From contig NZ_SMCO01000020.1 in assembly GCF_004346685.1 (NCBI RefSeq), positions 1 through 58,335 on the forward strand: a DNA stretch of 58,335 nucleotides. The letters run 5' to 3'. Source of the DNA: Sulfurirhabdus autotrophica. GTDB taxonomy: Bacteria; Pseudomonadota; Gammaproteobacteria; Burkholderiales; SMCO01. Below are positions 1 through 58,335 of this stretch, piece by piece. The position numbers and the translations under genes are program-made. The notes below the pieces were generated by a model. That model saw nothing but the letters and a program-made list of their open reading frames with translations. It made no database searches and had not been told where the DNA came from. The number at the start of each line of letters is the position of its first letter. Position 1 is the stretch's first letter.

Positions 1-97
1 AATTTCGACTGGCTGGTCAAAAAGGCTCGGATGCTACCGCATCTCGCCCTCTTAACCAACATTACTCAAAATTGCACTTCATCCTTGAATCCGCCTT

Positions 98-357
98 TTT
101 AAATAAGCAGCTTTACGTGCAGGATAAAATCCAAAGAAAATACCCGTTGCAGCAGCAAACAAAAATGAAATGCCTATTGAGTTCAATGTCACTACCACGG
201 TTATTTCTGCAAACTGGCTCACCAACCAGGCACCCATCACACCCAGTAGAACACCTGCCAACCCCCCCATGACACAAATCATGACGGCTTCCAGCAGGAA
301 TTGCAACAGGATGTCTCTCTGGTGTGGCCGATAGCTATGCGTATGACGATTTCGTGT
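98..357 (-). pseudogene. C-terminal fragment of a MacB-type ABC permease
   Basis: Read on the minus strand, this stretch is almost identical to the end of the complete permease at 1180-2403, at an offset of about 1109 bases. It encodes the same last periplasmic/TM segments (ILLQFLLEAVMICVMGG, then FYPARKAAYLK). Similarity starts abruptly near 357 and ends near 97, about eight codons before the normal C-terminus, where the reading runs into an unrelated tail and a stop at 79-81. No start codon or ribosome binding site belongs to it. It is best read as the leftover 3' part of a second permease gene; the matching 5' leftover may be the one at 4085-4216. Confidence 0.8.
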
Positions 358-397
358 GGGAGTTTGGCGTAGAAGATGAGTATGATATTTGCAGGTA

Positions 398-798
398 TTA
401 AGGTTTGAAAAAGTTGTCTTTGGAATTAATATCTGATTGGCCAACAAGTTTCTGTAGCACAACTTTAGTTTGTTGCTCTAAACTTGGTAGGTCGTACTGA
501 ATAGTCTTCCAGACAATTTCCATATCCACTTTAAATACCCATGGGCAACTGCATTGCGCATCTGGTATGCAAATGCCAGTGGCAATTCTGGGTGTTGTTC
601 TGAAAATTCAGGAAAGCGTTCTTCGATGTTGTGGCTGGCTTCGCCAATAATTTCAATGTTACGTATTACCGCGTCCTGTACCATTCAGTTTTGAAGGAAT
701 ACAACCTCGTCCATATCTTCTGTGTAGTGTTGAATTCTTATTATGGCCTCAATGATATGAGCAAGGTAGTCAGGCAGTCGTTGTGTGTCACGATTCAT
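398..798 (-). pseudogene. hepT: HepT-like RNase toxin (DUF86), broken by a stop and a frameshift
   Basis: The start ATG at 798 overlaps the stop of the MntA-like antitoxin gene (ATGA), the usual order of MNT-HEPN pairs. The first 37 codons read MNRDTQRLPDYLAHIIEA and onward to FLQN, then an in-frame TGA. The next codon is ATG and the family sequence continues (MVQDAVIRNIEIIGEAS) to the HEPN motif RNAVAHGY (R-x4-H plus Tyr). Directly after it the frame shifts by one base: the +1 reading gives GYFKVDMEIVWKTI and ends at the stop at 398-400. Two independent lesions argue for a dead toxin rather than a sequencing slip. In the family, HepT is a HEPN RNase that is silenced by MntA-mediated AMPylation. 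Confidence 0.8.
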
Positions 799-1085
799 AC
801 CGGAATGGCCTCGGATAGTATTCTGCTGCGGAAATTATCTGGAAGTGCCTTTGGTGTCAGCACATCAACTGGCACCCCGAGCAGTTTGCGAAGTTCATGT
901 CGAATCGCGCCGATGTCCATCAGGGTGGTTTTTTCTGTGGGATCAACAAGGAGATCGAGATCACTTGCCTCAGTGTCTTCGCCATGGATAACCGAACCAA
1001 ATACGCGGGCATTTCGGGCGTTGTGCGATGCCACTACCTTGCGGATTGCATCACGGTGGAATCGAAGAGCTTCGGAGGGTTTCAT
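795..1085 (-). CDS. mntA: MntA-like nucleotidyltransferase antitoxin
   Basis: A 96-residue minimal nucleotidyltransferase. The catalytic signature G-S-x10-D-x-D is visible as GSVIHGEDTEASDLDLLVD, followed by a short C-terminal helical part. In characterised MNT-HEPN systems this protein adds AMP to a tyrosine next to the HEPN motif of its HepT partner and so neutralises it. Its stop codon overlaps the start of the hepT reading frame by four bases, so the two were translationally coupled. The antitoxin frame is intact while the partner toxin carries a stop and a frameshift, which leaves it without an obvious local client. Confidence 0.8.
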   Translation of the reverse strand: MKPSEALRFHRDAIRKVVASHNARNARVFGSVIHGEDTEASDLDLLVDPTEKTTLMDIGAIRHELRKLLGVPVDVLTPKALPDNFRSRILSEAIPV

Positions 1086-1179
1086 AACGATATATTCTGT
1101 AAAAGTTAGTGAAAAAATTTAATACTTCCAATGGCAGTATCAATATTTGAGCGCATTCCACTTGTTTAAATTAAATGAA

Positions 1180-2403
1180 TTATTCATACCTTAACGCCTC
1201 AACCGGTTTTAAATAAGCAGCTTTACGTGCGGGATAAAATCCAAAGAAAATACCCGTTGCAGCAGCAAACAAAAATGAAATGCCTATTGAGTTCAATGTT
1301 ACAACCACGGTCATTTCTGCAAACTTGCTCACCAGCCAGGCACCCATCACACCTAGCAATACGCCTGCCAAACCACCCATAACACAAATCATGACGGCTT
1401 CCAGCAGGAATTGCAACAGGATATCCTTGCGGCGTGCGCCTATAGCCATGCGTATACCTATTTCACGGGTGCGTTCGGTGACGGAGACCAGCATGATGTT
1501 CATGATGCCAATACCGCCTACAAGAAGGGAAATGGATGCGATGGCGCCTAACATGAATGAAAGCACTTTGGTGGCGCTGGCGGCGGTTTCTGCCAGTGCG
1601 GCCAGGTTTCGGACGGTGAAGTCATCTTCTGCGTTTACTGAAATGCGATGGCGAAGGCGTAGTGCTTGTGCAATATCTTGCTCTGCTTCTTCCATCATAT
1701 TGTCGGATATGGCTTGGGCCATGATGTAGCGCACCGTTCCTGGGAATGGGTTGCCAAATAATTTGGTTTGGGCTGTAGTAACAGGTACTAGCGCTGTGTC
1801 GTCCTGGTCGCGGCCATCCAGACTTTGGCCTTTATTGCTTAATAAGCCGATGACCAGAAATGGGCTGTTTTTGATGCGGATTGTTTTACCTACGGGGTCT
1901 TCTTCCCCGAACAGATTTTTGGCCACTGTCTGGCCGATCAAAACGACCTTGGAAGCGGCCCGAACATCACTGGCATTGAATGATTGTCCTGAATCCAGCG
2001 ACCAATTACGTACTTCAAGGTACTGTTGTGTAGTGCCGCTGACGGATGTGCTCCAATTGTTTGCACCATAGGCGAGCTGGGCTGTACCTGAATAAATGGG
2101 GGCGACTGCTTTGATGGTGGTGAGCTTTGAGATGGCTTGACTGTCTTCCAGTGTGAGGGTGGGTGTCGTACCGCTACCAAAACGCAGGCCGCCGGAAGTG
2201 GTTGCACCTGACAGTATGATAAACAGGTTGGCACCCATACTGGCAATGGAATCGTTTACAGTGGATTGCGCCCCTTGGCCGATGGCCAGCATGAGTACCA
2301 CTGATGCTACACCGATAATCATGCCCAGCATGGTGAGTCCCGCGCGCATGCGATTGAGGGCCATGGCACCCCATGCTTCAGCCATAAGTGCAAGTTTCTT
2401 CAT
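1180..2403 (-). CDS. MacB-type ABC transporter permease (complete copy)
   Basis: A 407-residue protein with the MacB/LolE layout: an N-terminal TM helix (about 16-40, GMIIGVASVVLMLAIGQGA), a large MacB periplasmic domain (about 45-250), and three C-terminal TM helices of the FtsX domain (about 280-395, containing ERTREIGIRMAIGARRKDILLQF). It lacks its own ATPase domain, so it needs a separate ATP-binding subunit, presumably the one at 4213-4914. It is separated from that gene by the AT-rich GT-C gene. Family members work with a MacA adaptor and a TolC-like channel to expel macrolides, peptides or siderophores; the substrate here cannot be told. Confidence 0.88.
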   Translation of the reverse strand: MKKLALMAEAWGAMALNRMRAGLTMLGMIIGVASVVLMLAIGQGAQSTVNDSIASMGANLFIILSGATTSGGLRFGSGTTPTLTLEDSQAISKLTTIKAVAPIYSGTAQLAYGANNWSTSVSGTTQQYLEVRNWSLDSGQSFNASDVRAASKVVLIGQTVAKNLFGEEDPVGKTIRIKNSPFLVIGLLSNKGQSLDGRDQDDTALVPVTTAQTKLFGNPFPGTVRYIMAQAISDNMMEEAEQDIAQALRLRHRISVNAEDDFTVRNLAALAETAASATKVLSFMLGAIASISLLVGGIGIMNIMLVSVTERTREIGIRMAIGARRKDILLQFLLEAVMICVMGGLAGVLLGVMGAWLVSKFAEMTVVVTLNSIGISFLFAAATGIFFGFYPARKAAYLKPVEALRYE

Positions 2404-2496
2404 GTTTAATTGATATCCCGTAGTGAGCTATTTATCATCAAAAAAACATACTTTCAGTTTGCAATTACAAGTATGTGATGAAGTTGTTTTTTACCA

Positions 2497-4095
2497 TTAC
2501 TCTTTAAGTCTTAATAAAACTCCGTAATTGTACCCGTTTGAAATTAATGAATTGATAGTTGTTTCGTCTGCTGTACTTACATCTATGATATTTGATTTTT
2601 GGCTTACCCTTGTTGTGTTTACAAGAAACTTTAATTGGTATTCTCTCTGATAAAGTTTTTTATACATACCTTGTCTCATATCAAGGTTAGGATCTATCCA
2701 TGTGGCAATTAAATCTGGTTTTAATGAAAACACATATTGAGGATCATATTTATTGTGCCCAACGTGAAATGGGATTAATGAATTTTTGAGTTTTCCAATG
2801 TGTTTATCATTTAAACCAAGAATGTCAATGGTCCTTAATTCTGAATAATAAGGAATTTTACCCGCAGCACCAGTTGCAAGAGTAGTGTTGGGAAAATACT
2901 GTTTTAAAAACAATCCAAGTTCTATCCAGGCATCATATTTTTTGCTTTGGTAATTAAATCTGTGATCTTTAATTACGGGGATGCTTTGGATAAATAATAT
3001 GCAAGCAAAAATAATATATATATATGGTTTTTTAAAATTGGAGGGTATATGGAGTAGAAGTAAATATATTCCAAAAGGAAAAAAGCTAATGAGGAATCTT
3101 TCGTAATATATATCCCCGCCTATATAAACTAGGTAAAGTAAAAATAACGAACTGTAAAGTAATGGGAAATTTATATTCTGGAGGCGTATTAATGGTGATT
3201 TAATGATATTGGATATGGAAAAAACGACAGCAAGAAAATATAACCATAAGCCGCCCCTGAAAGCATTTTCTTTTAGGAAATAAAATCCTGAAGAGACTCT
3301 ATCTAAGATATCTCCGGAAACTTTTGCGTAATATGTGTTTCCAATAATGTCTTGATAGTAGTATAGCCGCCAAATGGTATAAATCACCATCAGTGTAGAA
3401 ACAAATATTAAACTAACAATTGCTGATTTATGTTTTTCTTTTATGAAAAGGTAAATGATCCCAATTAGTGGTAATAAAAAACCATCAATCCTTACAAGAA
3501 TAGAGATTGCTACAAAAAATAGCCAGTAGAAGAAATCTAGCCGTTTACCTGTTTTTATATAAGTATCAACTGATACCCAGATAAGAAGGGTAGTGACTAG
3601 AACTAGCATTGTTTCCAACCCTGTAGCAGCATTTGCCCATATGAAAGGATTGGCAGCTAACAACGTCGATCCGACAATGCTTTGTTGCTCAGAAAACTGC
3701 TTTTTCAGCTTATGATGAAATATAGCAATTGCTAGGGCGAGCAAGATAGCGTTTAAGGTAAGGCTGTATATATAAATAGGTAACTGGGGCAACCAAAATG
3801 CAGGTGTAAGTAGCAATGTATAAAGAAAATTCGAGTATCCTTCAACATACTCATTTGGATTGAAAACTAAACCATAGCCATCGAAAAGATTTTTTGCATA
3901 GCGATACGAAATATAAGCATCGTCACTTCCAAAAGCATGCACACTTACGAGATCTACGCCTGAGTAACCATAAAGACCATGAATAAAAACACCACATATT
4001 GCCAATATAATTACGGCCAAGAGTAGTCTTGGGGTTCTTGGGTTGAGGGCGGTACTCATATTAGCTTGCATGAGGTGTTGGTTTTTATTGAACAT
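2497..4095 (-). CDS. GT-C type glycosyltransferase-like membrane protein
   Basis: About 532 residues, strongly hydrophobic, with roughly ten or more predicted TM helices. The N-terminal loop carries the pattern [15 protein letters not shown] ... [12 protein letters not shown]. This resembles the first periplasmic loop of AftB-like/ArnT-like GT-C glycosyltransferases, in which acidic residues bind the polyprenyl-phosphate sugar donor. I chose ATG 4095 because AAGGG lies five bases upstream; GTG 4128, ATG 4071 and ATG 4059 are alternatives. The gene is visibly much richer in A/T than its neighbours and sits exactly where the ATPase-coupled permease gene breaks off, so recent acquisition is likely. 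The sugar and acceptor are unknown. Confidence 0.65.
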
Positions 4096-4216
4096 GGATA
4101 CCCTTACGGTATTTGGTTGCCAAACCACTAATCATGCAACGTATAATTAGTCCTGCGCGCATGAGATTAAAAGCCATAGCACCCCATGCTTCAGCAATTA
4201 AGGCAAACTTATTCAT
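4085..4216 (-). pseudogene. N-terminal fragment of a MacB-type permease
   Basis: ATG 4216 overlaps the TGA stop of the ABC ATPase (ATGA), the usual coupled arrangement. The first residues MNKFALIAEAWGAMAFNLMR match the complete permease at 2403 (MKKLALMAEAWGAMALNRMR). After about residue 23 the similarity fades, and the frame ends at a stop at 4085-4087 after 43 codons. The start of the GT-C gene (4095) lies inside this tail. It is best explained as the truncated 5' end of the original permease gene. Confidence 0.8.
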
Positions 4217-4914
4217 GCTGCCTGCACTCCACCATCATGGACGATTTTACCATCCACAAATTTGACCAGTCGGTGGGCGTAGTGGGCGATATCTGCCTCG
4301 TGAGTGACGAGAATGATGGTGATGCCCTGTTCTTTGTTCAGTCGGGTAAATATGTCCATGACTTCACTGCCAGTTTGCGTGTCCAGATTTCCGGTGGGTT
4401 CGTCAGCCAAAATAAGTTTGGGTTGATTGGCAAGCGCGCGAGCAATGGCTACACGCTGCTGCTGACCGCCAGAAAGTTGATTTGGCAGAGATTGGGTAAA
4501 ACGACCTAATCCTGTTTGTTCAAGTAATTCTGTGGCACGCTGATTGCGTTCGGCTTTGCCGATACCGGCATAAAGCAACGGCAAGGCAACATTATCTACT
4601 GCAGCCACCCGTTTGAGCAGATTGAATCCCTGGAATACAAAGCCAATGGTCTGGTTGCGTAACTGGGCGAGTTCATCAACGTTCATTTGGGATACATCCC
4701 GGTTGTTTAAGGTGTATTTACCATCGGTGGGCGTATCCAGACATCCCAGGATATTCATAAAGGTGGATTTGCCAGACCCTGAAGGCCCCATAATGGCAAC
4801 AAATTCACCTGAATTGATGGTCAGGCTGATGTCTTTCAATACGGGCGTGGCATCAGCCGATGTTTCATAACGTTTAGTGAGATGGTCTACCTGAATGAGC
4901 GGAGTTGAGCCCAT
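4213..4914 (-). CDS. MacB/LolD-family ABC transporter ATP-binding protein
   Basis: A 233-residue ATPase with a Walker A motif (GPSGSGKST, about 41-49), a Q-loop in FQGFN, the ABC signature LSGGQQQRVAIARAL (about 142-156), Walker B (LILADEP) and an H-loop (VTHEAD). Its ATG overlaps the TAA stop of the macA-like gene by one base (TAATG), and its own TGA overlaps the ATG of the broken permease. It supplies energy for an FtsX/MacB-fold permease. With the directly coupled permease truncated, the intact paralogue at 1180-2403 is the likely partner, which is an inference. Confidence 0.92.
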   Translation of the reverse strand: MGSTPLIQVDHLTKRYETSADATPVLKDISLTINSGEFVAIMGPSGSGKSTFMNILGCLDTPTDGKYTLNNRDVSQMNVDELAQLRNQTIGFVFQGFNLLKRVAAVDNVALPLLYAGIGKAERNQRATELLEQTGLGRFTQSLPNQLSGGQQQRVAIARALANQPKLILADEPTGNLDTQTGSEVMDIFTRLNKEQGITIILVTHEADIAHYAHRLVKFVDGKIVHDGGVQAA

Positions 4915-6062
4915 TAGAACGCCCGCATTTTAAAGCCACCATCTTTCTTTTTGTCAGATGATAATTCGCGGATAATCAGTTTATCGTCTGCTTTGATTTC
5001 GCCACCAGTAATTTCAGTATAAGTATTGTCGGTAATGCCCGTTTTTACAGCAACAGGGAGCGCTTTTCCTTCCGGGCTTAATTGGTATACAGTTGAACCG
5101 GATTCTTTTTTGCTGCGTTTAGGCTCATCCTCATCTTTTGGTTTGTAACGCAGTGCAGCATTGGGGGCGCGCAGTACATTTTCCTGTTTGGCCACGGTTA
5201 TAAATACGTGGGCAGTCATGCCGGGCATAAGTCGGCCTTCAGCATTGTTGACAGCAACAATCACATTATACGTCACCACATTTTGCTGGATAGTGGGGTT
5301 GAGGCGAACCTGTTTAACGGTGCCGGCAAAATTAACATCAGGAAAAGAATCTACGGTGAAGCGGACTGACTGACCAATATGCACTGCCCCCACATCCGCC
5401 TCAGCAATGCTGGTATCAATCTGCATTTGACTTAAATCCTGAGCTATCTGGAATAAGGTAGGAGTCTGAAAACTGGCTGCAACGGTTTGGCCAAGATCGA
5501 CATTGCGCGCGACGACAACGCCAGAAATGGGTGAACGGATAATGGTGTAGCGTAAATTGGTACGGTTACGTTCCAATTGGGCTTTTGCCACTGCAACTTG
5601 CGCCTGAGCGGATTCCCTTACTTGTTTGGCTGAATCCAGATCGGCGGCAGAGATGAAGTTTTTCTGTGTTAATAACTGGGTGCGCTGTTCTTTTATGCGC
5701 GCATATTTAAGTGAAGATTCGGCATTCAACAGATTGGCCTGATCCTGAGCAATTTGAGCCTGAAAAAGGGATGGATCGAGCTCTGCCAGTATCTGTCCAT
5801 TGTTCACGTGGTCATTGAAATCCGCATGCAGTTTTTGCACTGTACCAGAAACCTGTGTGCCAACGTTTACAATGACGACCGGGTTGAGTGTGCCATTGGC
5901 CGAGATAGCTTGGATGATGTCGCCCCGGCTTACCGTTTTGGTTTTGTATTTATCTTTACCAGTCTCTTGTTTGTCTTTTAAGGCATAACCAATACCAGAT
6001 GCAATGATGATGAACAGTAGTACGACTAGAAACTTGTTACGGCTAAAAATGGATTTTGACAT
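4914..6062 (-). CDS. macA: MacA-like periplasmic adaptor of an ABC efflux pump
   Basis: A 382-residue membrane fusion protein: one N-terminal TM anchor (about 10-27), a barrel-sandwich/lipoyl half-motif (VNVGTQVSGTVQKL), a coiled-coil hairpin (about 100-165), the second half-motif (IRSPISGVVVARNVDLGQTV), then a beta-barrel and membrane-proximal domain. The lysine-rich stretch KPKDEDEPKRSKKES near residue 308 is an insertion in the C-terminal domain. Adaptors of this family bridge the permease to an outer-membrane TolC-type channel; no tolC is present in the window. First gene of the operon with the ATPase. Confidence 0.88.
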   Translation of the reverse strand: MSKSIFSRNKFLVVLLFIIIASGIGYALKDKQETGKDKYKTKTVSRGDIIQAISANGTLNPVVIVNVGTQVSGTVQKLHADFNDHVNNGQILAELDPSLFQAQIAQDQANLLNAESSLKYARIKEQRTQLLTQKNFISAADLDSAKQVRESAQAQVAVAKAQLERNRTNLRYTIIRSPISGVVVARNVDLGQTVAASFQTPTLFQIAQDLSQMQIDTSIAEADVGAVHIGQSVRFTVDSFPDVNFAGTVKQVRLNPTIQQNVVTYNVIVAVNNAEGRLMPGMTAHVFITVAKQENVLRAPNAALRYKPKDEDEPKRSKKESGSTVYQLSPEGKALPVAVKTGITDNTYTEITGGEIKADDKLIIRELSSDKKKDGGFKMRAF

Positions 6063-6187
6063 GGTTTTAAATAAAAAGCGGTGAAGACCCTTATTGGAGT
6101 TGTCTGACTGTAAAAGAGTTCAGACTTTTGATGGTGAAAATAGTAGCACGAACGGGCGGTGAAGGTGAATATTCATCTGGCTTTAAC

Positions 6188-6214
6188 AAAAAAGGGGCCA
6201 ATGGCCCCTTTTTT
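6188..6214 (-). terminator. Rho-independent terminator after soxB
   Basis: A hairpin AAAAGGGGCC-AAT-GGCCCCTTTT lies 14 bases past the soxB stop. A/T runs on both sides let it work in both directions; on the minus strand it ends the soxB transcript. Confidence 0.85.
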
Positions 6215-6228
6215 GAGTTGTTGCGGGT

Positions 6229-7941
6229 TTAAGCAATACCAGGATTTTTATCCATGCCGACCAGCTTAGGCAGGTTCAGTTTGCGGGGCTTAATCACTTT
6301 CTTGTCACGCAGATAGGTTGCGACTACGTCCCAGATTGGTTCGCCCTTGACTTCACCAACAGGTGCCCAACCTGCTACTAAGTAAGTTTTGGTAGGGCTA
6401 AGCGGTTTGCCATTAAGCATCATGTTGCTGATACGGCTGCCAATTTTTTGGTTAGGATTGCAGGTATATTGCAGACCGCCCACCCTGACCATGTCACCAC
6501 CTTGCTGGTAGTAAGGATCTGGATTGAACAGATTGTCACATACGTCTTCCATGATGGCTTTGACGTTTTCACCTGTCATTTCGTTCAAGGTGCTGGTCGG
6601 GTAAGTAATTGCTGTCTGATCCATCAGGCGTTCCATTGTGATGGTGTCACCTGCCAGTAATGATGTGCCCCAACGGAAGCCAGGAGAGAATGCGAGATCA
6701 GCACCTTTGACTTCCATCATGGCATCCAGAATTAACTGATCAAACGTGCCGTTGAAATTACCTCGACGATAGAGCGTGTCTTCAGTGATGGCCAGCTTTT
6801 CATTAAGCTTGGCTTCATACGGTGCGCGTACTTTCTTGATCAGGCTTTCCATTGCCTTATCTGGTTCAATCAGGTTCGAGAACACTGGCAGCAGCTTGTA
6901 TTTATAACCCTGAACCTTACCACCTCGAACGTCAAAATCCAGCACGCCCAGGAACTTGCCGTTGGAACCGGCATTGGTTACGAGAGTTTGACCTTTTGCA
7001 TTTTTGATAATTGAAGGGGCTGGAATACCGTCGTGGGTATGCCCGCCCATGATAGCGTCAATACCGGTTACGCGGCTTGCCATTTTCAGATCAACGTCCA
7101 TGCCATTGTGGGATAGCACAATGACGACTTGCGCGCCTTTGGAGCGTGCTTCATCAACGACTTTTTGCATGTTGTCGTCCTGAATACCGAAGCTCCAGTC
7201 AGGCACCAGGTAGCGCGGATTGGCGATTGGTGTATAGGGGAAAGCCTGGCCGATAATGGCAACAGGTACACCATTCATGTGCTTCATGACATAAGGCTTG
7301 AATACCTGGTCACCAAAATCATTGGTTTTAATATTCTGTGCAACAAAATCCAGGTTGCCTTTGAAATCATTGTCGACAATGTGTTTTACACGGTCTGCAC
7401 CAAAAGTGAATTCCCAGTGGCCTGTCATGACGTTAACGCCAAGCAGTTTACAGGCATCAACCATATCCTGACCATTGGTCCAGAGTGATGTGGCAGAACC
7501 TTGCCATGTATCTCCACCGTCAAGCAGCAGCGCGCCTGGGCGTTGAGCGCGAATATTTTTAACCAGGCTCGCCAGGTGGGCAAATCCACCTACTTTACCG
7601 TAGGTTTTTGAGGCCTGTTCGAAGTTGAGGTAGGTAAATGCATGTGACTCAGGTGTGTTGGGTTTGAAACCATAATGCTTGAGCAGGTTTTCGCCTACTA
7701 AATGAGGCGGTTTGCCAACGCTGGCGCCTACGCCAATGTTTACATTGGGTTCGCGAAAATAAATAGGCAGCAGTTGCGCGTGGCAGTCAGTAAAATGCAT
7801 GACTGATACGTTACCGAATTTTGGCAGTTCGTAAAAATTACTTGGTATGTTGCCAGCAAGGGCTTGCTTGCTATCCAATGCAAAGCCCGACGCGGAAGCC
7901 ACGGCAAGTAGTTGCATAAATTCGCGACGGTTCATGGACAT
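6229..7941 (-). CDS. soxB: SoxB thiosulfohydrolase
   Basis: A 570-residue periplasmic enzyme that hydrolyses the terminal sulfone group of SoxY-bound S-thiosulfonate, releasing sulfate. It has a Tat-type signal (NRREFMQLLAVASASGFAL). A metallophosphoesterase-like fold follows, with dimanganese motifs: the first acidic/His block (MHFTDCHAQLLP), GGDTWQGS, the GHWEF block and MGGHTHDG. A 5'-nucleotidase C-terminal domain comes after that. ATG 7941 and ATG 7935 are both possible behind AGGAG. The gene is separated from soxXYZA by a strong hairpin and a 285-base spacer containing a palindrome, so it probably has its own promoter. Confidence 0.95.
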   Translation of the reverse strand: MSMNRREFMQLLAVASASGFALDSKQALAGNIPSNFYELPKFGNVSVMHFTDCHAQLLPIYFREPNVNIGVGASVGKPPHLVGENLLKHYGFKPNTPESHAFTYLNFEQASKTYGKVGGFAHLASLVKNIRAQRPGALLLDGGDTWQGSATSLWTNGQDMVDACKLLGVNVMTGHWEFTFGADRVKHIVDNDFKGNLDFVAQNIKTNDFGDQVFKPYVMKHMNGVPVAIIGQAFPYTPIANPRYLVPDWSFGIQDDNMQKVVDEARSKGAQVVIVLSHNGMDVDLKMASRVTGIDAIMGGHTHDGIPAPSIIKNAKGQTLVTNAGSNGKFLGVLDFDVRGGKVQGYKYKLLPVFSNLIEPDKAMESLIKKVRAPYEAKLNEKLAITEDTLYRRGNFNGTFDQLILDAMMEVKGADLAFSPGFRWGTSLLAGDTITMERLMDQTAITYPTSTLNEMTGENVKAIMEDVCDNLFNPDPYYQQGGDMVRVGGLQYTCNPNQKIGSRISNMMLNGKPLSPTKTYLVAGWAPVGEVKGEPIWDVVATYLRDKKVIKPRKLNLPKLVGMDKNPGIA

Positions 7942-8031
7942 ATAGTCGAAACTCCTGAAGAAAATGTTGGATGCTTAAATCTTATGGATAGCATGCGCAA
8001 CTAAATAGTTTTATCTGGTTTTGTTTTCATC

Positions 8032-8056
8032 GTTCACTCGATTAATGCGAGTGAAC
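8032..8056. promoter_or_regulatory. Inverted repeat upstream of soxB, candidate operator
   Basis: The perfect inverted repeat GTTCACTCG-N7-CGAGTGAAC lies 91-115 bases upstream of soxB, in the 284-base soxA-soxB spacer. The size and AT-rich centre (ATTAATG) fit a dimeric repressor site such as an ArsR-type regulator, but no regulator gene is present here and the same sequence was not seen at the other sulfur promoters. Confidence 0.45.
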
Positions 8057-8179
8057 TTTAAATCTATGCCAAGTGTTATTTTATTTGTTATGGGCGCCAA
8101 GTAAATGGTCTATACCTACTAACCTTGTGATTATTTTGAAGATGGTTAATAAGAAATGGAATATTGTTTTATATAAAAA

Positions 8180-8210
8180 CAAAGCTTGGATGAAATTCAT
8201 CCAAGCTTTG
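8180..8210 (-). terminator. Long-stem terminator after soxA
   Basis: A 15-base-pair near-perfect hairpin (arms CAAAGCTTGGATGAA and TTCATCCAAGCTTTG around one base) starts 16 bases past the soxA stop. On the minus strand it is followed by a T-rich run (GTTTTTATAT), as for a strong rho-independent terminator that ends soxXYZA before soxB. Confidence 0.8.
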
Positions 8211-8225
8211 TGATTTAACGGCTAA

Positions 8226-9056
8226 TTACTTGCGGAAAACAGATGCTTTCATTGGTAAACCGTTGCTGACAAAGGAGTGGAAATACTCCAGATTATTATA
8301 TTCTTCACTACCTTCCTTGAACGGGACTGCACGAACTTGTTTGTTGCAACCCTGATAACGATCGTGCAACGTGACAAGTTTGTCGCCACCGCGGAATACC
8401 GGCCAGTGTGTTGCTTGCCCAAGAACCGGGGATAGCATTTCTGAACGGATGCGATTTCCTGCGTTATCAACGTGGCAAGTAGCACATGAGAAGTTCAGTT
8501 GACCACGGCGTGCATAGAAGTGGTGTTTACCAGCTTCATAAGCTGCGGTAGCTGCTGGACCTTCAACTTTGACATTCATGAGCATACCATCTGACAAAGT
8601 ACGCATGTATGAGGTCAATGTACCAATACCTTTCATGTCGCCTAAATCAAATGCTGCTTCGCCATTGTCGGTACGGCATTTGTTGATGGCACCTTCCAGT
8701 GTTACAACTTTACCTGTTTTGTCATCAAACATGGGGTAATTGCCAGCAATGTTTTTGCCACCATTGGGCAAGCAACTTGCATAGGTTTTGCCATTTTTGA
8801 ATGGTGTTTCCCACATTTTCTGACCTTTTTCTATGTCAGTCAGGAAGGGAGGGAACTCCATGATGCTATCGTATTGCGCTTTCGAGTCCGCATCAAAAGC
8901 CAGCGCGCCATAGACATAATCGTCATAAACAACTTTTGGAAAGGCTTTTTTGAAATGATCTAGAAGTTGCTGACGATCTTGTTCTGGTGTTGCATGTGCA
9001 GCAAGTGAACCGGCTAAGAGGCCAGCACTTGCGAGAGTGAGCAGTAGTTTTTTCAT
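8226..9056 (-). CDS. soxA: SoxA, monohaem L-cysteine S-thiosulfotransferase subunit
   Basis: A 276-residue periplasmic cytochrome with a Sec signal (MKKLLLTLASAGLLAGSLAAHA). With SoxX it oxidatively attaches thiosulfate to the SoxY cysteine. Only one haem site, CATCH (191-195), is present. The region that binds the other haem in dihaem SoxA instead shows single cysteines C95 (ASCLP) and C127, which may form a disulfide. C237 in QGCNKQ is the expected cysteine ligand of the active-site haem that carries the thiosulfate. Last gene of soxXYZA, followed by a terminator. Confidence 0.95.
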   Translation of the reverse strand: MKKLLLTLASAGLLAGSLAAHATPEQDRQQLLDHFKKAFPKVVYDDYVYGALAFDADSKAQYDSIMEFPPFLTDIEKGQKMWETPFKNGKTYASCLPNGGKNIAGNYPMFDDKTGKVVTLEGAINKCRTDNGEAAFDLGDMKGIGTLTSYMRTLSDGMLMNVKVEGPAATAAYEAGKHHFYARRGQLNFSCATCHVDNAGNRIRSEMLSPVLGQATHWPVFRGGDKLVTLHDRYQGCNKQVRAVPFKEGSEEYNNLEYFHSFVSNGLPMKASVFRK

Positions 9057-9122
9057 ACTATCCTCCTAATTATAAGTATTCGTGGCATGCGGGCTTTGCA
9101 AGCAAATCCGCATGCTGAGGGT

Positions 9123-9437
9123 TTAGCTGACAGTAGCTTCAACGGTGTTTTTTTCACCCTTGTTGTCTTCCCAATTGACGACTACTTTATCGCCTGCCTT
9201 AGCACCTTTAACTTTGAAGCCCAGGTAGGGGTTCTTTGAAATGGCGCCGCCCCATTGTGCATCCAGTACTTCTTTACCGTTAACGCTTGCTGACACGTTC
9301 TGGATGAAGTGCGCCGGAATAAGCTGTCCGGTTTTAGCATCTTTACGCAGTCCGGTTTCCATTACGTGATTCATCAATACTTTAATATCTGCTGAGTCAC
9401 CTTGTGCTGTTGCACGGATTTTCATTGCATCTGCCAT
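9123..9437 (-). CDS. soxZ: SoxZ sulfur carrier subunit
   Basis: A 104-residue immunoglobulin-like beta protein without a signal peptide, as usual for SoxZ, which is exported with its Tat-bearing partner SoxY. The family segments are visible: IRATAQGDSADIKVLMNHVMETG near the N-terminus and the C-terminal GAKAGDKVVVNWEDNKGE. It forms the SoxYZ heterodimer that carries sulfur intermediates. A GGA-type ribosome binding site precedes ATG 9437. It lies between soxY and soxA in the operon. Confidence 0.95.
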   Translation of the reverse strand: MADAMKIRATAQGDSADIKVLMNHVMETGLRKDAKTGQLIPAHFIQNVSASVNGKEVLDAQWGGAISKNPYLGFKVKGAKAGDKVVVNWEDNKGEKNTVEATVS

Positions 9438-9471
9438 TTTTATATTCCTTTCAGTAATGAGTTTTTAACGT

Positions 9472-9942
9472 TTAACCGCCACATCCACCGATGGTCACTT
9501 TCACTTCTTTAGCAGCAGTGTAAGTCTTGCCGCCAGCCTTAACTACAGCGCGAACCAGTGAGGTCTGACCCATCTTGATACGGGTGGAAACGTAGCCTTC
9601 AGCTCCGTTGGAAAGATTAAAGTTGGCTACAAGCGGATTGGCATTTTTCTCTGCCATGATAGCGATGGATGTTGTGCCGGCAATTTTGCTGGTTATTTCC
9701 ACTGGCACTACAGCACCGTTTTCAGCAATGTCTGGTGCTTTAATTGAAATGTCTTTGCTATCTACAGGTGCACTGGCACCCATGCTTTTTAATGCATCAC
9801 TGACGCTTTTAGCGCCAAATGCGTCTTTGTTCCATTCAGCTGCAAGCACTTGTGTTGGCTTCAGCAGACCGGCAGCAATAGCGATTGCAACCGTGCCAGC
9901 AGCACCTGTGCCTTTTAGAAATGTTCTGCGAAATGAATTCAT
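9472..9942 (-). CDS. soxY: SoxY sulfur carrier protein
   Basis: A 156-residue protein with a twin-arginine signal (RRTFLKGTGAAG, cleavage near LA-AEW) and the diagnostic C-terminal swinging arm GGCGG. The single cysteine of that arm covalently carries thiosulfate, sulfane sulfur and sulfonate intermediates between SoxAX and SoxB. The final residues are intact to the stop, so the carrier should be functional. It is co-transcribed with soxX, 21 bases upstream, and soxZ, 34 bases downstream. Confidence 0.96.
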   Translation of the reverse strand: MNSFRRTFLKGTGAAGTVAIAIAAGLLKPTQVLAAEWNKDAFGAKSVSDALKSMGASAPVDSKDISIKAPDIAENGAVVPVEITSKIAGTTSIAIMAEKNANPLVANFNLSNGAEGYVSTRIKMGQTSLVRAVVKAGGKTYTAAKEVKVTIGGCGG

Positions 9943-9963
9943 GGATTTCCTCTCCTATATCAA

Positions 9964-10338
9964 TCAAAGACTGTGAATAAAGTCGGTGACTTTATCGATT
10001 TCTTGTTCAGTTAAAATTTTGTGTTTGCCGAATGGAGGCATGGATGTTTTTGGATTGTTATCCATTGCGTTCCAAATTTGGGCACGAAGCTTTGCACGAT
10101 CAGGGAAGCGTGCTTTCATTGCAATCAGGGGTGGCGCAATATTGCCGGGTGCTTCTGCATCTGGAATATTTGGCATTGCGTGGCATGCCAGGCAATTGCC
10201 TTTAGATTTGTCAAAAGAAATGTCTTTACCTGTTACTTCCTTAGCAGGTGCATCAGCAGCATATGCGGTTGTTATCCCTGTGGCAGCAAGTATGGTGGCG
10301 ATGCTTGCCGCCAGAATTAAAGATTTGCGCTTTTGCAT
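9964..10338 (-). CDS. soxX: SoxX cytochrome c subunit
   Basis: A 124-residue monohaem cytochrome c: signal peptide (MQKRKSLILAASIATILAATGITTAYA), haem site CLACH (49-53), and a distal methionine probably in the SMPPFG segment. It pairs with SoxA to couple thiosulfate to SoxY and pass electrons on to a cytochrome. It is the first gene of soxXYZA, with a strong AGGAGG ribosome binding site ahead of ATG 10338. Confidence 0.94.
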   Translation of the reverse strand: MQKRKSLILAASIATILAATGITTAYAADAPAKEVTGKDISFDKSKGNCLACHAMPNIPDAEAPGNIAPPLIAMKARFPDRAKLRAQIWNAMDNNPKTSMPPFGKHKILTEQEIDKVTDFIHSL

Positions 10339-10437
10339 TTTAATCCTCCTTTAATATTATGATTTTCTCTACAACGTTTGACTTACCTTTTCCAGAGAGT
10401 AGGCCAAGAGAATTGCTTCATTTGTTGCATGGATAAA

Positions 10438-10466
10438 AGCATACTGAATTTTTATGAGGTTGTCCA
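10438..10466 (-). promoter_or_regulatory. soxX: Predicted sigma-70 promoter of soxXYZA
   Basis: On the minus strand a -35 TGGACA (10466-10461) is followed after 17 bases by a -10 TATGCT (10443-10438). The predicted start near 10431 gives a leader of roughly 93 bases to soxX. The prediction is from consensus matching only. Confidence 0.45.
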
Positions 10467-10677
10467 AAATTTATTTAAAAAATTAATCATATTAATCAAT
10501 AGGTAGTATTATGCTACTAGAAAAATAATAATATTAATTTATGCTAATATGTATGTTCTGCATATCATTTAATGTAGATTTCAGTATGGCCTTCTTTTTA
10601 GAAGTCAAAGGGTTGTGATCTTTTTTTTAATTGTGCCTGGCGTTTTGTGAAAAAGCTGCATGGTACTTGCAGGCTTC
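10467..10677. other. AT-rich spacer between soxX and the M48 protease gene
   Basis: Together with the promoter and leader above, this forms a 339-base gap without a gene. It is very A/T rich, with ATTAA-TCATA-TTAAT and TAGTA-TTATGC-TACTA (10504-10519) as small inverted repeats upstream of the predicted sox promoter. Either could be a regulator site. No coding frame is supported. Confidence 0.3.
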
Positions 10678-12102
10678 TTATTGTTTTTTTGATTCTGCAT
10701 CGAGTGCTCTTAATTCTTTCATTCTGGCCTCGATAATTGATGCCTGGTAAAAATCGCCATCTTTCGTTTTTTGTGCAATTTGAAGCTGCTCAATTGCGGC
10801 GGTTAAATTGCCTCTTCTGAAATAGGCTTCAGCCAATGACTGGTGTTGCAATAAATTTTTCCCCTGAGCAGCGTAGCCTTGTGCTTGCAGGTCATACAGT
10901 TTTGCGTCGCTTGGGTATGAGCGCAGTTGATCTTGAATTAACTGCAGCGCCTCTCTGCTGTGTTTACCTTGTAGCAAAGATTCTGCATAGCCATAGGCTA
11001 TTGCACGATTACCCGGGTAATGTTTAAAGGCGGCTCTGTATAACTCTGTAGCGGATTCGGGTTGACCTACGGCTATTTTGAGCTGGGCTTCAAAATTGGC
11101 AACCATCGCGTTATTCACATTTGATTTTTTCAGGATGTTCAGTTCATTGTTTGCGCCTGCAAAATTTCTCGCGCGCATGTAAGCGTTAGCTAAACCGAAA
11201 TGTGCGGAGGCTTCGTAGGTATATTTTTTGTCATTCAGGATTTCTTTAAAGGAGGCAATAGCCTGTTCGGGGTGCCCTTGAAAAGCGCGAAGTTTTGCGC
11301 GAATCAACTGGAAATCCATACTGTCAGGCACTTGCCGATAGGGTATGTTGGCGGCTCTGTTTTGCATGTCAGCTATGCGGTCATTGGTGAGTGGGTGAGT
11401 TCGCAAATATTCTGGAGCATTGTTTTCGTAGACACGATTATATTTTTGCAGGCGTTCAAAAAAATTCGACATGCCATTTGTGTCAAAACCTGATTGTTTC
11501 ATTATCTGAAATCCAATGCGATCAGCTTCTTTTTCATGGTCACGGGTAAAATCCAGCTGGTTCTGGATGCTTTTTGCCTGCACTGTTGTGATAGCTGCAC
11601 TGGCTAATTGGGGGTTGGATCGGGAAGCAAGAATTGCCAGAGCAAGAGCAGCCAGTGAGGGCAGCGTGCTTTGTTGCTGGCCGGCAATTAAGCGTGCAAG
11701 ATGGCGCTGCGTTACGTGAGCAATTTCGTGGGCAAGTACCCCGGCGAGTTCAGATTCGTTTTGAGCAGCCAGTATCAGGCCGGTATGCACGCCAATGTAG
11801 CCGCCAGGTAAAGCAAAAGCGTTGAGTGTGCCATCTTTGATGGCGAAAAATTCAAAATCGCGCTGGTTGTCCGGGCTGTGAGAAACAAGGCGATAACCCA
11901 GATTGTTCAAGTATTCAGACACTTCAGCATCGTCCAGATAATGTGAATCTCGATAGATATCGCGCATGATGGCATCGCCAATGCGGCGTTCCTGTTGCGG
12001 TGAAAATGCGGATTGAGAGGCTTCTCCAAGGTCAGGAAGCCCGTCTGCCATTGAGGAAGGGATAAAACTGGCTAGCAGAGCCAATAGATAGAGTATTCGC
12101 AT
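10678..12102 (-). CDS. BepA-like M48 metalloprotease with TPR domain
   Basis: 474 residues from ATG 12102; the frame extends upstream, but this start gives a clean signal peptide ([19 protein letters not shown]). An M48 zinc protease domain follows with HEIAH (125-129) and the third-ligand glutamate in [11 protein letters not shown]. The C-terminal half is made of tetratricopeptide repeats (about 280-460). BepA proteins act in the periplasm on misassembled outer-membrane proteins such as LptD. The gene is a neighbour of moaC on the opposite strand, with starts 54 bases apart. Confidence 0.87.
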
Positions 12103-12156
12103 GGTGCTATGATAGCCATAGTAAGTAATAGTTCCTATAGAGGTGCAATAAAAAAT

Positions 12157-12633
12157 ATGAGTCAATTTACGCATTTTGATGCCCAGGGCCAGGCGCATAT
12201 GGTGGGCATTGGCGAGAAAAATGAAACGCACCGAGTCGCCCGTGCTGTGGGTTCAATTGTGATGCAACCTGAAACCTTGCAAATGATTCTGGCTGGTGAC
12301 AGCAAAAAAGGGGATGTGCTGGGTGTGGCGCGTATCGCTGCTATTCAAGGATCTAAACGTACCTCAGAGTTAATTCCCCTTTGTCATCCTATTTTTTTAA
12401 CCAAGGTGGCTGTTGAATTCAATATTTCTGAGCCGACTTCTTCTATTGAGTGTGTTGTGACTGCTGAAACCGTGGGTCGCACCGGCGTGGAAATGGAAGC
12501 GCTGACTGCTGTGAGCGTTGCATTGTTAACTGTTTATGATATGTGTAAAGCAGTGGACAGGGGTATGCGCATGGAGGGGATTTGTTTAATGGAAAAGCTG
12601 GGTGGCAAGTCGGGACACTGGGTGCGGGATTAA
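12157..12633 (+). CDS. moaC: MoaC, cyclic pyranopterin monophosphate synthase
   Basis: 158 residues from ATG 12157 (the frame is open further upstream, but [21 protein letters not shown] is the family N-terminus). Conserved blocks include [28 protein letters not shown] and [26 protein letters not shown], with the lysine and acidic residues of the active site. It catalyses the second half of the first step of molybdenum cofactor synthesis, from the MoaA product to cPMP. The SoeA enzyme encoded downstream needs this cofactor, but moaC stands alone here. Confidence 0.95.
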
Positions 12634-12708
12634 TGTTGTATTCTGTGAAGTGGTGAAAGGCGAGCTGAGAGCAGTTATGAATCCCAGCTTGTCTTTATGT
12701 TCACTGAA

Positions 12709-13161
12709 TTAAGCTTTGGGTACCCAGTTATGCGTTTCTCCCTGAAGTGACTGGCACCACGCGTAAAGCGCATCGTACATGATCATTCCCTGTTGCAACA
12801 TTTCGTGGTCATTCTGGAAATTGCGTGATAGCCCTAATGAGATGGCAAGCAAGCCTGCTGCCTGGGGAGCCAGGTCCAGACGGTCGGTATCTGCAGCGCG
12901 GACGATCATAGCCAGTTGTTGCAAGGCCAGTGTTTTCAGTTCGTATTTTTTCAGAAATGCATCAAAACTGCATAACTCACCTTCGTGCCCCATTTCTACA
13001 CCGGGTATGTCATAGGGTACCGCACCGGTTTCAGAGGCTACTTTGAGTACATCTGGTGCAGGGACATACAAAAACTCGGCATTTTTGTCGATGAATCGAT
13101 TAATTAACCATGGGCAAGCGATGCGATCAATTTTTGGACGTTCTCTGGTGACCCATTTCAT
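12709..13161 (-). CDS. ChrB C-terminal domain protein (stand-alone)
   Basis: A 150-residue protein corresponding only to the C-terminal ChrB domain. WVTRERPKIDRIACPWLINRFID aligns with WATRKRLWVDRMASAWLIKRFID of the full ChrB at 14909-15877. The N-terminal sensory/DNA-binding part of ChrB is absent. Stand-alone versions are common in chromate-resistance clusters; their exact role is unclear. It is last in the minus-strand unit chrB-chrA-rhodanese-this gene, 39 bases after the rhodanese gene. Confidence 0.85.
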   Translation of the reverse strand: MKWVTRERPKIDRIACPWLINRFIDKNAEFLYVPAPDVLKVASETGAVPYDIPGVEMGHEGELCSFDAFLKKYELKTLALQQLAMIVRAADTDRLDLAPQAAGLLAISLGLSRNFQNDHEMLQQGMIMYDALYAWCQSLQGETHNWVPKA

Positions 13162-13200
13162 TTTATATCTCCTTTCAATACCAGCAGTAGATTCAGGCTG

Positions 13201-13521
13201 TTATTTTTGAGTGACATCACCACCTGCATCTTTCCAGGCGGCAATGCCGCCCTCAATGTAGCGTGCTTTCAGACCTTTTGCCTGCAGTGTGTCAACAACC
13301 GCATTGCTGACAGATCCACCGCGAACGCAATATAAAACGATTTCCTGATCTCGGGGCAAGGTATCGCTCCAGGTGCTGATTTGTTCAGGGTCATGCCAAG
13401 TGGCGCCCTGAATGGCAGTGTCGACAGTTGATAAATCTGCTTTGCGACGAACATCGATGATTGTCAGGGATTTGTCGCCAAAAATAGATTTAAACTCCGG
13501 AATGCTGATGGTTCTGCTCAT
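13201..13521 (-). CDS. Single-domain rhodanese in the chromate cluster
   Basis: A 106-residue cytoplasmic rhodanese with the domain opening LTIIDVRRKADL and active-site loop CVRGGS (Cys65), ending with YIEGGIAAWKDAGG. The loop lengths fit a sulfurtransferase. It lies 12 bases downstream of chrA and belongs to the chromate unit, whereas a second rhodanese (30373) belongs to the sulfur cluster. It may serve thiol repair under chromate or sulfate-analogue stress, which is inference. Confidence 0.85.
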   Translation of the reverse strand: MSRTISIPEFKSIFGDKSLTIIDVRRKADLSTVDTAIQGATWHDPEQISTWSDTLPRDQEIVLYCVRGGSVSNAVVDTLQAKGLKARYIEGGIAAWKDAGGDVTQK

Positions 13522-13533
13522 TTAATTCGCTCC

Positions 13534-14919
13534 TTAAACAAAGAGGGGTTTAATGTATGAAAAGATGAGACCAATGGCGGCACAAGCGCCAATTACCTGC
13601 ATGATTCCGATTTTGTATCGGAACAGAGCAATAAATGCGGCTACTCCGATCAGCGCACTGAACCATTCAAAACCGGATAGCAAGGTTGAAAAGGTGAGGG
13701 GTTGTGACAATCCGTGTGGCCAAAGAACATGGTAAGCAAAAAATACAGCAAGATTTAGAATGACACCGACGACCGCTGCCGTAATGCCGGTGAGAGGTGC
13801 TGTGAATTTCAGATCGCCGTGAGTGGACTCCACTAATGGTCCACCAATAAGAATAAACAGGAAGGATGGCAAAAAGGTGAAAATGGTCGCGACTGTAGCA
13901 CCCGCGGCGCCGCCTAAAAAAAGATTGTCTACGCCAAACAGCGCTTTGGTCCAGCCCCCGACAAATCCGACAAAGGCAACGACCATGATCAGCGGGCCGG
14001 GAGTGGTTTCACCCAAAGCCAAACCGTCTATCATTTGTGTGCCGGTCAGCCATTGGTAATGTTCTACGCCTCCTTGGTACACATAAGGCAGCACTGCGTA
14101 CGCACCGCCAAAAGTTACCAGCGCAGCTTTGGTAAAGAACCAGCCCATCTGGGTGAGCGCACCTTGCCAGCCATAAGTTGCAGCAAGCGCGCTCATGATG
14201 GCGGTCCATATAGCCAAGCCAACTACAGCTAACACCATCAGACGTGACCATTTGAATGTGGTATGCTCGGGGGTAGGGGTGTGGTCATCTATAATGGCAG
14301 GCCCAAAACTTTTATCAGAAGCGCCATGACCGCCCCCAGCCTTGAATTTATTTGGCGCAATCCTGCTGCCGATGTAACCAATGATGCCCGCAGCAAGAAC
14401 GATGACAGGGAACGGGATGTTCAGCGCAAATATTGCAACAAAAGCTGCAGCAGCGATAGCCCATAGAATCCCGTTTTTGAGAGCGCGTGAGCCAATGCGA
14501 TAAGCGGCGAATACAACAATGGCAGTTACTGCGGGTTTAATCCCATATAAAATCCCGGCAACTTCAGGGACGTTACCGTAAGCCAGATAGATCCATGTGA
14601 GCGCAATCAGGATGAAAAGGGAGGGCAGGACAAATAGCACCCCAGCCATTATTCCCCCTTTAACTCCATGCATCAGCCAGCCGATGTAAGTGGCAAGTTG
14701 CTGAGCTTCTGGCCCTGGCAATACCATGCAATAGTTGAGTGCATGGAGAAAACGGTGCTCGGAAATCCAACGTCGGCGTTCTACCAGTTCCTGATGCATC
14801 ATGGAGATCTGCCCTGCCGGTCCGCCGAAACTGATGAAACCCAGTTTGAGCCAGTAGAGGAACGCCTCGGTAAATGAAACGGGTGGTGGCGCGGTGGTGG
14901 GGGTGGTTTCATTGGCCAT
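13534..14919 (-). CDS. chrA: ChrA chromate efflux transporter
   Basis: 461 residues from ATG 14919, overlapping the chrB stop by 11 bases. It is a two-domain CHR antiporter: the first domain has SFGGPAGQISMMHQELVERR and LPGPEAQQLATYIGW, and the second has TFGGAYAVLPYVYQGGVEHY and LGETTPGPLIMV. About ten to twelve TM helices are visible. Family members expel chromate across the inner membrane. The GHGASDKSFG linker (about 215-225) separates the two halves. Confidence 0.93.
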   Translation of the reverse strand: MANETTPTTAPPPVSFTEAFLYWLKLGFISFGGPAGQISMMHQELVERRRWISEHRFLHALNYCMVLPGPEAQQLATYIGWLMHGVKGGIMAGVLFVLPSLFILIALTWIYLAYGNVPEVAGILYGIKPAVTAIVVFAAYRIGSRALKNGILWAIAAAAFVAIFALNIPFPVIVLAAGIIGYIGSRIAPNKFKAGGGHGASDKSFGPAIIDDHTPTPEHTTFKWSRLMVLAVVGLAIWTAIMSALAATYGWQGALTQMGWFFTKAALVTFGGAYAVLPYVYQGGVEHYQWLTGTQMIDGLALGETTPGPLIMVVAFVGFVGGWTKALFGVDNLFLGGAAGATVATIFTFLPSFLFILIGGPLVESTHGDLKFTAPLTGITAAVVGVILNLAVFFAYHVLWPHGLSQPLTFSTLLSGFEWFSALIGVAAFIALFRYKIGIMQVIGACAAIGLIFSYIKPLFV

Positions 14920-15877
14920 GGGGTTTCTCCTCGTTGGTATAAGCTGCATACAGATCATCGAATAGTGTTGATGCGTCATTCAGTAGCATGTCGTCGTCTA
15001 AGCAACGTTCTTTTGTGCCTTTTAAAATCATTTCCAAGCCTGCAGCTTCAGCTACAGGAATGCCGCCAACATCAAGGAAATGCACTGTCGCAGCTAAACG
15101 CGCCAAGGCCGGGTCAGTTTCCAGGCTGAAAGAATGCATGAGTACCTCAAAAGTGACCATCGAACCCACGTGGGTAAAGGTTGCGCCGTCAAAATCAAAA
15201 CCCGAGGCATTTTTTGGGCAATTCCCGGGTTTATCCAGCCATAAAAATTTTGCATTCTGGTCTATAAATCGTTTGATTAACCATGCACTGGCCATGCGAT
15301 CTACCCAGAGTCGCTTTCTGGTTGCCCAAATGCGGTTTTGGTGTTTTTCTTTGTTAAGTCGTTTGATCTTACCGGTAGCAGGTGTGGGTTCGTCCGGGTT
15401 GGAGAGGGCGGAGAATTCTGCTGTGGCTTGAGCAAGTGCTGTGCTGGTTTGATCTTGAGCGGGGCCTGGGAAAAAATCGATGCCAGAAAGTGCTGCGAAA
15501 TCTCTGCTCAATCGTTGTAAAGATCGTCTGGAGGTTGGAATACTTTGAGATTCAAATGTTGCCCGAAGTTCGTCAATTTCCTGTTTTAATGCGGCATATT
15601 CATTGGTTCGGTCGAATAATGTACGGAAAGTGATATCTTGTTCCGGACTGGTTGAACTGAGTTTAAGCACATAGGCGCTTCCGCCAGCCTGCATTACTTC
15701 CTGTGCCTGTTTGTGCAGGATGGATCCAGCGGATTCAATTTCCGGCAACAAATAAACACCATCGCGGAGTACACCACATCCGCTGCTTTTTAGTGCGCGC
15801 CAGATGCGCATGCGGGCAGTGGCATTTTGAGTCGGGAGGCTGATAATAAGTGAAAGCCAATGCAGTGAAGTGGTCAT
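14909..15877 (-). CDS. chrB: ChrB chromate-responsive regulator
   Basis: 322 residues from ATG 15877 (MTTSLHWLSLIISLPT). The N-terminal half (about 1-150) has the ChrB domain with RMRIWRALKSSGCGVLRDGVYLLPE; the C-terminal half (about 190-320) has the ChrB-C domain. In characterised systems ChrB represses or senses chromate for chrA. A near-ideal minus-strand promoter with two palindromes lies directly upstream, and no Shine-Dalgarno sequence is visible, so the mRNA may be leaderless and autoregulated. Confidence 0.88.
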   Translation of the reverse strand: MTTSLHWLSLIISLPTQNATARMRIWRALKSSGCGVLRDGVYLLPEIESAGSILHKQAQEVMQAGGSAYVLKLSSTSPEQDITFRTLFDRTNEYAALKQEIDELRATFESQSIPTSRRSLQRLSRDFAALSGIDFFPGPAQDQTSTALAQATAEFSALSNPDEPTPATGKIKRLNKEKHQNRIWATRKRLWVDRMASAWLIKRFIDQNAKFLWLDKPGNCPKNASGFDFDGATFTHVGSMVTFEVLMHSFSLETDPALARLAATVHFLDVGGIPVAEAAGLEMILKGTKERCLDDDMLLNDASTLFDDLYAAYTNEEKPHGQ

Positions 15878-15884
15878 GTAGGAT

Positions 15885-15923
15885 ATGCTACAGTACTGTT
15901 GTACTATTGACAATACTATTGTC
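15885..15923 (-). promoter_or_regulatory. chrB: chrB promoter with overlapping palindromes
   Basis: On the minus strand a -35 TTGTCA (15913-15908), a 17-base spacer and a -10 TAGCAT (15890-15885) predict a start near 15878, practically at the chrB ATG. Two perfect palindromes overlap it: ACAGTACTGT (15890-15899) in the spacer and GACAATA-C-TATTGTC (15909-15923) across the -35. They are good candidates for ChrB operators. Confidence 0.6.
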
Positions 15924-16014
15924 GGGTGCGAGAGTGCTTTATCAAAACCGGTTTGAATGCTGTTGGTGGCTAATTTTTGTTGGCCCATCAGCCGGTTCGT
16001 CAATTGAGGAAGCC

Positions 16015-16941
16015 ATGATTAAACGCATTATCTTTACTTTTCTCATTTTCTGGTCTGCGCAGATTGTTGCAGATGACCTGCTGCTTAAGCCTGTGCAAGT
16101 CTCTCCCAATATATACGCAGTGATTGGGGATATCGGTGGGCAATCGTATGAGAACGATGGCTTAAACAGTAATTTAGGTTTTGTGGTTACGCCTGAAGGT
16201 GTGGTTATCATCAATAGCGGTCCGAGTACACGCGTGGCGAAGGCGCTGCATGCTGCGATCCGGAAAATTACCCCCCAACCAGTTAAGTGGGTGATTAATG
16301 TTAATTCACAAAGTCATTACTGGCTTGGGAATGCCTATTTCCAATCTTTGAATATTCCCATTATTGCGCACAAGGAAGCAGGACGCCTCATGCATGAGAT
16401 GGGCGAGATGCAACTTGCATCGCTGAAAGGTGTGCTCAAAGACAAAGCGGCGGGTACACAAATTACCTATCCTTCTGAATTGTTTCAGGACAAGCGTGAG
16501 ATCAAATTGGGGAGCGTGGTTTTTCAGCTGATTTCGTTTGGTTCTGCCCATACGGCTGGCGATATGGTTGTATGGTTGCCCCAGCAAAAAGTGTTGTTCT
16601 CTGGCGATCTGGTTTTCACTGAACGGCTCTTGGCTGTAATACCTATTGGTAATAGTGGTGGTTGGGTTAAAGCGTTTGATAGTGCCATGGCACTTGGGCC
16701 AAAGCGCATTGTGCCCGGTCATGGAAAGCAGACTAACGTTCAGCAGGCAACGCGAGATACCCGGGATTATCTGGTTTTCAATCGCACGGCAATTAAAAAA
16801 ATGCAGGATAAAGGTGCATCGTTGCAAGAAGCTGTTGAGAAAATTGACCAGTCAAAATTCAGATACTTGGTGAATTTTGATTTGTTGTCGCGGCGAAATG
16901 TGAATCAGATTTTCACCGAGATGGAACAAGAATCGTTTTAG
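16015..16941 (+). CDS. Secreted MBL-fold protein with altered metal motif
   Basis: 308 residues from ATG 16015, with a Sec signal (MIKRIIFTFLIFWSAQIVA). The metallo-beta-lactamase fold is clear: GFVVTPEGVVIINSGPS, the late motifs SAHTAGDMVVW and VLFSGDLVF, and PGHGKQ. The first metal motif HxHxDH is replaced by SQSHYWLGN (residues 98-106), which keeps only one histidine, so a normal dinuclear zinc site cannot form. Related proteins occur in sulfur and methylotrophic bacteria (SoxH-like, quinoprotein-relay hydrolases). It is divergent from chrB, sharing a 137-base intergenic region. Confidence 0.75.
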   Translation: MIKRIIFTFLIFWSAQIVADDLLLKPVQVSPNIYAVIGDIGGQSYENDGLNSNLGFVVTPEGVVIINSGPSTRVAKALHAAIRKITPQPVKWVINVNSQSHYWLGNAYFQSLNIPIIAHKEAGRLMHEMGEMQLASLKGVLKDKAAGTQITYPSELFQDKREIKLGSVVFQLISFGSAHTAGDMVVWLPQQKVLFSGDLVFTERLLAVIPIGNSGGWVKAFDSAMALGPKRIVPGHGKQTNVQQATRDTRDYLVFNRTAIKKMQDKGASLQEAVEKIDQSKFRYLVNFDLLSRRNVNQIFTEMEQESF

Positions 16942-17170
16942 CCGACTTGGTGCTCATTTATATATTAATGGGCAGTTCTGTTTATTGTGGTGGCGAATTT
17001 GGGAGTGGTAGCGGCTTCAGTGGAGGTATGGATGGATTTGCGGGATGCTTCTGATAGTGGTTTCAGGTGGCAATGGATGTGGGGGTATGCGGTGGAGGTG
17101 ACTGAGTTAAATAAATTCAGTTATGTTAAATAAATAGCAGTTATAAGTACGCTTTTTTAGGGGAATAAAA

Positions 17171-17770
17171 ATGATATCAAAACTGAATTTTCGCGTCTTA
17201 TGTGTGAGTATTCTTAGCGTTACGGCATTGTTTTGCGCAAATAACACATACGCAAATAATGATGATGCGTGGCAAAAGCTTGCTGAAGGCGGGAAGGTCG
17301 TACTCATGCGTCACGCGGCTGTTGTTGCAGGGCAGGAAAACGGCAGCCTAATGCTGCGGGATTCATCCTGCAAAAAAGAGCGAAATCTTTCAGCTGAGGG
17401 CGAGAATGTAGCTAGAGCATTAGGAAAGATGTTTCGAGACCGAAATATTCAGATAGCTGAAGTTCGGCATAGCCCGTTTTGCCGCACCACCGATACGGCA
17501 AAAATCGCTTTTGGTGGCGGAACTCCGGTAGAGTATCTCTATGTACTTGAACTGCGTGCACCTGAAGATGCCGCTGCGCAGACAAAAAAATTGAATCAAA
17601 TCATCGGCTCTTACTCAGGGAAGGGAAACCTTGTTTTGATTACGCATGAACCTAACATAAACGCAGTTTCATTTGAATTACTCAAGCAATCAGATTTTCT
17701 GGTTTTGCAACCTGCGGGCGGTGATAAATTTGAGGAAATCGGTGTGGTGCGATGGGAAGCATCCATTTGA
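17171..17770 (+). CDS. SixA-like secreted histidine phosphatase family protein
   Basis: 199 residues with an N-terminal signal (about 1-29, ending ANNTYA). The phosphoglycerate-mutase/histidine phosphatase motifs are present: catalytic LMRHAAV, the RHSPFCRTTDTA block and ITHEPNI with the second histidine. A ribosome binding site AGGGGAA lies nine bases ahead of the ATG. A secreted location makes a role in periplasmic phosphate-ester hydrolysis more likely than in phosphorelay control. It stands alone, followed by a weak hairpin at 17798-17812. Confidence 0.82.
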   Translation: MISKLNFRVLCVSILSVTALFCANNTYANNDDAWQKLAEGGKVVLMRHAAVVAGQENGSLMLRDSSCKKERNLSAEGENVARALGKMFRDRNIQIAEVRHSPFCRTTDTAKIAFGGGTPVEYLYVLELRAPEDAAAQTKKLNQIIGSYSGKGNLVLITHEPNINAVSFELLKQSDFLVLQPAGGDKFEEIGVVRWEASI

Positions 17771-17836
17771 TTGGCTTAGTCAGTTGTGTTAAAGCTTTTC
17801 CCTAACAGGGAATCTGATTCGCACCAAGGTATTTAA

Positions 17837-18025
17837 GTGTGACCGGCTTGATGTATCAAGTAGCAGATAGCGGTATGAACCCGGGGAAGTAGTCAAGAAA
17901 AGGTTTGCATCTGATATCCAAATTGAGTGAATATCGTGAAAAGCGGGGCCCAAATTGGGAAAGCACAATGTGAACGCTAGTAGACGAGCTATGGCGTTTG
18001 AAACGGTACTTATAGATTCGACCTA
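17837..18025. other. Structured non-coding stretch, possible group II intron remnant
   Basis: The 277-base gap before moxR holds no supported gene. From GTGTGAC at 17837 it has the look of the 5' part of a bacterial group II intron: a GUGYG-like start, purine-rich GAAC and GAAAAG stretches, and short pairing arms such as CTTGATGTATCAAG. No intron-encoded protein or domain V hairpin follows, so if this is an intron it is a dead 5' fragment. A moxR leader RNA is the alternative. Confidence 0.25.
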
Positions 18026-18047
18026 AATTTAAATTGCAGGAAAGTTT

Positions 18048-19010
18048 ATGCTAAATCAGCCCAGAATTCTCGAGTTGCGCAACTATCTGGAAAGTGTCAT
18101 CGTCGGTCAGAAGGATTTGCTTGATAAGCTGGTGATCAGCTTGTTGACGGGGGGGCATATTCTGGTAGAAGGGTTGCCTGGCTTGGCCAAGACGACTGCA
18201 GTAAAGGCGCTGGCATCTGGTGTGCATGGCAGTTTTCGGCGCATCCAGTTCACACCTGATCTGCTTCCTGGGGATCTGACCGGTACGGATATTTATAACC
18301 CGCAAGAAGGCAGTTTCTGTTTTTCTGAAGGCCCGTTATTTCACGAAATTATTCTGGCAGATGAAATTAACCGTGCGCCTGCAAAGGTGCAATCGGCATT
18401 GCTGGAAGCCATGCAGGAACGCCAGATTACAGTGGGCGGAGTGACTCGCCCTTTACCCCCTTTATTCATGGTGATGGCAACGCAAAATCCACTGGAGCAG
18501 GCTGGCACTTATCCTTTGCCAGAAGCGCAACTGGACCGCTTTTTGTTGCATGTCGTACTTGATTACCCCAGTGCAGAGGAAGAACTGCTGATATTGCAAC
18601 GCGACCGCGAACGATTGTCAGGCACGGGGGGGCAGGATGGATCTTCTGGGGTAGATGTACAGACAATATTGGCGGCCCGTGAAGAAGTGAAGCAAATCCA
18701 TATAGACCCCATTCTGGAAGGATATATTGTGGCGCTGGTTGGCGCCACGCGGGATATTGGCAAGTGGTTGCCGGAATATGCAGGGTTTATTGAAGTCGGT
18801 GCCAGTCCTAGGGGTTCGCTGGCTATTGCACATGCGGCTGCAGCGGTAGCCTATCTGAATGGCAGAGGGTTTGTGACGCCTGACGATATATTTGATGTTG
18901 TGCCAGATTGTCTGCGTCACCGCATTATTCCCAGCTTCACAGCACGCATGGAAAAAATTGCCTGCGACGACATAATCCGGAAACTGCTTGCAGTGGTGCC
19001 AGTACCCTGA
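18048..19010 (+). CDS. MoxR-family AAA+ ATPase
   Basis: 320 residues with Walker A (GLPGLAKTT, about 42-50), Walker B (ILADEINRAPAKVQ), sensor 1 (MATQNP) and a C-terminal lid with ASPRGSLAIAHAA. MoxR ATPases act as chaperones with von Willebrand A partners, often to insert metals or mature enzyme complexes. AGGAAAG lies in front of ATG 18048. It is the first gene of a six-gene operon with short gaps or overlaps that supplies exactly such VWA partners. Confidence 0.92.
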   Translation: MLNQPRILELRNYLESVIVGQKDLLDKLVISLLTGGHILVEGLPGLAKTTAVKALASGVHGSFRRIQFTPDLLPGDLTGTDIYNPQEGSFCFSEGPLFHEIILADEINRAPAKVQSALLEAMQERQITVGGVTRPLPPLFMVMATQNPLEQAGTYPLPEAQLDRFLLHVVLDYPSAEEELLILQRDRERLSGTGGQDGSSGVDVQTILAAREEVKQIHIDPILEGYIVALVGATRDIGKWLPEYAGFIEVGASPRGSLAIAHAAAAVAYLNGRGFVTPDDIFDVVPDCLRHRIIPSFTARMEKIACDDIIRKLLAVVPVP

Positions 19011-19036
19011 ACGGGATAAATGAATTGCTGAAAAGG

Positions 19037-20014
19037 ATGAAAATTCCGGGCAGTCTTTTTAAACGCCTGATTTCACCTGTTTCGCCGGCTGAGAATGATG
19101 GCATCCACTCTCCGCTATTGGGTGATGATGAACTGGCTGAAATTATCCGGCGTGTACAAGCCATGAATCTCGCTCAGGGCCAGTCGAGAGAGGTGCATTA
19201 CCGGCATGCCGGTAATTATCGCTCGGCTTATCTCGGTCGTGGTCTGGATTTCGAAGAGGTGCGCCCCTACCAGCACGGTGATGAAGTTCGGGATATGGAC
19301 TGGCGGACGACTGCACGTACAGGTAAACCCTATCTCAAAATTTATCGTGAAGAGCATCAACCTGCATTGCACATTGTAGTAGATCGTGGCGCCAGCATGC
19401 GCTTTGGTACGCGTGTTCAGTTGAAAGCTACCTTGGCGGCCAGAATTGCCGCTATTTTTGCATTTAGCGCCATGAGTAGCAACGCATGTATTGGCGGCAC
19501 AGTCTGGCAGCCAGGCGGGTTCACTTTGCCATGCAGAAATGGTGAAGAAGGGGCAACTTGGCTAGTACGTGCTGCAATTTCACCTTGCCCGCCATTGCTT
19601 GAAGAATCTCAGGAAGAGGCTCGCACCTTCACAGCGATGTTGCGTCATCTGGATACCCTGTTAACCCGTGGTACGAGATTGTTTCTTATCAGTGATTTCA
19701 GTCAATTGCATGAACAGGATCTGCCTGTATTGCTGAGGCTGGCATCTCACCACGACCTGATAGTGGTGCAGGTGCTGGATGCAGCGGAAGAAAAGTTACC
19801 TGATGTAGGGTTAATGCGCTTCCATGATGTGGCTTCAGGAAAATTGCGATGGCTGGACACAGCAAATCATGGTGTAAGGGAAATTTTTCAGCGAGAAGCC
19901 GCAGCGTTGCACGATAAACAGCGCATGCTGTTTGAACGGATTGGTGTGCGGCTTCATCAGTGCACGACGGATAGTGATCCATTCAGTTTGATTACCAGAA
20001 TCAGTTATGAATGA
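19037..20014 (+). CDS. DUF58 domain protein
   Basis: 325 residues from ATG 19037, 26 bases after moxR; the frame is open upstream, but this start avoids a long overlap. The DUF58 signature YQHGDEVRDMDWRTTAR is visible near residue 90, followed by a degenerate VWA-like fold (VVDRGASMRFG). Such proteins accompany MoxR and the Bat proteins and are thought to assemble with them. Its TGA stop overlaps the start of the next gene by eight bases. Confidence 0.87.
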   Translation: MKIPGSLFKRLISPVSPAENDGIHSPLLGDDELAEIIRRVQAMNLAQGQSREVHYRHAGNYRSAYLGRGLDFEEVRPYQHGDEVRDMDWRTTARTGKPYLKIYREEHQPALHIVVDRGASMRFGTRVQLKATLAARIAAIFAFSAMSSNACIGGTVWQPGGFTLPCRNGEEGATWLVRAAISPCPPLLEESQEEARTFTAMLRHLDTLLTRGTRLFLISDFSQLHEQDLPVLLRLASHHDLIVVQVLDAAEEKLPDVGLMRFHDVASGKLRWLDTANHGVREIFQREAAALHDKQRMLFERIGVRLHQCTTDSDPFSLITRISYE

Positions 20015-20456
20015 ATCCGTTGCGAGCCTGATTGATATTATTGATCCAGTGGCCCCTTTGCAAGAATCGGCGAACAGCGTGGTCTGGCTTGCAGCAGGGA
20101 TTGTCTGCTCCGTTTTGCTGGTAGCAGGAATAATATTCTGGTGGCGAAAGAAAAAGCCAGCCAGGTTGGCAGTTAAGCGGTTGAAGGCATTGCGACTGCA
20201 TGTTTCTGCGGGTGAATTGAGCAGTCATGAAATGGTTTTTATGGTCGCAATGGAATTGCGGCGCGGATTATCCCTTGCACGCCTGCTTCCTGAAACCCCT
20301 CCCCTTGGTTTTCAGAGAGAGGATGTTGCACTATGGTCATCGTTTGTCCAACTACTGGACACATTGCGGTATGCGCCAGATGTTGCTTTAGATAATCAGC
20401 AACTGGAAGCAATATTTGCGCAAACGGAAATTTGGCTGAGGCGATACAGTCTGTGA
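20007..20456 (+). CDS. DUF4381-type small membrane protein
   Basis: 149 residues with one TM helix (about 26-46, VVWLAAGIVCSVLLVAGIIFWW) followed by a basic patch and a helical cytoplasmic tail. Position and architecture match the DUF4381 member found between DUF58 and BatA genes in proteobacterial MoxR operons. It overlaps the DUF58 gene (ATGAATGA) and the start of the batA-like gene. Function unknown. Confidence 0.75.
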   Translation: MNESVASLIDIIDPVAPLQESANSVVWLAAGIVCSVLLVAGIIFWWRKKKPARLAVKRLKALRLHVSAGELSSHEMVFMVAMELRRGLSLARLLPETPPLGFQREDVALWSSFVQLLDTLRYAPDVALDNQQLEAIFAQTEIWLRRYSL

Positions 20457-21442
20457 TTATCCTGGCACATCCTGAATGGTTGTTATTGATTCCATTACTG
20501 CTTGTGCTGGTGTGGCATGCCGGGCTGAAAGCGCAACTGGAAAAAGAGCTCGATCACGCTCAATTGGTGCTGGAACATCCTGACTTAAGCATGATCGCTG
20601 AGGGTAAAAATGTTTCAGCAGCCACTGCACGCCGACATGTCATGTTTAATGGGTTGGCGCTTGGATTGCTGGTGCTGGCATTGGCACAGCCACAGCGAAT
20701 CGGCGACTGGATCCCTGAAAATCCGGAAGGGCGTGAAATCGTCATGTTGATTGATACTTCAAAAACGATGAGCATTAATGATTTTGAGATGAATGGTCAG
20801 TCTGTTGAACGTTTGAATGTATTGAAAGGGGTGGTCAGCGAATTTATTGCAGCAAGGCAGGGCGACCATTTTGGGGTGATTGCATTTGGTACGCTGGCTG
20901 CGACGTTGGTTCCGCCTACTTTTGATCGAGCGCTAGTGACTGCCATGATCAGGCAAGTGCAAGTAGGCGTGGCCGGAGACGACACTGCAATCGGTGATGC
21001 GGTGGGCCTGGCGTTAAAGCAGTTGCAAGTGCGCCCGAAATTGCGACCCGCATTGATTCTGTTTACAGATGGGGATAATACCGCAGGGGATATCAGCCCA
21101 CGAGAGGCCGTTGAACTGGCCCGGCGCATGGGAGTGCCTATTTATGCCGTGCAAATCGGGGATGAACCTTTTACAATCAGCGAGAGTGCATCCGCACCTG
21201 CTAAAGCTTCAGCTGAACTCAGCCTGAAAGATATGGCTAACTTGACGGGTGGACGTTATTACAGGGTAGGCAATACCGGTGCGTTACAAAAGGTAGTGAG
21301 GGATATCGGTAATCTTGAAAAAACCGTCACCCATCCCTCAACGCGTCGCAATATACAGGAATGGTATTTGTTCCCGTTACTGCTTGCCGTTGGATTGATC
21401 AGCATTGCGCGTTTGCTCCAGATTCGCAGGTTGGCAATATGA
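20453..21442 (+). CDS. BatA-like VWA membrane protein
   Basis: I take GTG 20453, which overlaps the upstream TGA (GTGA), as the start; TTG 20432 is an alternative. About 329 residues: TM helices near residues 8-25 and 70-88, a VWA domain with the MIDAS motif DTSKTMS and the later TDGDNTAGD acidic loop, and a C-terminal TM helix near the end (YLFPLLLAVGLISIARLL). BatA proteins bind divalent metal and pair with BatB. The stop overlaps the next start (ATGA). Confidence 0.87.
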   Translation: MIILAHPEWLLLIPLLLVLVWHAGLKAQLEKELDHAQLVLEHPDLSMIAEGKNVSAATARRHVMFNGLALGLLVLALAQPQRIGDWIPENPEGREIVMLIDTSKTMSINDFEMNGQSVERLNVLKGVVSEFIAARQGDHFGVIAFGTLAATLVPPTFDRALVTAMIRQVQVGVAGDDTAIGDAVGLALKQLQVRPKLRPALILFTDGDNTAGDISPREAVELARRMGVPIYAVQIGDEPFTISESASAPAKASAELSLKDMANLTGGRYYRVGNTGALQKVVRDIGNLEKTVTHPSTRRNIQEWYLFPLLLAVGLISIARLLQIRRLAI

Positions 21443-23262
21443 TCAGCATGGGGGAGTTATCTCAACTGGAATGGCGTAATGCCTGGTGGGGATGGCTCAT
21501 GCTGCAGCCCTTGGCCATGTTAGTGCTACTGAAATTGAAACGCGCAAAAGTGCTGCATTACGCAGATAACCATTTGCACCCTTGGGTGATGCGCGGTAAT
21601 TTTGGTTTAAAGCAGGGTGTGGGGCGTTCACTCATTTTTCTGTTCGCGTGGTTTTTGTTAGCCTGTGCAGCAGCTGGGCCGCGCTTACCCATTATCAATA
21701 CAAGTGGGCAAAAAACGCCTTCGTACCACCAACATACAATAGACATGATGGTGGTGCTGGACGTCTCGCCTTCCATGCAGGCAAATGATATTTCGCCCAA
21801 CCGGTTGCAACGCGCCAAGCTGGAATTACAGGATTTAATCCCTCAGTTGCATGGCGAGCGCATTGGTTTGATTGCCTTTTCCGGTAGTGCCGGACTTGTT
21901 ATGCCACTAACGGGTGACTATTCAGCATTCCAGTATTATCTTCATTTGGCTGAACCTGGGTTATTTGAAGTGCCTGGTTCGGCGATTGCTGCATCTCTTG
22001 AATTGGCGCGTAAAAAATTGCTACAGGAAAAAGCAGGTGGTCGTGCAATATTGTTAATCACAGACGCAGAAGCTAGCGCATTTTCCGGTGCGCAGGGAGT
22101 GGCGCTTCTGGAATCTGCCAAACAATTGAAGAAAAATCGGATTCCCCTCTATATATTAGGAGTGGGAACGAAATCCGGCGCATCCATTCCGTTGGCTGAC
22201 GGTGGCGTAGTGGAGCAAGATGGGGTGCCAGTAATCAGTCGGTTGGATCAGCCCGGTTTTACATCGATAGCGGAACTGACAAATGGAAAGTTCGCGCAAG
22301 TAGAAGACGGGGATGCGGATTGGCAGAAGATATACGAAAAGGGGATACTGACTATTCCGGGCAGTAAACTGCCCGCAGAAAATGTGCATGCATGGCAAGA
22401 ACTTTATCCCTGGTTTTTGATTCTTTCGCTTGTATTGTTTACTTGGTACTTTTTCCCCTTCAGGCTGAATCGCCCCAAACCAGTTGCGGCAGCCGTAATG
22501 CTTGTTTTGGTGCTGTCAGTTTCGAATTACGGTACCTCCAAAGCCTATGCGGCAGAATCAGATTGGCAGGAGGCCTATAGTGCCTATCGCCAGAAAAACT
22601 ATACGCTCGCACAAACGCTTTATACCCAACTCCATGGCTTTGAAGCACGTATGGGAGAAGGCGCGGCTGCGTACAGGCGCAAAGACTACCATTATGCAGT
22701 CAAGCAGTTCAGTAGCGCTTTGCTTCAAGCTAAAGACATTAAACAAAGAGAAAAAGCGTTATTTAATCTGGGGAACAGTTATTTTCAGGCGGGAAACTAT
22801 CGCGCATCATCCGATGCTTATTTAGGTGTGCTGAGTTATGCGCTTGGCAATCCATCCGCCCGAGCAAATCTGGCGCTGTCAGCCGGGATGTTAGCTAAAC
22901 AGGTTAAACTGGATAAATACAGCGAAGGCATTTTGGGGCGTCGCGGATCACAAACAGGGGGCGATGTGGGGCGAGATATAGGAGATGTTCCTGTATCTAT
23001 GGAACCTGCAGCAGTTGAGAAAAGCCCAATAGTCCGGTCGGATAATGAGCAATTAGCCAGTTCAGAAGCCAAGCTACGGCAGGGAGGTAAGTCGGATAAT
23101 CAAAGAAGTCCCAGCAATGCAGTAGAAGCCGACCGACTGTATCGTTCTGCGTTAAAAAAGCTGGAACTGGTCGCAGATAAACCGATGGACTTGCAAAAAG
23201 AACTCATGAAGCTCGAAGGGATGAAAGACGCTGCTCCGCCTGGAGAAATGTTGCCATGGTAA
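21439..23262 (+). CDS. Fused BatB/BatC protein (VWA plus TPR)
   Basis: 607 residues from ATG 21439 (ATGA overlap). The N-terminal half is BatB-like: two TM helices, a VWA domain with MIDAS DVSPSMQ and the conserved TDAEAS loop, then TM helices near 340-390. After a signal-like helix (VMLVLVLSVSNYGTSKAYA) the C-terminal part is BatC-like with TPR units (YRQKNYTLAQTLYTQL, ALFNLGNSYFQAGNY). In Bacteroides and Leptospira BatB and BatC are separate proteins; here they share one chain. Confidence 0.85.
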   Translation: MISMGELSQLEWRNAWWGWLMLQPLAMLVLLKLKRAKVLHYADNHLHPWVMRGNFGLKQGVGRSLIFLFAWFLLACAAAGPRLPIINTSGQKTPSYHQHTIDMMVVLDVSPSMQANDISPNRLQRAKLELQDLIPQLHGERIGLIAFSGSAGLVMPLTGDYSAFQYYLHLAEPGLFEVPGSAIAASLELARKKLLQEKAGGRAILLITDAEASAFSGAQGVALLESAKQLKKNRIPLYILGVGTKSGASIPLADGGVVEQDGVPVISRLDQPGFTSIAELTNGKFAQVEDGDADWQKIYEKGILTIPGSKLPAENVHAWQELYPWFLILSLVLFTWYFFPFRLNRPKPVAAAVMLVLVLSVSNYGTSKAYAAESDWQEAYSAYRQKNYTLAQTLYTQLHGFEARMGEGAAAYRRKDYHYAVKQFSSALLQAKDIKQREKALFNLGNSYFQAGNYRASSDAYLGVLSYALGNPSARANLALSAGMLAKQVKLDKYSEGILGRRGSQTGGDVGRDIGDVPVSMEPAAVEKSPIVRSDNEQLASSEAKLRQGGKSDNQRSPSNAVEADRLYRSALKKLELVADKPMDLQKELMKLEGMKDAAPPGEMLPW

Positions 23263-24800
23263 GGTATGTTCTGTTGAGTGCTTTGATCTTCACAATGACA
23301 TGGCCGGCTATGCTCTTGGCGCAAATGGTTTTGTCAGTGCAATCTAACAAAAGTGCATTGGCGCTTGGTGAGGCATTGAACTTTGAAGTTCGTGTGCAAG
23401 CAGCGACTTCACCGATTACTGCAATCAATCTGGAGCCGCTTAAACAGGATTTTGAGATTTATGCAGTTTCAAGCCGCACACAAACAGAAATGATAAAAAT
23501 GCACGAAGTGGTGACCGAAGTCATGTCGCTCACGCTCTATCCTTTACGGGCAGGCCACCTTCAATTGCCGTCACTAGTGTTTTTGGGTGAAAAAAGTAAA
23601 TCGTTATCCGTGCAGGTGGCTGATTCAGGTCCGCAAACACCGCACGTAGGGATTAATGCCTTTTTTGATACAGCACACCAACGTGTAAGGCAAGCAAATA
23701 CGCTATACCTTGAAATCACTGATGATGGCAGCCTGCAATGGTTGCCACCAAAAAATATTTTGGCATCAGGGATGCATGTGCGACAGTTGGGTGAAACGCA
23801 ACGAGATGAGATGATTGACGGAAATAGCGTGACAGTTCACCGATACGCATGGTCAGTGATGCCGCTACGTGAAGGAATCGCTGCTGTGCGATTCCCCATG
23901 CTCGCTGCGGTAAAGTTTGGTGCAAATTTGCGTTATGCAGTTCCACCAATCAGGATAGACGTAGCTCCCGTCCCCTCTTATTTGCCAACTTTTGTGCCCA
24001 TTGGAAAAATGCTTGTTTCAATAAAAGCCTTGCCTGAGAAAATGTTACTGAACCGGCCAGCAAATTTGGAAATGACTATTCAGGGAGCAGGATTAAGCGA
24101 AGAGGGAATAGCGCAATTACTATCAACCCTGCGTGGAAGCGACGCGCTTCAGCTTTATCCGCTTTCAATTCGCATTGATAAGCAAGAGAGGGCCATTTCT
24201 CCCCTGCAGACTTGGCTGATTGACATCCCGTTTAAGCCATTGCATGCAGGCAAAATACGCATGCCTGATATCGACATACCTTATTATGATCCCGCTAGTG
24301 GTCAGTTGACATCTTTTCATCATGAAGGGCAGGCGCTTGAAGTAATGAATCCCATGAGATCGTTGGTAATAAAATCAGTCGCAGTGCTATTGTTGCTTTT
24401 TATGGTTGCTATCATAGGCGCTATGTTGTGGAAGAAACTGCGCCGAAATGGCAAAAGAAATGCATCCTTGTTGCGCATCAAAGCTGCAGCAACTTTTCAG
24501 GACTTAACTCAGGCACTTCAGGTATTTGATAGTGGGGATGGCGCTATGGAAAGTGCAACCTTGCAGAATTGGCTTAAGTTGACGGAGGAACGGTTTGCCG
24601 TGACTACACGGTTGCATGACTTGGTGCAAATGCTGGAAACAGCATGCTATGGAAGCGACAAAACTGAAAAATCCTTGGCGGAACTGGCAAATGAATTGTG
24701 GGTGGAAATGAGCGCGCTACGCTCTAACCGAGGCAAAGCAAAGGTTAGTCAGCCACAACAACTGACAATCAGTTTGTTTAATCCAAAAATAAAGATATAG
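23256..24800 (+). CDS. BatD-like protein
   Basis: 514 residues starting in a four-base-plus overlap with the previous stop (ATGGTAA). It has a signal peptide (about 1-23, ending MLLA), a long beta-rich periplasmic region typical of BatD (about 25-365), one TM helix (about 370-390, VAVLLLLFMVAIIGAMLW) and a helical cytoplasmic tail. It is the last gene of the operon, followed at once by a bidirectional terminator. Bat proteins have been linked to stress tolerance and complex assembly; the client here is unknown. Confidence 0.82.
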   Translation: MVRYVLLSALIFTMTWPAMLLAQMVLSVQSNKSALALGEALNFEVRVQAATSPITAINLEPLKQDFEIYAVSSRTQTEMIKMHEVVTEVMSLTLYPLRAGHLQLPSLVFLGEKSKSLSVQVADSGPQTPHVGINAFFDTAHQRVRQANTLYLEITDDGSLQWLPPKNILASGMHVRQLGETQRDEMIDGNSVTVHRYAWSVMPLREGIAAVRFPMLAAVKFGANLRYAVPPIRIDVAPVPSYLPTFVPIGKMLVSIKALPEKMLLNRPANLEMTIQGAGLSEEGIAQLLSTLRGSDALQLYPLSIRIDKQERAISPLQTWLIDIPFKPLHAGKIRMPDIDIPYYDPASGQLTSFHHEGQALEVMNPMRSLVIKSVAVLLLLFMVAIIGAMLWKKLRRNGKRNASLLRIKAAATFQDLTQALQVFDSGDGAMESATLQNWLKLTEERFAVTTRLHDLVQMLETACYGSDKTEKSLAELANELWVEMSALRSNRGKAKVSQPQQLTISLFNPKIKI

Positions 24801-24808
24801 CTGAAACA

Positions 24809-24834
24809 AAAACGGGGCTCTCAGGCCCCGTTTT
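24809..24834. terminator. Bidirectional terminator
   Basis: The hairpin AAAACGGGGC-N6-GCCCCGTTTT lies between the convergent bat operon and the small gene at 24852-25157. The A and T runs on either side serve both strands. Confidence 0.88.
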
Positions 24835-24851
24835 CATAAAGTTTTTCAGAC

Positions 24852-25157
24852 TTACTTACCCATATGTGGGGAAGAAGAGTAACGATCCATGACAGTACGA
24901 TCTTTCCAAACTTTTTCATCCAGAATAGCGGCGGGAATCATGAACTGATGTTCGTTATCAACCGCAGTTTCTTTAACGATCTTGATAATATCGGTATAAG
25001 CAATTTTGTATAACAAACCATCTTTTTCGGTCATTCGTGCAATCATGAATGTTTCATACAAACGATACACATAAATATTTGCAGGACGTAATTTACCTTC
25101 AGGCGAACGCCAGGTAATAGTGTAACGGGTGTCCTGCTTAAATGCGTTTTTGTCCAC
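24852..25157 (-). CDS. Conserved-looking hypothetical protein, 101 residues
   Basis: Not recognised. The start is GTG 25157, supported by AAGGAG eight bases upstream. The protein is soluble, without TM helix or signal, and mixed alpha/beta: YTITWRSPEGKLRPANIYVYRLYETFMIARMTEKDG reads like a small beta-sheet domain. It is transcribed away from the soe operon and shares its 489-base upstream region, so co-regulation with sulfur genes is possible but unproven. Confidence 0.65.
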   Translation of the reverse strand: MDKNAFKQDTRYTITWRSPEGKLRPANIYVYRLYETFMIARMTEKDGLLYKIAYTDIIKIVKETAVDNEHQFMIPAAILDEKVWKDRTVMDRYSSSPHMGK

Positions 25158-25646
25158 CGTAACAACTCCTTAATAACGGGTTAATTGGTTAAGTAAAGAT
25201 AACCAGGCAAACTGAATAGTCGGTTGGGTAATACCCGGAGCTTTTTGTTAGCCAAAGTATAGCCCCAAGAGAATGGTTTGCATTCAAAGTACATTATAAT
25301 ACTCTAACATTAAAGTTTTTAACTGGCAAATAAACTAAATTAATTGCATGATTAAAAAATCGGGGTTGCTCAAATTAATAGTTTCCAGCAGAATATTAGT
25401 AGAAAGTAATACGATTGGTCGTTAGATAGCATGCCTAACATGCTGTAAAGCTTGGTTAATGCACTTACTAAGTTGCTCCGGTCAGCACAAATAATCGTAT
25501 ATAAACTAATACTGAGCCAGGCAAAATTTTGCCAGGAGCAGATTTTTTTGCTTTCAATTTTGCAAAAAGTTGTCTATTGAGTAATTCTGCCCTGCTTTTT
25601 TTGGCCGGATATGTAAATGATTTTTATTTAGGTAGATTGGGACGCG
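25158..25646. other. Intergenic region upstream of soeA
   Basis: This 489-base gap between the divergent small gene and soeA is A/T rich and holds no supported gene. Its one clear structure is the 14-base palindrome at 25520-25533. Several TATA-like stretches (for example near 25499) could be -10 boxes, but none has a convincing -35 partner. Confidence 0.4.
25520..25533. promoter_or_regulatory. Palindrome upstream of soeA
   Basis: A perfect 14-base palindrome, GGCAAAATTTTGCC, lies 113 bases upstream of the soeA start. It could be an operator for a dimeric regulator. It is not the same sequence as the palindromes before soxB or hdrC1. Confidence 0.35.
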
Positions 25647-28514
25647 ATGAACGCCATTGTTAAGACAGAAAATCACGACAAGCAGGAAATTAAATTTTCT
25701 ACTTGTTACATGTGCGCCTGCCGCTGTGGCATTAAGGTGACCATGGAGGATAACAAGGTTCGCTTTATACAAGGCAACCGTAATCATCCAACTAACCAGG
25801 GCGTTTTGTGTGCCAAGGGTTCCGCCGGGATCATGAAACAATACTCGGCTGCCAAGCTCAGCAAACCGCTGTTGCGAAAGCCGGGTTCAGAGCGTGGTGA
25901 TGGTGAGTTTGAAGAGATTGAGTGGGATCAGGCGCTGGATATGCTGACCGAGAGGTTGGAGGAAATTCGCTCCACAAATCCTTCCAAATTAGGTTTCTTC
26001 ACTGGCCGTGATCAAATGCAGGCTCTCACCGGTCTTTGGGCGCAGCAGTTTGGTACGCCAAATTGGTCAGCACACGGCGGTTTCTGTTCGGTCAACATGG
26101 CGGCAGCTGGTTTGTACTCCATTGGCTTCTCGTTCTGGGAATTTGGCGCGCCTGACTGGGATTTTGCCAAATATTTCATTATGTGGGGTGTGGCTGAAGA
26201 TCACTCCTCCAACCCAATCAAGATCGGACTGGAAAAGCTTAAGCGTCACGGTGGTAAATTTGTGACAGTGAATCCGGTCCGAACTGGCTATTCAGCTATT
26301 GCAGATGAATGGGTGCCAATCAAGCCAGGTATGGATGGACTGCTCGCACTGTCGATGGTACATGTGTTGCTTTCTCGCGAACTGTTTGACTATGATTTCC
26401 TGGTGCGCTATACCAATTCACCTTGGCTGGTTGTGCAAACGCCTGGACAAGTCGGTGATGGTTTGTTCCTGCGTGATGAAAACGATGTGCCGCTGGTATG
26501 GGATCTTGAGAAAGAAGTCTTTGTCAGTGGCATGGAAGTTGGTACTTCTCCTGCGCTATTCGGCGAATTCGTAGCACCTGATGGCCGTAAGGTTAAAACC
26601 GTATTGAGCATGACAGCTGAACGCTATCTGGATGATCGTTATGCACCAGAAAATGTTGCGAATGAAGTAGGTGTTCCAGCAGAAACAATTGAGAAGATTG
26701 CCCTTGAAATGGCGCACGTCGCATTCAAGGAAGAAGTGGTACTGGATATTGAATGGACAGATATCTATGGCCGCAAACACGATAAAGTCATTGGTCGCCC
26801 AGTGGCAATGTACGCGATGCGTGGTATTGCTGCTCACTCAAACGGCTTCCATGCCTGTCGCGCACTGCACCTGATTCAGATGCTGCTTGGTGCCCTGGAT
26901 GGCCCGGGTAATTTCCGCGCACGTGCGCCCTATCCAAAACCCATTCCTCCACATCAGCTACCAGAAAATAACATTGATATTATCAATGCGCCAAATACCC
27001 CGTTGTCCCGTCCGCCGTTAGGCTTCCCGACACGTCCGGAAGATCTGGTGATAGATCACAACGGTAATCCGTTGCGTATCGATAAAGCTTACTCATGGGA
27101 AATCCCCATTGCGTCTCACGGTCTGATGCATATGGTCATCACCAATGCTACCAACCATGACCCCTATGCGCTGGATACGTTGATTCTGTTTATGGCAAAC
27201 ATGGCCTGGAATTCCACCATGAATACCAAAAACGTGCAGGAAATGTTGCGTGAGAAAGATCCGGAAGAACCGGATCAATACAAAATACCGTTCCTGGTAG
27301 TTGCAGATGCATTTCACTCTGAGATGGTTAATTTCGCTGATCTGGTGTTGCCGGATACGACTTATCTGGAGCGTTACGACACCATTTCTTTATTGGACAG
27401 ACCCATTTCCGAGCCGGATTCTGCGGCTGATGCGATTCGTCACCCACTTGTAGCGCTAGATCGCGATGTCAGGCCGTGGCAAGACGTATTGGTAGAGTTG
27501 GCCTCGCGTCTGAAGTTCCCTGCTTTTACTACAAAAGAGGGTGATCGCAAGTTCAAGGACTATAAAGACTTTATTGTCAATTATGAGCGTTCACCAGGCG
27601 TAGGTTTCCTGGCGGGTTGGCGTGGCAAGAATGGAGAAAAATCACTGAAAGGTGAGCCAAATCCAAATCAGTGGGAAAAGTACATTGAGAACGAGTCGTT
27701 CTTCGCACACCACTGGCCGGATAACATGAAGTATATGCGTTACGCCAACAAGGATTATCTGGAAGTGGCGGCAGATGTCGGGTTTGTCGGTAAGGCCGAA
27801 CCTATCATTATGCAGATCTATTCAGAGCCGTTACAAAAATTCCGGCTAGCTGGCCAAGGTTTGTACGATGGGCCTCAACCCAACAATCCGGTAGATCGCG
27901 AGCGTCTGGCAAAATACTTTGACCCGCTGCCTATGTGGTACGAACCGCTTGAGTCTACACGCGTAGATCATGTGGAGTATCCTTTCTATGCGCTGACCCA
28001 GCGTCCTATGCTGATGTACCATTCATGGGATTCCCAGAATGTATGGCTGCGTCAGTTGCTGGCCCAGAACTATATGTACATGAACGCAGGTCAGGCAGCA
28101 CGCATGGGTCTGAAAGATTACGACTGGATTTGGGTTGAATCCCATAACGGCAAGATTCGCTGCCAAATGAAAACCATGGAAGGCTGTCAGGAAAATACGA
28201 TCTGGACCTGGAACGCCATTGGTAAGCAGAAGGGCGCATGGGGTCTGAAGCCAGATGCTTCTGAAGCAACCAAAGGATTCTTGCTGAATCATCTGATATC
28301 TGAACTGCTGCCAGCTAAACAGGGTGAGCGCCGGATAACCAATTCCGATCCGGTAACCGGACAAGCTGCGTGGTTTGATCTGCGGGTCAAAATTTACAAA
28401 GCCGCGGAAGGTGAGACAGGTAGTTGGCCAGAGTTCGCAGAAATCAAGCGAATTCCGGGTGATGATGCAGAGCGACCAAACGTATTGCGCTATAACGCGC
28501 GTAGCGATGAATAA
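25647..28514 (+). CDS. soeA: SoeA, molybdopterin subunit of cytoplasmic sulfite dehydrogenase
   Basis: A 955-residue DMSO-reductase-family enzyme that oxidises sulfite to sulfate. The N-terminal [4Fe-4S] cysteines are C20, C23, C27 and C55 (TCYMCACRC ... GVLCAKG). C147 in HGGFCSVN is the likely molybdenum ligand. The C-terminal molybdopterin dinucleotide domain begins around YPFYALTQRPMLMYHSWDSQN. No twin-arginine signal is present, as expected for the cytoplasm-facing SoeABC and unlike polysulfide or DMSO reductases. First gene of soeABC, in the same orientation as the sHdr operon. Confidence 0.92.
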   Translation: MNAIVKTENHDKQEIKFSTCYMCACRCGIKVTMEDNKVRFIQGNRNHPTNQGVLCAKGSAGIMKQYSAAKLSKPLLRKPGSERGDGEFEEIEWDQALDMLTERLEEIRSTNPSKLGFFTGRDQMQALTGLWAQQFGTPNWSAHGGFCSVNMAAAGLYSIGFSFWEFGAPDWDFAKYFIMWGVAEDHSSNPIKIGLEKLKRHGGKFVTVNPVRTGYSAIADEWVPIKPGMDGLLALSMVHVLLSRELFDYDFLVRYTNSPWLVVQTPGQVGDGLFLRDENDVPLVWDLEKEVFVSGMEVGTSPALFGEFVAPDGRKVKTVLSMTAERYLDDRYAPENVANEVGVPAETIEKIALEMAHVAFKEEVVLDIEWTDIYGRKHDKVIGRPVAMYAMRGIAAHSNGFHACRALHLIQMLLGALDGPGNFRARAPYPKPIPPHQLPENNIDIINAPNTPLSRPPLGFPTRPEDLVIDHNGNPLRIDKAYSWEIPIASHGLMHMVITNATNHDPYALDTLILFMANMAWNSTMNTKNVQEMLREKDPEEPDQYKIPFLVVADAFHSEMVNFADLVLPDTTYLERYDTISLLDRPISEPDSAADAIRHPLVALDRDVRPWQDVLVELASRLKFPAFTTKEGDRKFKDYKDFIVNYERSPGVGFLAGWRGKNGEKSLKGEPNPNQWEKYIENESFFAHHWPDNMKYMRYANKDYLEVAADVGFVGKAEPIIMQIYSEPLQKFRLAGQGLYDGPQPNNPVDRERLAKYFDPLPMWYEPLESTRVDHVEYPFYALTQRPMLMYHSWDSQNVWLRQLLAQNYMYMNAGQAARMGLKDYDWIWVESHNGKIRCQMKTMEGCQENTIWTWNAIGKQKGAWGLKPDASEATKGFLLNHLISELLPAKQGERRITNSDPVTGQAAWFDLRVKIYKAAEGETGSWPEFAEIKRIPGDDAERPNVLRYNARSDE

Positions 28515-28569
28515 ATCCAGGTTGAGTAATGTTTGTATTACTCATTGCCTTTTGAAAGGAATAGTTTAA

Positions 28570-29265
28570 ATGCGTTTAGGCTTAGTTATTGACCTTGATG
28601 TCTGTGTTGGCTGCCATGCATGTGCAGTAGCATGTAAAGAATGGAATGCATCGGGTACTACAGCACCGATGACTGATTATCAGCCCTATGGTGCTGAACC
28701 GTCAGGCGTATGGTTTAATCGAATTCGCCACTATGAAGTAGGCGAGTATCCGAATAGCAAAACCATCAATTTCCCGATGTCATGCATGCATTGTGAAGAT
28801 GCGGATTGTGTGACAGTCTGTCCAACGGGCGCGTCTTATAAGCGGGCAGAAGATGGGATTGTGCTGGTGGATCAAACCAAATGTATGGGCTGCAATTACT
28901 GCTCATGGGCGTGTCCATACGGTGCGCGTGAATTGGATCGCGAAAGCGGTACCATGAAGAAGTGCACGTTATGTGTAGATCGTATCTATGATCTGAAAAT
29001 TCCGGTTGAAGAACGCCAGCCAGCTTGTGTAAATACCTGTCCGGCCCACGCACGCATGTTTGGTGATTTCGATGATCCAAACTCTGCAGTCAGTATTGAA
29101 GTACGCGAGCGCGGTGGCTATGCGTTGTTGCCTGAATTAGGCTATAACCCAACAAACCAGTATCTTCCTGTGAGAAAAGCGAAACCCATTCCTACTGAAA
29201 ATCTCGGAAAACCCGGATTTAAAGAGAAATTAAAGGGCTTTGCAAACAGGATCGTTAAGCGATAA
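28570..29265 (+). CDS. soeB: SoeB, iron-sulfur subunit
   Basis: A 231-residue DmsB/PsrB-type ferredoxin subunit with four cysteine clusters: CVGCHACAVAC (12-22), CMHCEDADCVTVC (72-84), CMGCNYCSWAC (105-115) and CTLC with PACVNTC (132-157). It passes electrons from SoeA to the membrane subunit SoeC. The ribosome binding site AAAGGA lies before ATG 28570, 55 bases after soeA. No signal peptide, consistent with a cytoplasmic location. Confidence 0.93.
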   Translation: MRLGLVIDLDVCVGCHACAVACKEWNASGTTAPMTDYQPYGAEPSGVWFNRIRHYEVGEYPNSKTINFPMSCMHCEDADCVTVCPTGASYKRAEDGIVLVDQTKCMGCNYCSWACPYGARELDRESGTMKKCTLCVDRIYDLKIPVEERQPACVNTCPAHARMFGDFDDPNSAVSIEVRERGGYALLPELGYNPTNQYLPVRKAKPIPTENLGKPGFKEKLKGFANRIVKR

Positions 29266-29350
29266 TTTTGGGGTGAGTTGGGTGCAGATTCTTGTTTTGA
29301 ATTTGCACTTCAACCTGATTCTCCGCAAACAGGATTTTGGAGTTTAAGTA

Positions 29351-30292
29351 ATGCATCCAGCTTTTAGTGTCATATTTTTTACAGTAAGTTCAGGCGCAGG
29401 GTTTGGCTTGTTTGCCTTGTTATATCTCGCGGATGCCCTGAAGCTAGGTGGTGGGCTATCAACTAATCAGTTGTTAATAGCGGGTATCATAGGATTGGTG
29501 CTGATTTCGGCTGGTCTGATGTCATCCATGTTTCACCTTGCAAATCCGAAGAATGCATGGCGTGCCTTTAGCCGTTGGCGTACCTCATGGCTGTCGCGCG
29601 AAGGCGTGTTTGCCATGGTGTTTTTCCCTTTTGCTGTGGTTTATCTTGGATTGACCTGGCTTGGAATGAAGGAGTTCGAAACTTTACGCATGCTAGCAGG
29701 CGGAATGTCCATGCTGCTCGCCTGGATTACTATATTCAGCACGGGCATGATTTATGGTTGTTTGAAAACTATCCGTCAATGGAACACGCCGTTAGTTCCC
29801 GCTAACTACCTGTTGCTGGGGCATTTTTCAGGTGCGTTGCTGTTGCTGATCGTGGCACAAACGGGAACTGTAGAAGTAAGCAGTTATCTCAATATAGTTT
29901 TAGCGTTATTGGTTTTTGCAGCAGCGCTAAAGGCTATATATTATTTCTGGATTGCGAATCCTGGTGTTGTGTCAACGATTAACACGGCAACTGGTTTTAC
30001 ACGCGCACGGGTAAAGCTGCTGGATGCTGGGCATACTCACGGTACATTCCTGACACAGGAGTTTGGATTCCAGGTGGCGCGTCAATACGCATTATTTTTG
30101 AAAGCATTTGTCTTTAGTGCGGGCTTTTTGATTCCGCTGCTAGCGCTTTTTGGGATGTTTGGAACGCTGACTAGCGGGTTGACTATTATTGTTGCAATCA
30201 TGGCTTTACTAGGGTTGATTGCAGAGCGCTGGCTGTTTTTCGCTGAGGCGCGACATGTAGTAAATCTGTTTCATGGCGCACAACGTTGCTAA
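29351..30292 (+). CDS. soeC: SoeC, membrane anchor and quinone-reducing subunit
   Basis: A 313-residue DmsC/NrfD-like integral membrane protein with about eight hydrophobic helices. The first is HPAFSVIFFTVSSGAGFGLFALLY; a conserved MFHLANPKNAWRAFSRWRTSWLSREG loop follows helix 2. It anchors SoeAB at the inner face of the membrane and passes electrons to the quinone pool. It closes soeABC; a promoter follows before the rhodanese gene. Confidence 0.9.
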   Translation: MHPAFSVIFFTVSSGAGFGLFALLYLADALKLGGGLSTNQLLIAGIIGLVLISAGLMSSMFHLANPKNAWRAFSRWRTSWLSREGVFAMVFFPFAVVYLGLTWLGMKEFETLRMLAGGMSMLLAWITIFSTGMIYGCLKTIRQWNTPLVPANYLLLGHFSGALLLLIVAQTGTVEVSSYLNIVLALLVFAAALKAIYYFWIANPGVVSTINTATGFTRARVKLLDAGHTHGTFLTQEFGFQVARQYALFLKAFVFSAGFLIPLLALFGMFGTLTSGLTIIVAIMALLGLIAERWLFFAEARHVVNLFHGAQRC

Positions 30293-30309
30293 ATGAGAGT
30301 GTAACCTAT

Positions 30310-30337
30310 TTGCAATAAATGAGAAATTTGGTATATT
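30310..30337 (+). promoter_or_regulatory. Predicted promoter of rhodanese-tusA-dsrE2
   Basis: TTGCAA (30310-30315), a 16-base spacer and TATATT (30332-30337) fit a sigma-70 promoter. The predicted start lies about 30 bases before the rhodanese ATG. Confidence 0.55.
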
Positions 30338-30372
30338 AGTATTTGTTGATGGTTACTCTGAGGTAGTGAAAC

Positions 30373-30696
30373 ATGTTCGGCTTTAAAGAAATTGATATTG
30401 AAGGGCTAAAGTCCGCTAAATCTCAAGAAGGCGTTTTGCTGATCGATGTAAGAACCGATGCTGAAGTAGCGCGTGGTATGATTGAGGGTGCAAAACACAT
30501 ACCCTTGCACCTGTTGCCGCTGAAAGCGAATGAACTGAATGCAGGTGTGCCCACTATTTTTTATTGCCAGTCAGGTGCTCGTTCTGCGCAGGCTTGTGCA
30601 TTTATGTCTTCCAAGGGGCATGATGACGTGTACAATTTGCAAGGTGGTATTCTGGCATGGATGCGGGATGGCATGCCGCTGGCTGCAATGTGCTAA
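30373..30696 (+). CDS. Rhodanese-like sulfurtransferase of the sHdr relay
   Basis: A 107-residue single-domain rhodanese with LLIDVRTDAEV and active-site loop CQSGARSAQA (Cys65), no signal peptide. Its position directly before tusA and dsrE2 is the standard rhd-tusA-dsrE2 relay of sulfur oxidisers, in which the rhodanese loads persulfide sulfur onto TusA. A second cysteine near C75 and one at the C-terminus (AAMC) are also present. Confidence 0.9.
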   Translation: MFGFKEIDIEGLKSAKSQEGVLLIDVRTDAEVARGMIEGAKHIPLHLLPLKANELNAGVPTIFYCQSGARSAQACAFMSSKGHDDVYNLQGGILAWMRDGMPLAAMC

Positions 30697-30808
30697 ATTT
30701 AAAACCGAAAGATAAGGCCAACCAAAAAATGGGTTGCATTATCTTTATGGCTGCTTTATAAAGAGTATTTTTTAATTACTAACTACAGGTTTGTTTAAGG
30801 AGAGTCAC

Positions 30809-31036
30809 ATGAATTTTGATAAAGAACTGGATGCTCGCGGTCTGAATTGCCCACTACCTATCTTGCGCAGCAAGAAAGCACTGGGTGAATTGACTACTGG
30901 CCAAGTTTTGAAAATTGTAGCAACTGATCCAGGCGCTATTAAAGATTTCCAGGCTTTTGCCAAGCAAACCGGTAATGAATTGCTTTCCTCAGCTGAAGCG
31001 GGTGGTGAGTACACTTTCTTCATGAAGAAAAAATAA
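30809..31036 (+). CDS. tusA: TusA sulfur carrier
   Basis: 75 residues from ATG 30809 (GGAGAG upstream). It contains the family motif with the active cysteine, GLNCPLPILRSKKAL (C14 in CPLP). It carries persulfide sulfur from the rhodanese towards DsrE-type proteins and the sHdr complex. The C-terminus ends in KKK. It is 63 bases upstream of dsrE2 and in the same transcription unit. Confidence 0.94.
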   Translation: MNFDKELDARGLNCPLPILRSKKALGELTTGQVLKIVATDPGAIKDFQAFAKQTGNELLSSAEAGGEYTFFMKKK

Positions 31037-31099
31037 ATACTCAGAATCCAATAGAACAGAAACAGGCGCACAGCAGATAATTTCAAAAGGAGACTGAGT

Positions 31100-31609
31100 A
31101 TGGACGAGAAAAAATTAGCGATTATCGCAACAAAAGGTACGCTCGACTGGGCATATCCACCATTTATATTGGCCTCCACAGCTGCTGCTCTGGGCTATGA
31201 AGTGCAGATATTCTTTACTTTCTATGGCCTGCAGTTAGTGCGCAAAGACCTGTCTGGATTGAAAGTGAGTCCACTAGGCAACCCAGGTATGCCTATGAAG
31301 ATGCCTTTTGGTCCTAAGTGGTTTAAAGGGATTAACTGGAATATTCCTAATGCAGTTCAGGCAATTATTCCGGGATATGAAACATTGGCAACCGGCCTGA
31401 TGAAGCAAACCATCAAGAATTGTGGTGTTGCCTCAGTTAGCGAATTGCGTGAGTTGTGTCAGGAAGCAGAAGTAAAGTTCATTGCTTGCCAAATGACCGT
31501 TGAATTGTTTGGTTTCGAGCATAGCGATTTCCTGGACGATCTGGAATACGCTGGTGCAGCAATGTTCTTTGAATTTGCAGGCGAAACAGATATCTGTCTC
31601 TACATCTAG
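31100..31609 (+). CDS. dsrE2: DsrE2-type sulfurtransferase
   Basis: A 169-residue DsrE/DsrF/DsrH-like protein with the opening KLAIIATKGTLDWAYPPFILA and the reactive cysteine C130 in FIACQMTVELFGF; C108 and C120 are additional. No TM helices are visible, which fits the DsrE2B subtype. It is the last member of the relay rhodanese-TusA-DsrE2 and is closed by a strong terminator. Confidence 0.88.
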   Translation: MDEKKLAIIATKGTLDWAYPPFILASTAAALGYEVQIFFTFYGLQLVRKDLSGLKVSPLGNPGMPMKMPFGPKWFKGINWNIPNAVQAIIPGYETLATGLMKQTIKNCGVASVSELRELCQEAEVKFIACQMTVELFGFEHSDFLDDLEYAGAAMFFEFAGETDICLYI

Positions 31610-31622
31610 TAGTGGTGGATAA

Positions 31623-31660
31623 ATACCGTCAGCAAGATTCTTGCTGACGGTATTGTTTTG
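31623..31660 (+). terminator. Terminator after dsrE2
   Basis: A 13-base-pair perfect stem (TACCGTCAGCAAG and CTTGCTGACGGTA, three-base loop) followed by TTGTTTTG. Confidence 0.9.
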
Positions 31661-31782
31661 TAAATTTTTTTGAGATTAAAGTTTCCTTTATTTCTCGTGG
31701 TATCTTTTTTTTATGTAAAGCAATCAGCGAATTTTCAATTCGTTTTTTTGTCGAATCAAATATTAGTTTAGAGTTATATTCG

Positions 31783-31803
31783 GACATAAACGTCCTTTAT
31801 GTC
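31783..31803. promoter_or_regulatory. Candidate operator upstream of hdrC1
   Basis: The perfect inverted repeat GACATAAA-CGTCC-TTTATGTC is centred about 124 bases before hdrC1 and about 70 bases upstream of its predicted -10. ArsR-type sHdrR repressors are known for sHdr operons, but the site cannot be assigned from sequence alone. Confidence 0.5.
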
Positions 31804-31860
31804 AAGTGCTATTTGAGCTTATGTGCAGCTTTATAGCCTACTAAAATTGTCAAGTATTTG

Positions 31861-31869
31861 TGTTATACT
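31861..31869 (+). promoter_or_regulatory. Extended -10 promoter of the sHdr operon
   Basis: TGT-TATACT is an extended -10 element (TGn plus a five-of-six match). No good -35 is visible, as often tolerated with extended -10 boxes. The predicted leader is about 40 bases, ending in GAAGGGGTGG before ATG 31917. Confidence 0.5.
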
Positions 31870-31916
31870 AATACATAGACTATTAAGATATTGTTTATAT
31901 TGAAGGGGTGGTGACG

Positions 31917-32597
31917 ATGGCAACCTACGCTGAAATGCGCGAAATCTTCGACGACATACGGAATGATTTTCGTTATGATCACGAGCTGAACGGCTGTTTG
32001 AACTGCGGTATCTGTACTGCAACCTGCCCATCTGCCCAATTCTATGATTACAGTCCACGTGAAATTGTTCAGTTGCTTTGGACAGAAAACATCGAGCAGA
32101 TTTACGATGCCATGCAGGAAAAAATATGGGCCTGTGCACAATGTATGACTTGTGCGGCGCGTTGCCCATTCAAGAACTCTCCTGGTGGTCTGGTAATGAT
32201 TATGCGGGAAGTTTCCATTAAGCATGGTATGCAGTCAGCCAAAGATGTGTTGCGCCCATTCGGCCGGGTTATGCTTAAGCTTATTACCACAGGAAACCAG
32301 CTCTCACCCGATATGATTCAACCGGATCACTTCCCTGACTGGGGTCCAAATATTCAAAAAGTGGAAGGTGATCTCAAAACCTTGCGTAAAGCAATTCCAG
32401 TACGCACTTTGCAGACCACAGATACTGCTTGGGAAGTCTCTCTGAAAACTTCTGTTGAGATGTACACCATTTGGGAAATGACCGGTGTATTAAGTTCCCT
32501 TGAAACCATGGATGAAAATCTCTTTGACGTTATCGAAGACTTTATCGATGAAAAGCGTGAAGAATATGAAGACTGGCTGGAAGAGCAGGAAGATTGA
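31917..32597 (+). CDS. hdrC1: sHdrC1, iron-sulfur subunit
   Basis: 226 residues from ATG 31917; the frame opens at GTG 31908, but the GAAGGGGTGG signal favours the ATG. Two [4Fe-4S] motifs are seen: C27-x2-C-x2-C-x3-C37 (GCLNCGICTATCP) and C73-x2-C-x2-C-x3-C83 (ACAQCMTCAARCP). The C-terminus is very acidic. In the sHdr complex it passes electrons between HdrA and the HdrB subunits during oxidation of LbpA-bound sulfur to sulfite. First gene of the operon. Confidence 0.93.
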   Translation: MATYAEMREIFDDIRNDFRYDHELNGCLNCGICTATCPSAQFYDYSPREIVQLLWTENIEQIYDAMQEKIWACAQCMTCAARCPFKNSPGGLVMIMREVSIKHGMQSAKDVLRPFGRVMLKLITTGNQLSPDMIQPDHFPDWGPNIQKVEGDLKTLRKAIPVRTLQTTDTAWEVSLKTSVEMYTIWEMTGVLSSLETMDENLFDVIEDFIDEKREEYEDWLEEQED

Positions 32598-32666
32598 TTC
32601 TGGAAGTGATGCGGGGCGTATGCCTTGCTAGTGGCCCCGAAAACTCAACATCAGGAGGTTAGCACA

Positions 32667-34010
32667 ATGAGTACAACCAACCAAACAGAAGGACAAGGAA
32701 TTGCCGGACACGGCTCTTTTTTCCAGGAATCCAACCTGTCCAACGAAGATGCAGCTAAAGCGACAGAATGGGTACGCAAGCATGTAGATAAGCGTACCGT
32801 CGATTTGGGTGAGCGCATGGATGATATCCGTGTGCATATGTGGGAGCTGGAAAAAGAAGGTGAAATCATTGTTCATCGTATCACCGACGATCACAAGCCC
32901 GTCGATGTGCAAACCTTGTTCGGCTGGAACAAGCGTATTCCAACCAGTCAATTGTGGCATCACAAATCCTGCGGCCAGTGCGGCAATATCCCTGGTTATC
33001 CAACATCATTGCTATGGACCATGAACAAGTTTGGTTTTGTACCTGGTAAGGATTATCTGGATGAGACTGATCAGACTTCCTGTACAGCATGGAATTATCA
33101 TGGCTCCGGTATTGGTAACGTTGAGTCACTGGCTGCAGTGTTCTTGCGAAACTTCCATCAGGCTTATGTGTCCGGTAAACAGCATGGTTTTGAACTGGGG
33201 CATTTTTTCCCGCTGGTTCACTGTGGTACCTCTTTTGGTAACTACAAGGAAATCCGCAAGTACTTGGTAGAGTCTGCTGAGTTGCGTGAGAAAGTAACAA
33301 AAATTCTGGGTAAACTTGGTCGCCTGGTTGATGGCAAGTTGGTTATTCCAGAAGAAGTCATTCATTATTCTGAATGGGTGCACGTAATGCGTAACCGCAT
33401 TGCTTCTGAGCTACAAACCATCGATGTATCAAATATTCGCGTCACTATGCACGCCGCTTGTCACTATTACAAGATGGTGCATGAAGATGCCATTTACGAC
33501 CCAACTGTGCTGGGTGGTAACCGTACGGCGGTTGGAACGTCAGTAGCGCAGGCGTTGGGAGCGCAGGTGATTGATTACTCAACCTGGTATGACTGCTGTG
33601 GATTTGGTTTCCGTCACATTATTTCAGAGCGTGAATTCACCCGTTCTTTCACCATGGATCGTAAGATTCGTGTTGTACGTGAAGAAGCTAACGCTGACGT
33701 GATGCTGGGTATTGATACCGGTTGTATTACCACCATGGACAAAAATCAATGGATTGGTAAGGCGCATGAGCAAAACTTCTCTGTGCCTATCATTGCTGAT
33801 ATTCAGTTTGCGGCTCTGGCATGCGGTGCGGATCCGTTTAAAATTGTGCAACTTCAATGGCATGCATCACCATGTGAAGAACTGGTTGAAAAGATGGGGC
33901 TATCCTGGACTGAAGCCAAAAAGACCTTCGAAAATTACCTCAAGGAAGTTGAAGCAGGCAATATCGAATATTTATATAACCCTGAATTGGCACTAGGAGG
34001 CCGTCAATAA
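32667..34010 (+). CDS. hdrB1: sHdrB1, catalytic-type CCG-domain subunit
   Basis: 447 residues from ATG 32667, behind CAGGAGG. The N-terminal part has C102, C105, C139 and C186 (SCGQCG ... TSCTAW ... VHCGTS). The C-terminal CCG domain has C265, C310-C311 (YDCCGFG) and C353, but ends in GCITT rather than the CxxC seen in HdrB2. It may therefore bind one noncubane [4Fe-4S] cluster in a modified way. It is considerably longer than HdrB2 (303). The stop overlaps hdrA by one base. Confidence 0.92.
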   Translation: MSTTNQTEGQGIAGHGSFFQESNLSNEDAAKATEWVRKHVDKRTVDLGERMDDIRVHMWELEKEGEIIVHRITDDHKPVDVQTLFGWNKRIPTSQLWHHKSCGQCGNIPGYPTSLLWTMNKFGFVPGKDYLDETDQTSCTAWNYHGSGIGNVESLAAVFLRNFHQAYVSGKQHGFELGHFFPLVHCGTSFGNYKEIRKYLVESAELREKVTKILGKLGRLVDGKLVIPEEVIHYSEWVHVMRNRIASELQTIDVSNIRVTMHAACHYYKMVHEDAIYDPTVLGGNRTAVGTSVAQALGAQVIDYSTWYDCCGFGFRHIISEREFTRSFTMDRKIRVVREEANADVMLGIDTGCITTMDKNQWIGKAHEQNFSVPIIADIQFAALACGADPFKIVQLQWHASPCEELVEKMGLSWTEAKKTFENYLKEVEAGNIEYLYNPELALGGRQ

Positions 34011-35059
34011 TGCAAAATACCGTTTTAGTGGTGGGCGCTGGCCCAACAGGCTTATCTGCTGCCGCGGGCGTTGCGTCCATAGGTAAAAAGGTTGTGCTGG
34101 TTGAGAAAGAAACTGTATTAGGCGGTGCGCCAATATTATCTGGTTACGCCAAACTGGTACCTTCCGGTGAGTGGGCAAAAGATGCGATCGGTCGTATGGT
34201 TAAGCGCGTTGAAGACGATGCAAATATCACGATTCATAAAGGCGTGAAAGTTGCCAAGCTGGAAGGTGAGGCGGGTAACTTTACCGCGACTCTTTCTAAT
34301 GGCGAGATTGTTCAGGCTGGCGCAGTTATTCTTGGTACAGGATTCACTCACTTTGATTCAATCAACAAGCCAGAGTGGGGTTTTGGTACTTATGAAGACG
34401 TTGTGACCACAACCCAGATGGAGCAGATGGTTTCAGCTGGAAAGATTGCTTGCCCGTCAGATGGTCGTGTGCCAGAACGTGTAGCGATTTTATTGTGTGT
34501 TGGTTCGCGTGATCGTCAAATCGGTCGTGAATGGTGCTCCAAGATTTGCTGTACTGTTTCTACCAATCTGGCCATGGAAATCAAGGAACTTTCACCAACA
34601 ACCGATGTGTTTATCTACTACATGGATATTCGTACTTTTGGTTTGTATGAAGACAAGTTCTACTGGAAATCCCAGGAAGAATTCAAGACTAAATTTGTCA
34701 AGGCGCGTATCGCTGAAGTGACAAAGTCAGCTGATGGTCGTTTGCTGGTGAAAGGCGAAGATACTTTGGTTAAGCGTCCTATTGTGATTCCAATGGATAT
34801 CGTGGTGCACGCAATTGGTATGGATCCAAACGAAGAAAATCCAGAAATCTCAAAAGTATTTGGTGTTGGTTTGGAAAAACACGGGTTTATCGATAAGGGT
34901 GAACAGTACACCAGCAGCTTCAGCAGCACCCGCGCAGGTGTCTATGTGGGTGGTTCTGCATTAGGCCCTGAAGATATCGACACCAGCATTTCCCACGGCT
35001 TGGCAATGGCCATGCGTGCAGTTGGTGATTTGAATGCTTTGGTTCAAAAAGCAGCCTAA
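34010..35059 (+). CDS. hdrA: sHdrA, FAD subunit
   Basis: 349 residues. The Rossmann FAD-binding motif VVGAGPTGLSAAAGVASIGKK lies at the N-terminus; four cysteines (LLCVGSRDRQ ... WCSKICC, about 160-185) can hold a [4Fe-4S] cluster; FAD-contacting segments follow in the C-terminal third. It is about half the length of methanogen HdrA, lacking its ferredoxin extensions, as is usual for sHdr. Start TAATG is coupled to hdrB1; the 3' end overlaps the next gene by 26 bases. Confidence 0.93.
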   Translation: MQNTVLVVGAGPTGLSAAAGVASIGKKVVLVEKETVLGGAPILSGYAKLVPSGEWAKDAIGRMVKRVEDDANITIHKGVKVAKLEGEAGNFTATLSNGEIVQAGAVILGTGFTHFDSINKPEWGFGTYEDVVTTTQMEQMVSAGKIACPSDGRVPERVAILLCVGSRDRQIGREWCSKICCTVSTNLAMEIKELSPTTDVFIYYMDIRTFGLYEDKFYWKSQEEFKTKFVKARIAEVTKSADGRLLVKGEDTLVKRPIVIPMDIVVHAIGMDPNEENPEISKVFGVGLEKHGFIDKGEQYTSSFSSTRAGVYVGGSALGPEDIDTSISHGLAMAMRAVGDLNALVQKAA

Positions 35060-35915
35060 AGACGTTCAGGTAATAGAGCGGGACTTAATTGTTCCGGCAG
35101 AACTGACTCTGCCGTTTGATGCAAACTTGTTTCAGCAGCATTTTTCTAATTTAAAGCATGTTGCGGAACAAGACGCTGGATTGGATGCATATATTTCAAG
35201 CATGCAATCCAAACAGAAACTGTATGCGGAAAGCTTGAATGAAGCTGCGATTGATAGTTTGAGTCTGGAAAAAATCGAAGTTTTGCTAGAGTTAGTATTT
35301 ACAGCAAGGCGACGGGTATATCCCGTATTGCAAAAAATGGGTGAGCAGCAATCTGTTTTATTGATTAAAACGCTGTTGTATGGAAATGGAATGCTGCTGG
35401 AACGTATGCAGTCATTTACCGAAGCGCTGCCAGTTGATGAAGGAGCTGATAAAGCTGGACAGAAATTGGCCGCCAAAATCAAGCGAGCTGCCTTTGATTT
35501 TGCAGCAGAAATGCTGCATTACACTGATCCAGTCAAGTATCCCTTGATGTCGCGATGGGTGTGGGATCAATCGACGGTGAGTGGTGCCTTGCGCGAATTC
35601 ATTCGGGGTAATGACCATATGGCAGAAGTGCCGCTAGGTAATAGTCCTGAAATGTTTGAAGGCGCACGCAAGTGGCTGGCAGAGCAAGTAGCGGAGCAAG
35701 GTATTTATAAAGATGTGCCGTTCTGGGTGGATATGGTGCTTGCAGATGCTTATTCCACTTACTTCCGCTCAATGGCAGAAGGGATGCTGAGTGCGGATTT
35801 CGGACGCAGTGGTGGGCCGGAAGAATACGTGAAGAAATTTCTCGGAATTGATACGATGCGTCGCAGTGGACGAACACGCGTCAAAAAAGATTCAGAAGTG
35901 CAAGTAACAAACTGA
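35034..35915 (+). CDS. sHdr-operon conserved protein of unknown function
   Basis: 293 residues, the hyp gene always found between hdrA and hdrC2 in sHdr operons. No cysteines and no known domain were recognised. It is predicted to be mostly alpha-helical and soluble (QSVLLIKTLLYGNGMLLERMQSF and similar helices). It starts inside hdrA, so translation is coupled. The constant position suggests a structural or assembly role in the complex, which is inference from family context. Confidence 0.85.
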   Translation: MLWFKKQPKDVQVIERDLIVPAELTLPFDANLFQQHFSNLKHVAEQDAGLDAYISSMQSKQKLYAESLNEAAIDSLSLEKIEVLLELVFTARRRVYPVLQKMGEQQSVLLIKTLLYGNGMLLERMQSFTEALPVDEGADKAGQKLAAKIKRAAFDFAAEMLHYTDPVKYPLMSRWVWDQSTVSGALREFIRGNDHMAEVPLGNSPEMFEGARKWLAEQVAEQGIYKDVPFWVDMVLADAYSTYFRSMAEGMLSADFGRSGGPEEYVKKFLGIDTMRRSGRTRVKKDSEVQVTN

Positions 35916-35973
35916 CAATGAATGACTACAGGACTGTGCTGGCAACAGGACTGAAATTAATTGGAGAGAATAG

Positions 35974-36744
35974 ATGGCTATTCATGAAAAAACACTCATC
36001 GACGCGGATCGTTTAATCACTAGCGACAAGCTGGTAGTAGATGGTGTGGATGTTTCAGGTCACTGGAACACGATGATCCTTCCGCGTACGCTGACGGATT
36101 ACGATGATGATTTTGAAGCTAAAATTCAGACCTACGATGGTGCTGAAAATGTACATCGCTGCTGGCAGTGTGGATCTTGCACAAACTCTTGCACCATGTA
36201 TGCGCAAAATACAGACTTTAATCCACGTTACTGGATCTATCTCACTCGTTTGGGACTAAAAGATGAAATTCTGAAAGACAAAGATATTATCTGGCAGTGC
36301 GTTTCTTGCAACAAATGTACAAATATTTGTCCCAAAGATGTCCGACCTGAAGGTGTGATGAAAGCTTTGGCGCACTGGATAGAAGAGGAAGGCTTTGGGC
36401 CCAAATCAAATTCAACCATTTTTGATGAAGAATTTGCGCGTCAGTGTCTGGATCGTGGTCGCATAGAAGATTCTGAAGTGATGTCCAATTTCTTTAAGAA
36501 CACCAAGCAGGATATCGTGCAAATGGCTTTGCATGGCTGGTTAGGTATCTTTGTAGCACGTATGAACAAATGGACTGAGCTGAAAAAAGGGAATATTGGT
36601 AAATTCCTGGCACGTGTGCCAATCATGCACCCTATCCATATGGGATTGTCGATGGTGATCAAGCCTAAAACCAAATCGTGGGGTCGTACCGGTGAAGTGT
36701 TAAGGCAGTATGTGAAAGAGCAAAAGGAGATGGCGCATGGCTAA
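35974..36744 (+). CDS. hdrC2: sHdrC2, iron-sulfur subunit
   Basis: 256 residues with two classical [4Fe-4S] motifs: C63, C66, C69, C73 (RCWQCGSCTNSC) and C109, C112, C115, C119 (QCVSCNKCTNICP). It starts behind TTGGAGAG. It resembles true HdrC more closely than HdrC1 does and forms a pair with HdrB2; the two genes overlap by eight bases. Expected to carry electrons within the cytoplasmic sHdr complex. Confidence 0.93.
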   Translation: MAIHEKTLIDADRLITSDKLVVDGVDVSGHWNTMILPRTLTDYDDDFEAKIQTYDGAENVHRCWQCGSCTNSCTMYAQNTDFNPRYWIYLTRLGLKDEILKDKDIIWQCVSCNKCTNICPKDVRPEGVMKALAHWIEEEGFGPKSNSTIFDEEFARQCLDRGRIEDSEVMSNFFKNTKQDIVQMALHGWLGIFVARMNKWTELKKGNIGKFLARVPIMHPIHMGLSMVIKPKTKSWGRTGEVLRQYVKEQKEMAHG

Positions 36745-37648
36745 AGTTGCATACTATCCAGGTTGCGCCCTGGAAGGTTCAGGCGGTCCGTATGATCGAT
36801 CCACACGTGTTTTGGTAAAGAGTTTGGGCCTGGAGATGGAAACACTTCAGGACTGGAATTGCTGTGGAGCGATGGAAGTCAAGAACGTTCATCCTATGCT
36901 GCAAACCTATATGTCTGCTCGGAATATGGCGATTGCCAGTGAGCAGATGGGTTATGATACGGTGATGGCGCCTTGCAATGGTTGCTACCACAATCTTAAG
37001 AAAGCAGAGTATGAGCTGGCTACTTCTGAAGATTCCCTCAAGACTGTGCAGGATTTAGCTAAAAAAGCCGATGATCCAGTTTACAAAGGTGATGTCAGGA
37101 CGGTTCACTTGCTAGAGTGGCTCATGGAAGAATTGGGAACGGAAGGTATCAAACAGAAGATTTCCAAGTCCTTGAATGGTATCAAGGTCGCAAATTATTA
37201 CGGTTGCATGTATACCCGACCACGCCAGATATTCCCGGAGAAAGATCAGGGGCCTGGCTCTGAATCCAGCTATAAGCCGCACTTCATGGATGATTTGCTG
37301 GCAGCAGCAGGTGCCGTGAATGTAGACTATCCACTGAAAACTGCATGTTGTGGCGGTGCACACACGTTGTCAGATTCTGATACTTCTACACAACTGGTGC
37401 TGAATTTATTGCAGGCAGCAGAAGATGCAGGTGCGGAAGTGATTGCTACAGAATGCCCAACCTGCCACTCCGGTCTGGAAATGCATCAGGTTCGTGCAGA
37501 AACAGAATTTGGCATCAAGACAGATGTAAAGATTGTATACTTCACTCAATTGCTGGGTCTCGCGATGGGTTTGTCAGCTCGTAAATTGGGTATCCATGAA
37601 AATGTCAGTGATTCTCTGGATTTTCTAAGCGACAAAGGCGTATTGTAA
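36737..37648 (+). CDS. hdrB2: sHdrB2, CCG-domain catalytic subunit
   Basis: 303 residues with two complete CCG motifs: C10, C42-C43, C80, C83 and C157, C204-C205, C240, C243 (YYPGC, NCCGAM, APCNGC; YYGCMY, ACCGGAH, ECPTC). In HdrB these bind two noncubane [4Fe-4S] clusters that act on disulfides. It is the probable site where the LbpA-bound sulfur species is processed. The start overlaps hdrC2. A hairpin follows before lbpA1. Confidence 0.94.
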   Translation: MAKVAYYPGCALEGSGGPYDRSTRVLVKSLGLEMETLQDWNCCGAMEVKNVHPMLQTYMSARNMAIASEQMGYDTVMAPCNGCYHNLKKAEYELATSEDSLKTVQDLAKKADDPVYKGDVRTVHLLEWLMEELGTEGIKQKISKSLNGIKVANYYGCMYTRPRQIFPEKDQGPGSESSYKPHFMDDLLAAAGAVNVDYPLKTACCGGAHTLSDSDTSTQLVLNLLQAAEDAGAEVIATECPTCHSGLEMHQVRAETEFGIKTDVKIVYFTQLLGLAMGLSARKLGIHENVSDSLDFLSDKGVL

Positions 37649-37658
37649 TTGAATCGCA

Positions 37659-37697
37659 GAAAACACGAAGTATGCCTAGTTGCTTCTTCGTGTTTTC
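37659..37697 (+). terminator. Hairpin between hdrB2 and lbpA1
   Basis: GAAAACACGAAG and CTTCGTGTTTTC pair across a 15-base loop, followed only by a mixed run. It may terminate, attenuate or protect the hdr message rather than stop it fully, because lbpA1 follows 39 bases later without a visible promoter. Confidence 0.5.
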
Positions 37698-37735
37698 CGA
37701 TGTTTTATCCTGTAATAAAACAAAGTGCATAATCA

Positions 37736-38182
37736 ATGGAATGTAACGGCTGCGAGTTTCGACCAGAGTTGTACTATGATGATCAATATCAGATCTGGGT
37801 CAGACGTGAAGAAGACGGTACCTTTACAATAGGTATGACAGATATCTCGCAAAGTATTGCAGGCAAAATTCTCCATGTGAGAGTGCGCAAGCCCGGTACG
37901 CTGCGTCCGAATGGCAAGCCGGTTGCGACGATTGAAAGTGGAAAATGGGCAGGCCCTGTACCAAATGTGTTTGATTGTGTCATAGTAGAGGCCAACCATA
38001 CTGTACTGGAAGATCCTAATTTGCTGAATATCGAACCTTACGAAGCGTGGATTGCACGGGTTAAACCATCTGGGTCTATTGAAGATTCATTGTCGGTTTT
38101 AGTGTCAGGGGACGTTGCGCAAGCTGGATATTGCGAGCGCACTCAACGTGACGATATTCATTGCGAAAGAGGAGCAAGGTAA
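37736..38182 (+). CDS. lbpA1: LbpA1, lipoate-binding protein of the sHdr pathway
   Basis: A 148-residue GcvH-like protein with a lipoyl domain. The lipoylated lysine is K70 in ESGKWAGP. The N-terminus has the signature GCEFRPELYYDDQYQIWVRR, close to LbpA2. The C-terminal tail after residue 120 differs from LbpA2 and ends CERTQRDDIHCERGAR. LbpA proteins carry sulfur intermediates for sHdr and are not part of glycine cleavage. The stop overlaps the dsrE3 start (TAATG). Confidence 0.9.
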   Translation: MECNGCEFRPELYYDDQYQIWVRREEDGTFTIGMTDISQSIAGKILHVRVRKPGTLRPNGKPVATIESGKWAGPVPNVFDCVIVEANHTVLEDPNLLNIEPYEAWIARVKPSGSIEDSLSVLVSGDVAQAGYCERTQRDDIHCERGAR

Positions 38183-38577
38183 TGGGAGAAGAACATTACC
38201 TGGATAACGATGAAAAATCAGTTGTTATCGTTATGACCAGTGGCCCATCAACCGCTCACCGTTGTGCTACCCCGTTTTACATTGGCTCGATCCTGGCTTC
38301 CATGGATTCGGATGTCAGCGTTTTCTTCACAATGGAAGGCGCGCTTTTGGCTAAAAAAGGCGTCGCTGATAATTTGACTGCCATGAAAGGTGGCAAGACA
38401 ATTTTAGAATTTATTCGCGACGCGAAGATTGCTGGTGTAAAATTTCACTTATGCAAACCGGCCATGCCAGGTTACGAAATAGAAGTTGACGATGTCATTC
38501 CAGAAATAAATGAAATCTCCAATGCAAGTAAATTGGCAGATTTGATTTTAAGTTGTGATAAGGCATTGTTTTTCTAA
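38182..38577 (+). CDS. dsrE3: DsrE3-type sulfurtransferase
   Basis: 131 residues from ATG 38182, behind AGGAG. It has a DsrE-like fold with VVIVMTSGPSTAHRC and the likely reactive cysteine C91 in FHLCKPAMPGYEI; C28 is a second. It sits between the two lbpA genes, so it may pass sulfur directly to LbpA, which is inference. Its TAATG overlap makes its translation depend on lbpA1. Confidence 0.85.
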   Translation: MGEEHYLDNDEKSVVIVMTSGPSTAHRCATPFYIGSILASMDSDVSVFFTMEGALLAKKGVADNLTAMKGGKTILEFIRDAKIAGVKFHLCKPAMPGYEIEVDDVIPEINEISNASKLADLILSCDKALFF

Positions 38578-38645
38578 ATATGTTGGGCATTTGCTTTTTA
38601 CGGGCGTTGGCCTACACTTAATTTTTGATCGAGGAGAAATAAAAA

Positions 38646-39083
38646 ATGGCAACAGTACGTGGGTGTAACCTTCCTGATGACCTGTTCTATAACGTTGACA
38701 ATAATGTCTGGGCACGCCGCGAAGGTGATGGCACGCTGACCATTGGTATGACTGCCTATGCATGCTCACTGGCTGGCGAAATTGTTTCTTACACCCCTAA
38801 AAAAGTGGGTAAATCAATTGATCAAAACAAATCCGTAACCACGGTTGAGTCTGGCAAGTGGGTAGGCCCGGTTAAGGCACCTGTAGCGGGTGAAATTCTG
38901 GCTATCAACGATGCCGTTGCTGCAAAGCCTGGCAGCATCAATGCTGATCCTTATGCTAGTGGCTGGCTGGTGAAGCTGAAGCCTTCAAACTGGGAGGGCG
39001 AGTCTGCCGGTCTGGTTACTGGTGGTGCTGTTGCTACAGCATTTGAAGCGAAAATGAATGCTGACGGTTTTGGCGGTTGTTAA
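38646..39083 (+). CDS. lbpA2: LbpA2, lipoate-binding protein of the sHdr pathway
   Basis: A 145-residue GcvH-like lipoyl protein with K71 in ESGKWVGP. It shares with LbpA1 the N-terminal pattern GCNLPDDLFYN...VWARREGDGTLTIGMT. It ends in GFGGC, with an extra terminal cysteine absent from ordinary GcvH. A good GAGGAG site precedes ATG 38646. A stem-loop at 39128-39151 follows, separating it from lipS1. Confidence 0.92.
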   Translation: MATVRGCNLPDDLFYNVDNNVWARREGDGTLTIGMTAYACSLAGEIVSYTPKKVGKSIDQNKSVTTVESGKWVGPVKAPVAGEILAINDAVAAKPGSINADPYASGWLVKLKPSNWEGESAGLVTGGAVATAFEAKMNADGFGGC

Positions 39084-39127
39084 TATCGTTTTAATTAGTG
39101 GTGACGCAGTCTGACAGGTTGTACGAG

Positions 39128-39151
39128 TAGGGGCGATTCATATCGCCCCTA
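39128..39151 (+). terminator. Hairpin between lbpA2 and lipS1
   Basis: TAGGGGCGAT-TCAT-ATCGCCCCTA, a ten-base-pair stem. The downstream run (TTACATTC) is only weakly T-rich, so partial readthrough into the lipoate genes is likely. Confidence 0.6.
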
Positions 39152-39215
39152 TTACATTCACCAAATGAAAACACCACTGCAAGCAGGGTGAATAGTAGGA
39201 AATAGCGGAAACTCT

Positions 39216-40394
39216 ATGCATAGTTGGCAATCAGTTGTAGAACAAGTTGAACCATTGGAAGGCATTGTCCTCGATGCGGGCTTGGTAACCGATATGCAAG
39301 AGCGTTATATAGGCTTGCATGGTGAAAGGGTGGGGCGAGTTAATTTTTATACGCCGACATTCAAAGCTTACTCGTCTTCTGAAATAGCCGGTTGTGGCAA
39401 AAGTGCCTGGCCTGCAGTTTCAATTACCGGCGGGGATTGCAAGTTGCAGTGCGATCACTGTAAAGCGAAGATTCTTGAGCCGATGATCCCGGCACGCACG
39501 CCTGAAGAATTATGGCGTGTCGTAAATGATCAGATTTCAAGTGGTGCCCAAGGGATGTTGTTGACAGGCGGTTCTAACCACCGCAACGAAGTTGAGTATA
39601 ACGACTATTACGCGACGATTCGTCGTATCAAAGATACTTTCCCTACCTTTAAGATTGCCATGCACACAGCATTGGTCGACATGGATATTGCTCGTCGCAT
39701 GGAAGATTGCGGCATTGATGCAGCCATGATGGACGTGATTGGTTCTCAGGACACGATTACGCAAGTTTATCATTTGAAGCGGAATGTGGATGATTTTGAG
39801 CGAACGCTGGAGTATCTGGTTTCTACCAACATGAAGGTAGTGCCACATATAGTGCTTGGCCTGCATTACGGCAAGCTGCTGGGCGAGTGGAATGCGCTGG
39901 AAATTATTCAGCGCCACAAGCCTACTGCAGTGGTGCTGGTGGTAGTGATGCCATTCTACGCACCAGAAAACCGCCCTTTTGTCACGCCAGATAGTGCAGA
40001 AGTAGGACGTTTTTTCATGGATGCGCGTGTTGCATTGCCTGACATCCCGATTTTATTGGGTTGTGCACGCCCGACAGGTCGCGCCAAAATGGAAATTGAC
40101 AGCTATGCCGTGATGGCAGGATTGAATGGGATTGCCCATCCTGCCGATGGCATGGTTGAGTTGGCAGCCCGGCTTGAACGTGATGTTCGGGTGACGCCAG
40201 CTTGCTGTTCAATTGCGATTGGTGATGAAGTGATGGCGATAGAAACGGAAGATGCCGGTTTGCAAATTGACATACAACGCATCATTGAAATGGAACGTAC
40301 ACGTAAAGCAACGCCCTCAGTCAGTTCGGGGGGGTTGTCAGGCATTAAGGTTGTGACTTCTGGTATTTCTGCAGGCGGAGGTTGCTGTAGTTAA
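39216..40394 (+). CDS. lipS1: LipS1-type radical SAM lipoyl synthase component
   Basis: A 392-residue radical SAM protein with the cluster motif C75-x3-C-x2-C82 (GDCKLQCDHC). A GG motif (LLTGGSNHRN) and barrel segments follow, and the tail ends GGGCCS. In the recently described alternative lipoate assembly, LipS1 and LipS2 together insert two sulfurs into octanoyl groups, replacing LipA. I assign it as LipS1 from gene order (next to lbpA, before the ligase). Which of the two sulfurs it inserts cannot be told from sequence. Confidence 0.85.
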   Translation: MHSWQSVVEQVEPLEGIVLDAGLVTDMQERYIGLHGERVGRVNFYTPTFKAYSSSEIAGCGKSAWPAVSITGGDCKLQCDHCKAKILEPMIPARTPEELWRVVNDQISSGAQGMLLTGGSNHRNEVEYNDYYATIRRIKDTFPTFKIAMHTALVDMDIARRMEDCGIDAAMMDVIGSQDTITQVYHLKRNVDDFERTLEYLVSTNMKVVPHIVLGLHYGKLLGEWNALEIIQRHKPTAVVLVVVMPFYAPENRPFVTPDSAEVGRFFMDARVALPDIPILLGCARPTGRAKMEIDSYAVMAGLNGIAHPADGMVELAARLERDVRVTPACCSIAIGDEVMAIETEDAGLQIDIQRIIEMERTRKATPSVSSGGLSGIKVVTSGISAGGGCCS

Positions 40395-40524
40395 TTCGCA
40401 GCACTTATTTCAACGGATATACATATTGTTGAAATGTTGAATTTTGATTCAGGTGTGATTCATCCTGTGGATAGTTCGAAATTTATAATCGTTGTTGCCC
40501 AAGCGGCGTACGTGCTTTATTTAT

Positions 40525-41619
40525 ATGAATAAAATTTGGCGAACGATTGATACTGGCCTGCTCCCTGCAGCAGAGAATATGGCGCTTAATCGCGCTTTGC
40601 TGGAAGCACGTCAGGCGAATGAAATTCCCAATACGTTGCGGTTTTTGCGGTTTAAACCTTGCGCGTTATTGGGTTTTCATCAAAGTGCAGAACAGGAATT
40701 AAACCTGGATTACTGTGCAGATAATGATATAGATATTCAACGCCGCATTACTGGCGGCGGTGCGATTTACTTTGATGAAACACAAATAGGCTGGGAGCTG
40801 TATCTTAACAAGCATGATTTAGGTACGGCGGATATGACCCAGATTTCCCGCCGAATTTGTGAAGCCGCAGCTAAGGGTATTAGTGCATTAGGTGTTGATG
40901 CGCAGTATCGCCCACGAAATGACATCGAAGTGAATGGCAAAAAAATATCAGGGACCGGCGGCGCATTTGATGGTGATGCCTTGATGTACCAAGGCACGTT
41001 GCTGATCCAGTTTGATGTAGAAAAAATGTTACGCGTACTGCGTATTCCGGCAGAAAAGTTATCCGATAAAGCTATCGCATCTGCTAGGGATCGGGTTGCA
41101 AACTTGGCGGATTTACTGGGAAAAACGCCAGAAATGGCAGAAGTAAAGGTGAAATTGGCAGACGCATTTGCACAGGAATTTAATGTCACGTTTGAATCAG
41201 GTGAATTGTCGGAAATTGAGCAAGCACGTTATGAAGTAGCGTTGGCTGAAATTGACCACCCTGACTGGGTAAATATGTTGTCTAAACCAGTTTCGGACAT
41301 GCCATTAGTTGAAGCGGTACAGAAATTTTCGGGTGGACTGCTTAGAGTGCGTGTTGCGTTTGACCGGAAAATGCAGCGAATTAAGCAGGTGTGGTTCACG
41401 GGGGATGTGTTTGTCAGTCCCAAGCGTATCATTGCCGATCTGGAATCAGCCTTGCGTGATACGCATGCTGAACAGCTGGAACAGAAAGTGAATGATTTTT
41501 TTGCTCAGAGAAAAGTGGATATGTTGACGCTAATGCCAGCCGATTTTATTGCCGTAATAACATTGGCGCTTGATTCAGCAGAAACAACTGAACCAATAGG
41601 GCAAACAGACGCAACGTAA
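40525..41619 (+). CDS. slpl(AB): sLpl(AB)-type lipoate:protein ligase
   Basis: 364 residues from ATG 40525. The catalytic domain has RRITGGGAIYFD (73-84) and the lysine region NGKKISGTGG (138-146), the classic LplA motifs. The C-terminal third (VRVAFDRKMQRIKQVWFTGDVF and on) is an LplB-like accessory domain fused in one chain. It attaches octanoate or lipoate to the LbpA lysines. It lies between lipS1 and lipT in the lipoate block. Confidence 0.88.
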   Translation: MNKIWRTIDTGLLPAAENMALNRALLEARQANEIPNTLRFLRFKPCALLGFHQSAEQELNLDYCADNDIDIQRRITGGGAIYFDETQIGWELYLNKHDLGTADMTQISRRICEAAAKGISALGVDAQYRPRNDIEVNGKKISGTGGAFDGDALMYQGTLLIQFDVEKMLRVLRIPAEKLSDKAIASARDRVANLADLLGKTPEMAEVKVKLADAFAQEFNVTFESGELSEIEQARYEVALAEIDHPDWVNMLSKPVSDMPLVEAVQKFSGGLLRVRVAFDRKMQRIKQVWFTGDVFVSPKRIIADLESALRDTHAEQLEQKVNDFFAQRKVDMLTLMPADFIAVITLALDSAETTEPIGQTDAT

Positions 41620-41682
41620 TTAGTTTTCTCCAATTTTGGAATGATGTAGTTTGCAATAGCGAAATAAGCTGGGAATACTGGA

Positions 41683-42750
41683 TTGGTTAAGAAGGTTGAT
41701 GTTCTGATTATTGGGCTGGGCCCCGCGGGTGGCGCAGCAGCTGTTGCCGCAGCGCGAGAAGGTTTGTCCGTGCTGGTAATCGATCGTCGCAAGGAAGTCG
41801 GTTTGCCGGTGCAATGCGCTGAGTTCATCCCTTTACCTATGGGTAAATATGCCCAGTCTGAAGGGGTGATATTTCAGCGTATCACCGGAATGAAAAGCTT
41901 GCTTCCTTCAGGTGCAGTGGAAGAAACAGAATTTCCTGGGTTGATGATAGACAGGGCTGCCTTTGATCAGGCGCTGGCGAATGAAGCTGCACGAAATGGT
42001 GCCGTGTTGCAATTAGAGAGTCGATTGGTTAGGCTGGATGCAGCAGAATCCCGAGCATGGATCAAAACTGCACTTGCAGAAGAAGAAATTGAATATCGCG
42101 TATTGATTGCTGCCGATGGGCCTCATTCTACTGTTGCAGAATCGCTGGGTTTGCCTGAACTGGATATAGTGCATACACGTCAGTACACAGTGCCACTGAA
42201 ACAGGCATATGAGGATACGGATATTTGGCTGTCTGATGCATTCCCGGGTGGATATGGCTGGCTATTTCCCAAAGGGAAGTTTGCAAATTTGGGATTGGGT
42301 GCTGACAAGCATTTTACTGCTGATCTTAAAACGCCACTGGATGCACTGCACAGTCAGCTAGTTGCGGAAGGTCGTGTAGGCGAAGAGATATCTTACCGCA
42401 CGGGTGGCGCTATACCTGTGGGCGGGCTACGTGAACAACTGGTAGTGGGAAATATCATGCTGACGGGTGACGCAGCAGGGCTGACGCACCCAATTACAGG
42501 CGCAGGTATTTCAGCTGGGGTAGTATCAGGAGAACGTGCTGGACAAGCGGCTGCAGCTTGGTTGAATGGTCAGGACAAAAAAGCGTTTGCCGATTTCGAA
42601 GAAGATATTCGTGACCAGTTTGAAACGACATTGAAACGAGCAGTTGAAAGAAGACAATGGTTGAATCAGCACTGGAAAAGTGAAGAAGCGCAAAAAGATG
42701 CAATGCACCGAAAAGGGTGGATCGCATTTCCGGAATATTTTAGTGTTTAA
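41683..42750 (+). CDS. lipT: LipT-like FAD-dependent oxidoreductase
   Basis: A 355-residue geranylgeranyl-reductase-like flavoprotein: N-terminal FAD motif VDVLIIGLGPAGGAAAVAAA, IDRAAFDQALANEA, and the late FAD motif LTGDAAGLTHPITGAG. TTG 41683 is the only start that keeps the full Rossmann strand, since a stop lies six codons upstream and no ATG or GTG precedes the motif. In sHdr-linked lipoate clusters this gene is called lipT and is proposed to provide reducing power; that role is from published context, not visible here. Confidence 0.82.
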   Translation: MVKKVDVLIIGLGPAGGAAAVAAAREGLSVLVIDRRKEVGLPVQCAEFIPLPMGKYAQSEGVIFQRITGMKSLLPSGAVEETEFPGLMIDRAAFDQALANEAARNGAVLQLESRLVRLDAAESRAWIKTALAEEEIEYRVLIAADGPHSTVAESLGLPELDIVHTRQYTVPLKQAYEDTDIWLSDAFPGGYGWLFPKGKFANLGLGADKHFTADLKTPLDALHSQLVAEGRVGEEISYRTGGAIPVGGLREQLVVGNIMLTGDAAGLTHPITGAGISAGVVSGERAGQAAAAWLNGQDKKAFADFEEDIRDQFETTLKRAVERRQWLNQHWKSEEAQKDAMHRKGWIAFPEYFSV

Positions 42751-42915
42751 TGAAGTGAAATACTCACAGGGTTTTAAAAAGCTGAATGCAAAATAGCAAG
42801 TTATAAGGGCATTTTTTTGCACAATATAGCGGGCAAATTAAAAAGTTATATCAGCGATGCTTTGGTAACACTGTGGTAAATTCTGTAGAACTTGGCCTTG
42901 AATTAGGAGAGAAAA

Positions 42916-44058
42916 ATGAGTGCAGTACTTGAGAATAATGATGTTCAAACGGTCAACTTTTATCGACCTAATTACCACATCAAAACCCCGGAAATGCGTT
43001 CGCCTGAATATATACAGATGAGCACCGCTGCTGCCATTACGCTGGGTCTTATTCCTGGTAATATGCATCGGACAGCATGCACCAACTGCCTGAATCTGTT
43101 GGTCACCTATCCTGAAGGTTGTCGTGCTAACTGTACCTATTGTGGCTTGGCACGGCATCGTGAAGAAACACGTGATTACGCTGACCGTAACTTTATTCGT
43201 GTAGATTGGCCAACTGCCAAATACGATGAAGTCATCGAACGGGTAAAAGCGTCTACCGATAAAGGGCAGTTTCAGCGTATGTGCATTTCCATGATTACGC
43301 ACCCTAATTCAGATGCGGACACATTTGTTTTGCTAAAGCGCTGGACTGACGAATTGCCGCATATCCCGGTATCTATCCTTTCCAATCCAACTACGATGGA
43401 AAGGGAAGATCTGGTCAAGTTGAAAGAGCTTGGCGCAGATATCTTCACCGTTGCGCTGGATGCGGTCACACCGGAAATTTTTGAACGTACTCGCGGTAAA
43501 ACCGTTGATAGCCCACATCGTTATTCCAAATACTGGCAAGCCATTGAATGGGCAGCAGAGATTTATGGTCCGGAAAAATTTGGTGCGCACTTGATCTGCG
43601 GCATGGGTGAAACCGAACAAGAAATACTGGAAGTGTGTCAAAAAATTAAGGACTTGGGCGGCCATAATCACATGTTCGCTTTCTTCCCGGAACAGGGGTC
43701 CATGATGGAAGATTGGCCAGCCTGTGACCGTGCGCAATGGCGTCGCGTGCAGTTGGCACGTTTTATTATTGATTATGCAGGCGGTCATTTCAGCAACATG
43801 CAGTTTAACGACAAAGGCCAGGTTATCGAATTTGGCATGCCGGAAGACGAGCTTGCAGAGCTGATTAACTCAGGGAAGCCATTCCAGACGTCGGGTTGTC
43901 CAGGTAAGGATGATGAAGAAGTGTCTGCCTGTAACCGACCTTACGGCGATTCCAGTCCGTCTGATATTTTATCATTTCCGTTTGCGCTGAAAAAAATCGA
44001 CGTGGATAACGTAAAGCGCCAGATGGCGGGTGAAGATATTGGTGCTGGACTGTTATAA
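42916..44058 (+). CDS. lipS2: LipS2-type radical SAM lipoyl synthase component
   Basis: A 380-residue radical SAM protein with C69-x3-C-x2-C76 (GCRANCTYC). An auxiliary cysteine pair, C55 and C58 (TACTNC), lies just before it, and further cysteines near the C-terminus (SGCPGK ... SACNRPYGD) probably help bind a sacrificial cluster that supplies sulfur. Start behind AGGAGAG. The overall type is biotin-synthase-like. It acts with LipS1 on octanoyl-LbpA; last gene of the lipoate block. Confidence 0.85.
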   Translation: MSAVLENNDVQTVNFYRPNYHIKTPEMRSPEYIQMSTAAAITLGLIPGNMHRTACTNCLNLLVTYPEGCRANCTYCGLARHREETRDYADRNFIRVDWPTAKYDEVIERVKASTDKGQFQRMCISMITHPNSDADTFVLLKRWTDELPHIPVSILSNPTTMEREDLVKLKELGADIFTVALDAVTPEIFERTRGKTVDSPHRYSKYWQAIEWAAEIYGPEKFGAHLICGMGETEQEILEVCQKIKDLGGHNHMFAFFPEQGSMMEDWPACDRAQWRRVQLARFIIDYAGGHFSNMQFNDKGQVIEFGMPEDELAELINSGKPFQTSGCPGKDDEEVSACNRPYGDSSPSDILSFPFALKKIDVDNVKRQMAGEDIGAGLL

Positions 44059-44215
44059 GGTAAAGGATTAACAAAGAGTGCCGATATAAAAACCGGTGCT
44101 TTAAAATTTGGCTTTAAAGCTAATTCAAAAAACGATACATAAATCCCAACTATTTTAAAATTACTTAGCAATTTAACAATATACAAATGCAGCACTTAAT
44201 TAGTTGGAGAAATAC

Positions 44216-45448
44216 ATGAAATTTAAGAAATTGATTGGCATGATGGCAATTGCAGGTATGGCTGCCCCTGGTATTGCTTCGGCCACAAATGGCTACTTTG
44301 CTGAAGGTTATGGTATTAAGACGCGTGGTATGGGTGGTGCAGGAATTGCGCTTCCTCAAGATGCTATGGCGGCTGCTACCAACCCTGCAGGTATGGTGAT
44401 GGTGGGTGGCCGGTTGGATATTGGGTTAACCTACTTTCAACCTGATCGTTCAGTTATTCTGGGTCCGAATGGAGTGGGAGCAAATCCAACTATTGGCACA
44501 GGTGAATATACAAGTGATAACAAGTATTTTCTGATTCCGGAAGTGGGCTACAACCATATGCTTAATAAAGACATGGCGCTTGGTGTCGTGGTTTACGGTA
44601 ATGGTGGTCTTAACACAAAATACAATAAACCCTTGTTTTCTCAAGGTGGCAGTGCATCAAACGCTTCCAGTGACATGTTGCAATTGTTTGTTGCACCAAC
44701 ATGGTCAATGAAAATAAATGAAAACAACGCAATTGGTGTAAGTCTGAATTTGGTATACCAACAATTTTCAATCAGTGGATTGGAAGGCTTTGCTGGTAAG
44801 TCGAGCGATAGTGTGAATCTGACCGGTAACGGGCATGACAAGTCCACAGGTTATGGATTGAAATTGGGTTGGACTGGAAAGGTGGCGCAAAACGTTACTT
44901 TAGGGGCTACTTATCAAACCTTAACCAAGATGTCCAAGTTTGATAAATACAAGGGCATGCTAGCTGAAGGAGGTTCGCTGGATATACCATCGACTTATGG
45001 ATTGGGCATTGCTGTTGATGTAACGCCGAGCATGATCATCGCTGCAGACGTGGTGCGAATCAATTACGGTGATGTAAAGGCGCTCAATAATCCGGGCAGT
45101 AATCAAGCTTTGCTGGGCACGGATAATGGACCCGGTTTTGGCTGGAATGATCAGACCGTCTACAAATTAGGTTTGTCATATAAATATTCACCAGGCCTGA
45201 CTTTGCGGGCTGGCTACAACTATGCCAAAGCACCATTTAATAGTGACCAAAACTATTTCAACTTTGTTGCGTTGGCAACCACAGAATCCCATCTAAGTTT
45301 GGGTGCAACCTGGGTTCTAGCCGATAAATCTGAATTATCGTTAATGTACATGCATGCATTTGATAAGGGTATGTATAGTTCTGCGACAGATAGCACCATC
45401 CGGATGAAGCAGGATGCTATTGGTATTGCTTACGGACTGAAAATGTAA
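44216..45448 (+). CDS. FadL/OmpP1-type outer membrane porin, copy 1
   Basis: 410 residues from ATG 44216 with a signal peptide (MKFKKLIGMMAIAGMAAPGIASA). The FadL N-terminal hatch follows: NGYFAEGYGIKTRGMGGAGIALPQDAMAAATNPAGM. The rest is beta-rich and ends in YGLKM, as for outer membrane barrels. The FadL family takes up hydrophobic compounds. It is 158 bases after lipS2 and followed by a terminator. It is a close paralogue of the gene at 45698. Confidence 0.88.
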   Translation: MKFKKLIGMMAIAGMAAPGIASATNGYFAEGYGIKTRGMGGAGIALPQDAMAAATNPAGMVMVGGRLDIGLTYFQPDRSVILGPNGVGANPTIGTGEYTSDNKYFLIPEVGYNHMLNKDMALGVVVYGNGGLNTKYNKPLFSQGGSASNASSDMLQLFVAPTWSMKINENNAIGVSLNLVYQQFSISGLEGFAGKSSDSVNLTGNGHDKSTGYGLKLGWTGKVAQNVTLGATYQTLTKMSKFDKYKGMLAEGGSLDIPSTYGLGIAVDVTPSMIIAADVVRINYGDVKALNNPGSNQALLGTDNGPGFGWNDQTVYKLGLSYKYSPGLTLRAGYNYAKAPFNSDQNYFNFVALATTESHLSLGATWVLADKSELSLMYMHAFDKGMYSSATDSTIRMKQDAIGIAYGLKM

Positions 45449-45472
45449 AACGCTCAGTAAGCTTGATAATTT

Positions 45473-45508
45473 AAAAATGGGCTGAACAAAGTGTTCAGCC
45501 CATTTTTT
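45473..45508 (+). terminator. Terminator after porin copy 1
   Basis: A 16-base-pair stem (AAAAATGGGCTGAACA and TGTTCAGCCCATTTTT) around three bases, with flanking A and T runs. Confidence 0.92.
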
Positions 45509-45531
45509 GTCATAAGTGGTAAAAACGCGAG

Positions 45532-45549
45532 TGTTGCATTTGTGCAACA
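45532..45549. promoter_or_regulatory. Inverted repeat upstream of porin copy 2
   Basis: TGTTGCA-TTTG-TGCAACA, a perfect seven-base inverted repeat about 40 bases upstream of the predicted -35. Candidate regulator site. Confidence 0.35.
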
Positions 45550-45586
45550 TGCTACCGGTATAAATAGACTAATGGCTGCAAATGAG

Positions 45587-45614
45587 TTGTCAAAGAAGTG
45601 AGATTTTGTAATAT
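45587..45614 (+). promoter_or_regulatory. Predicted promoter of porin copy 2
   Basis: TTGTCA (45587-45592), a 16-base spacer and TAATAT (45609-45614). Predicted start near 45621, leader about 77 bases. Confidence 0.5.
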
Positions 45615-45697
45615 TAGTACCCATTCACGGCTGTTCTATGAATGATAAAAAAATTTAAAAAACGAGTCGGTACTCAACCCAATTTGTCGGAGGAAAC

Positions 45698-46894
45698 ATG
45701 AAACTTAAAAAACTGATCGGAATTATGGCTATAGCGGGCTTGGCAGTTCCTGGAATTGCTTCTGCAACCAATGGTTACTTTTCACATGGTTATGGTATTA
45801 AAGCGAAAGGTATGGGCGGTGTAGGGATTGCGCTTCCACAAGATGCGCTGGCTGCTGCCACTAATCCTGCCGGTATGGCTATGGTAGGTGATCGTGTTGA
45901 TTTTGGCGTGGATTATTTTAGCCCTAAGCGCACAGCTACTTTTGGAGCGGGTCTGCCAGTTGCCGCCGGTAACTATGAAAGTGGCTCTACAAGCTTCTTT
46001 GTACCAGAATTTGGTTATAATAAAATGATCAGTTCTGACATGTCTGTAGGTGTTTCGGTTTTTGGTAACGGCGGAATGAACACAGATTACAACACTGGCT
46101 TACTATCACAAGGTGGTGCAGTTTCTAAGACCAACAGTAATCTTGAACAACTTTTCATTGCTCCTACATGGGCGATGAAGATAAATCCAAATCATGCTAT
46201 TGGTGTGTCATTGAATTTAGCCTATTCAACCTTCAAGGCTGAAGGGCTTGAAGGATTTGGAATTCCAAACCATGGTAAGGATACATCTACAGGTTATGGT
46301 TTGAAGTTGGGCTGGACTGGAAAAATTGCGTCGAACGTGACTATGGGTGCTACCTATCAAAGCAAGACCAAGATGAAAGATTTCTATAAATATAGTGATT
46401 TGTTCGCAGGTCGTGGCAGTTTTGATATTCCTGAAACCTACGGTATAGGTATTGCGTTTGACGTCAATCCTCAGACAGTGATTGCTGCTGATGTTGTTCA
46501 GATTAATTATGGCGGTATCAGAGCTCTGGCAAACGTTCAAACCAACACATGTGCTTTAGGTTCGGATTGTGGTTCTGGTTTCGGCTGGAAAGATACAACC
46601 GTGTATAAGTTGGGCGTATCTCATGCACTCAGCAAAGACCTGACTTTGCGTGCTGGTTACAACTATGCTAAAGCACCATTTGATGGAACTCAAACCTATT
46701 TCAACATTTTAGCTCCAGCAACTGTTGAACAGCATTTGACACTGGGCGCAACTTGGACTTTGGCTAACAAAGCAGAGTTAAGCGTTTCTTATATGCATGC
46801 GTTTAACAAAGAAATTAAGAGTACAACAGCTACGCCAGTTAATTTGAAAATGTCTCAAGATGCACTTGGCATTGCTTACGGTTGGAAGATGTAA
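45698..46894 (+). CDS. FadL/OmpP1-type outer membrane porin, copy 2
   Basis: 398 residues starting at ATG 45698, after CGGAGGAAAC. Signal peptide MKLKKLIGIMAIAGLAVPGIASA and hatch NGYFSHGYGIKAKGMGGVGIALPQDALAAATNPAGM are nearly the same as in copy 1; the loops differ (shorter around residues 70-90 and 190-200). Copy 2 has two cysteines in a loop (NTCALGSDCGSG) absent from copy 1. Own promoter and terminator. Its likely job is import of a hydrophobic or sulfur-containing substrate, which is inference from location. Confidence 0.88.
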   Translation: MKLKKLIGIMAIAGLAVPGIASATNGYFSHGYGIKAKGMGGVGIALPQDALAAATNPAGMAMVGDRVDFGVDYFSPKRTATFGAGLPVAAGNYESGSTSFFVPEFGYNKMISSDMSVGVSVFGNGGMNTDYNTGLLSQGGAVSKTNSNLEQLFIAPTWAMKINPNHAIGVSLNLAYSTFKAEGLEGFGIPNHGKDTSTGYGLKLGWTGKIASNVTMGATYQSKTKMKDFYKYSDLFAGRGSFDIPETYGIGIAFDVNPQTVIAADVVQINYGGIRALANVQTNTCALGSDCGSGFGWKDTTVYKLGVSHALSKDLTLRAGYNYAKAPFDGTQTYFNILAPATVEQHLTLGATWTLANKAELSVSYMHAFNKEIKSTTATPVNLKMSQDALGIAYGWKM

Positions 46895-46926
46895 TTTGAT
46901 AGAAAGCGTTTGAATCTATAAATGCT

Positions 46927-46963
46927 AAAAAAGGCCGAAAGCTTTGCTTTCGGCCTTTTTTTT
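46927..46963 (+). terminator. Terminator after porin copy 2
   Basis: AAAAAAGGCCGAAAGC-TTT-GCTTTCGGCC followed by eight T: a strong rho-independent terminator. Confidence 0.95.
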
Positions 46964-47105
46964 ACCAAATTCCCTCTGGTATAGAGGGCTAGGATAGGTT
47001 AGTATCAAAATACTGATCCTTGCTTATCGGGCAAGGAATAGATACAAGCCAAGTATGCTGGAAAAGCATGTCGGTTTCACAAAATAAATCTGTACTGGAG
47101 GCACA

Positions 47106-48020
47106 ATGAACTCATTAATTAAATCATTCTTTCTCATGGCTTTAATGTTGCTGGGTATAGCAACAGCAATGGCCGATGATGTATTAAAACCATTTATCCT
47201 CGGCTCCAAAGGACCAGGAACGGTTGCGGAAAAAGTGGATCTTGCCAAGAAAGCGTTAACTGAACAGGGTTTTGCGATTGCGGGCACCTATTCTCCATAC
47301 CCAGGCGCCACTATTCTGATTGTGACCAATGACGAGTTGAAGCGTAATGCAGCGCAATCTGAGCACGGCGGTTTCGGTGCAATGCAGCGTGTTTCTGTCA
47401 CGAAAGTGAGTGATGAAGTACAGGTGTCTTACACAAATCCGGTTTACCAGGCGAACGCTTACCGTATGAAAGGTGATTTAAAGAGCGTGGCAGATAAGCT
47501 GGGCACGGCTTTAGGCAAGATCGAAGAGTTTGGTGCGCGCGGTTTAACAGCTCGCCAACTTCGTAAATACCATTATATGGTGGGTATGGAGTATTTTGAT
47601 GAGCCTAGCTTGCTGGCTGAATACGATAGTTATGAAGAAGCTATCAAAGGTGTTGAGGCAGGGCTTGCCGCCGGTAAAGGCGGCGTAAGCAAGGTTTATC
47701 GCATTGATATTCCTGGTAAGAAAGAAGCTGTGTTTGGAGTCGCTCTCAAGGGTGGTGAAAACAAATACATGGATGATAAATTCATTATGAGCGAAATTGA
47801 TTTCAAGGATGTGAAATCAACAGCGCATTTACCTTATGAGATGCTTGTTGCTGGAAATAAAGTGTATGCGCTTTATGCACGTTTCCGTATTGCTACCAGC
47901 TTTCCGGATTTGGCAATGATGGGTAAAAATAGTTTCATGAATATCATGAAGTCACCTGAGGAAATTCGTAAAGCGCTTGTTACGGCTGCAGGTGGAAAAG
48001 AAGAAAAATCCATGTGGTAA
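47106..48020 (+). CDS. Secreted DUF302-like protein, copy 1
   Basis: 304 residues with a signal peptide (MNSLIKSFFLMALMLLGIATAMA). The mature part has the DUF302-like pattern: AEKVDLAKKALTEQGFAIAGTYSPYPGATILIVTND, then VSVTKVSDEVQVSYTNPVYQANAYRM. A second alpha/beta half starts around residue 155 (YHYMVGMEYFDEPSLLAEYDSYEEAIKGVEAGL). No cysteines, no metal motif seen. Start behind TGGAGG. It precedes a paralogue by 72 bases, so the two form a unit. Function unknown. Confidence 0.75.
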   Translation: MNSLIKSFFLMALMLLGIATAMADDVLKPFILGSKGPGTVAEKVDLAKKALTEQGFAIAGTYSPYPGATILIVTNDELKRNAAQSEHGGFGAMQRVSVTKVSDEVQVSYTNPVYQANAYRMKGDLKSVADKLGTALGKIEEFGARGLTARQLRKYHYMVGMEYFDEPSLLAEYDSYEEAIKGVEAGLAAGKGGVSKVYRIDIPGKKEAVFGVALKGGENKYMDDKFIMSEIDFKDVKSTAHLPYEMLVAGNKVYALYARFRIATSFPDLAMMGKNSFMNIMKSPEEIRKALVTAAGGKEEKSMW

Positions 48021-48092
48021 TAGAATGTGGCGTTTTATGAAAGTCACATAACGAAAATACTGTTTATCAAAATTGTATATTGGAGACAAAAA

Positions 48093-48986
48093 ATGAAAAA
48101 ATATCTGATTTTGCTTGCGATGCTGATTTGGGCGCCAATAGCACTTGCTGTCACCCCCTATATTTATGGGGATAAAGTAAATGGTGGTGATATAAAGTCA
48201 ACCATGGCGCAAGTTGAAAAGAAAGTCGCAGCGGAAGGATTTTCCGTCATTGGGCACCATTATCCAGCCGGTATGTCTCAGTATTATGGCGTGTTGATTG
48301 TGACTGATAAAGGGATTCTTGATGCCATTCGTTCAATGGGTGGTGCTGCAATTGTAGGCGCAGCAATTCGTATTGGTGTGCGTTCTGATGGAACGGTTTC
48401 TTATATGAATCCTGATTACTGGTACAGAGCGTACTTCCGTAAGCAGTTTAGTTCTGCTGAAGGCGCCGTGAAAGCGGTTAAGGAGAAGTTAAGTAGTGCT
48501 TTGGGTGCTGGTAAGGGTTTTGGTGGAGATGAAAAGCCTGACTCATTAGCCAACTATCGTTACATGGTAGGGATGGAAAAGTTTGATTCAGATAAAAATG
48601 AGTTGAAGTCCTATCCTAGTTTTGAGTCTGCCGTGAAAGCTGTGCAGGACAATTTGGCTAAAGGCAAAAATACAACTTCAAAATCCTATGAAGTGATCAT
48701 GGCAGATAAAAAAATTGCTGTGTTTGGCGTGGCGATGAATGACCCTAAAACGGGTGAAAGCTGGTTTGTGAAGAAAATCGGTTCGGACAATATTGCTGCT
48801 TTGCCTTACGAGATATATGTAGTGAACGGTAAAGTCAATGCGTTATATGGACGTTATCGCCTTGCATTGGCCTGGCCTAATCTGGGTATGGGGACCTTCA
48901 TGGGCATCAGCGATGCGCCAGATGAGATTCTTGAAACGTTGACAGGTGTGGCTGGTGGTATTTACGAGAAATCCAGCGCGTTTTAA
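48093..48986 (+). CDS. Secreted DUF302-like protein, copy 2
   Basis: 297 residues from ATG 48093 (TTGGAGAC upstream), with a signal peptide ending ALA-VTPY. It aligns along its whole length with copy 1: KVAAEGFSVIGHHYPAGMSQYYGVLIVTD, YMNPDYWYRAYF, YRYMVGMEKFDSDKNELKSYPSFESAVKAVQDNL, LPYEIYVVNGKVNALYGRYRLALAWPNLGMG. Both share a C-terminal stretch resembling RFRIATSFPDLAMMG. Likely a tandem duplication that has since diverged. A small hairpin terminator follows. Confidence 0.75.
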   Translation: MKKYLILLAMLIWAPIALAVTPYIYGDKVNGGDIKSTMAQVEKKVAAEGFSVIGHHYPAGMSQYYGVLIVTDKGILDAIRSMGGAAIVGAAIRIGVRSDGTVSYMNPDYWYRAYFRKQFSSAEGAVKAVKEKLSSALGAGKGFGGDEKPDSLANYRYMVGMEKFDSDKNELKSYPSFESAVKAVQDNLAKGKNTTSKSYEVIMADKKIAVFGVAMNDPKTGESWFVKKIGSDNIAALPYEIYVVNGKVNALYGRYRLALAWPNLGMGTFMGISDAPDEILETLTGVAGGIYEKSSAF

Positions 48987-49016
48987 TTTGATCAGGTGAT
49001 ACATGTTGTATGGAAC

Positions 49017-49044
49017 AACACCCGCTTCGGCGGGTTTTGTTTTT
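49017..49044 (+). terminator. Terminator after the DUF302-like pair
   Basis: A CCCGC-TTCG-GCGGG hairpin with a stable tetraloop followed by TTTTGTTTTT. Confidence 0.85.
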
Positions 49045-49202
49045 AAGGGTTTCAACGATGTGATGATGGAAGGATAGAAGGCATAATTATATTTGGTTTG
49101 CATTTATTTTAGCCAGATGTCGAATAATTCCCCTAATTTTAGCGTGGTTGCACTCAGATGAAATATTCGCCACACTGATTGTTTTGAAGCAGGAAGTCCA
49201 GT

Positions 49203-49598
49203 ATGAAGCAAATTAAAGTAACCGATGTTGGCCAAATCAAGAACGAACTTAATAAGTATAAAAAAGGCAAAAAGCTGGATATTCGCCAGTTTAATCAGGT
49301 GGCGAGGTTGGCTTGGCTCGGTAAAATAACTATGTCACCTTTAGACGCGGAGGACCCACAATGCGAGTCCTGGTTATTACATTTGCAACATCCTGAAGGA
49401 TTGGCGGAGCATTTTTTGACGCTGGATGAAGATCTGATGTCGCAAATCCATATTCTGGATAGAGAACAAGGTCGATACCTTGCCGAAATTTTGCAACAAG
49501 GCATAGAAGAGCGCGTCGGACAGTTGAAGACATTGAACCAGCGCGATTTTTACTTTGGTAAGTTTTTTAAATCGGATGAGCAAAAAGAGTCACTGTAA
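49203..49598 (+). CDS. Hypothetical protein, 131 residues, in the second-ligase cluster
   Basis: Not recognised. A soluble, charged protein with mainly helical segments, for example RQFNQVARLAWLGKITMSPLDAEDP and LAEILQQGIEERVGQLKTLNQRDFYFGKFF. It has one cysteine (C57, PQCESWLLHLQHPEG) and no TM or signal. It begins with MKQIKVTDVGQIKNELNKYKKGKK. It lies 46 bases before the ligase-like gene in the same direction, so it is probably co-expressed with it. The ATG follows a weak AGGAAG site. Confidence 0.65.
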   Translation: MKQIKVTDVGQIKNELNKYKKGKKLDIRQFNQVARLAWLGKITMSPLDAEDPQCESWLLHLQHPEGLAEHFLTLDEDLMSQIHILDREQGRYLAEILQQGIEERVGQLKTLNQRDFYFGKFFKSDEQKESL

Positions 49599-49644
49599 TC
49601 CACGTGCATAGGTTGCTCTCTACCCTCGATTCCTTCAATAACTA

Positions 49645-50646
49645 ATGCGTTCGGCTGCCCGTTGGATTGATATCGGTCTGGTTGCACCTGCAACATTTCA
49701 TGCGACTTATGCGGGGTTGGCAGATCATCAGGTGGCTAATGCTGCCCCGATTTTACTCTGGGGCAGAACCACTGAACATATATGTCTGGGGCAACATCAG
49801 AATTTGATGGCGGAACTTGCGCAACCTCTTGAGGTGCCGGTATTGCAACGTCCGTTAGGGGGTGGCACGGTATGGGTAGATGAATTTCAATATTGTTTTG
49901 TATTGATTGTGCCGCTTGAATTGCTGCCGGGTCGGCCTCAGGAATGGTTCGAATGGGGATTGGCCCCTATGTTAGCCACTTACAGGCGGTTTGGCATGGA
50001 AGTGGAGCTTCATGCGCAAGACGTCTGGCTGGATGGCCGTAAAATTGGGGGAAGCGGTGCTGCGACAATCGGAAATTGTGCTGTACTGGCAAGTAGCTTT
50101 CTGATGCATTTTCCAATAGCACATTTTGTGCAGTGTATTGCTTGCCCTACTGAAGGTTTTCGTAATTGGATGGCCGAAGCGTTAAGTGTAGCGATGACAG
50201 ATTGGCAAAGTCATCAGTCTGTGCCGGATGAATCGGTACTCGTGAAAGTGTTTTGGGATAGTCTTCAAGCAGGCCTGAAGTGGGATTTTATTCAGTCAGC
50301 GTTATCCGCAGATGAGGTTCTTGCTCGAGATGCAGTACTTCCTGAATTAGCTGAGCTGGACGCATCAAATGGCAAACGGCTGGTACCTGATGGTATTAAG
50401 CTCAATGCTCGTACTTTTCTCACTGAAAAGCATGATGGCACAAACTGGGTAAGAGTGCTGACTGTAGATGGAAAATTCTCTCGCATCATGTTGTCTCGCG
50501 TTTTATCTGCGGAACAATTGGAAAAACTGGTTTTATCCAGCCCAACAATTGAAGCTTTGCAAGCTGAACTGATACTGATGATGCCGTTGGGTGAAGCGGA
50601 ATATTGGGCAGCATTGATAATGAACACCGCGTTTATCAGTGCTTAG
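49645..50646 (+). CDS. Second lipoate:protein-ligase-like protein
   Basis: 333 residues of BPL/LPL catalytic fold, distinct from the ligase at 40525. The motifs are VLQRPLGGGTVWVDE (67-80, the RRxxGGG loop altered to RPLGGG) and DVWLDGRKIGGSGAA (126-140, with K133 in the lysine position of LplA). The C-terminal part from about residue 245 (TNWVRVLTVDGKFSRIMLS) recalls the LplB-like accessory domain. The protein may transfer lipoate or octanoate to LbpA, or do a related acyl transfer. ATG 49645 has no strong ribosome binding site. Confidence 0.75.
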   Translation: MRSAARWIDIGLVAPATFHATYAGLADHQVANAAPILLWGRTTEHICLGQHQNLMAELAQPLEVPVLQRPLGGGTVWVDEFQYCFVLIVPLELLPGRPQEWFEWGLAPMLATYRRFGMEVELHAQDVWLDGRKIGGSGAATIGNCAVLASSFLMHFPIAHFVQCIACPTEGFRNWMAEALSVAMTDWQSHQSVPDESVLVKVFWDSLQAGLKWDFIQSALSADEVLARDAVLPELAELDASNGKRLVPDGIKLNARTFLTEKHDGTNWVRVLTVDGKFSRIMLSRVLSAEQLEKLVLSSPTIEALQAELILMMPLGEAEYWAALIMNTAFISA

Positions 50647-50687
50647 TGCTCGTTGTGAACGAACGTAATAAATAACAGGTAATTGAA

Positions 50688-51071
50688 ATGGCTATACCAA
50701 CTATAGACTCCCGTCTGCAGAAAAAAATGATTGTAATGACGCGAGATGAAGATTTGCTGGCTTCCCTGCAAGCAGGGCTGCCTGCAGGGTGGGAAATGGT
50801 TGTTACGCTGGATCTGGAAGATTTAGGCGGTTTTCAGGATATTCTGCAACATCGATTTATTTTGCTCGATCTTGATGAGTATGATGCATTTGATCCGTTG
50901 GATGTCATACGTATGGTTCGGATGGAGTTAATGCTCAATGTGCCGATTTTTTGTTTTGGGGGCGAGCCGGATGTGCGAGATGAGGCGAGATTATCCCGGG
51001 CAGACCGTTTCTTTGAGCGTGATGAAATCGTCGGCAAGATGAAGTTGTTTTGCCAGCAATATGAGTGGTAG
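50688..51071 (+). CDS. Degenerate response-regulator receiver-like protein
   Basis: 127 residues with a CheY-like pattern: KKMIVMTRDEDLLASLQAGLP, RFILLDLDEYDAFDPLDVIRMVR (a possible phospho-acceptor at D61 or D63), then NVPIFCFGG and ADRFFERDE. The lysine that normally follows the fifth strand is replaced by Glu/Arg, and the acidic pocket before the first helix is only partly kept. No output domain and no kinase gene nearby. It may be a protein-interaction module. It is 41 bases after the ligase-like gene. Confidence 0.65.
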   Translation: MAIPTIDSRLQKKMIVMTRDEDLLASLQAGLPAGWEMVVTLDLEDLGGFQDILQHRFILLDLDEYDAFDPLDVIRMVRMELMLNVPIFCFGGEPDVRDEARLSRADRFFERDEIVGKMKLFCQQYEW

Positions 51072-51078
51072 ATAGTTC

Positions 51079-51342
51079 ATGGCTATAAAGCTGGATATTC
51101 GATTGGGCGGTAGTTATAGCAACGGTGAGTTTGGTAACCGCTGGGTTGTTCGGCAGATCATCTCAATTACAACTGCAAGAGATGAAATCGAGTCTGAGAG
51201 TGTCACTTTTAAGGTACTGGTTGGTCCGGGCAGGCGCAGTAAAGGAAGCTGTACTTTGGTCGAATTTGAAAAATGGGCCAGGCACGAAGTGGTGCGAAAT
51301 GAAAATAGCTGGGGGCGTGTTGAGGTAGAAAGTGACGTCTGA
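51079..51342 (+). CDS. Hypothetical protein, 87 residues
   Basis: Not recognised. A small soluble protein, likely beta-rich at the start (IKLDIRLGGSYSNGEFGNRWVVRQIISI) and basic around GPGRRSKGSC, with a helical middle (TLVEFEKWARHEVVR). It begins seven bases after the receiver-like gene, so it is translationally close to it and part of the same four-gene unit. It is convergent with valS. Confidence 0.6.
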   Translation: MAIKLDIRLGGSYSNGEFGNRWVVRQIISITTARDEIESESVTFKVLVGPGRRSKGSCTLVEFEKWARHEVVRNENSWGRVEVESDV

Positions 51343-51422
51343 GCACAAGACTTTAACCCAGAGATATAGCAAGCGTTTTAATTAGCTATGTCCCTGGGGT
51401 GATTGATTACGGTTTGAGTGTG

Positions 51423-54164
51423 TTAACTCAGTTTGCTTAACTGGATTTTCAGCTTATCAAGCGTATCACTGAAATTAGCCAGTCGTTCCCTTTCCAGTTC
51501 CACTACTTTTGCGGGCGCTTTATCTACAAAACTGGGGGTTGAAAGTTTGCTTTGCGCTTTGGTAATTTCAACTTCCAGTTTGTTGATTTCTTTTTCCAGG
51601 CGCGCCATTTCTGCAGCCCGGTCTATTTCTACTTTCAACATTAATTTATAGTCGCCAATAATCGCAACTGGGGCATCGGCTTCCGGTAGTTCATTGTCGG
51701 CAATGCTGATCTCGGATAATTTGGTCAATGCTACAAGGTAGGGTGCGTAACTGGCCAAAGCAGCTTTATCACCCAGCGCAATCAATGGCACTTTTTGGGC
51801 AGGTGAAAGACTCATTTCCGAACGCAGGCCTCGGCACGCATTAACCAATTCTTTTAATATGGCAATGTGTTGAATTGAGGATGCGTTTATGCGCGAAGTA
51901 TCAGGCTCAGGAAAGGGTTGTAGCATGATACTTTCGCCAGATTTTCCGGCGAGTGGTCCAATTTTCTGCCACAGTTCTTCAGTGATAAACGGAATGATTG
52001 GGTGAGCCAGACGCAGCGTGGTTTCAAGCACACGCACCAGCGTACGGCGAGTAGCGCGCTGCTCCGCTTCATTGCCCTGACTGATTTGTACCTTGGCCAG
52101 TTCGACATACCAGTCACAATATTCATCCCAGACAAACTCATAAATACTGCGTGCAGCCATATCAAAGCGATAGGTGTTAAGCGCATCACTCACTTCCGAT
52201 TCTGCCTGCTGCAAGCGGCTGATAATCCACTTGTCGGCATCTGAATAGTGCAGAGGTGCGCTATCGTCGAGTCCGACATCATGACCTTCTGTGTTCATGA
52301 GAACGAATCGGGTGGCATTCCAGAGCTTGTTGCAGAAATTGCGGTAGCCATCACAGCGTTGCAAGTCAAATTTGATGTCGCGTCCATGTGTGGCTAGGCT
52401 GGCGAAAGTGAAACGTAACGCATCCGTTCCAACGGATGTGATGCCATCCGGAAAATGCTTGCGGGTTGTTTTGGTGATGGACTCCGCTTGCTTGGGGTTC
52501 ATCAAATTGCTGGTGCGTTTGGTGATCAGTTCCTGTAGCGTGATGCCGTCAATCAGATCCAGAGGGTCAAGTACATTACCCTTGGATTTGCTCATTTTCT
52601 GGCCTTCTGCATCACGTACCAGTCCGTGTACATAGACTTCATTGAATGGCACTTTGTCAGTGAAGTGCAGTGACATCATGACCATGCGCGCGACCCAGAA
52701 AAAGATGATGTCAAAACCAGTCACTAGCACACTGGTAGGCAAGAATGTTTTTAGTTCTTCGGTGTTACTTGGCCAGCCCAGAGTCGAAAAAGGCCAAAGG
52801 GCAGAACTGAACCAGGTGTCCAGCACATCTTCATCCTGGGTAAGTTTTTTGTCACCGGCTTGTTTTTGAGCCTCTTCCAGGGTCTTGGCAACATAGTAAT
52901 TACCTTCTTCGTCGTACCAGGCGGGAATGCGATGCCCCCACCAAAGTTGACGGGAAATGCACCAGTCCTGAATGTTGGTGAGCCACTGGTTGTAGGTGTT
53001 TGTCCAGTTTTCCGGAACAAAGCGCAATTCGCCCTTTGCAACCACTTCCAGACCGCGTTGAGCAAGTCCTTCCATGGCTACGAACCATTGGTCGGTTAAC
53101 ATGGGCTCAATGACGGCGTGAGAACGGTCACCGCGTGGTACCATCATTTTATGAGGTTTGGCGGCTACCAGCAGATCTTTTGCTTCAAGATCTGCCAGGA
53201 TTTTAGTACGTGCTACATAACGATCCAACCCTTGATACTCTTCCGGCGCCATTTCATTTATTTTAGCATCCAGCGTGAAAATATTGATTGAAACCAAATG
53301 ATGTCGCTGGCCAACTTGATAGTCGTTAAAGTCGTGTGCTGGTGTGATTTTTACGCAACCGGTGCCGAATGCAGGATCGACATAGTCATCGGCAATGATT
53401 GGAATGGTGCGTTCGCTCAATGGCAAACGGACGTGTTTGCCGACCAAATGTTTATAGCGCTCATCTTCTGGATTGACTGCCACTGCAACGTCGCCCAGCA
53501 TGGTTTCCGGGCGGGTAGTTGCAACTTCCAGGTAGCCATCGCCTTCTTCTAGCGGGTAACGGATATGCCAGATGTGGCCATCTTCTTCCTGAGGAACAAC
53601 TTCCAGGTCAGATACCGCCGTGCCCAGTACCGGATCCCAGTTGACCAGGCGTTTGCCACGATAAATGAGTCCTTGATTGTAGAGGGTCACAAACACTTCG
53701 CTGACAGCACGGGACAGGCCTTCGTCCATGGTGAAGCGTTCGCGGGACCAGTCGCAGGAGGCGCCCAGTCTGCGCATTTGGCGAGTTATGGTGGAGCCGG
53801 ACTCTTCTTTCCATTGCCAGACACGTTTGATAAATTCATCACGCCCCAGATCGTGACGGGATAGGCCTTGCTGTTCAAGCTGGCGTTCTACTACGATTTG
53901 TGTGGCAATACCCGCATGATCCGTTCCCGGTTGCCATAAGGTATTGAAACCGCGCATGCGATGGTAGCGTGTGAGGCAATCCATCAAGGTGTCCTGAAAA
54001 GCATGGCCCATATGCAGTGTGCCAGTCACATTGGGGGGTGGCAGCATAATGCAATAGGCAGGTTTGCCTGATTCTAGACCAGCTTTAAAAAAATTCCTAG
54101 ATTCCCAGAGTTGATACCAGCGTTGTTCAATATTTGTGGGTTCGTAGCTTTTAGCAAGTTCCAT
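51423..54164 (-). CDS. valS: Valyl-tRNA synthetase
   Basis: A 913-residue class I synthetase with the HIGH-type motif [13 protein letters not shown] near residue 41, the editing (CP1) domain with [17 protein letters not shown], the KMSKS motif (QKMSKSKGN, about 520) and a C-terminal coiled coil (about 845-913) typical of ValRS. It charges tRNA-Val. It is the last gene of pepA-holC-hyp-valS on the minus strand; the full length is present. Confidence 0.97.
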
Positions 54165-54194
54165 TGTGATGCAGTGCTTGTATAAAAAATAGGA

Positions 54195-55085
54195 TTATAC
54201 CGAATCGTTGGCATGTCCGCTGTTGTTTGGCGTGGTTGGGGCTGGATCTGCGTCAATGGAAACGTCGAGCATGGCAGTGAGTTGCTTCTGCAGTTCATTC
54301 GCTATGGTTTCTTTGACCATTTCCTCGATGTGCATACTGAACTGGTCAAGCATGCTGGACAGTGCTTTATCAAGTGAATTCGCCAGTTGGGGAGCAACGG
54401 ATTTTTCCATTGCTTTCTGCAAATGCCGGTCGATGGAGCGCAAAATTTCTTCGGTCAAAGAGTCTGAGATTTGTGCCTGGGATTTTTGTGCAGTTACTTC
54501 TGGTATCTGTTGGAGGATTTCTGGTTCGACTTCGGCTTCAGCATCTTTATTAAGGTGTTCAAGGGGGGGGCTATCTTCTTCGCTATGGGGCTCGAATTTT
54601 TCCTGTAACTCGAAAAGCCTAGAAAGTTCTGTAGGTAACGTATCCAGATCAGGGGTTTCTGATTCAATTTCAGGGAAATCCGTGAACGAAATTTCTTCGG
54701 TAATCAACGATGGGTGATCCATAGCTTCAAAAGCCAGAGATGCAGAATTATCTTCCTGAAGGTCGGTTGGTTCTGTATCAAAAGTTGCTGTGTAGTAAGG
54801 GTCTAGATCGAGTTCCAATTCTTGTATTTGCGCAGCCTCCATTGACTGCATTTCGTCAGTTTCGAGGGTGTCGGTTAATACAGGGATGGGTTCATCTTCA
54901 ATAAATACTTCGGTCAGTACAGGAATGTCCAAAGCGCTTAACGTCTTTGTCGATTCCGAAAAAGAGGGTTCGTCTTCTTGGGATGCCAATCCAGGTTGTT
55001 GAGGCATGGAAGGTGGGGGCGCGCTATTTTGATGTTTGCGTAATAGCGCATTCATTTTTCCAAAGATGTCGTTTTCGGTGGCCAT
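54195..55085 (-). CDS. Acidic hypothetical protein between holC and valS
   Basis: 296 residues, not recognised by function. The N-terminal two thirds are proline- and glutamate-rich and probably disordered (repeated DEPIPVLTD / EIESETPDLD-type segments). The last third is helical (LTEEILRSIDRHLQKAMEKSVAPQLANSLDKALSSML and on to residue 270), possibly a coiled-coil oligomer. It starts seven bases after holC. Acidic proteins of this sort are commonly found at this position in betaproteobacteria. Confidence 0.75.
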   Translation of the reverse strand: MATENDIFGKMNALLRKHQNSAPPPSMPQQPGLASQEDEPSFSESTKTLSALDIPVLTEVFIEDEPIPVLTDTLETDEMQSMEAAQIQELELDLDPYYTATFDTEPTDLQEDNSASLAFEAMDHPSLITEEISFTDFPEIESETPDLDTLPTELSRLFELQEKFEPHSEEDSPPLEHLNKDAEAEVEPEILQQIPEVTAQKSQAQISDSLTEEILRSIDRHLQKAMEKSVAPQLANSLDKALSSMLDQFSMHIEEMVKETIANELQKQLTAMLDVSIDADPAPTTPNNSGHANDSV

Positions 55086-55092
55086 AATAAGA

Positions 55093-55521
55093 TCAGGACT
55101 TTCCTTTGCTCAAATCATGGGAACGGATTTCATAGCCGCGGTCACGATAAAATTTGAAACGGTCTCGTGCGGCCAGACGATCTGCCTCATCCGTGCTGAC
55201 GATTTCGATAAGCCGTTGAAAGCGGCTGAAAAATGGTGGGTGCTCTGATCTCAGATTTAATAGTACTTCATCGTGCAGCAAACCATCTGCTTCATGCTGA
55301 ATAATAATGGGGGTTAAAGCTGCAAGTTCATTTTGAGGGCTGCAGTGAGGTAGAAATGCCGTTGCCGATGCGCTCCATAGCAATTGGTTCATTACCTCAC
55401 TGACTGCTTTGTCAGGTGTGTAAATCAAAACCCGCATGTCGCGCTCTAGCGCCTTGGCGCTTAACATGCAGGCAACCTGATGTTTATTCTCAACGTGCGT
55501 GTAAAAATCTATTTGTGTCAT
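55093..55521 (-). CDS. holC: DNA polymerase III chi subunit
   Basis: 142 residues with the HolC pattern: TQIDFYTHVENKHQVACMLSAKALERDMRVLIYT, then the LLWSASATAFLPHC segment and LLNLRSEHPPFFSRFQRLIEIVS. Chi links the clamp loader to single-stranded DNA-binding protein. It lies between pepA (49 bases) and the acidic hypothetical, the common betaproteobacterial order. Confidence 0.92.
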   Translation of the reverse strand: MTQIDFYTHVENKHQVACMLSAKALERDMRVLIYTPDKAVSEVMNQLLWSASATAFLPHCSPQNELAALTPIIIQHEADGLLHDEVLLNLRSEHPPFFSRFQRLIEIVSTDEADRLAARDRFKFYRDRGYEIRSHDLSKGKS

Positions 55522-55570
55522 TGGACAGTGTTCGTTATCGTTCTTGGCGGATAGCTACGGTTTTCAAAAG

Positions 55571-57061
55571 TTAGTCTTTTGCACGGTTGATCAGGAAATG
55601 CGTTAATAGTGGTACTGGTCTGCCTGTGCCACCTTTATCTTTGCCCGATTTCCATGCCGTGCCTGCAATATCCAGGTGTGCCCAGTCGTATTTTTTTGTA
55701 AATCGTGATAGGAAGCAGGCAGCTGTAATGCTGCCACCAGCGCGGCCACCAATATTCGCCATATCTGCAAAATTGCTTTTTAACTGTTCCTGATACTCGT
55801 CCCACATAGGCATGTGCCAGGCGCGGTCATGGGCGTATTCACCTGCATGTAAAACTTCGCGGGCAAGGCTGTCATCATTACTGAATAGTCCGCTGGCGTG
55901 AGCCCCAAGTGCAATAACGCAGGCGCCTGTAAGTGTGGCGATATCGATTACCACTTCTGGTTCAAAGCGTTCGGCATAGGTCAGAGCGTCGCACAATATC
56001 AGGCGCCCTTCTGCGTCGGTATTCAGCACTTCAATGGTCTGGCCTGACATACTGGTGATGACATCACCAGGTTTGTTGGCATTGCCGTCCGGCAGGTTTT
56101 CACATGCTGGAATAATAGCGATCACATTCAGCGGAATCCGCATTTGCGCAATGGCTTTCATGGTGCCAAGTACGCTGGCAGCGCCACCCATGTCGTATTT
56201 CATTTCGTCCATTTCGGCAGCAGGTTTAAGTGAAATGCCACCAGCATCAAAAGTGACGCCTTTGCCGACGAGCACGACTGGCTTGCGTTTTTTGTCGCCC
56301 CCCTGATAATGGAGGACAATCAATTTAGGCGGCTGTCGACTGCCTTTCGCCACAGAAAGAAAAGCACCCATACCCAGCTTTTCCATATCTTTCTGTTCAA
56401 GAATTTCGGCTTTCATGTTTAAGGTTTTGGCCAAGCCTTGTGCTTGTTCTGCAAGGTAGCTTGGCGTGCAGTAGTTGCCAGGAAGATTTCCCAAATCCTT
56501 CGCCATATTCATGCCTTGAGCAATTGCCAGACCGCGACTGACGGCGGCTTCGCCATCCGCCAGTTCATTGCGACGAGATACACCCAAAGTAAGTTTTCGC
56601 AGTGGTCTGCGCACGTCGCTCAGTTTGCTTTTCAACCGGTCGAAACGGTAGGTACTCTCCATTGCCATCAAAACCGTTTGCTCAATTTTCCAGGCGGTAT
56701 CGCGTTTCCTTACCTGTAATTCAGTGAGAAAGATAACGGCTTCCATTGAACCTGTTTCGTTCAAATTACGGATAGAAGAGCTGACTGCAGTCCGATATTC
56801 CTTGTCTTTAAAATCCCGTTCTTTTCCTAATCCAACGAGCAGCACCCTGTCGCAGAGTGTATTGGGAACGTTGTGCAATAATAGCGTTGTACCTAGCTTG
56901 CCTTCCATGTCCCCACGGCGAATAATATCGCTAATATAGCCATCGGAAACGCGGTCGATCAGATCGCCGGCAAGTGTGAGTTTACGGGGTTCAAATACCC
57001 CGACGACGACACAAGCCGTACGCTGTTTTTCCGGACTGCCGCTTTTTATGCTAAATTCCAC
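55571..57061 (-). CDS. pepA: Leucyl aminopeptidase (cytosol aminopeptidase)
   Basis: A 496-residue M17 metallopeptidase: the catalytic signature [14 protein letters not shown], the metal-binding region [30 protein letters not shown], and an N-terminal M17 domain (about 1-150). It removes N-terminal residues from peptides in the cytoplasm. It heads the operon pepA-holC-hyp-valS and is divergent from lptF (102 bases apart). Confidence 0.96.
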
Positions 57062-57163
57062 GTTTTACTCCTTGAGGTACGGGATGTATTGTTATATTGA
57101 AAACTTGTTTTTATGCCAATTATCCATAGAATTTTCATAAAAAGTCAAAAATATTCATAATAT

Positions 57164-58240
57164 ATGATTTTTCGAAGCGCTTTATATAAAGAATTAACCA
57201 GCACTGCATTAGCGGTTTTTCTGGTATTGCTGGCGATTACTTTCACGACCTTGTTGATCCGATTGCTAGGGCAGGCAGCAAGCGGCTCTTTTGCAGCGGA
57301 AGCGGTGCTGGCTTTTTTAGGGTTTAGCGTACTCAATAACTTGTCTGTATTGTTATCATTAACACTATTTATTGCTGTTTTGATGACGCTTATAAGATGT
57401 TATCGTGATAGCGAGATGATTATCTGGTTTAGCTCGGGATTAAGTCTGACAGCATGGGTAAGGCCAGTCGTGTATTTTTCAGTTCCTTTAATCCTGTCTA
57501 TTGCTGCCTTAAGTCTTTTTTTGGCACCCTGGTCATTGTTAAAGAGTGAAGAGCTGCGGCAGCAAATTGAAACCCGTGATGATGTGGCAACTATAGCACC
57601 GGGTGTTTTCAAGGAGTCCAAACACGCAGATCGAGTGTATTTTGTAGAGAATTTTGCTGGATCACAAAATACCGTGCGAAATATTTTCATGCAATCGTTA
57701 CAGCACGATAAACTGGGTGTGATGTTTTCGGAACATGGTTATCAGGCTACAGAAAAAAATGGTGACCGATTTCTGGTGTTGCTGGATGGGAGAAGATACG
57801 AAGGGTTGGCTGGGTCAGCCGAGTATAAAATACTTGAATTTGGTCGCTATGCAATGAGAATCGAACCGTTTGAGGCGAAAATGGCTGCTGTGACGCCAAA
57901 ATCATTATCCACTGCGAAGCTAGTAAAGCATCCATCACCCGAAAATTCAGCAGAACTGGTATGGCGCATAGGATTGCCGGTAAGTGCTATGATTCTGGTC
58001 TTGCTTGCCATTCCACTCGCGTTCGCCAATCCGCGTGCGGGGCGCTCATGGAGCTTGATTCTGGCACTTCTGATTTATATGGTTTATAGCAATTTATTGA
58101 GTATTTCTCAGGCGTGGGTCGCGCAACAGAAGTTGAGTCCCTCATCCGGTTTATGGGGTGTGCATGTGGCTATGTTAGTGCTGATGGTGTTTCTTTTTTA
58201 CCGGCGGCTCTATTTTGCGCCGTCTCTGAATAAAAAATAA
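57164..58240 (+). CDS. lptF: LptF, LPS export permease
   Basis: 358 residues of the YjgP/YjgQ family: N-terminal TM helices at about 12-35, 50-75 and 100-122, a periplasmic beta-jellyroll domain (about 130-255), then C-terminal TM helices near 268-290, 300-318 and 328-348. It works with LptG and LptB2 to extract lipopolysaccharide. The start MIFRSALYKELTSTALAVF is the family N-terminus. lptG usually follows at once, but no start is seen in the 95 bases before the window ends. Confidence 0.93.
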   Translation: MIFRSALYKELTSTALAVFLVLLAITFTTLLIRLLGQAASGSFAAEAVLAFLGFSVLNNLSVLLSLTLFIAVLMTLIRCYRDSEMIIWFSSGLSLTAWVRPVVYFSVPLILSIAALSLFLAPWSLLKSEELRQQIETRDDVATIAPGVFKESKHADRVYFVENFAGSQNTVRNIFMQSLQHDKLGVMFSEHGYQATEKNGDRFLVLLDGRRYEGLAGSAEYKILEFGRYAMRIEPFEAKMAAVTPKSLSTAKLVKHPSPENSAELVWRIGLPVSAMILVLLAIPLAFANPRAGRSWSLILALLIYMVYSNLLSISQAWVAQQKLSPSSGLWGVHVAMLVLMVFLFYRRLYFAPSLNKK

Positions 58241-58264
58241 CCTGATTATAAACAAACTTCAGCT

Positions 58265-58333
58265 AGGCTCATGTGGTGAGCCTTCTGCCTGAGAAAATAC
58301 TCGGTATTGCGAAATACATGATACCGAGGAAAA
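58265..58333. other. Hairpin-rich stretch after lptF
   Basis: Two inverted repeats lie after lptF: AGGCTCA-TGTGG-TGAGCCT (58265-58283) and CTCGGTAT ... ATACCGAG (about 58310-58331). They may be a terminator without a U-run or the start of a leader RNA for the next gene, which is beyond the window. Confidence 0.35.
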
Positions 58334-58335
58334 CA

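Follow-up and report, generated by a model that had tools for sequence, protein, structure and literature searches.

A conserved three-gene unit with a lipoate-ligase-fold protein accompanies the LbpA1-bearing form of type I sHdr

As far as we know, the reason for having two lipoate-binding proteins in some sHdr systems, and the contribution that LbpA1 makes beyond LbpA2, are open questions. Work in the genetic model Hyphomicrobium denitrificans has been done through its LbpA2, according to passages of PMC10332631. The locus described here, from Sulfurirhabdus autotrophica, encodes both LbpAs together with a second lipoate-ligase-like protein, and raises the question of whether the latter and its neighbours belong to the same pathway. 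The window, i.e., the whole stretch of DNA analysed, is 58,335 nt of contig NZ_SMCO01000020.1 (GCF_004346685.1), read on the forward strand, and contains the following features:

31908..37648, + strand, type I sHdr operon shdrC1-B1-A-hyp-C2-B2 (Fer4, CCG and FAD domain matches; published gene order)
37736..38182, + strand, lbpA1, lipoate-binding protein 1 (GCV_H, E 3.5e-30; LbpA1 clade 100/100)
38161..38577, + strand, dsrE-like, between lbpA1 and lbpA2 (named by published operon order, no HMM)
38646..39083, + strand, lbpA2, lipoate-binding protein 2 (GCV_H, E 7.2e-35; LbpA2 clade 100/100)
39216-40394, + strand, lipS1 (Radical_SAM match; named by published gene order)
40492-41619, + strand, slpl (LplA-B_cat match)
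41683-42750, + strand, lipT (GG-reductase family match; named by published gene order)
42916-44058, + strand, lipS2 (LipS2-type match, below its cut-off)
49020..49035, + strand, intrinsic-terminator-like stem and T run, separating X1-X3 from upstream FadL/secreted-protein genes
49203..49598, + strand, X1, 131 aa, no known family
49645..50646, + strand, X2, 333 aa, lipoate-ligase fold, RPLGGG loop, Lys133 kept, Asn of NDI lost
50688..51071, + strand, X3, 127 aa, divergent receiver-like; Asp20 and Asp61 kept, Arg111 at the lysine position, Cys89 mostly conserved
51079..51342, + strand, X4, 87 aa, separate family, outside the conserved module

The four open reading frames X1 to X4 are separated by gaps of 46, 41 and 7 bases and all lie on the + strand, as the sequence-only reading had described. 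Its claim that they form a four-gene cluster does not stand. X4 is a separate family, detected in 18/200 genomes of the order but not in the remaining 14 with the trio, and lies beside the trio only in the window genome, where the two are probably co-transcribed; X4 relatives also adjoin lip operons lacking sHdr (L141-L143). It is X1-X2-X3, not X4, that forms the conserved unit. Its genes are tightly spaced (mostly -4 to +46 bases) and are far more than chance reading frames, because they are conserved in 14 further order-sample and 18 class-sample genomes. A scan of named genomes gave a single match of 26 residues, in Pseudomonas, which was taken for chance. Upstream, the terminator-like stem is weak by itself, since one such stem was found against 2.2 expected from shuffling, and no promoter-like site was found on the + strand. 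A specific tie of the trio to the genes for FadL and secreted proteins of ∼300 aa (44204-48986) was rejected, as relatives of these are also found beside lip operons without sHdr and without the trio (L141-L143).

Distribution was assessed in samples of 200 genomes (order), 303 genomes (class) and 150 genomes (phylum), the window genome being counted in each. X1 orthologues were present in 15/200, 19/303 and 2/150 genomes, respectively, corresponding to 15/15, 19/19 and 2/2 of those with the sHdr operon and lbpA1-dsrE-lbpA2, and to 0/185, 0/284 and 0/148 of the others. In the order sample X1, X3 and strong X2 matches (at least 223 bits) share the same 15 genomes, which are exactly those with an sHdrB2 of at least 86% identity; in the class sample the 19 genomes with X1 are exactly the 19 with an sHdrB2 of at least 83%. 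In all three samples HdrB-like matches at 36% identity or less were not counted as sHdrB2. The phylum sample has X1 in the window genome and in G500, whose sHdrB2 is just 72% identical, yet lbpA1-dsrE-lbpA2 is present there. The X2 search of the order sample gave matches in 33 genomes; in 16 of these no match exceeded 40 bits, and such weak matches were attributed to other LPL proteins, and two more genomes had relics; in the class and phylum samples X2 and X3 were searched for at X1 loci, and X2 additionally in 12 and 11 chosen genomes. Among the 34 genomes with X1, lbpA1 was detected in 33 (the exception, G389, is unassembled in the lbpA1 region) and a dsrE relative likewise in 33, lying between lbpA1 and lbpA2 wherever the loci were annotated.

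X1 is absent, on the other hand, from 7/7 genomes in which LbpA2 is the only LbpA seen in the type I sHdr operon (G045, G054, G058, G099, G365, G502 and G549), and the LbpAs of these seven group in the LbpA2 clade. The contrast extends to members of one genus: G089 carries LbpA1 and the trio whereas G045 has only LbpA2 and no trio, and G354 has both LbpA1-type sHdr and the trio whereas its congener G464 has neither. The proposal that the cluster is tied to LbpA and sHdr is therefore upheld for the LbpA1-bearing form, but not for LbpA or sHdr in general, and wide occurrence in genomes without lbpA or shdr, named beforehand as evidence to the contrary, was looked for in the three samples and not found. 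The association of the trio with LbpA1-type sHdr is strong. Because the trio is present in every sampled genome with this form and in none without it, it looks, from gene content, like an overlooked part of the pathway, although LbpA1 is not itself singled out, since it co-varies with the dsrE located between lbpA1 and lbpA2 and with the B2 subtype.

Ordinary linkage was ruled out as the sole cause of this co-occurrence, because at least 11 of the 33 trios are not linked to the sHdr operon. The distance to sHdrB2 on one contig is 529 kb in G159, 200 kb in G218 and 35 kb in G305, while in G120, G195, G033, G078, G046, G460, G349 and G438 the two are on separate contigs, and every way of joining these leaves at least about 19 kb between them. 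Linked trios number 17/33: in 16, B2 lies no more than 15 kb away on the trio's contig, and G389 is linked via slpl-lipT-lipS2; linkage is undecided in 5/33 (G032, G090, G325, G345 and G405), although in G032 the trio is probably linked to sHdr across a contig break in lipS2. Correlations of distance matrices after correction for B2 were, for X1, 0.56 with LipS1, 0.56 with X3, 0.55 with DsrE and 0.43 with LbpA1; for X3, 0.48 with DsrE, 0.42 with LbpA2 and 0.34 with LbpA1; and for X2, 0.40 with LbpA2 and 0.08 with LbpA1. This mirror-tree analysis does not favour LbpA1 as the partner of X1-X3, but is not decisive.

X1 has no Pfam match at E ≤ 1 and no NCBIfam match at E ≤ 0.1; X3 and X4 likewise lack a Pfam match at E ≤ 1, in agreement, for X1 and X4, with their description as unrecognised small proteins. 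Seventeen X1 columns are identical in 34/34 sequences. Its AlphaFold model has a mean pLDDT of 85.8, and the best match in a structural search reached Z 4.5, which decides neither for nor against a new fold.

X2 had been read as a protein of LPL fold with an altered RPLGGG loop and an intact lysine, and this is confirmed. It matches PF21948 with E 5.2e-16 and 59.6 bits, where the cut-off is 27, and the solved structure that best matches its AlphaFold model (mean pLDDT 92.9) is 2ars, lipoate-protein ligase A of Thermoplasma, with Z 27.5 and an rmsd of 2.1 for 225 residues. In the window the loop is QRPLGGG in X2 and RRITGGG in the pathway ligase sLpl. GGG and the conserved lysine after NDI (Lys133) are present in 29/29 X2 rows; RPL precedes GGG in 26/29 and RPV in 1/29, so that the Thr/Ser of the loop is replaced by Leu/Val in 27/29, and X2 as a group lacks the RR-x-[ST]-GGG lipoate-binding loop of ligases. 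RRETGGG is found only in L133 and L134; the two first-branching members retain RRETGGG and NDL. The Asp of the NDI motif is kept (Asp126, invariant in 15/15), but the Asn is lost in 27/29, whereas sLpl keeps it in 43/44 rows. X2 is monophyletic (100/99), forming a clade that a branch of length 2.6 (changes per site) sets apart from sLpl in a tree where two genes are each counted from two overlapping loci (L037/L172, L126/L171), and evolves at roughly double the rate of sLpl (mean distance 1.24 vs 0.65). Residues 250-328 of the window protein are modelled confidently as strands and helices, the fold search having barely covered this C-terminal (LplB-like) region; the C-terminal end is truncated in G010 and G089.

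The most constant part of the cluster is not the ligase-like protein but X1 and X3, which remain adjacent at the 4/33 loci where X2 is missing (G493, G389, G305 and G405). X2 relatives occur elsewhere in these genomes (222 bits in G493, 202 in G389, 194 in G305, only 78 in G405), and are not counted as trio X2 because they are basal to the trio clade, with NDI or NDV; G438 has such a basal-type relative (176 bits) besides its trio X2. The neighbours of X2 relatives outside the trio (fumarase, PGI, an ABC protein, an anion transporter) suggest nothing common. In G500, X1 has neither X2 nor X3 beside it, and the highest-scoring LPL away from the sHdr operon (84 bits) is a canonical one. The four loci and G500 count against the accessory-module reading given below. 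In two G010-family genomes lacking LbpA1-type sHdr (G102 and G058), the sole remnant is a truncated X2 without RPLGGG beside valS, whose codon-position differences fit a decayed gene or a shortened functional gene alike.

For X3, the description as a receiver-like protein without the conserved lysine agrees with weak profile matches to response regulators (3lte, E 0.0012; CtrA, E 0.0083) and with the residue at the receiver-lysine position (Arg111, placed by eye), which is Arg in 32/33 sequences and His in 1/33. A comparison of 15 members with Pfam gave no receiver-family match at E ≤ 5. Asp20 and Asp61 are present in 33/33, Asp61, which by eye lines up with the CtrA strand LLDL in the profile alignment, being the presumed phospho-acceptor; the switch Thr/Ser position, also placed by eye, is Gly91 in 33/33, and a Cys (Cys89) is carried by 30/33. 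Receivers that work without phosphorylation show altered switch residues of this kind, with the Thr/Ser and Lys changed. Neither a kinase nor an output domain was recognised next to the trio within the window.

X1-X2-X3 may be an undescribed accessory module of LbpA1-bearing type I sHdr, with X1 and X3 as its core and X2 as a re-tooled ligase that handles or reads the lipoyl arm of LbpA, a reading preferred here but put at somewhat below even chances. X1 and X3 would probably form a small complex, since their genes remain neighbours at loci that lack X2. X2 would have joined them as a near-canonical ligase and then altered its substrate loop and lost the Asn next to the conserved Asp, with Lys, Asp and GGG retained throughout; this retention fits an active ligase equally, and so counts against the re-tooled handler. 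The target of the putative complex would be LbpA1 itself or LbpA1, DsrE and LbpA2 as a set. X2 would hold the lipoyl-lysine arm or remodel it, whether by transferring, removing or presenting it, and would not duplicate the ATP-dependent lipoylation of both LbpAs, which is already carried out by sLpl; X1 and X3 would dock X2 and set the timing of its action. An extension in which lipoyl state controls sulfur oxidation is decidedly speculative: X1 would hold X2, the handler of the LbpA1 lipoyl arm, and X3 would gate it, the acceptor Asp of X3 being kept and its Cys (30/33) perhaps sensing sulfane sulfur; arming of LbpA1 would then be confined to times of sulfur flow.

Alternatively, X2 could be an additional ATP-dependent ligase, charging LbpA with lipoate or octanoate and having a specificity of its own, X1 and X3 being helpers or regulators. 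The fold, Lys133 and GGG of every X2 seen, Asp126 in 15/15, the confidently modelled C-terminal region and, in G405, the position of the nearest X2-like ligase close to a third, LbpA-like gene all fit such an enzyme. This is nevertheless judged unlikely, as the NDI Asn that sLpl retains and the loop Thr/Ser have each gone from 27/29 X2 sequences, X2 diverges about twice as fast and ends early in G010 and G089, and Thioalkalivibrio sLpl already modifies both LbpA1 and LbpA2 in vitro, according to passages of PMC6067878.

X2 might instead be a ligase-derived protein that only reads LbpA lipoylation, with X3 relaying this state by protein contact as an assembly checkpoint of the sHdr complex. The X3 residues agree with this (both Asp invariant, Gly for Thr/Ser throughout, Arg for Lys in all but one), as does RPLGGG in 26/29 X2 despite the loss of Asn, but the catalytic Lys and GGG would not be needed for mere reading, X3 can be assigned to the receivers only weakly (profile E 0.0012, no Pfam receiver match) and the window shows no recognised kinase or output domain beside the trio; it is likewise improbable. 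A role on the sulfur-transfer or Fe/S side of LbpA1-type sHdr, e.g., in DsrE-LbpA1 loading or subunit assembly, with X2 as a scaffold and no lipoate chemistry, would accommodate the constancy of X1 and X3 where X2 is dispensable, their higher corrected correlation with DsrE (0.55, 0.48) than with LbpA1 (0.43, 0.34) and the Cys of X3. It would, however, make a lipoate-ligase-fold protein with an intact Lys at 29/33 loci a coincidence, and is judged very doubtful.

The re-tooled-ligase module can be compared with several known systems. The window order shdrC1B1AhypC2B2-lbpA1-dsrE-lbpA2 followed by lipS1-slpl-lipT-lipS2 resembles published group I / type I sHdr clusters, as given in sections of PMC6067878, PMC6382920, PMC10332631 and PMC11582611. 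No mention of X1-X3 was found in text passages of these four papers, so the suggestion of an undescribed system has held up so far against this part of the literature on sHdr gene clusters. A module that appears exactly with LbpA1 provides three named proteins for asking what LbpA1 adds, and would show the recruitment of a lipoate ligase to a new task. CheY-like receivers share with X3 the presumed acceptor Asp, one acidic residue and a weak profile match, and differ in that X3 has Arg for Lys and Gly for Thr/Ser (positions by eye), no output domain and no Pfam receiver match. LipB/LipM octanoyltransferases and the LipL amidotransferase use an acyl-enzyme mechanism via Cys; X2 belongs to the same fold family (Z 21.2 to LipB 2qhs), but none of its cysteines is invariant among 15 sequences, and it therefore does not share that mechanism. 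Ta0514/Ta LplA, Enterococcus LplA-1/LplA-2 and E. coli LplA match the X2 fold with Z 22 to 27.5 over 212-239 residues (280 residues with rmsd 12.1 in one row), but these archaeal and bacterial lipoate-protein ligases are only 13-17% identical to X2, which has not kept the canonical loop and Asn. Another comparison is with sLpl(AB) of the sLpl-LipS1/S2 pathway, which has the same domain family, a similar length and the same GGG, Lys and Asp, and acts in the same pathway, often from the same neighbourhood; X2 differs from it in forming its own clade (100/99), in having RPLGGG rather than RRITGGG and no NDI Asn, in being accompanied by X1 and X3, and in occurring, save for two truncated copies, only in genomes with LbpA1-type sHdr.

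The four ORFs X1 (131 aa), X2 (333 aa, lipoate-ligase fold), X3 (127 aa, receiver-like) and X4 (87 aa) follow the sHdr sulfur-oxidation genes, those for the lipoate-binding proteins LbpA1 and LbpA2, and the lipoate assembly genes, including that of the sHdr ligase sLpl:

31908-37648: type I sHdr operon
37736-39083: lbpA1, a dsrE-like gene and lbpA2
39216-44058: lipoate assembly genes lipS1, slpl, lipT and lipS2
44204-48986: two FadL-like porins, then a pair of secreted-looking proteins (~300 aa), before the four ORFs
49203-51342, + strand: X1, X2, X3 and X4

The labels dsrE, lipS1 and lipT were taken from the operon order in the available text of PMC6382920 and PMC10332631, with no HMM of that name. 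The four ORFs are arranged as described in the sequence-only reading, with intergenic gaps of 46, 41 and 7 bases. The related pair of secreted-looking proteins after the FadL genes (47106-48986), which have no Pfam match and are DUF302-like as judged by eye only, have relatives upstream of X1 at many loci (L117, L119-L122, L128, L129, L132-L134 and others).

In the order sample (n = 200), X1, X3 and strong X2 matches (223 bits or more) were found in an identical set of 15 genomes, in which the trio genes are neighbors on one strand; in G010 and G089 one additional gene separates X2 from X3. X1 is present in 19 of the 303 class-sample genomes, and in all 19 X3 either adjoins X1 or comes after X2, with X2 in between in 15. 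X2 is part of the trio in 29/33 loci, and in the remaining four, which lack X2, X1 and X3 stay adjacent (G405, G389, G493 and G305; gaps of 3, -4, -4 and 11 bases, respectively), so that X1-X3 is the core of the unit and X2 its usual third member. X4, which had been counted as a fourth gene of the cluster, does not belong to it, being found in 18/200 order-sample genomes among which that of the window is the sole trio genome. Away from the trio X4 may adjoin lip operons (L141-L143). These lipS1-slpl-lipT-lipS2 operons, from G034 (L141), G044 (L142) and G079 (L143), also carry FadL and a secreted ~300-aa protein, and in L141 and L143 lbpA2 is visible, preceded by rhodanese and DsrE-like genes. 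None of the three genomes gave an sHdrB2 match exceeding 33% identity, and their lipoate set apparently lacks an accompanying sHdr.

The genomes encoding sHdrB2 at ≥83% identity are the same 15 in the order sample and the same 19 in the class sample as those with X1, and no others. In the phylum sample (n = 150) X1 occurs in the window genome and in G500, whose sHdrB2 is just 72% identical but whose operon nevertheless contains lbpA1-dsrE-lbpA2; neither X2 nor X3 lies beside X1 there. X1 is absent from all seven genomes with a type I sHdr operon containing one LbpA and B2 at 65-69% identity (G045, G054, G058, G099, G365, G502 and G549). In a tree of 75 LbpA proteins, LbpA1 and LbpA2 form two groups (100/100), and the single LbpA is LbpA2 in 7/7. 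G077, which has the trio and an LbpA1-type operon, carries sHdr in a further copy whose B2 is 69% identical. Of the 34 genomes with X1, 33 showed lbpA1, the remaining one, G389, being unassembled in that part. The rule that X1 is present if and only if LbpA1-type sHdr is present has no known exception across the sampled genomes.

Shared inheritance of a single block would not by itself account for this pattern, since at least 11/33 trios sit apart from the sHdr operon, contrasts occur within genera (G089 has LbpA1 and the trio, G045 an LbpA2-only operon and no trio; G354 has LbpA1-type sHdr and the trio, its congener G464 neither), and relics are left in G102 and G058. In these two members of the family of G010, which are without LbpA1-type sHdr, the sole remnant is an X2 relative (174 and 184 aa) near valS, the gene that adjoins the trio in the window, a pattern read as joint loss of trio and LbpA1-type sHdr. 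These truncated relatives (L050, 9427-9951; L051, 3565-4119) lack the RPLGGG loop and their reading frames are still open. The association of the three-gene module with LbpA1-type sHdr can be held as secure with high confidence.

The AlphaFold model of X2 (mean pLDDT 92.9) has the lipoate-protein ligase fold, matching Ta LplA (Z 27.5), E. coli LplA (Z 22.3), LipB (Z 21.2) and biotin ligases (about Z 13). In an 81-row tree the trio X2 proteins and the two relics form a single clade (100/99). A branch of 2.6 sets this clade apart from a generic LplA and the 44 sLpl rows; closest to it are five unlinked ligases retaining ND, some placed weakly. Lys133, GGG and His45 are invariant in 29 X2 rows, the loop reads RPLGGG in 26, RPVGGG in one and RRETGGG in two, and the Asn of NDI is retained in two. 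Because the rows with RRETGGG and NDL (L133, L134) are the earliest branches inside the clade, X2 was probably ligase-like on joining the trio and altered afterwards, and preservation of the altered loop in almost every member speaks for a new task more than decay. No invariant Cys was found in 15 X2 sequences. X2 diverges fast (mean distance 1.24 vs 0.80 for X3, 0.74 for X1, 0.65 for sLpl, 0.40 for LbpA1 and 0.18 for B2), and its C-terminal end is truncated in G010 and G089, which belong to two families of the order. The gene inserted there between X2 and X3 (L043, 8071-8946; L047, 12756-13481) gave FecR matches, and in G010 (L043) a Tat-signal match, all weak and below cut-off. In G405 (L150, contig C24, 8107-10393), an X2-related ligase that has canonical NDI is grouped, apart from the sHdr operon and adjoining a purL-like gene (by eye), with a regulator judged Crp-like by eye and with a GcvH relative of 149 aa that bears an ESGKWAG motif and is a third LbpA-like protein.

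X3 would be a divergent receiver at best: profile searches matched response regulators at E 0.0012 and 0.0083, and the columns identical in 33/33 include Asp20, Asp61, Asp69, Pro70, Gly91, Gly92, Asp106 and Arg107, while the presumed lysine position is Arg111 in 32/33. Cys89 (50952-50954), where the presumed fourth strand ends, is present in 30/33, which is suggestive given the sulfur-oxidation setting. For X1, modeled (mean pLDDT 85.8) with two helices at the N terminus, three strands and, besides short helices, a single long one, no trusted relative was found by PDB profile (top match a phycobilisome-complex protein, E 0.0072), Pfam (scattered weak matches, the best at E 0.0068 in one member) or structure search (best Z 4.5).

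The trio is a real, conserved three-gene module tied to a particular form of an established pathway, and is apparently new to the literature: no description was found in the portions available of the LbpA, sHdr and lipoate-ligase literature, including the text of PMC6067878, PMC10332631, PMC11582611 and PMC6382920, where cluster figures or supplements may include an unlabeled gene. Given its exact tie to LbpA1-type operons, the likeliest client of the module would be LbpA1 or the LbpA1-DsrE-LbpA2 set. LbpA1 is not singled out by B2-corrected distance correlations, which for X1 are 0.56 with LipS1, 0.55 with DsrE and 0.43 with LbpA1, and for X2 are 0.40 with LbpA2 and 0.08 with LbpA1. According to the available text of PMC6067878, Thioalkalivibrio sLpl modifies both LbpA1 and LbpA2 in vitro, and there is therefore no need for a plain second ligase. 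Retention of the Lys, Asp and GGG, while the Asn is lost and the loop altered, suggests that X2 may still meet an acyl or lipoyl group, in a different reaction or as a holder.
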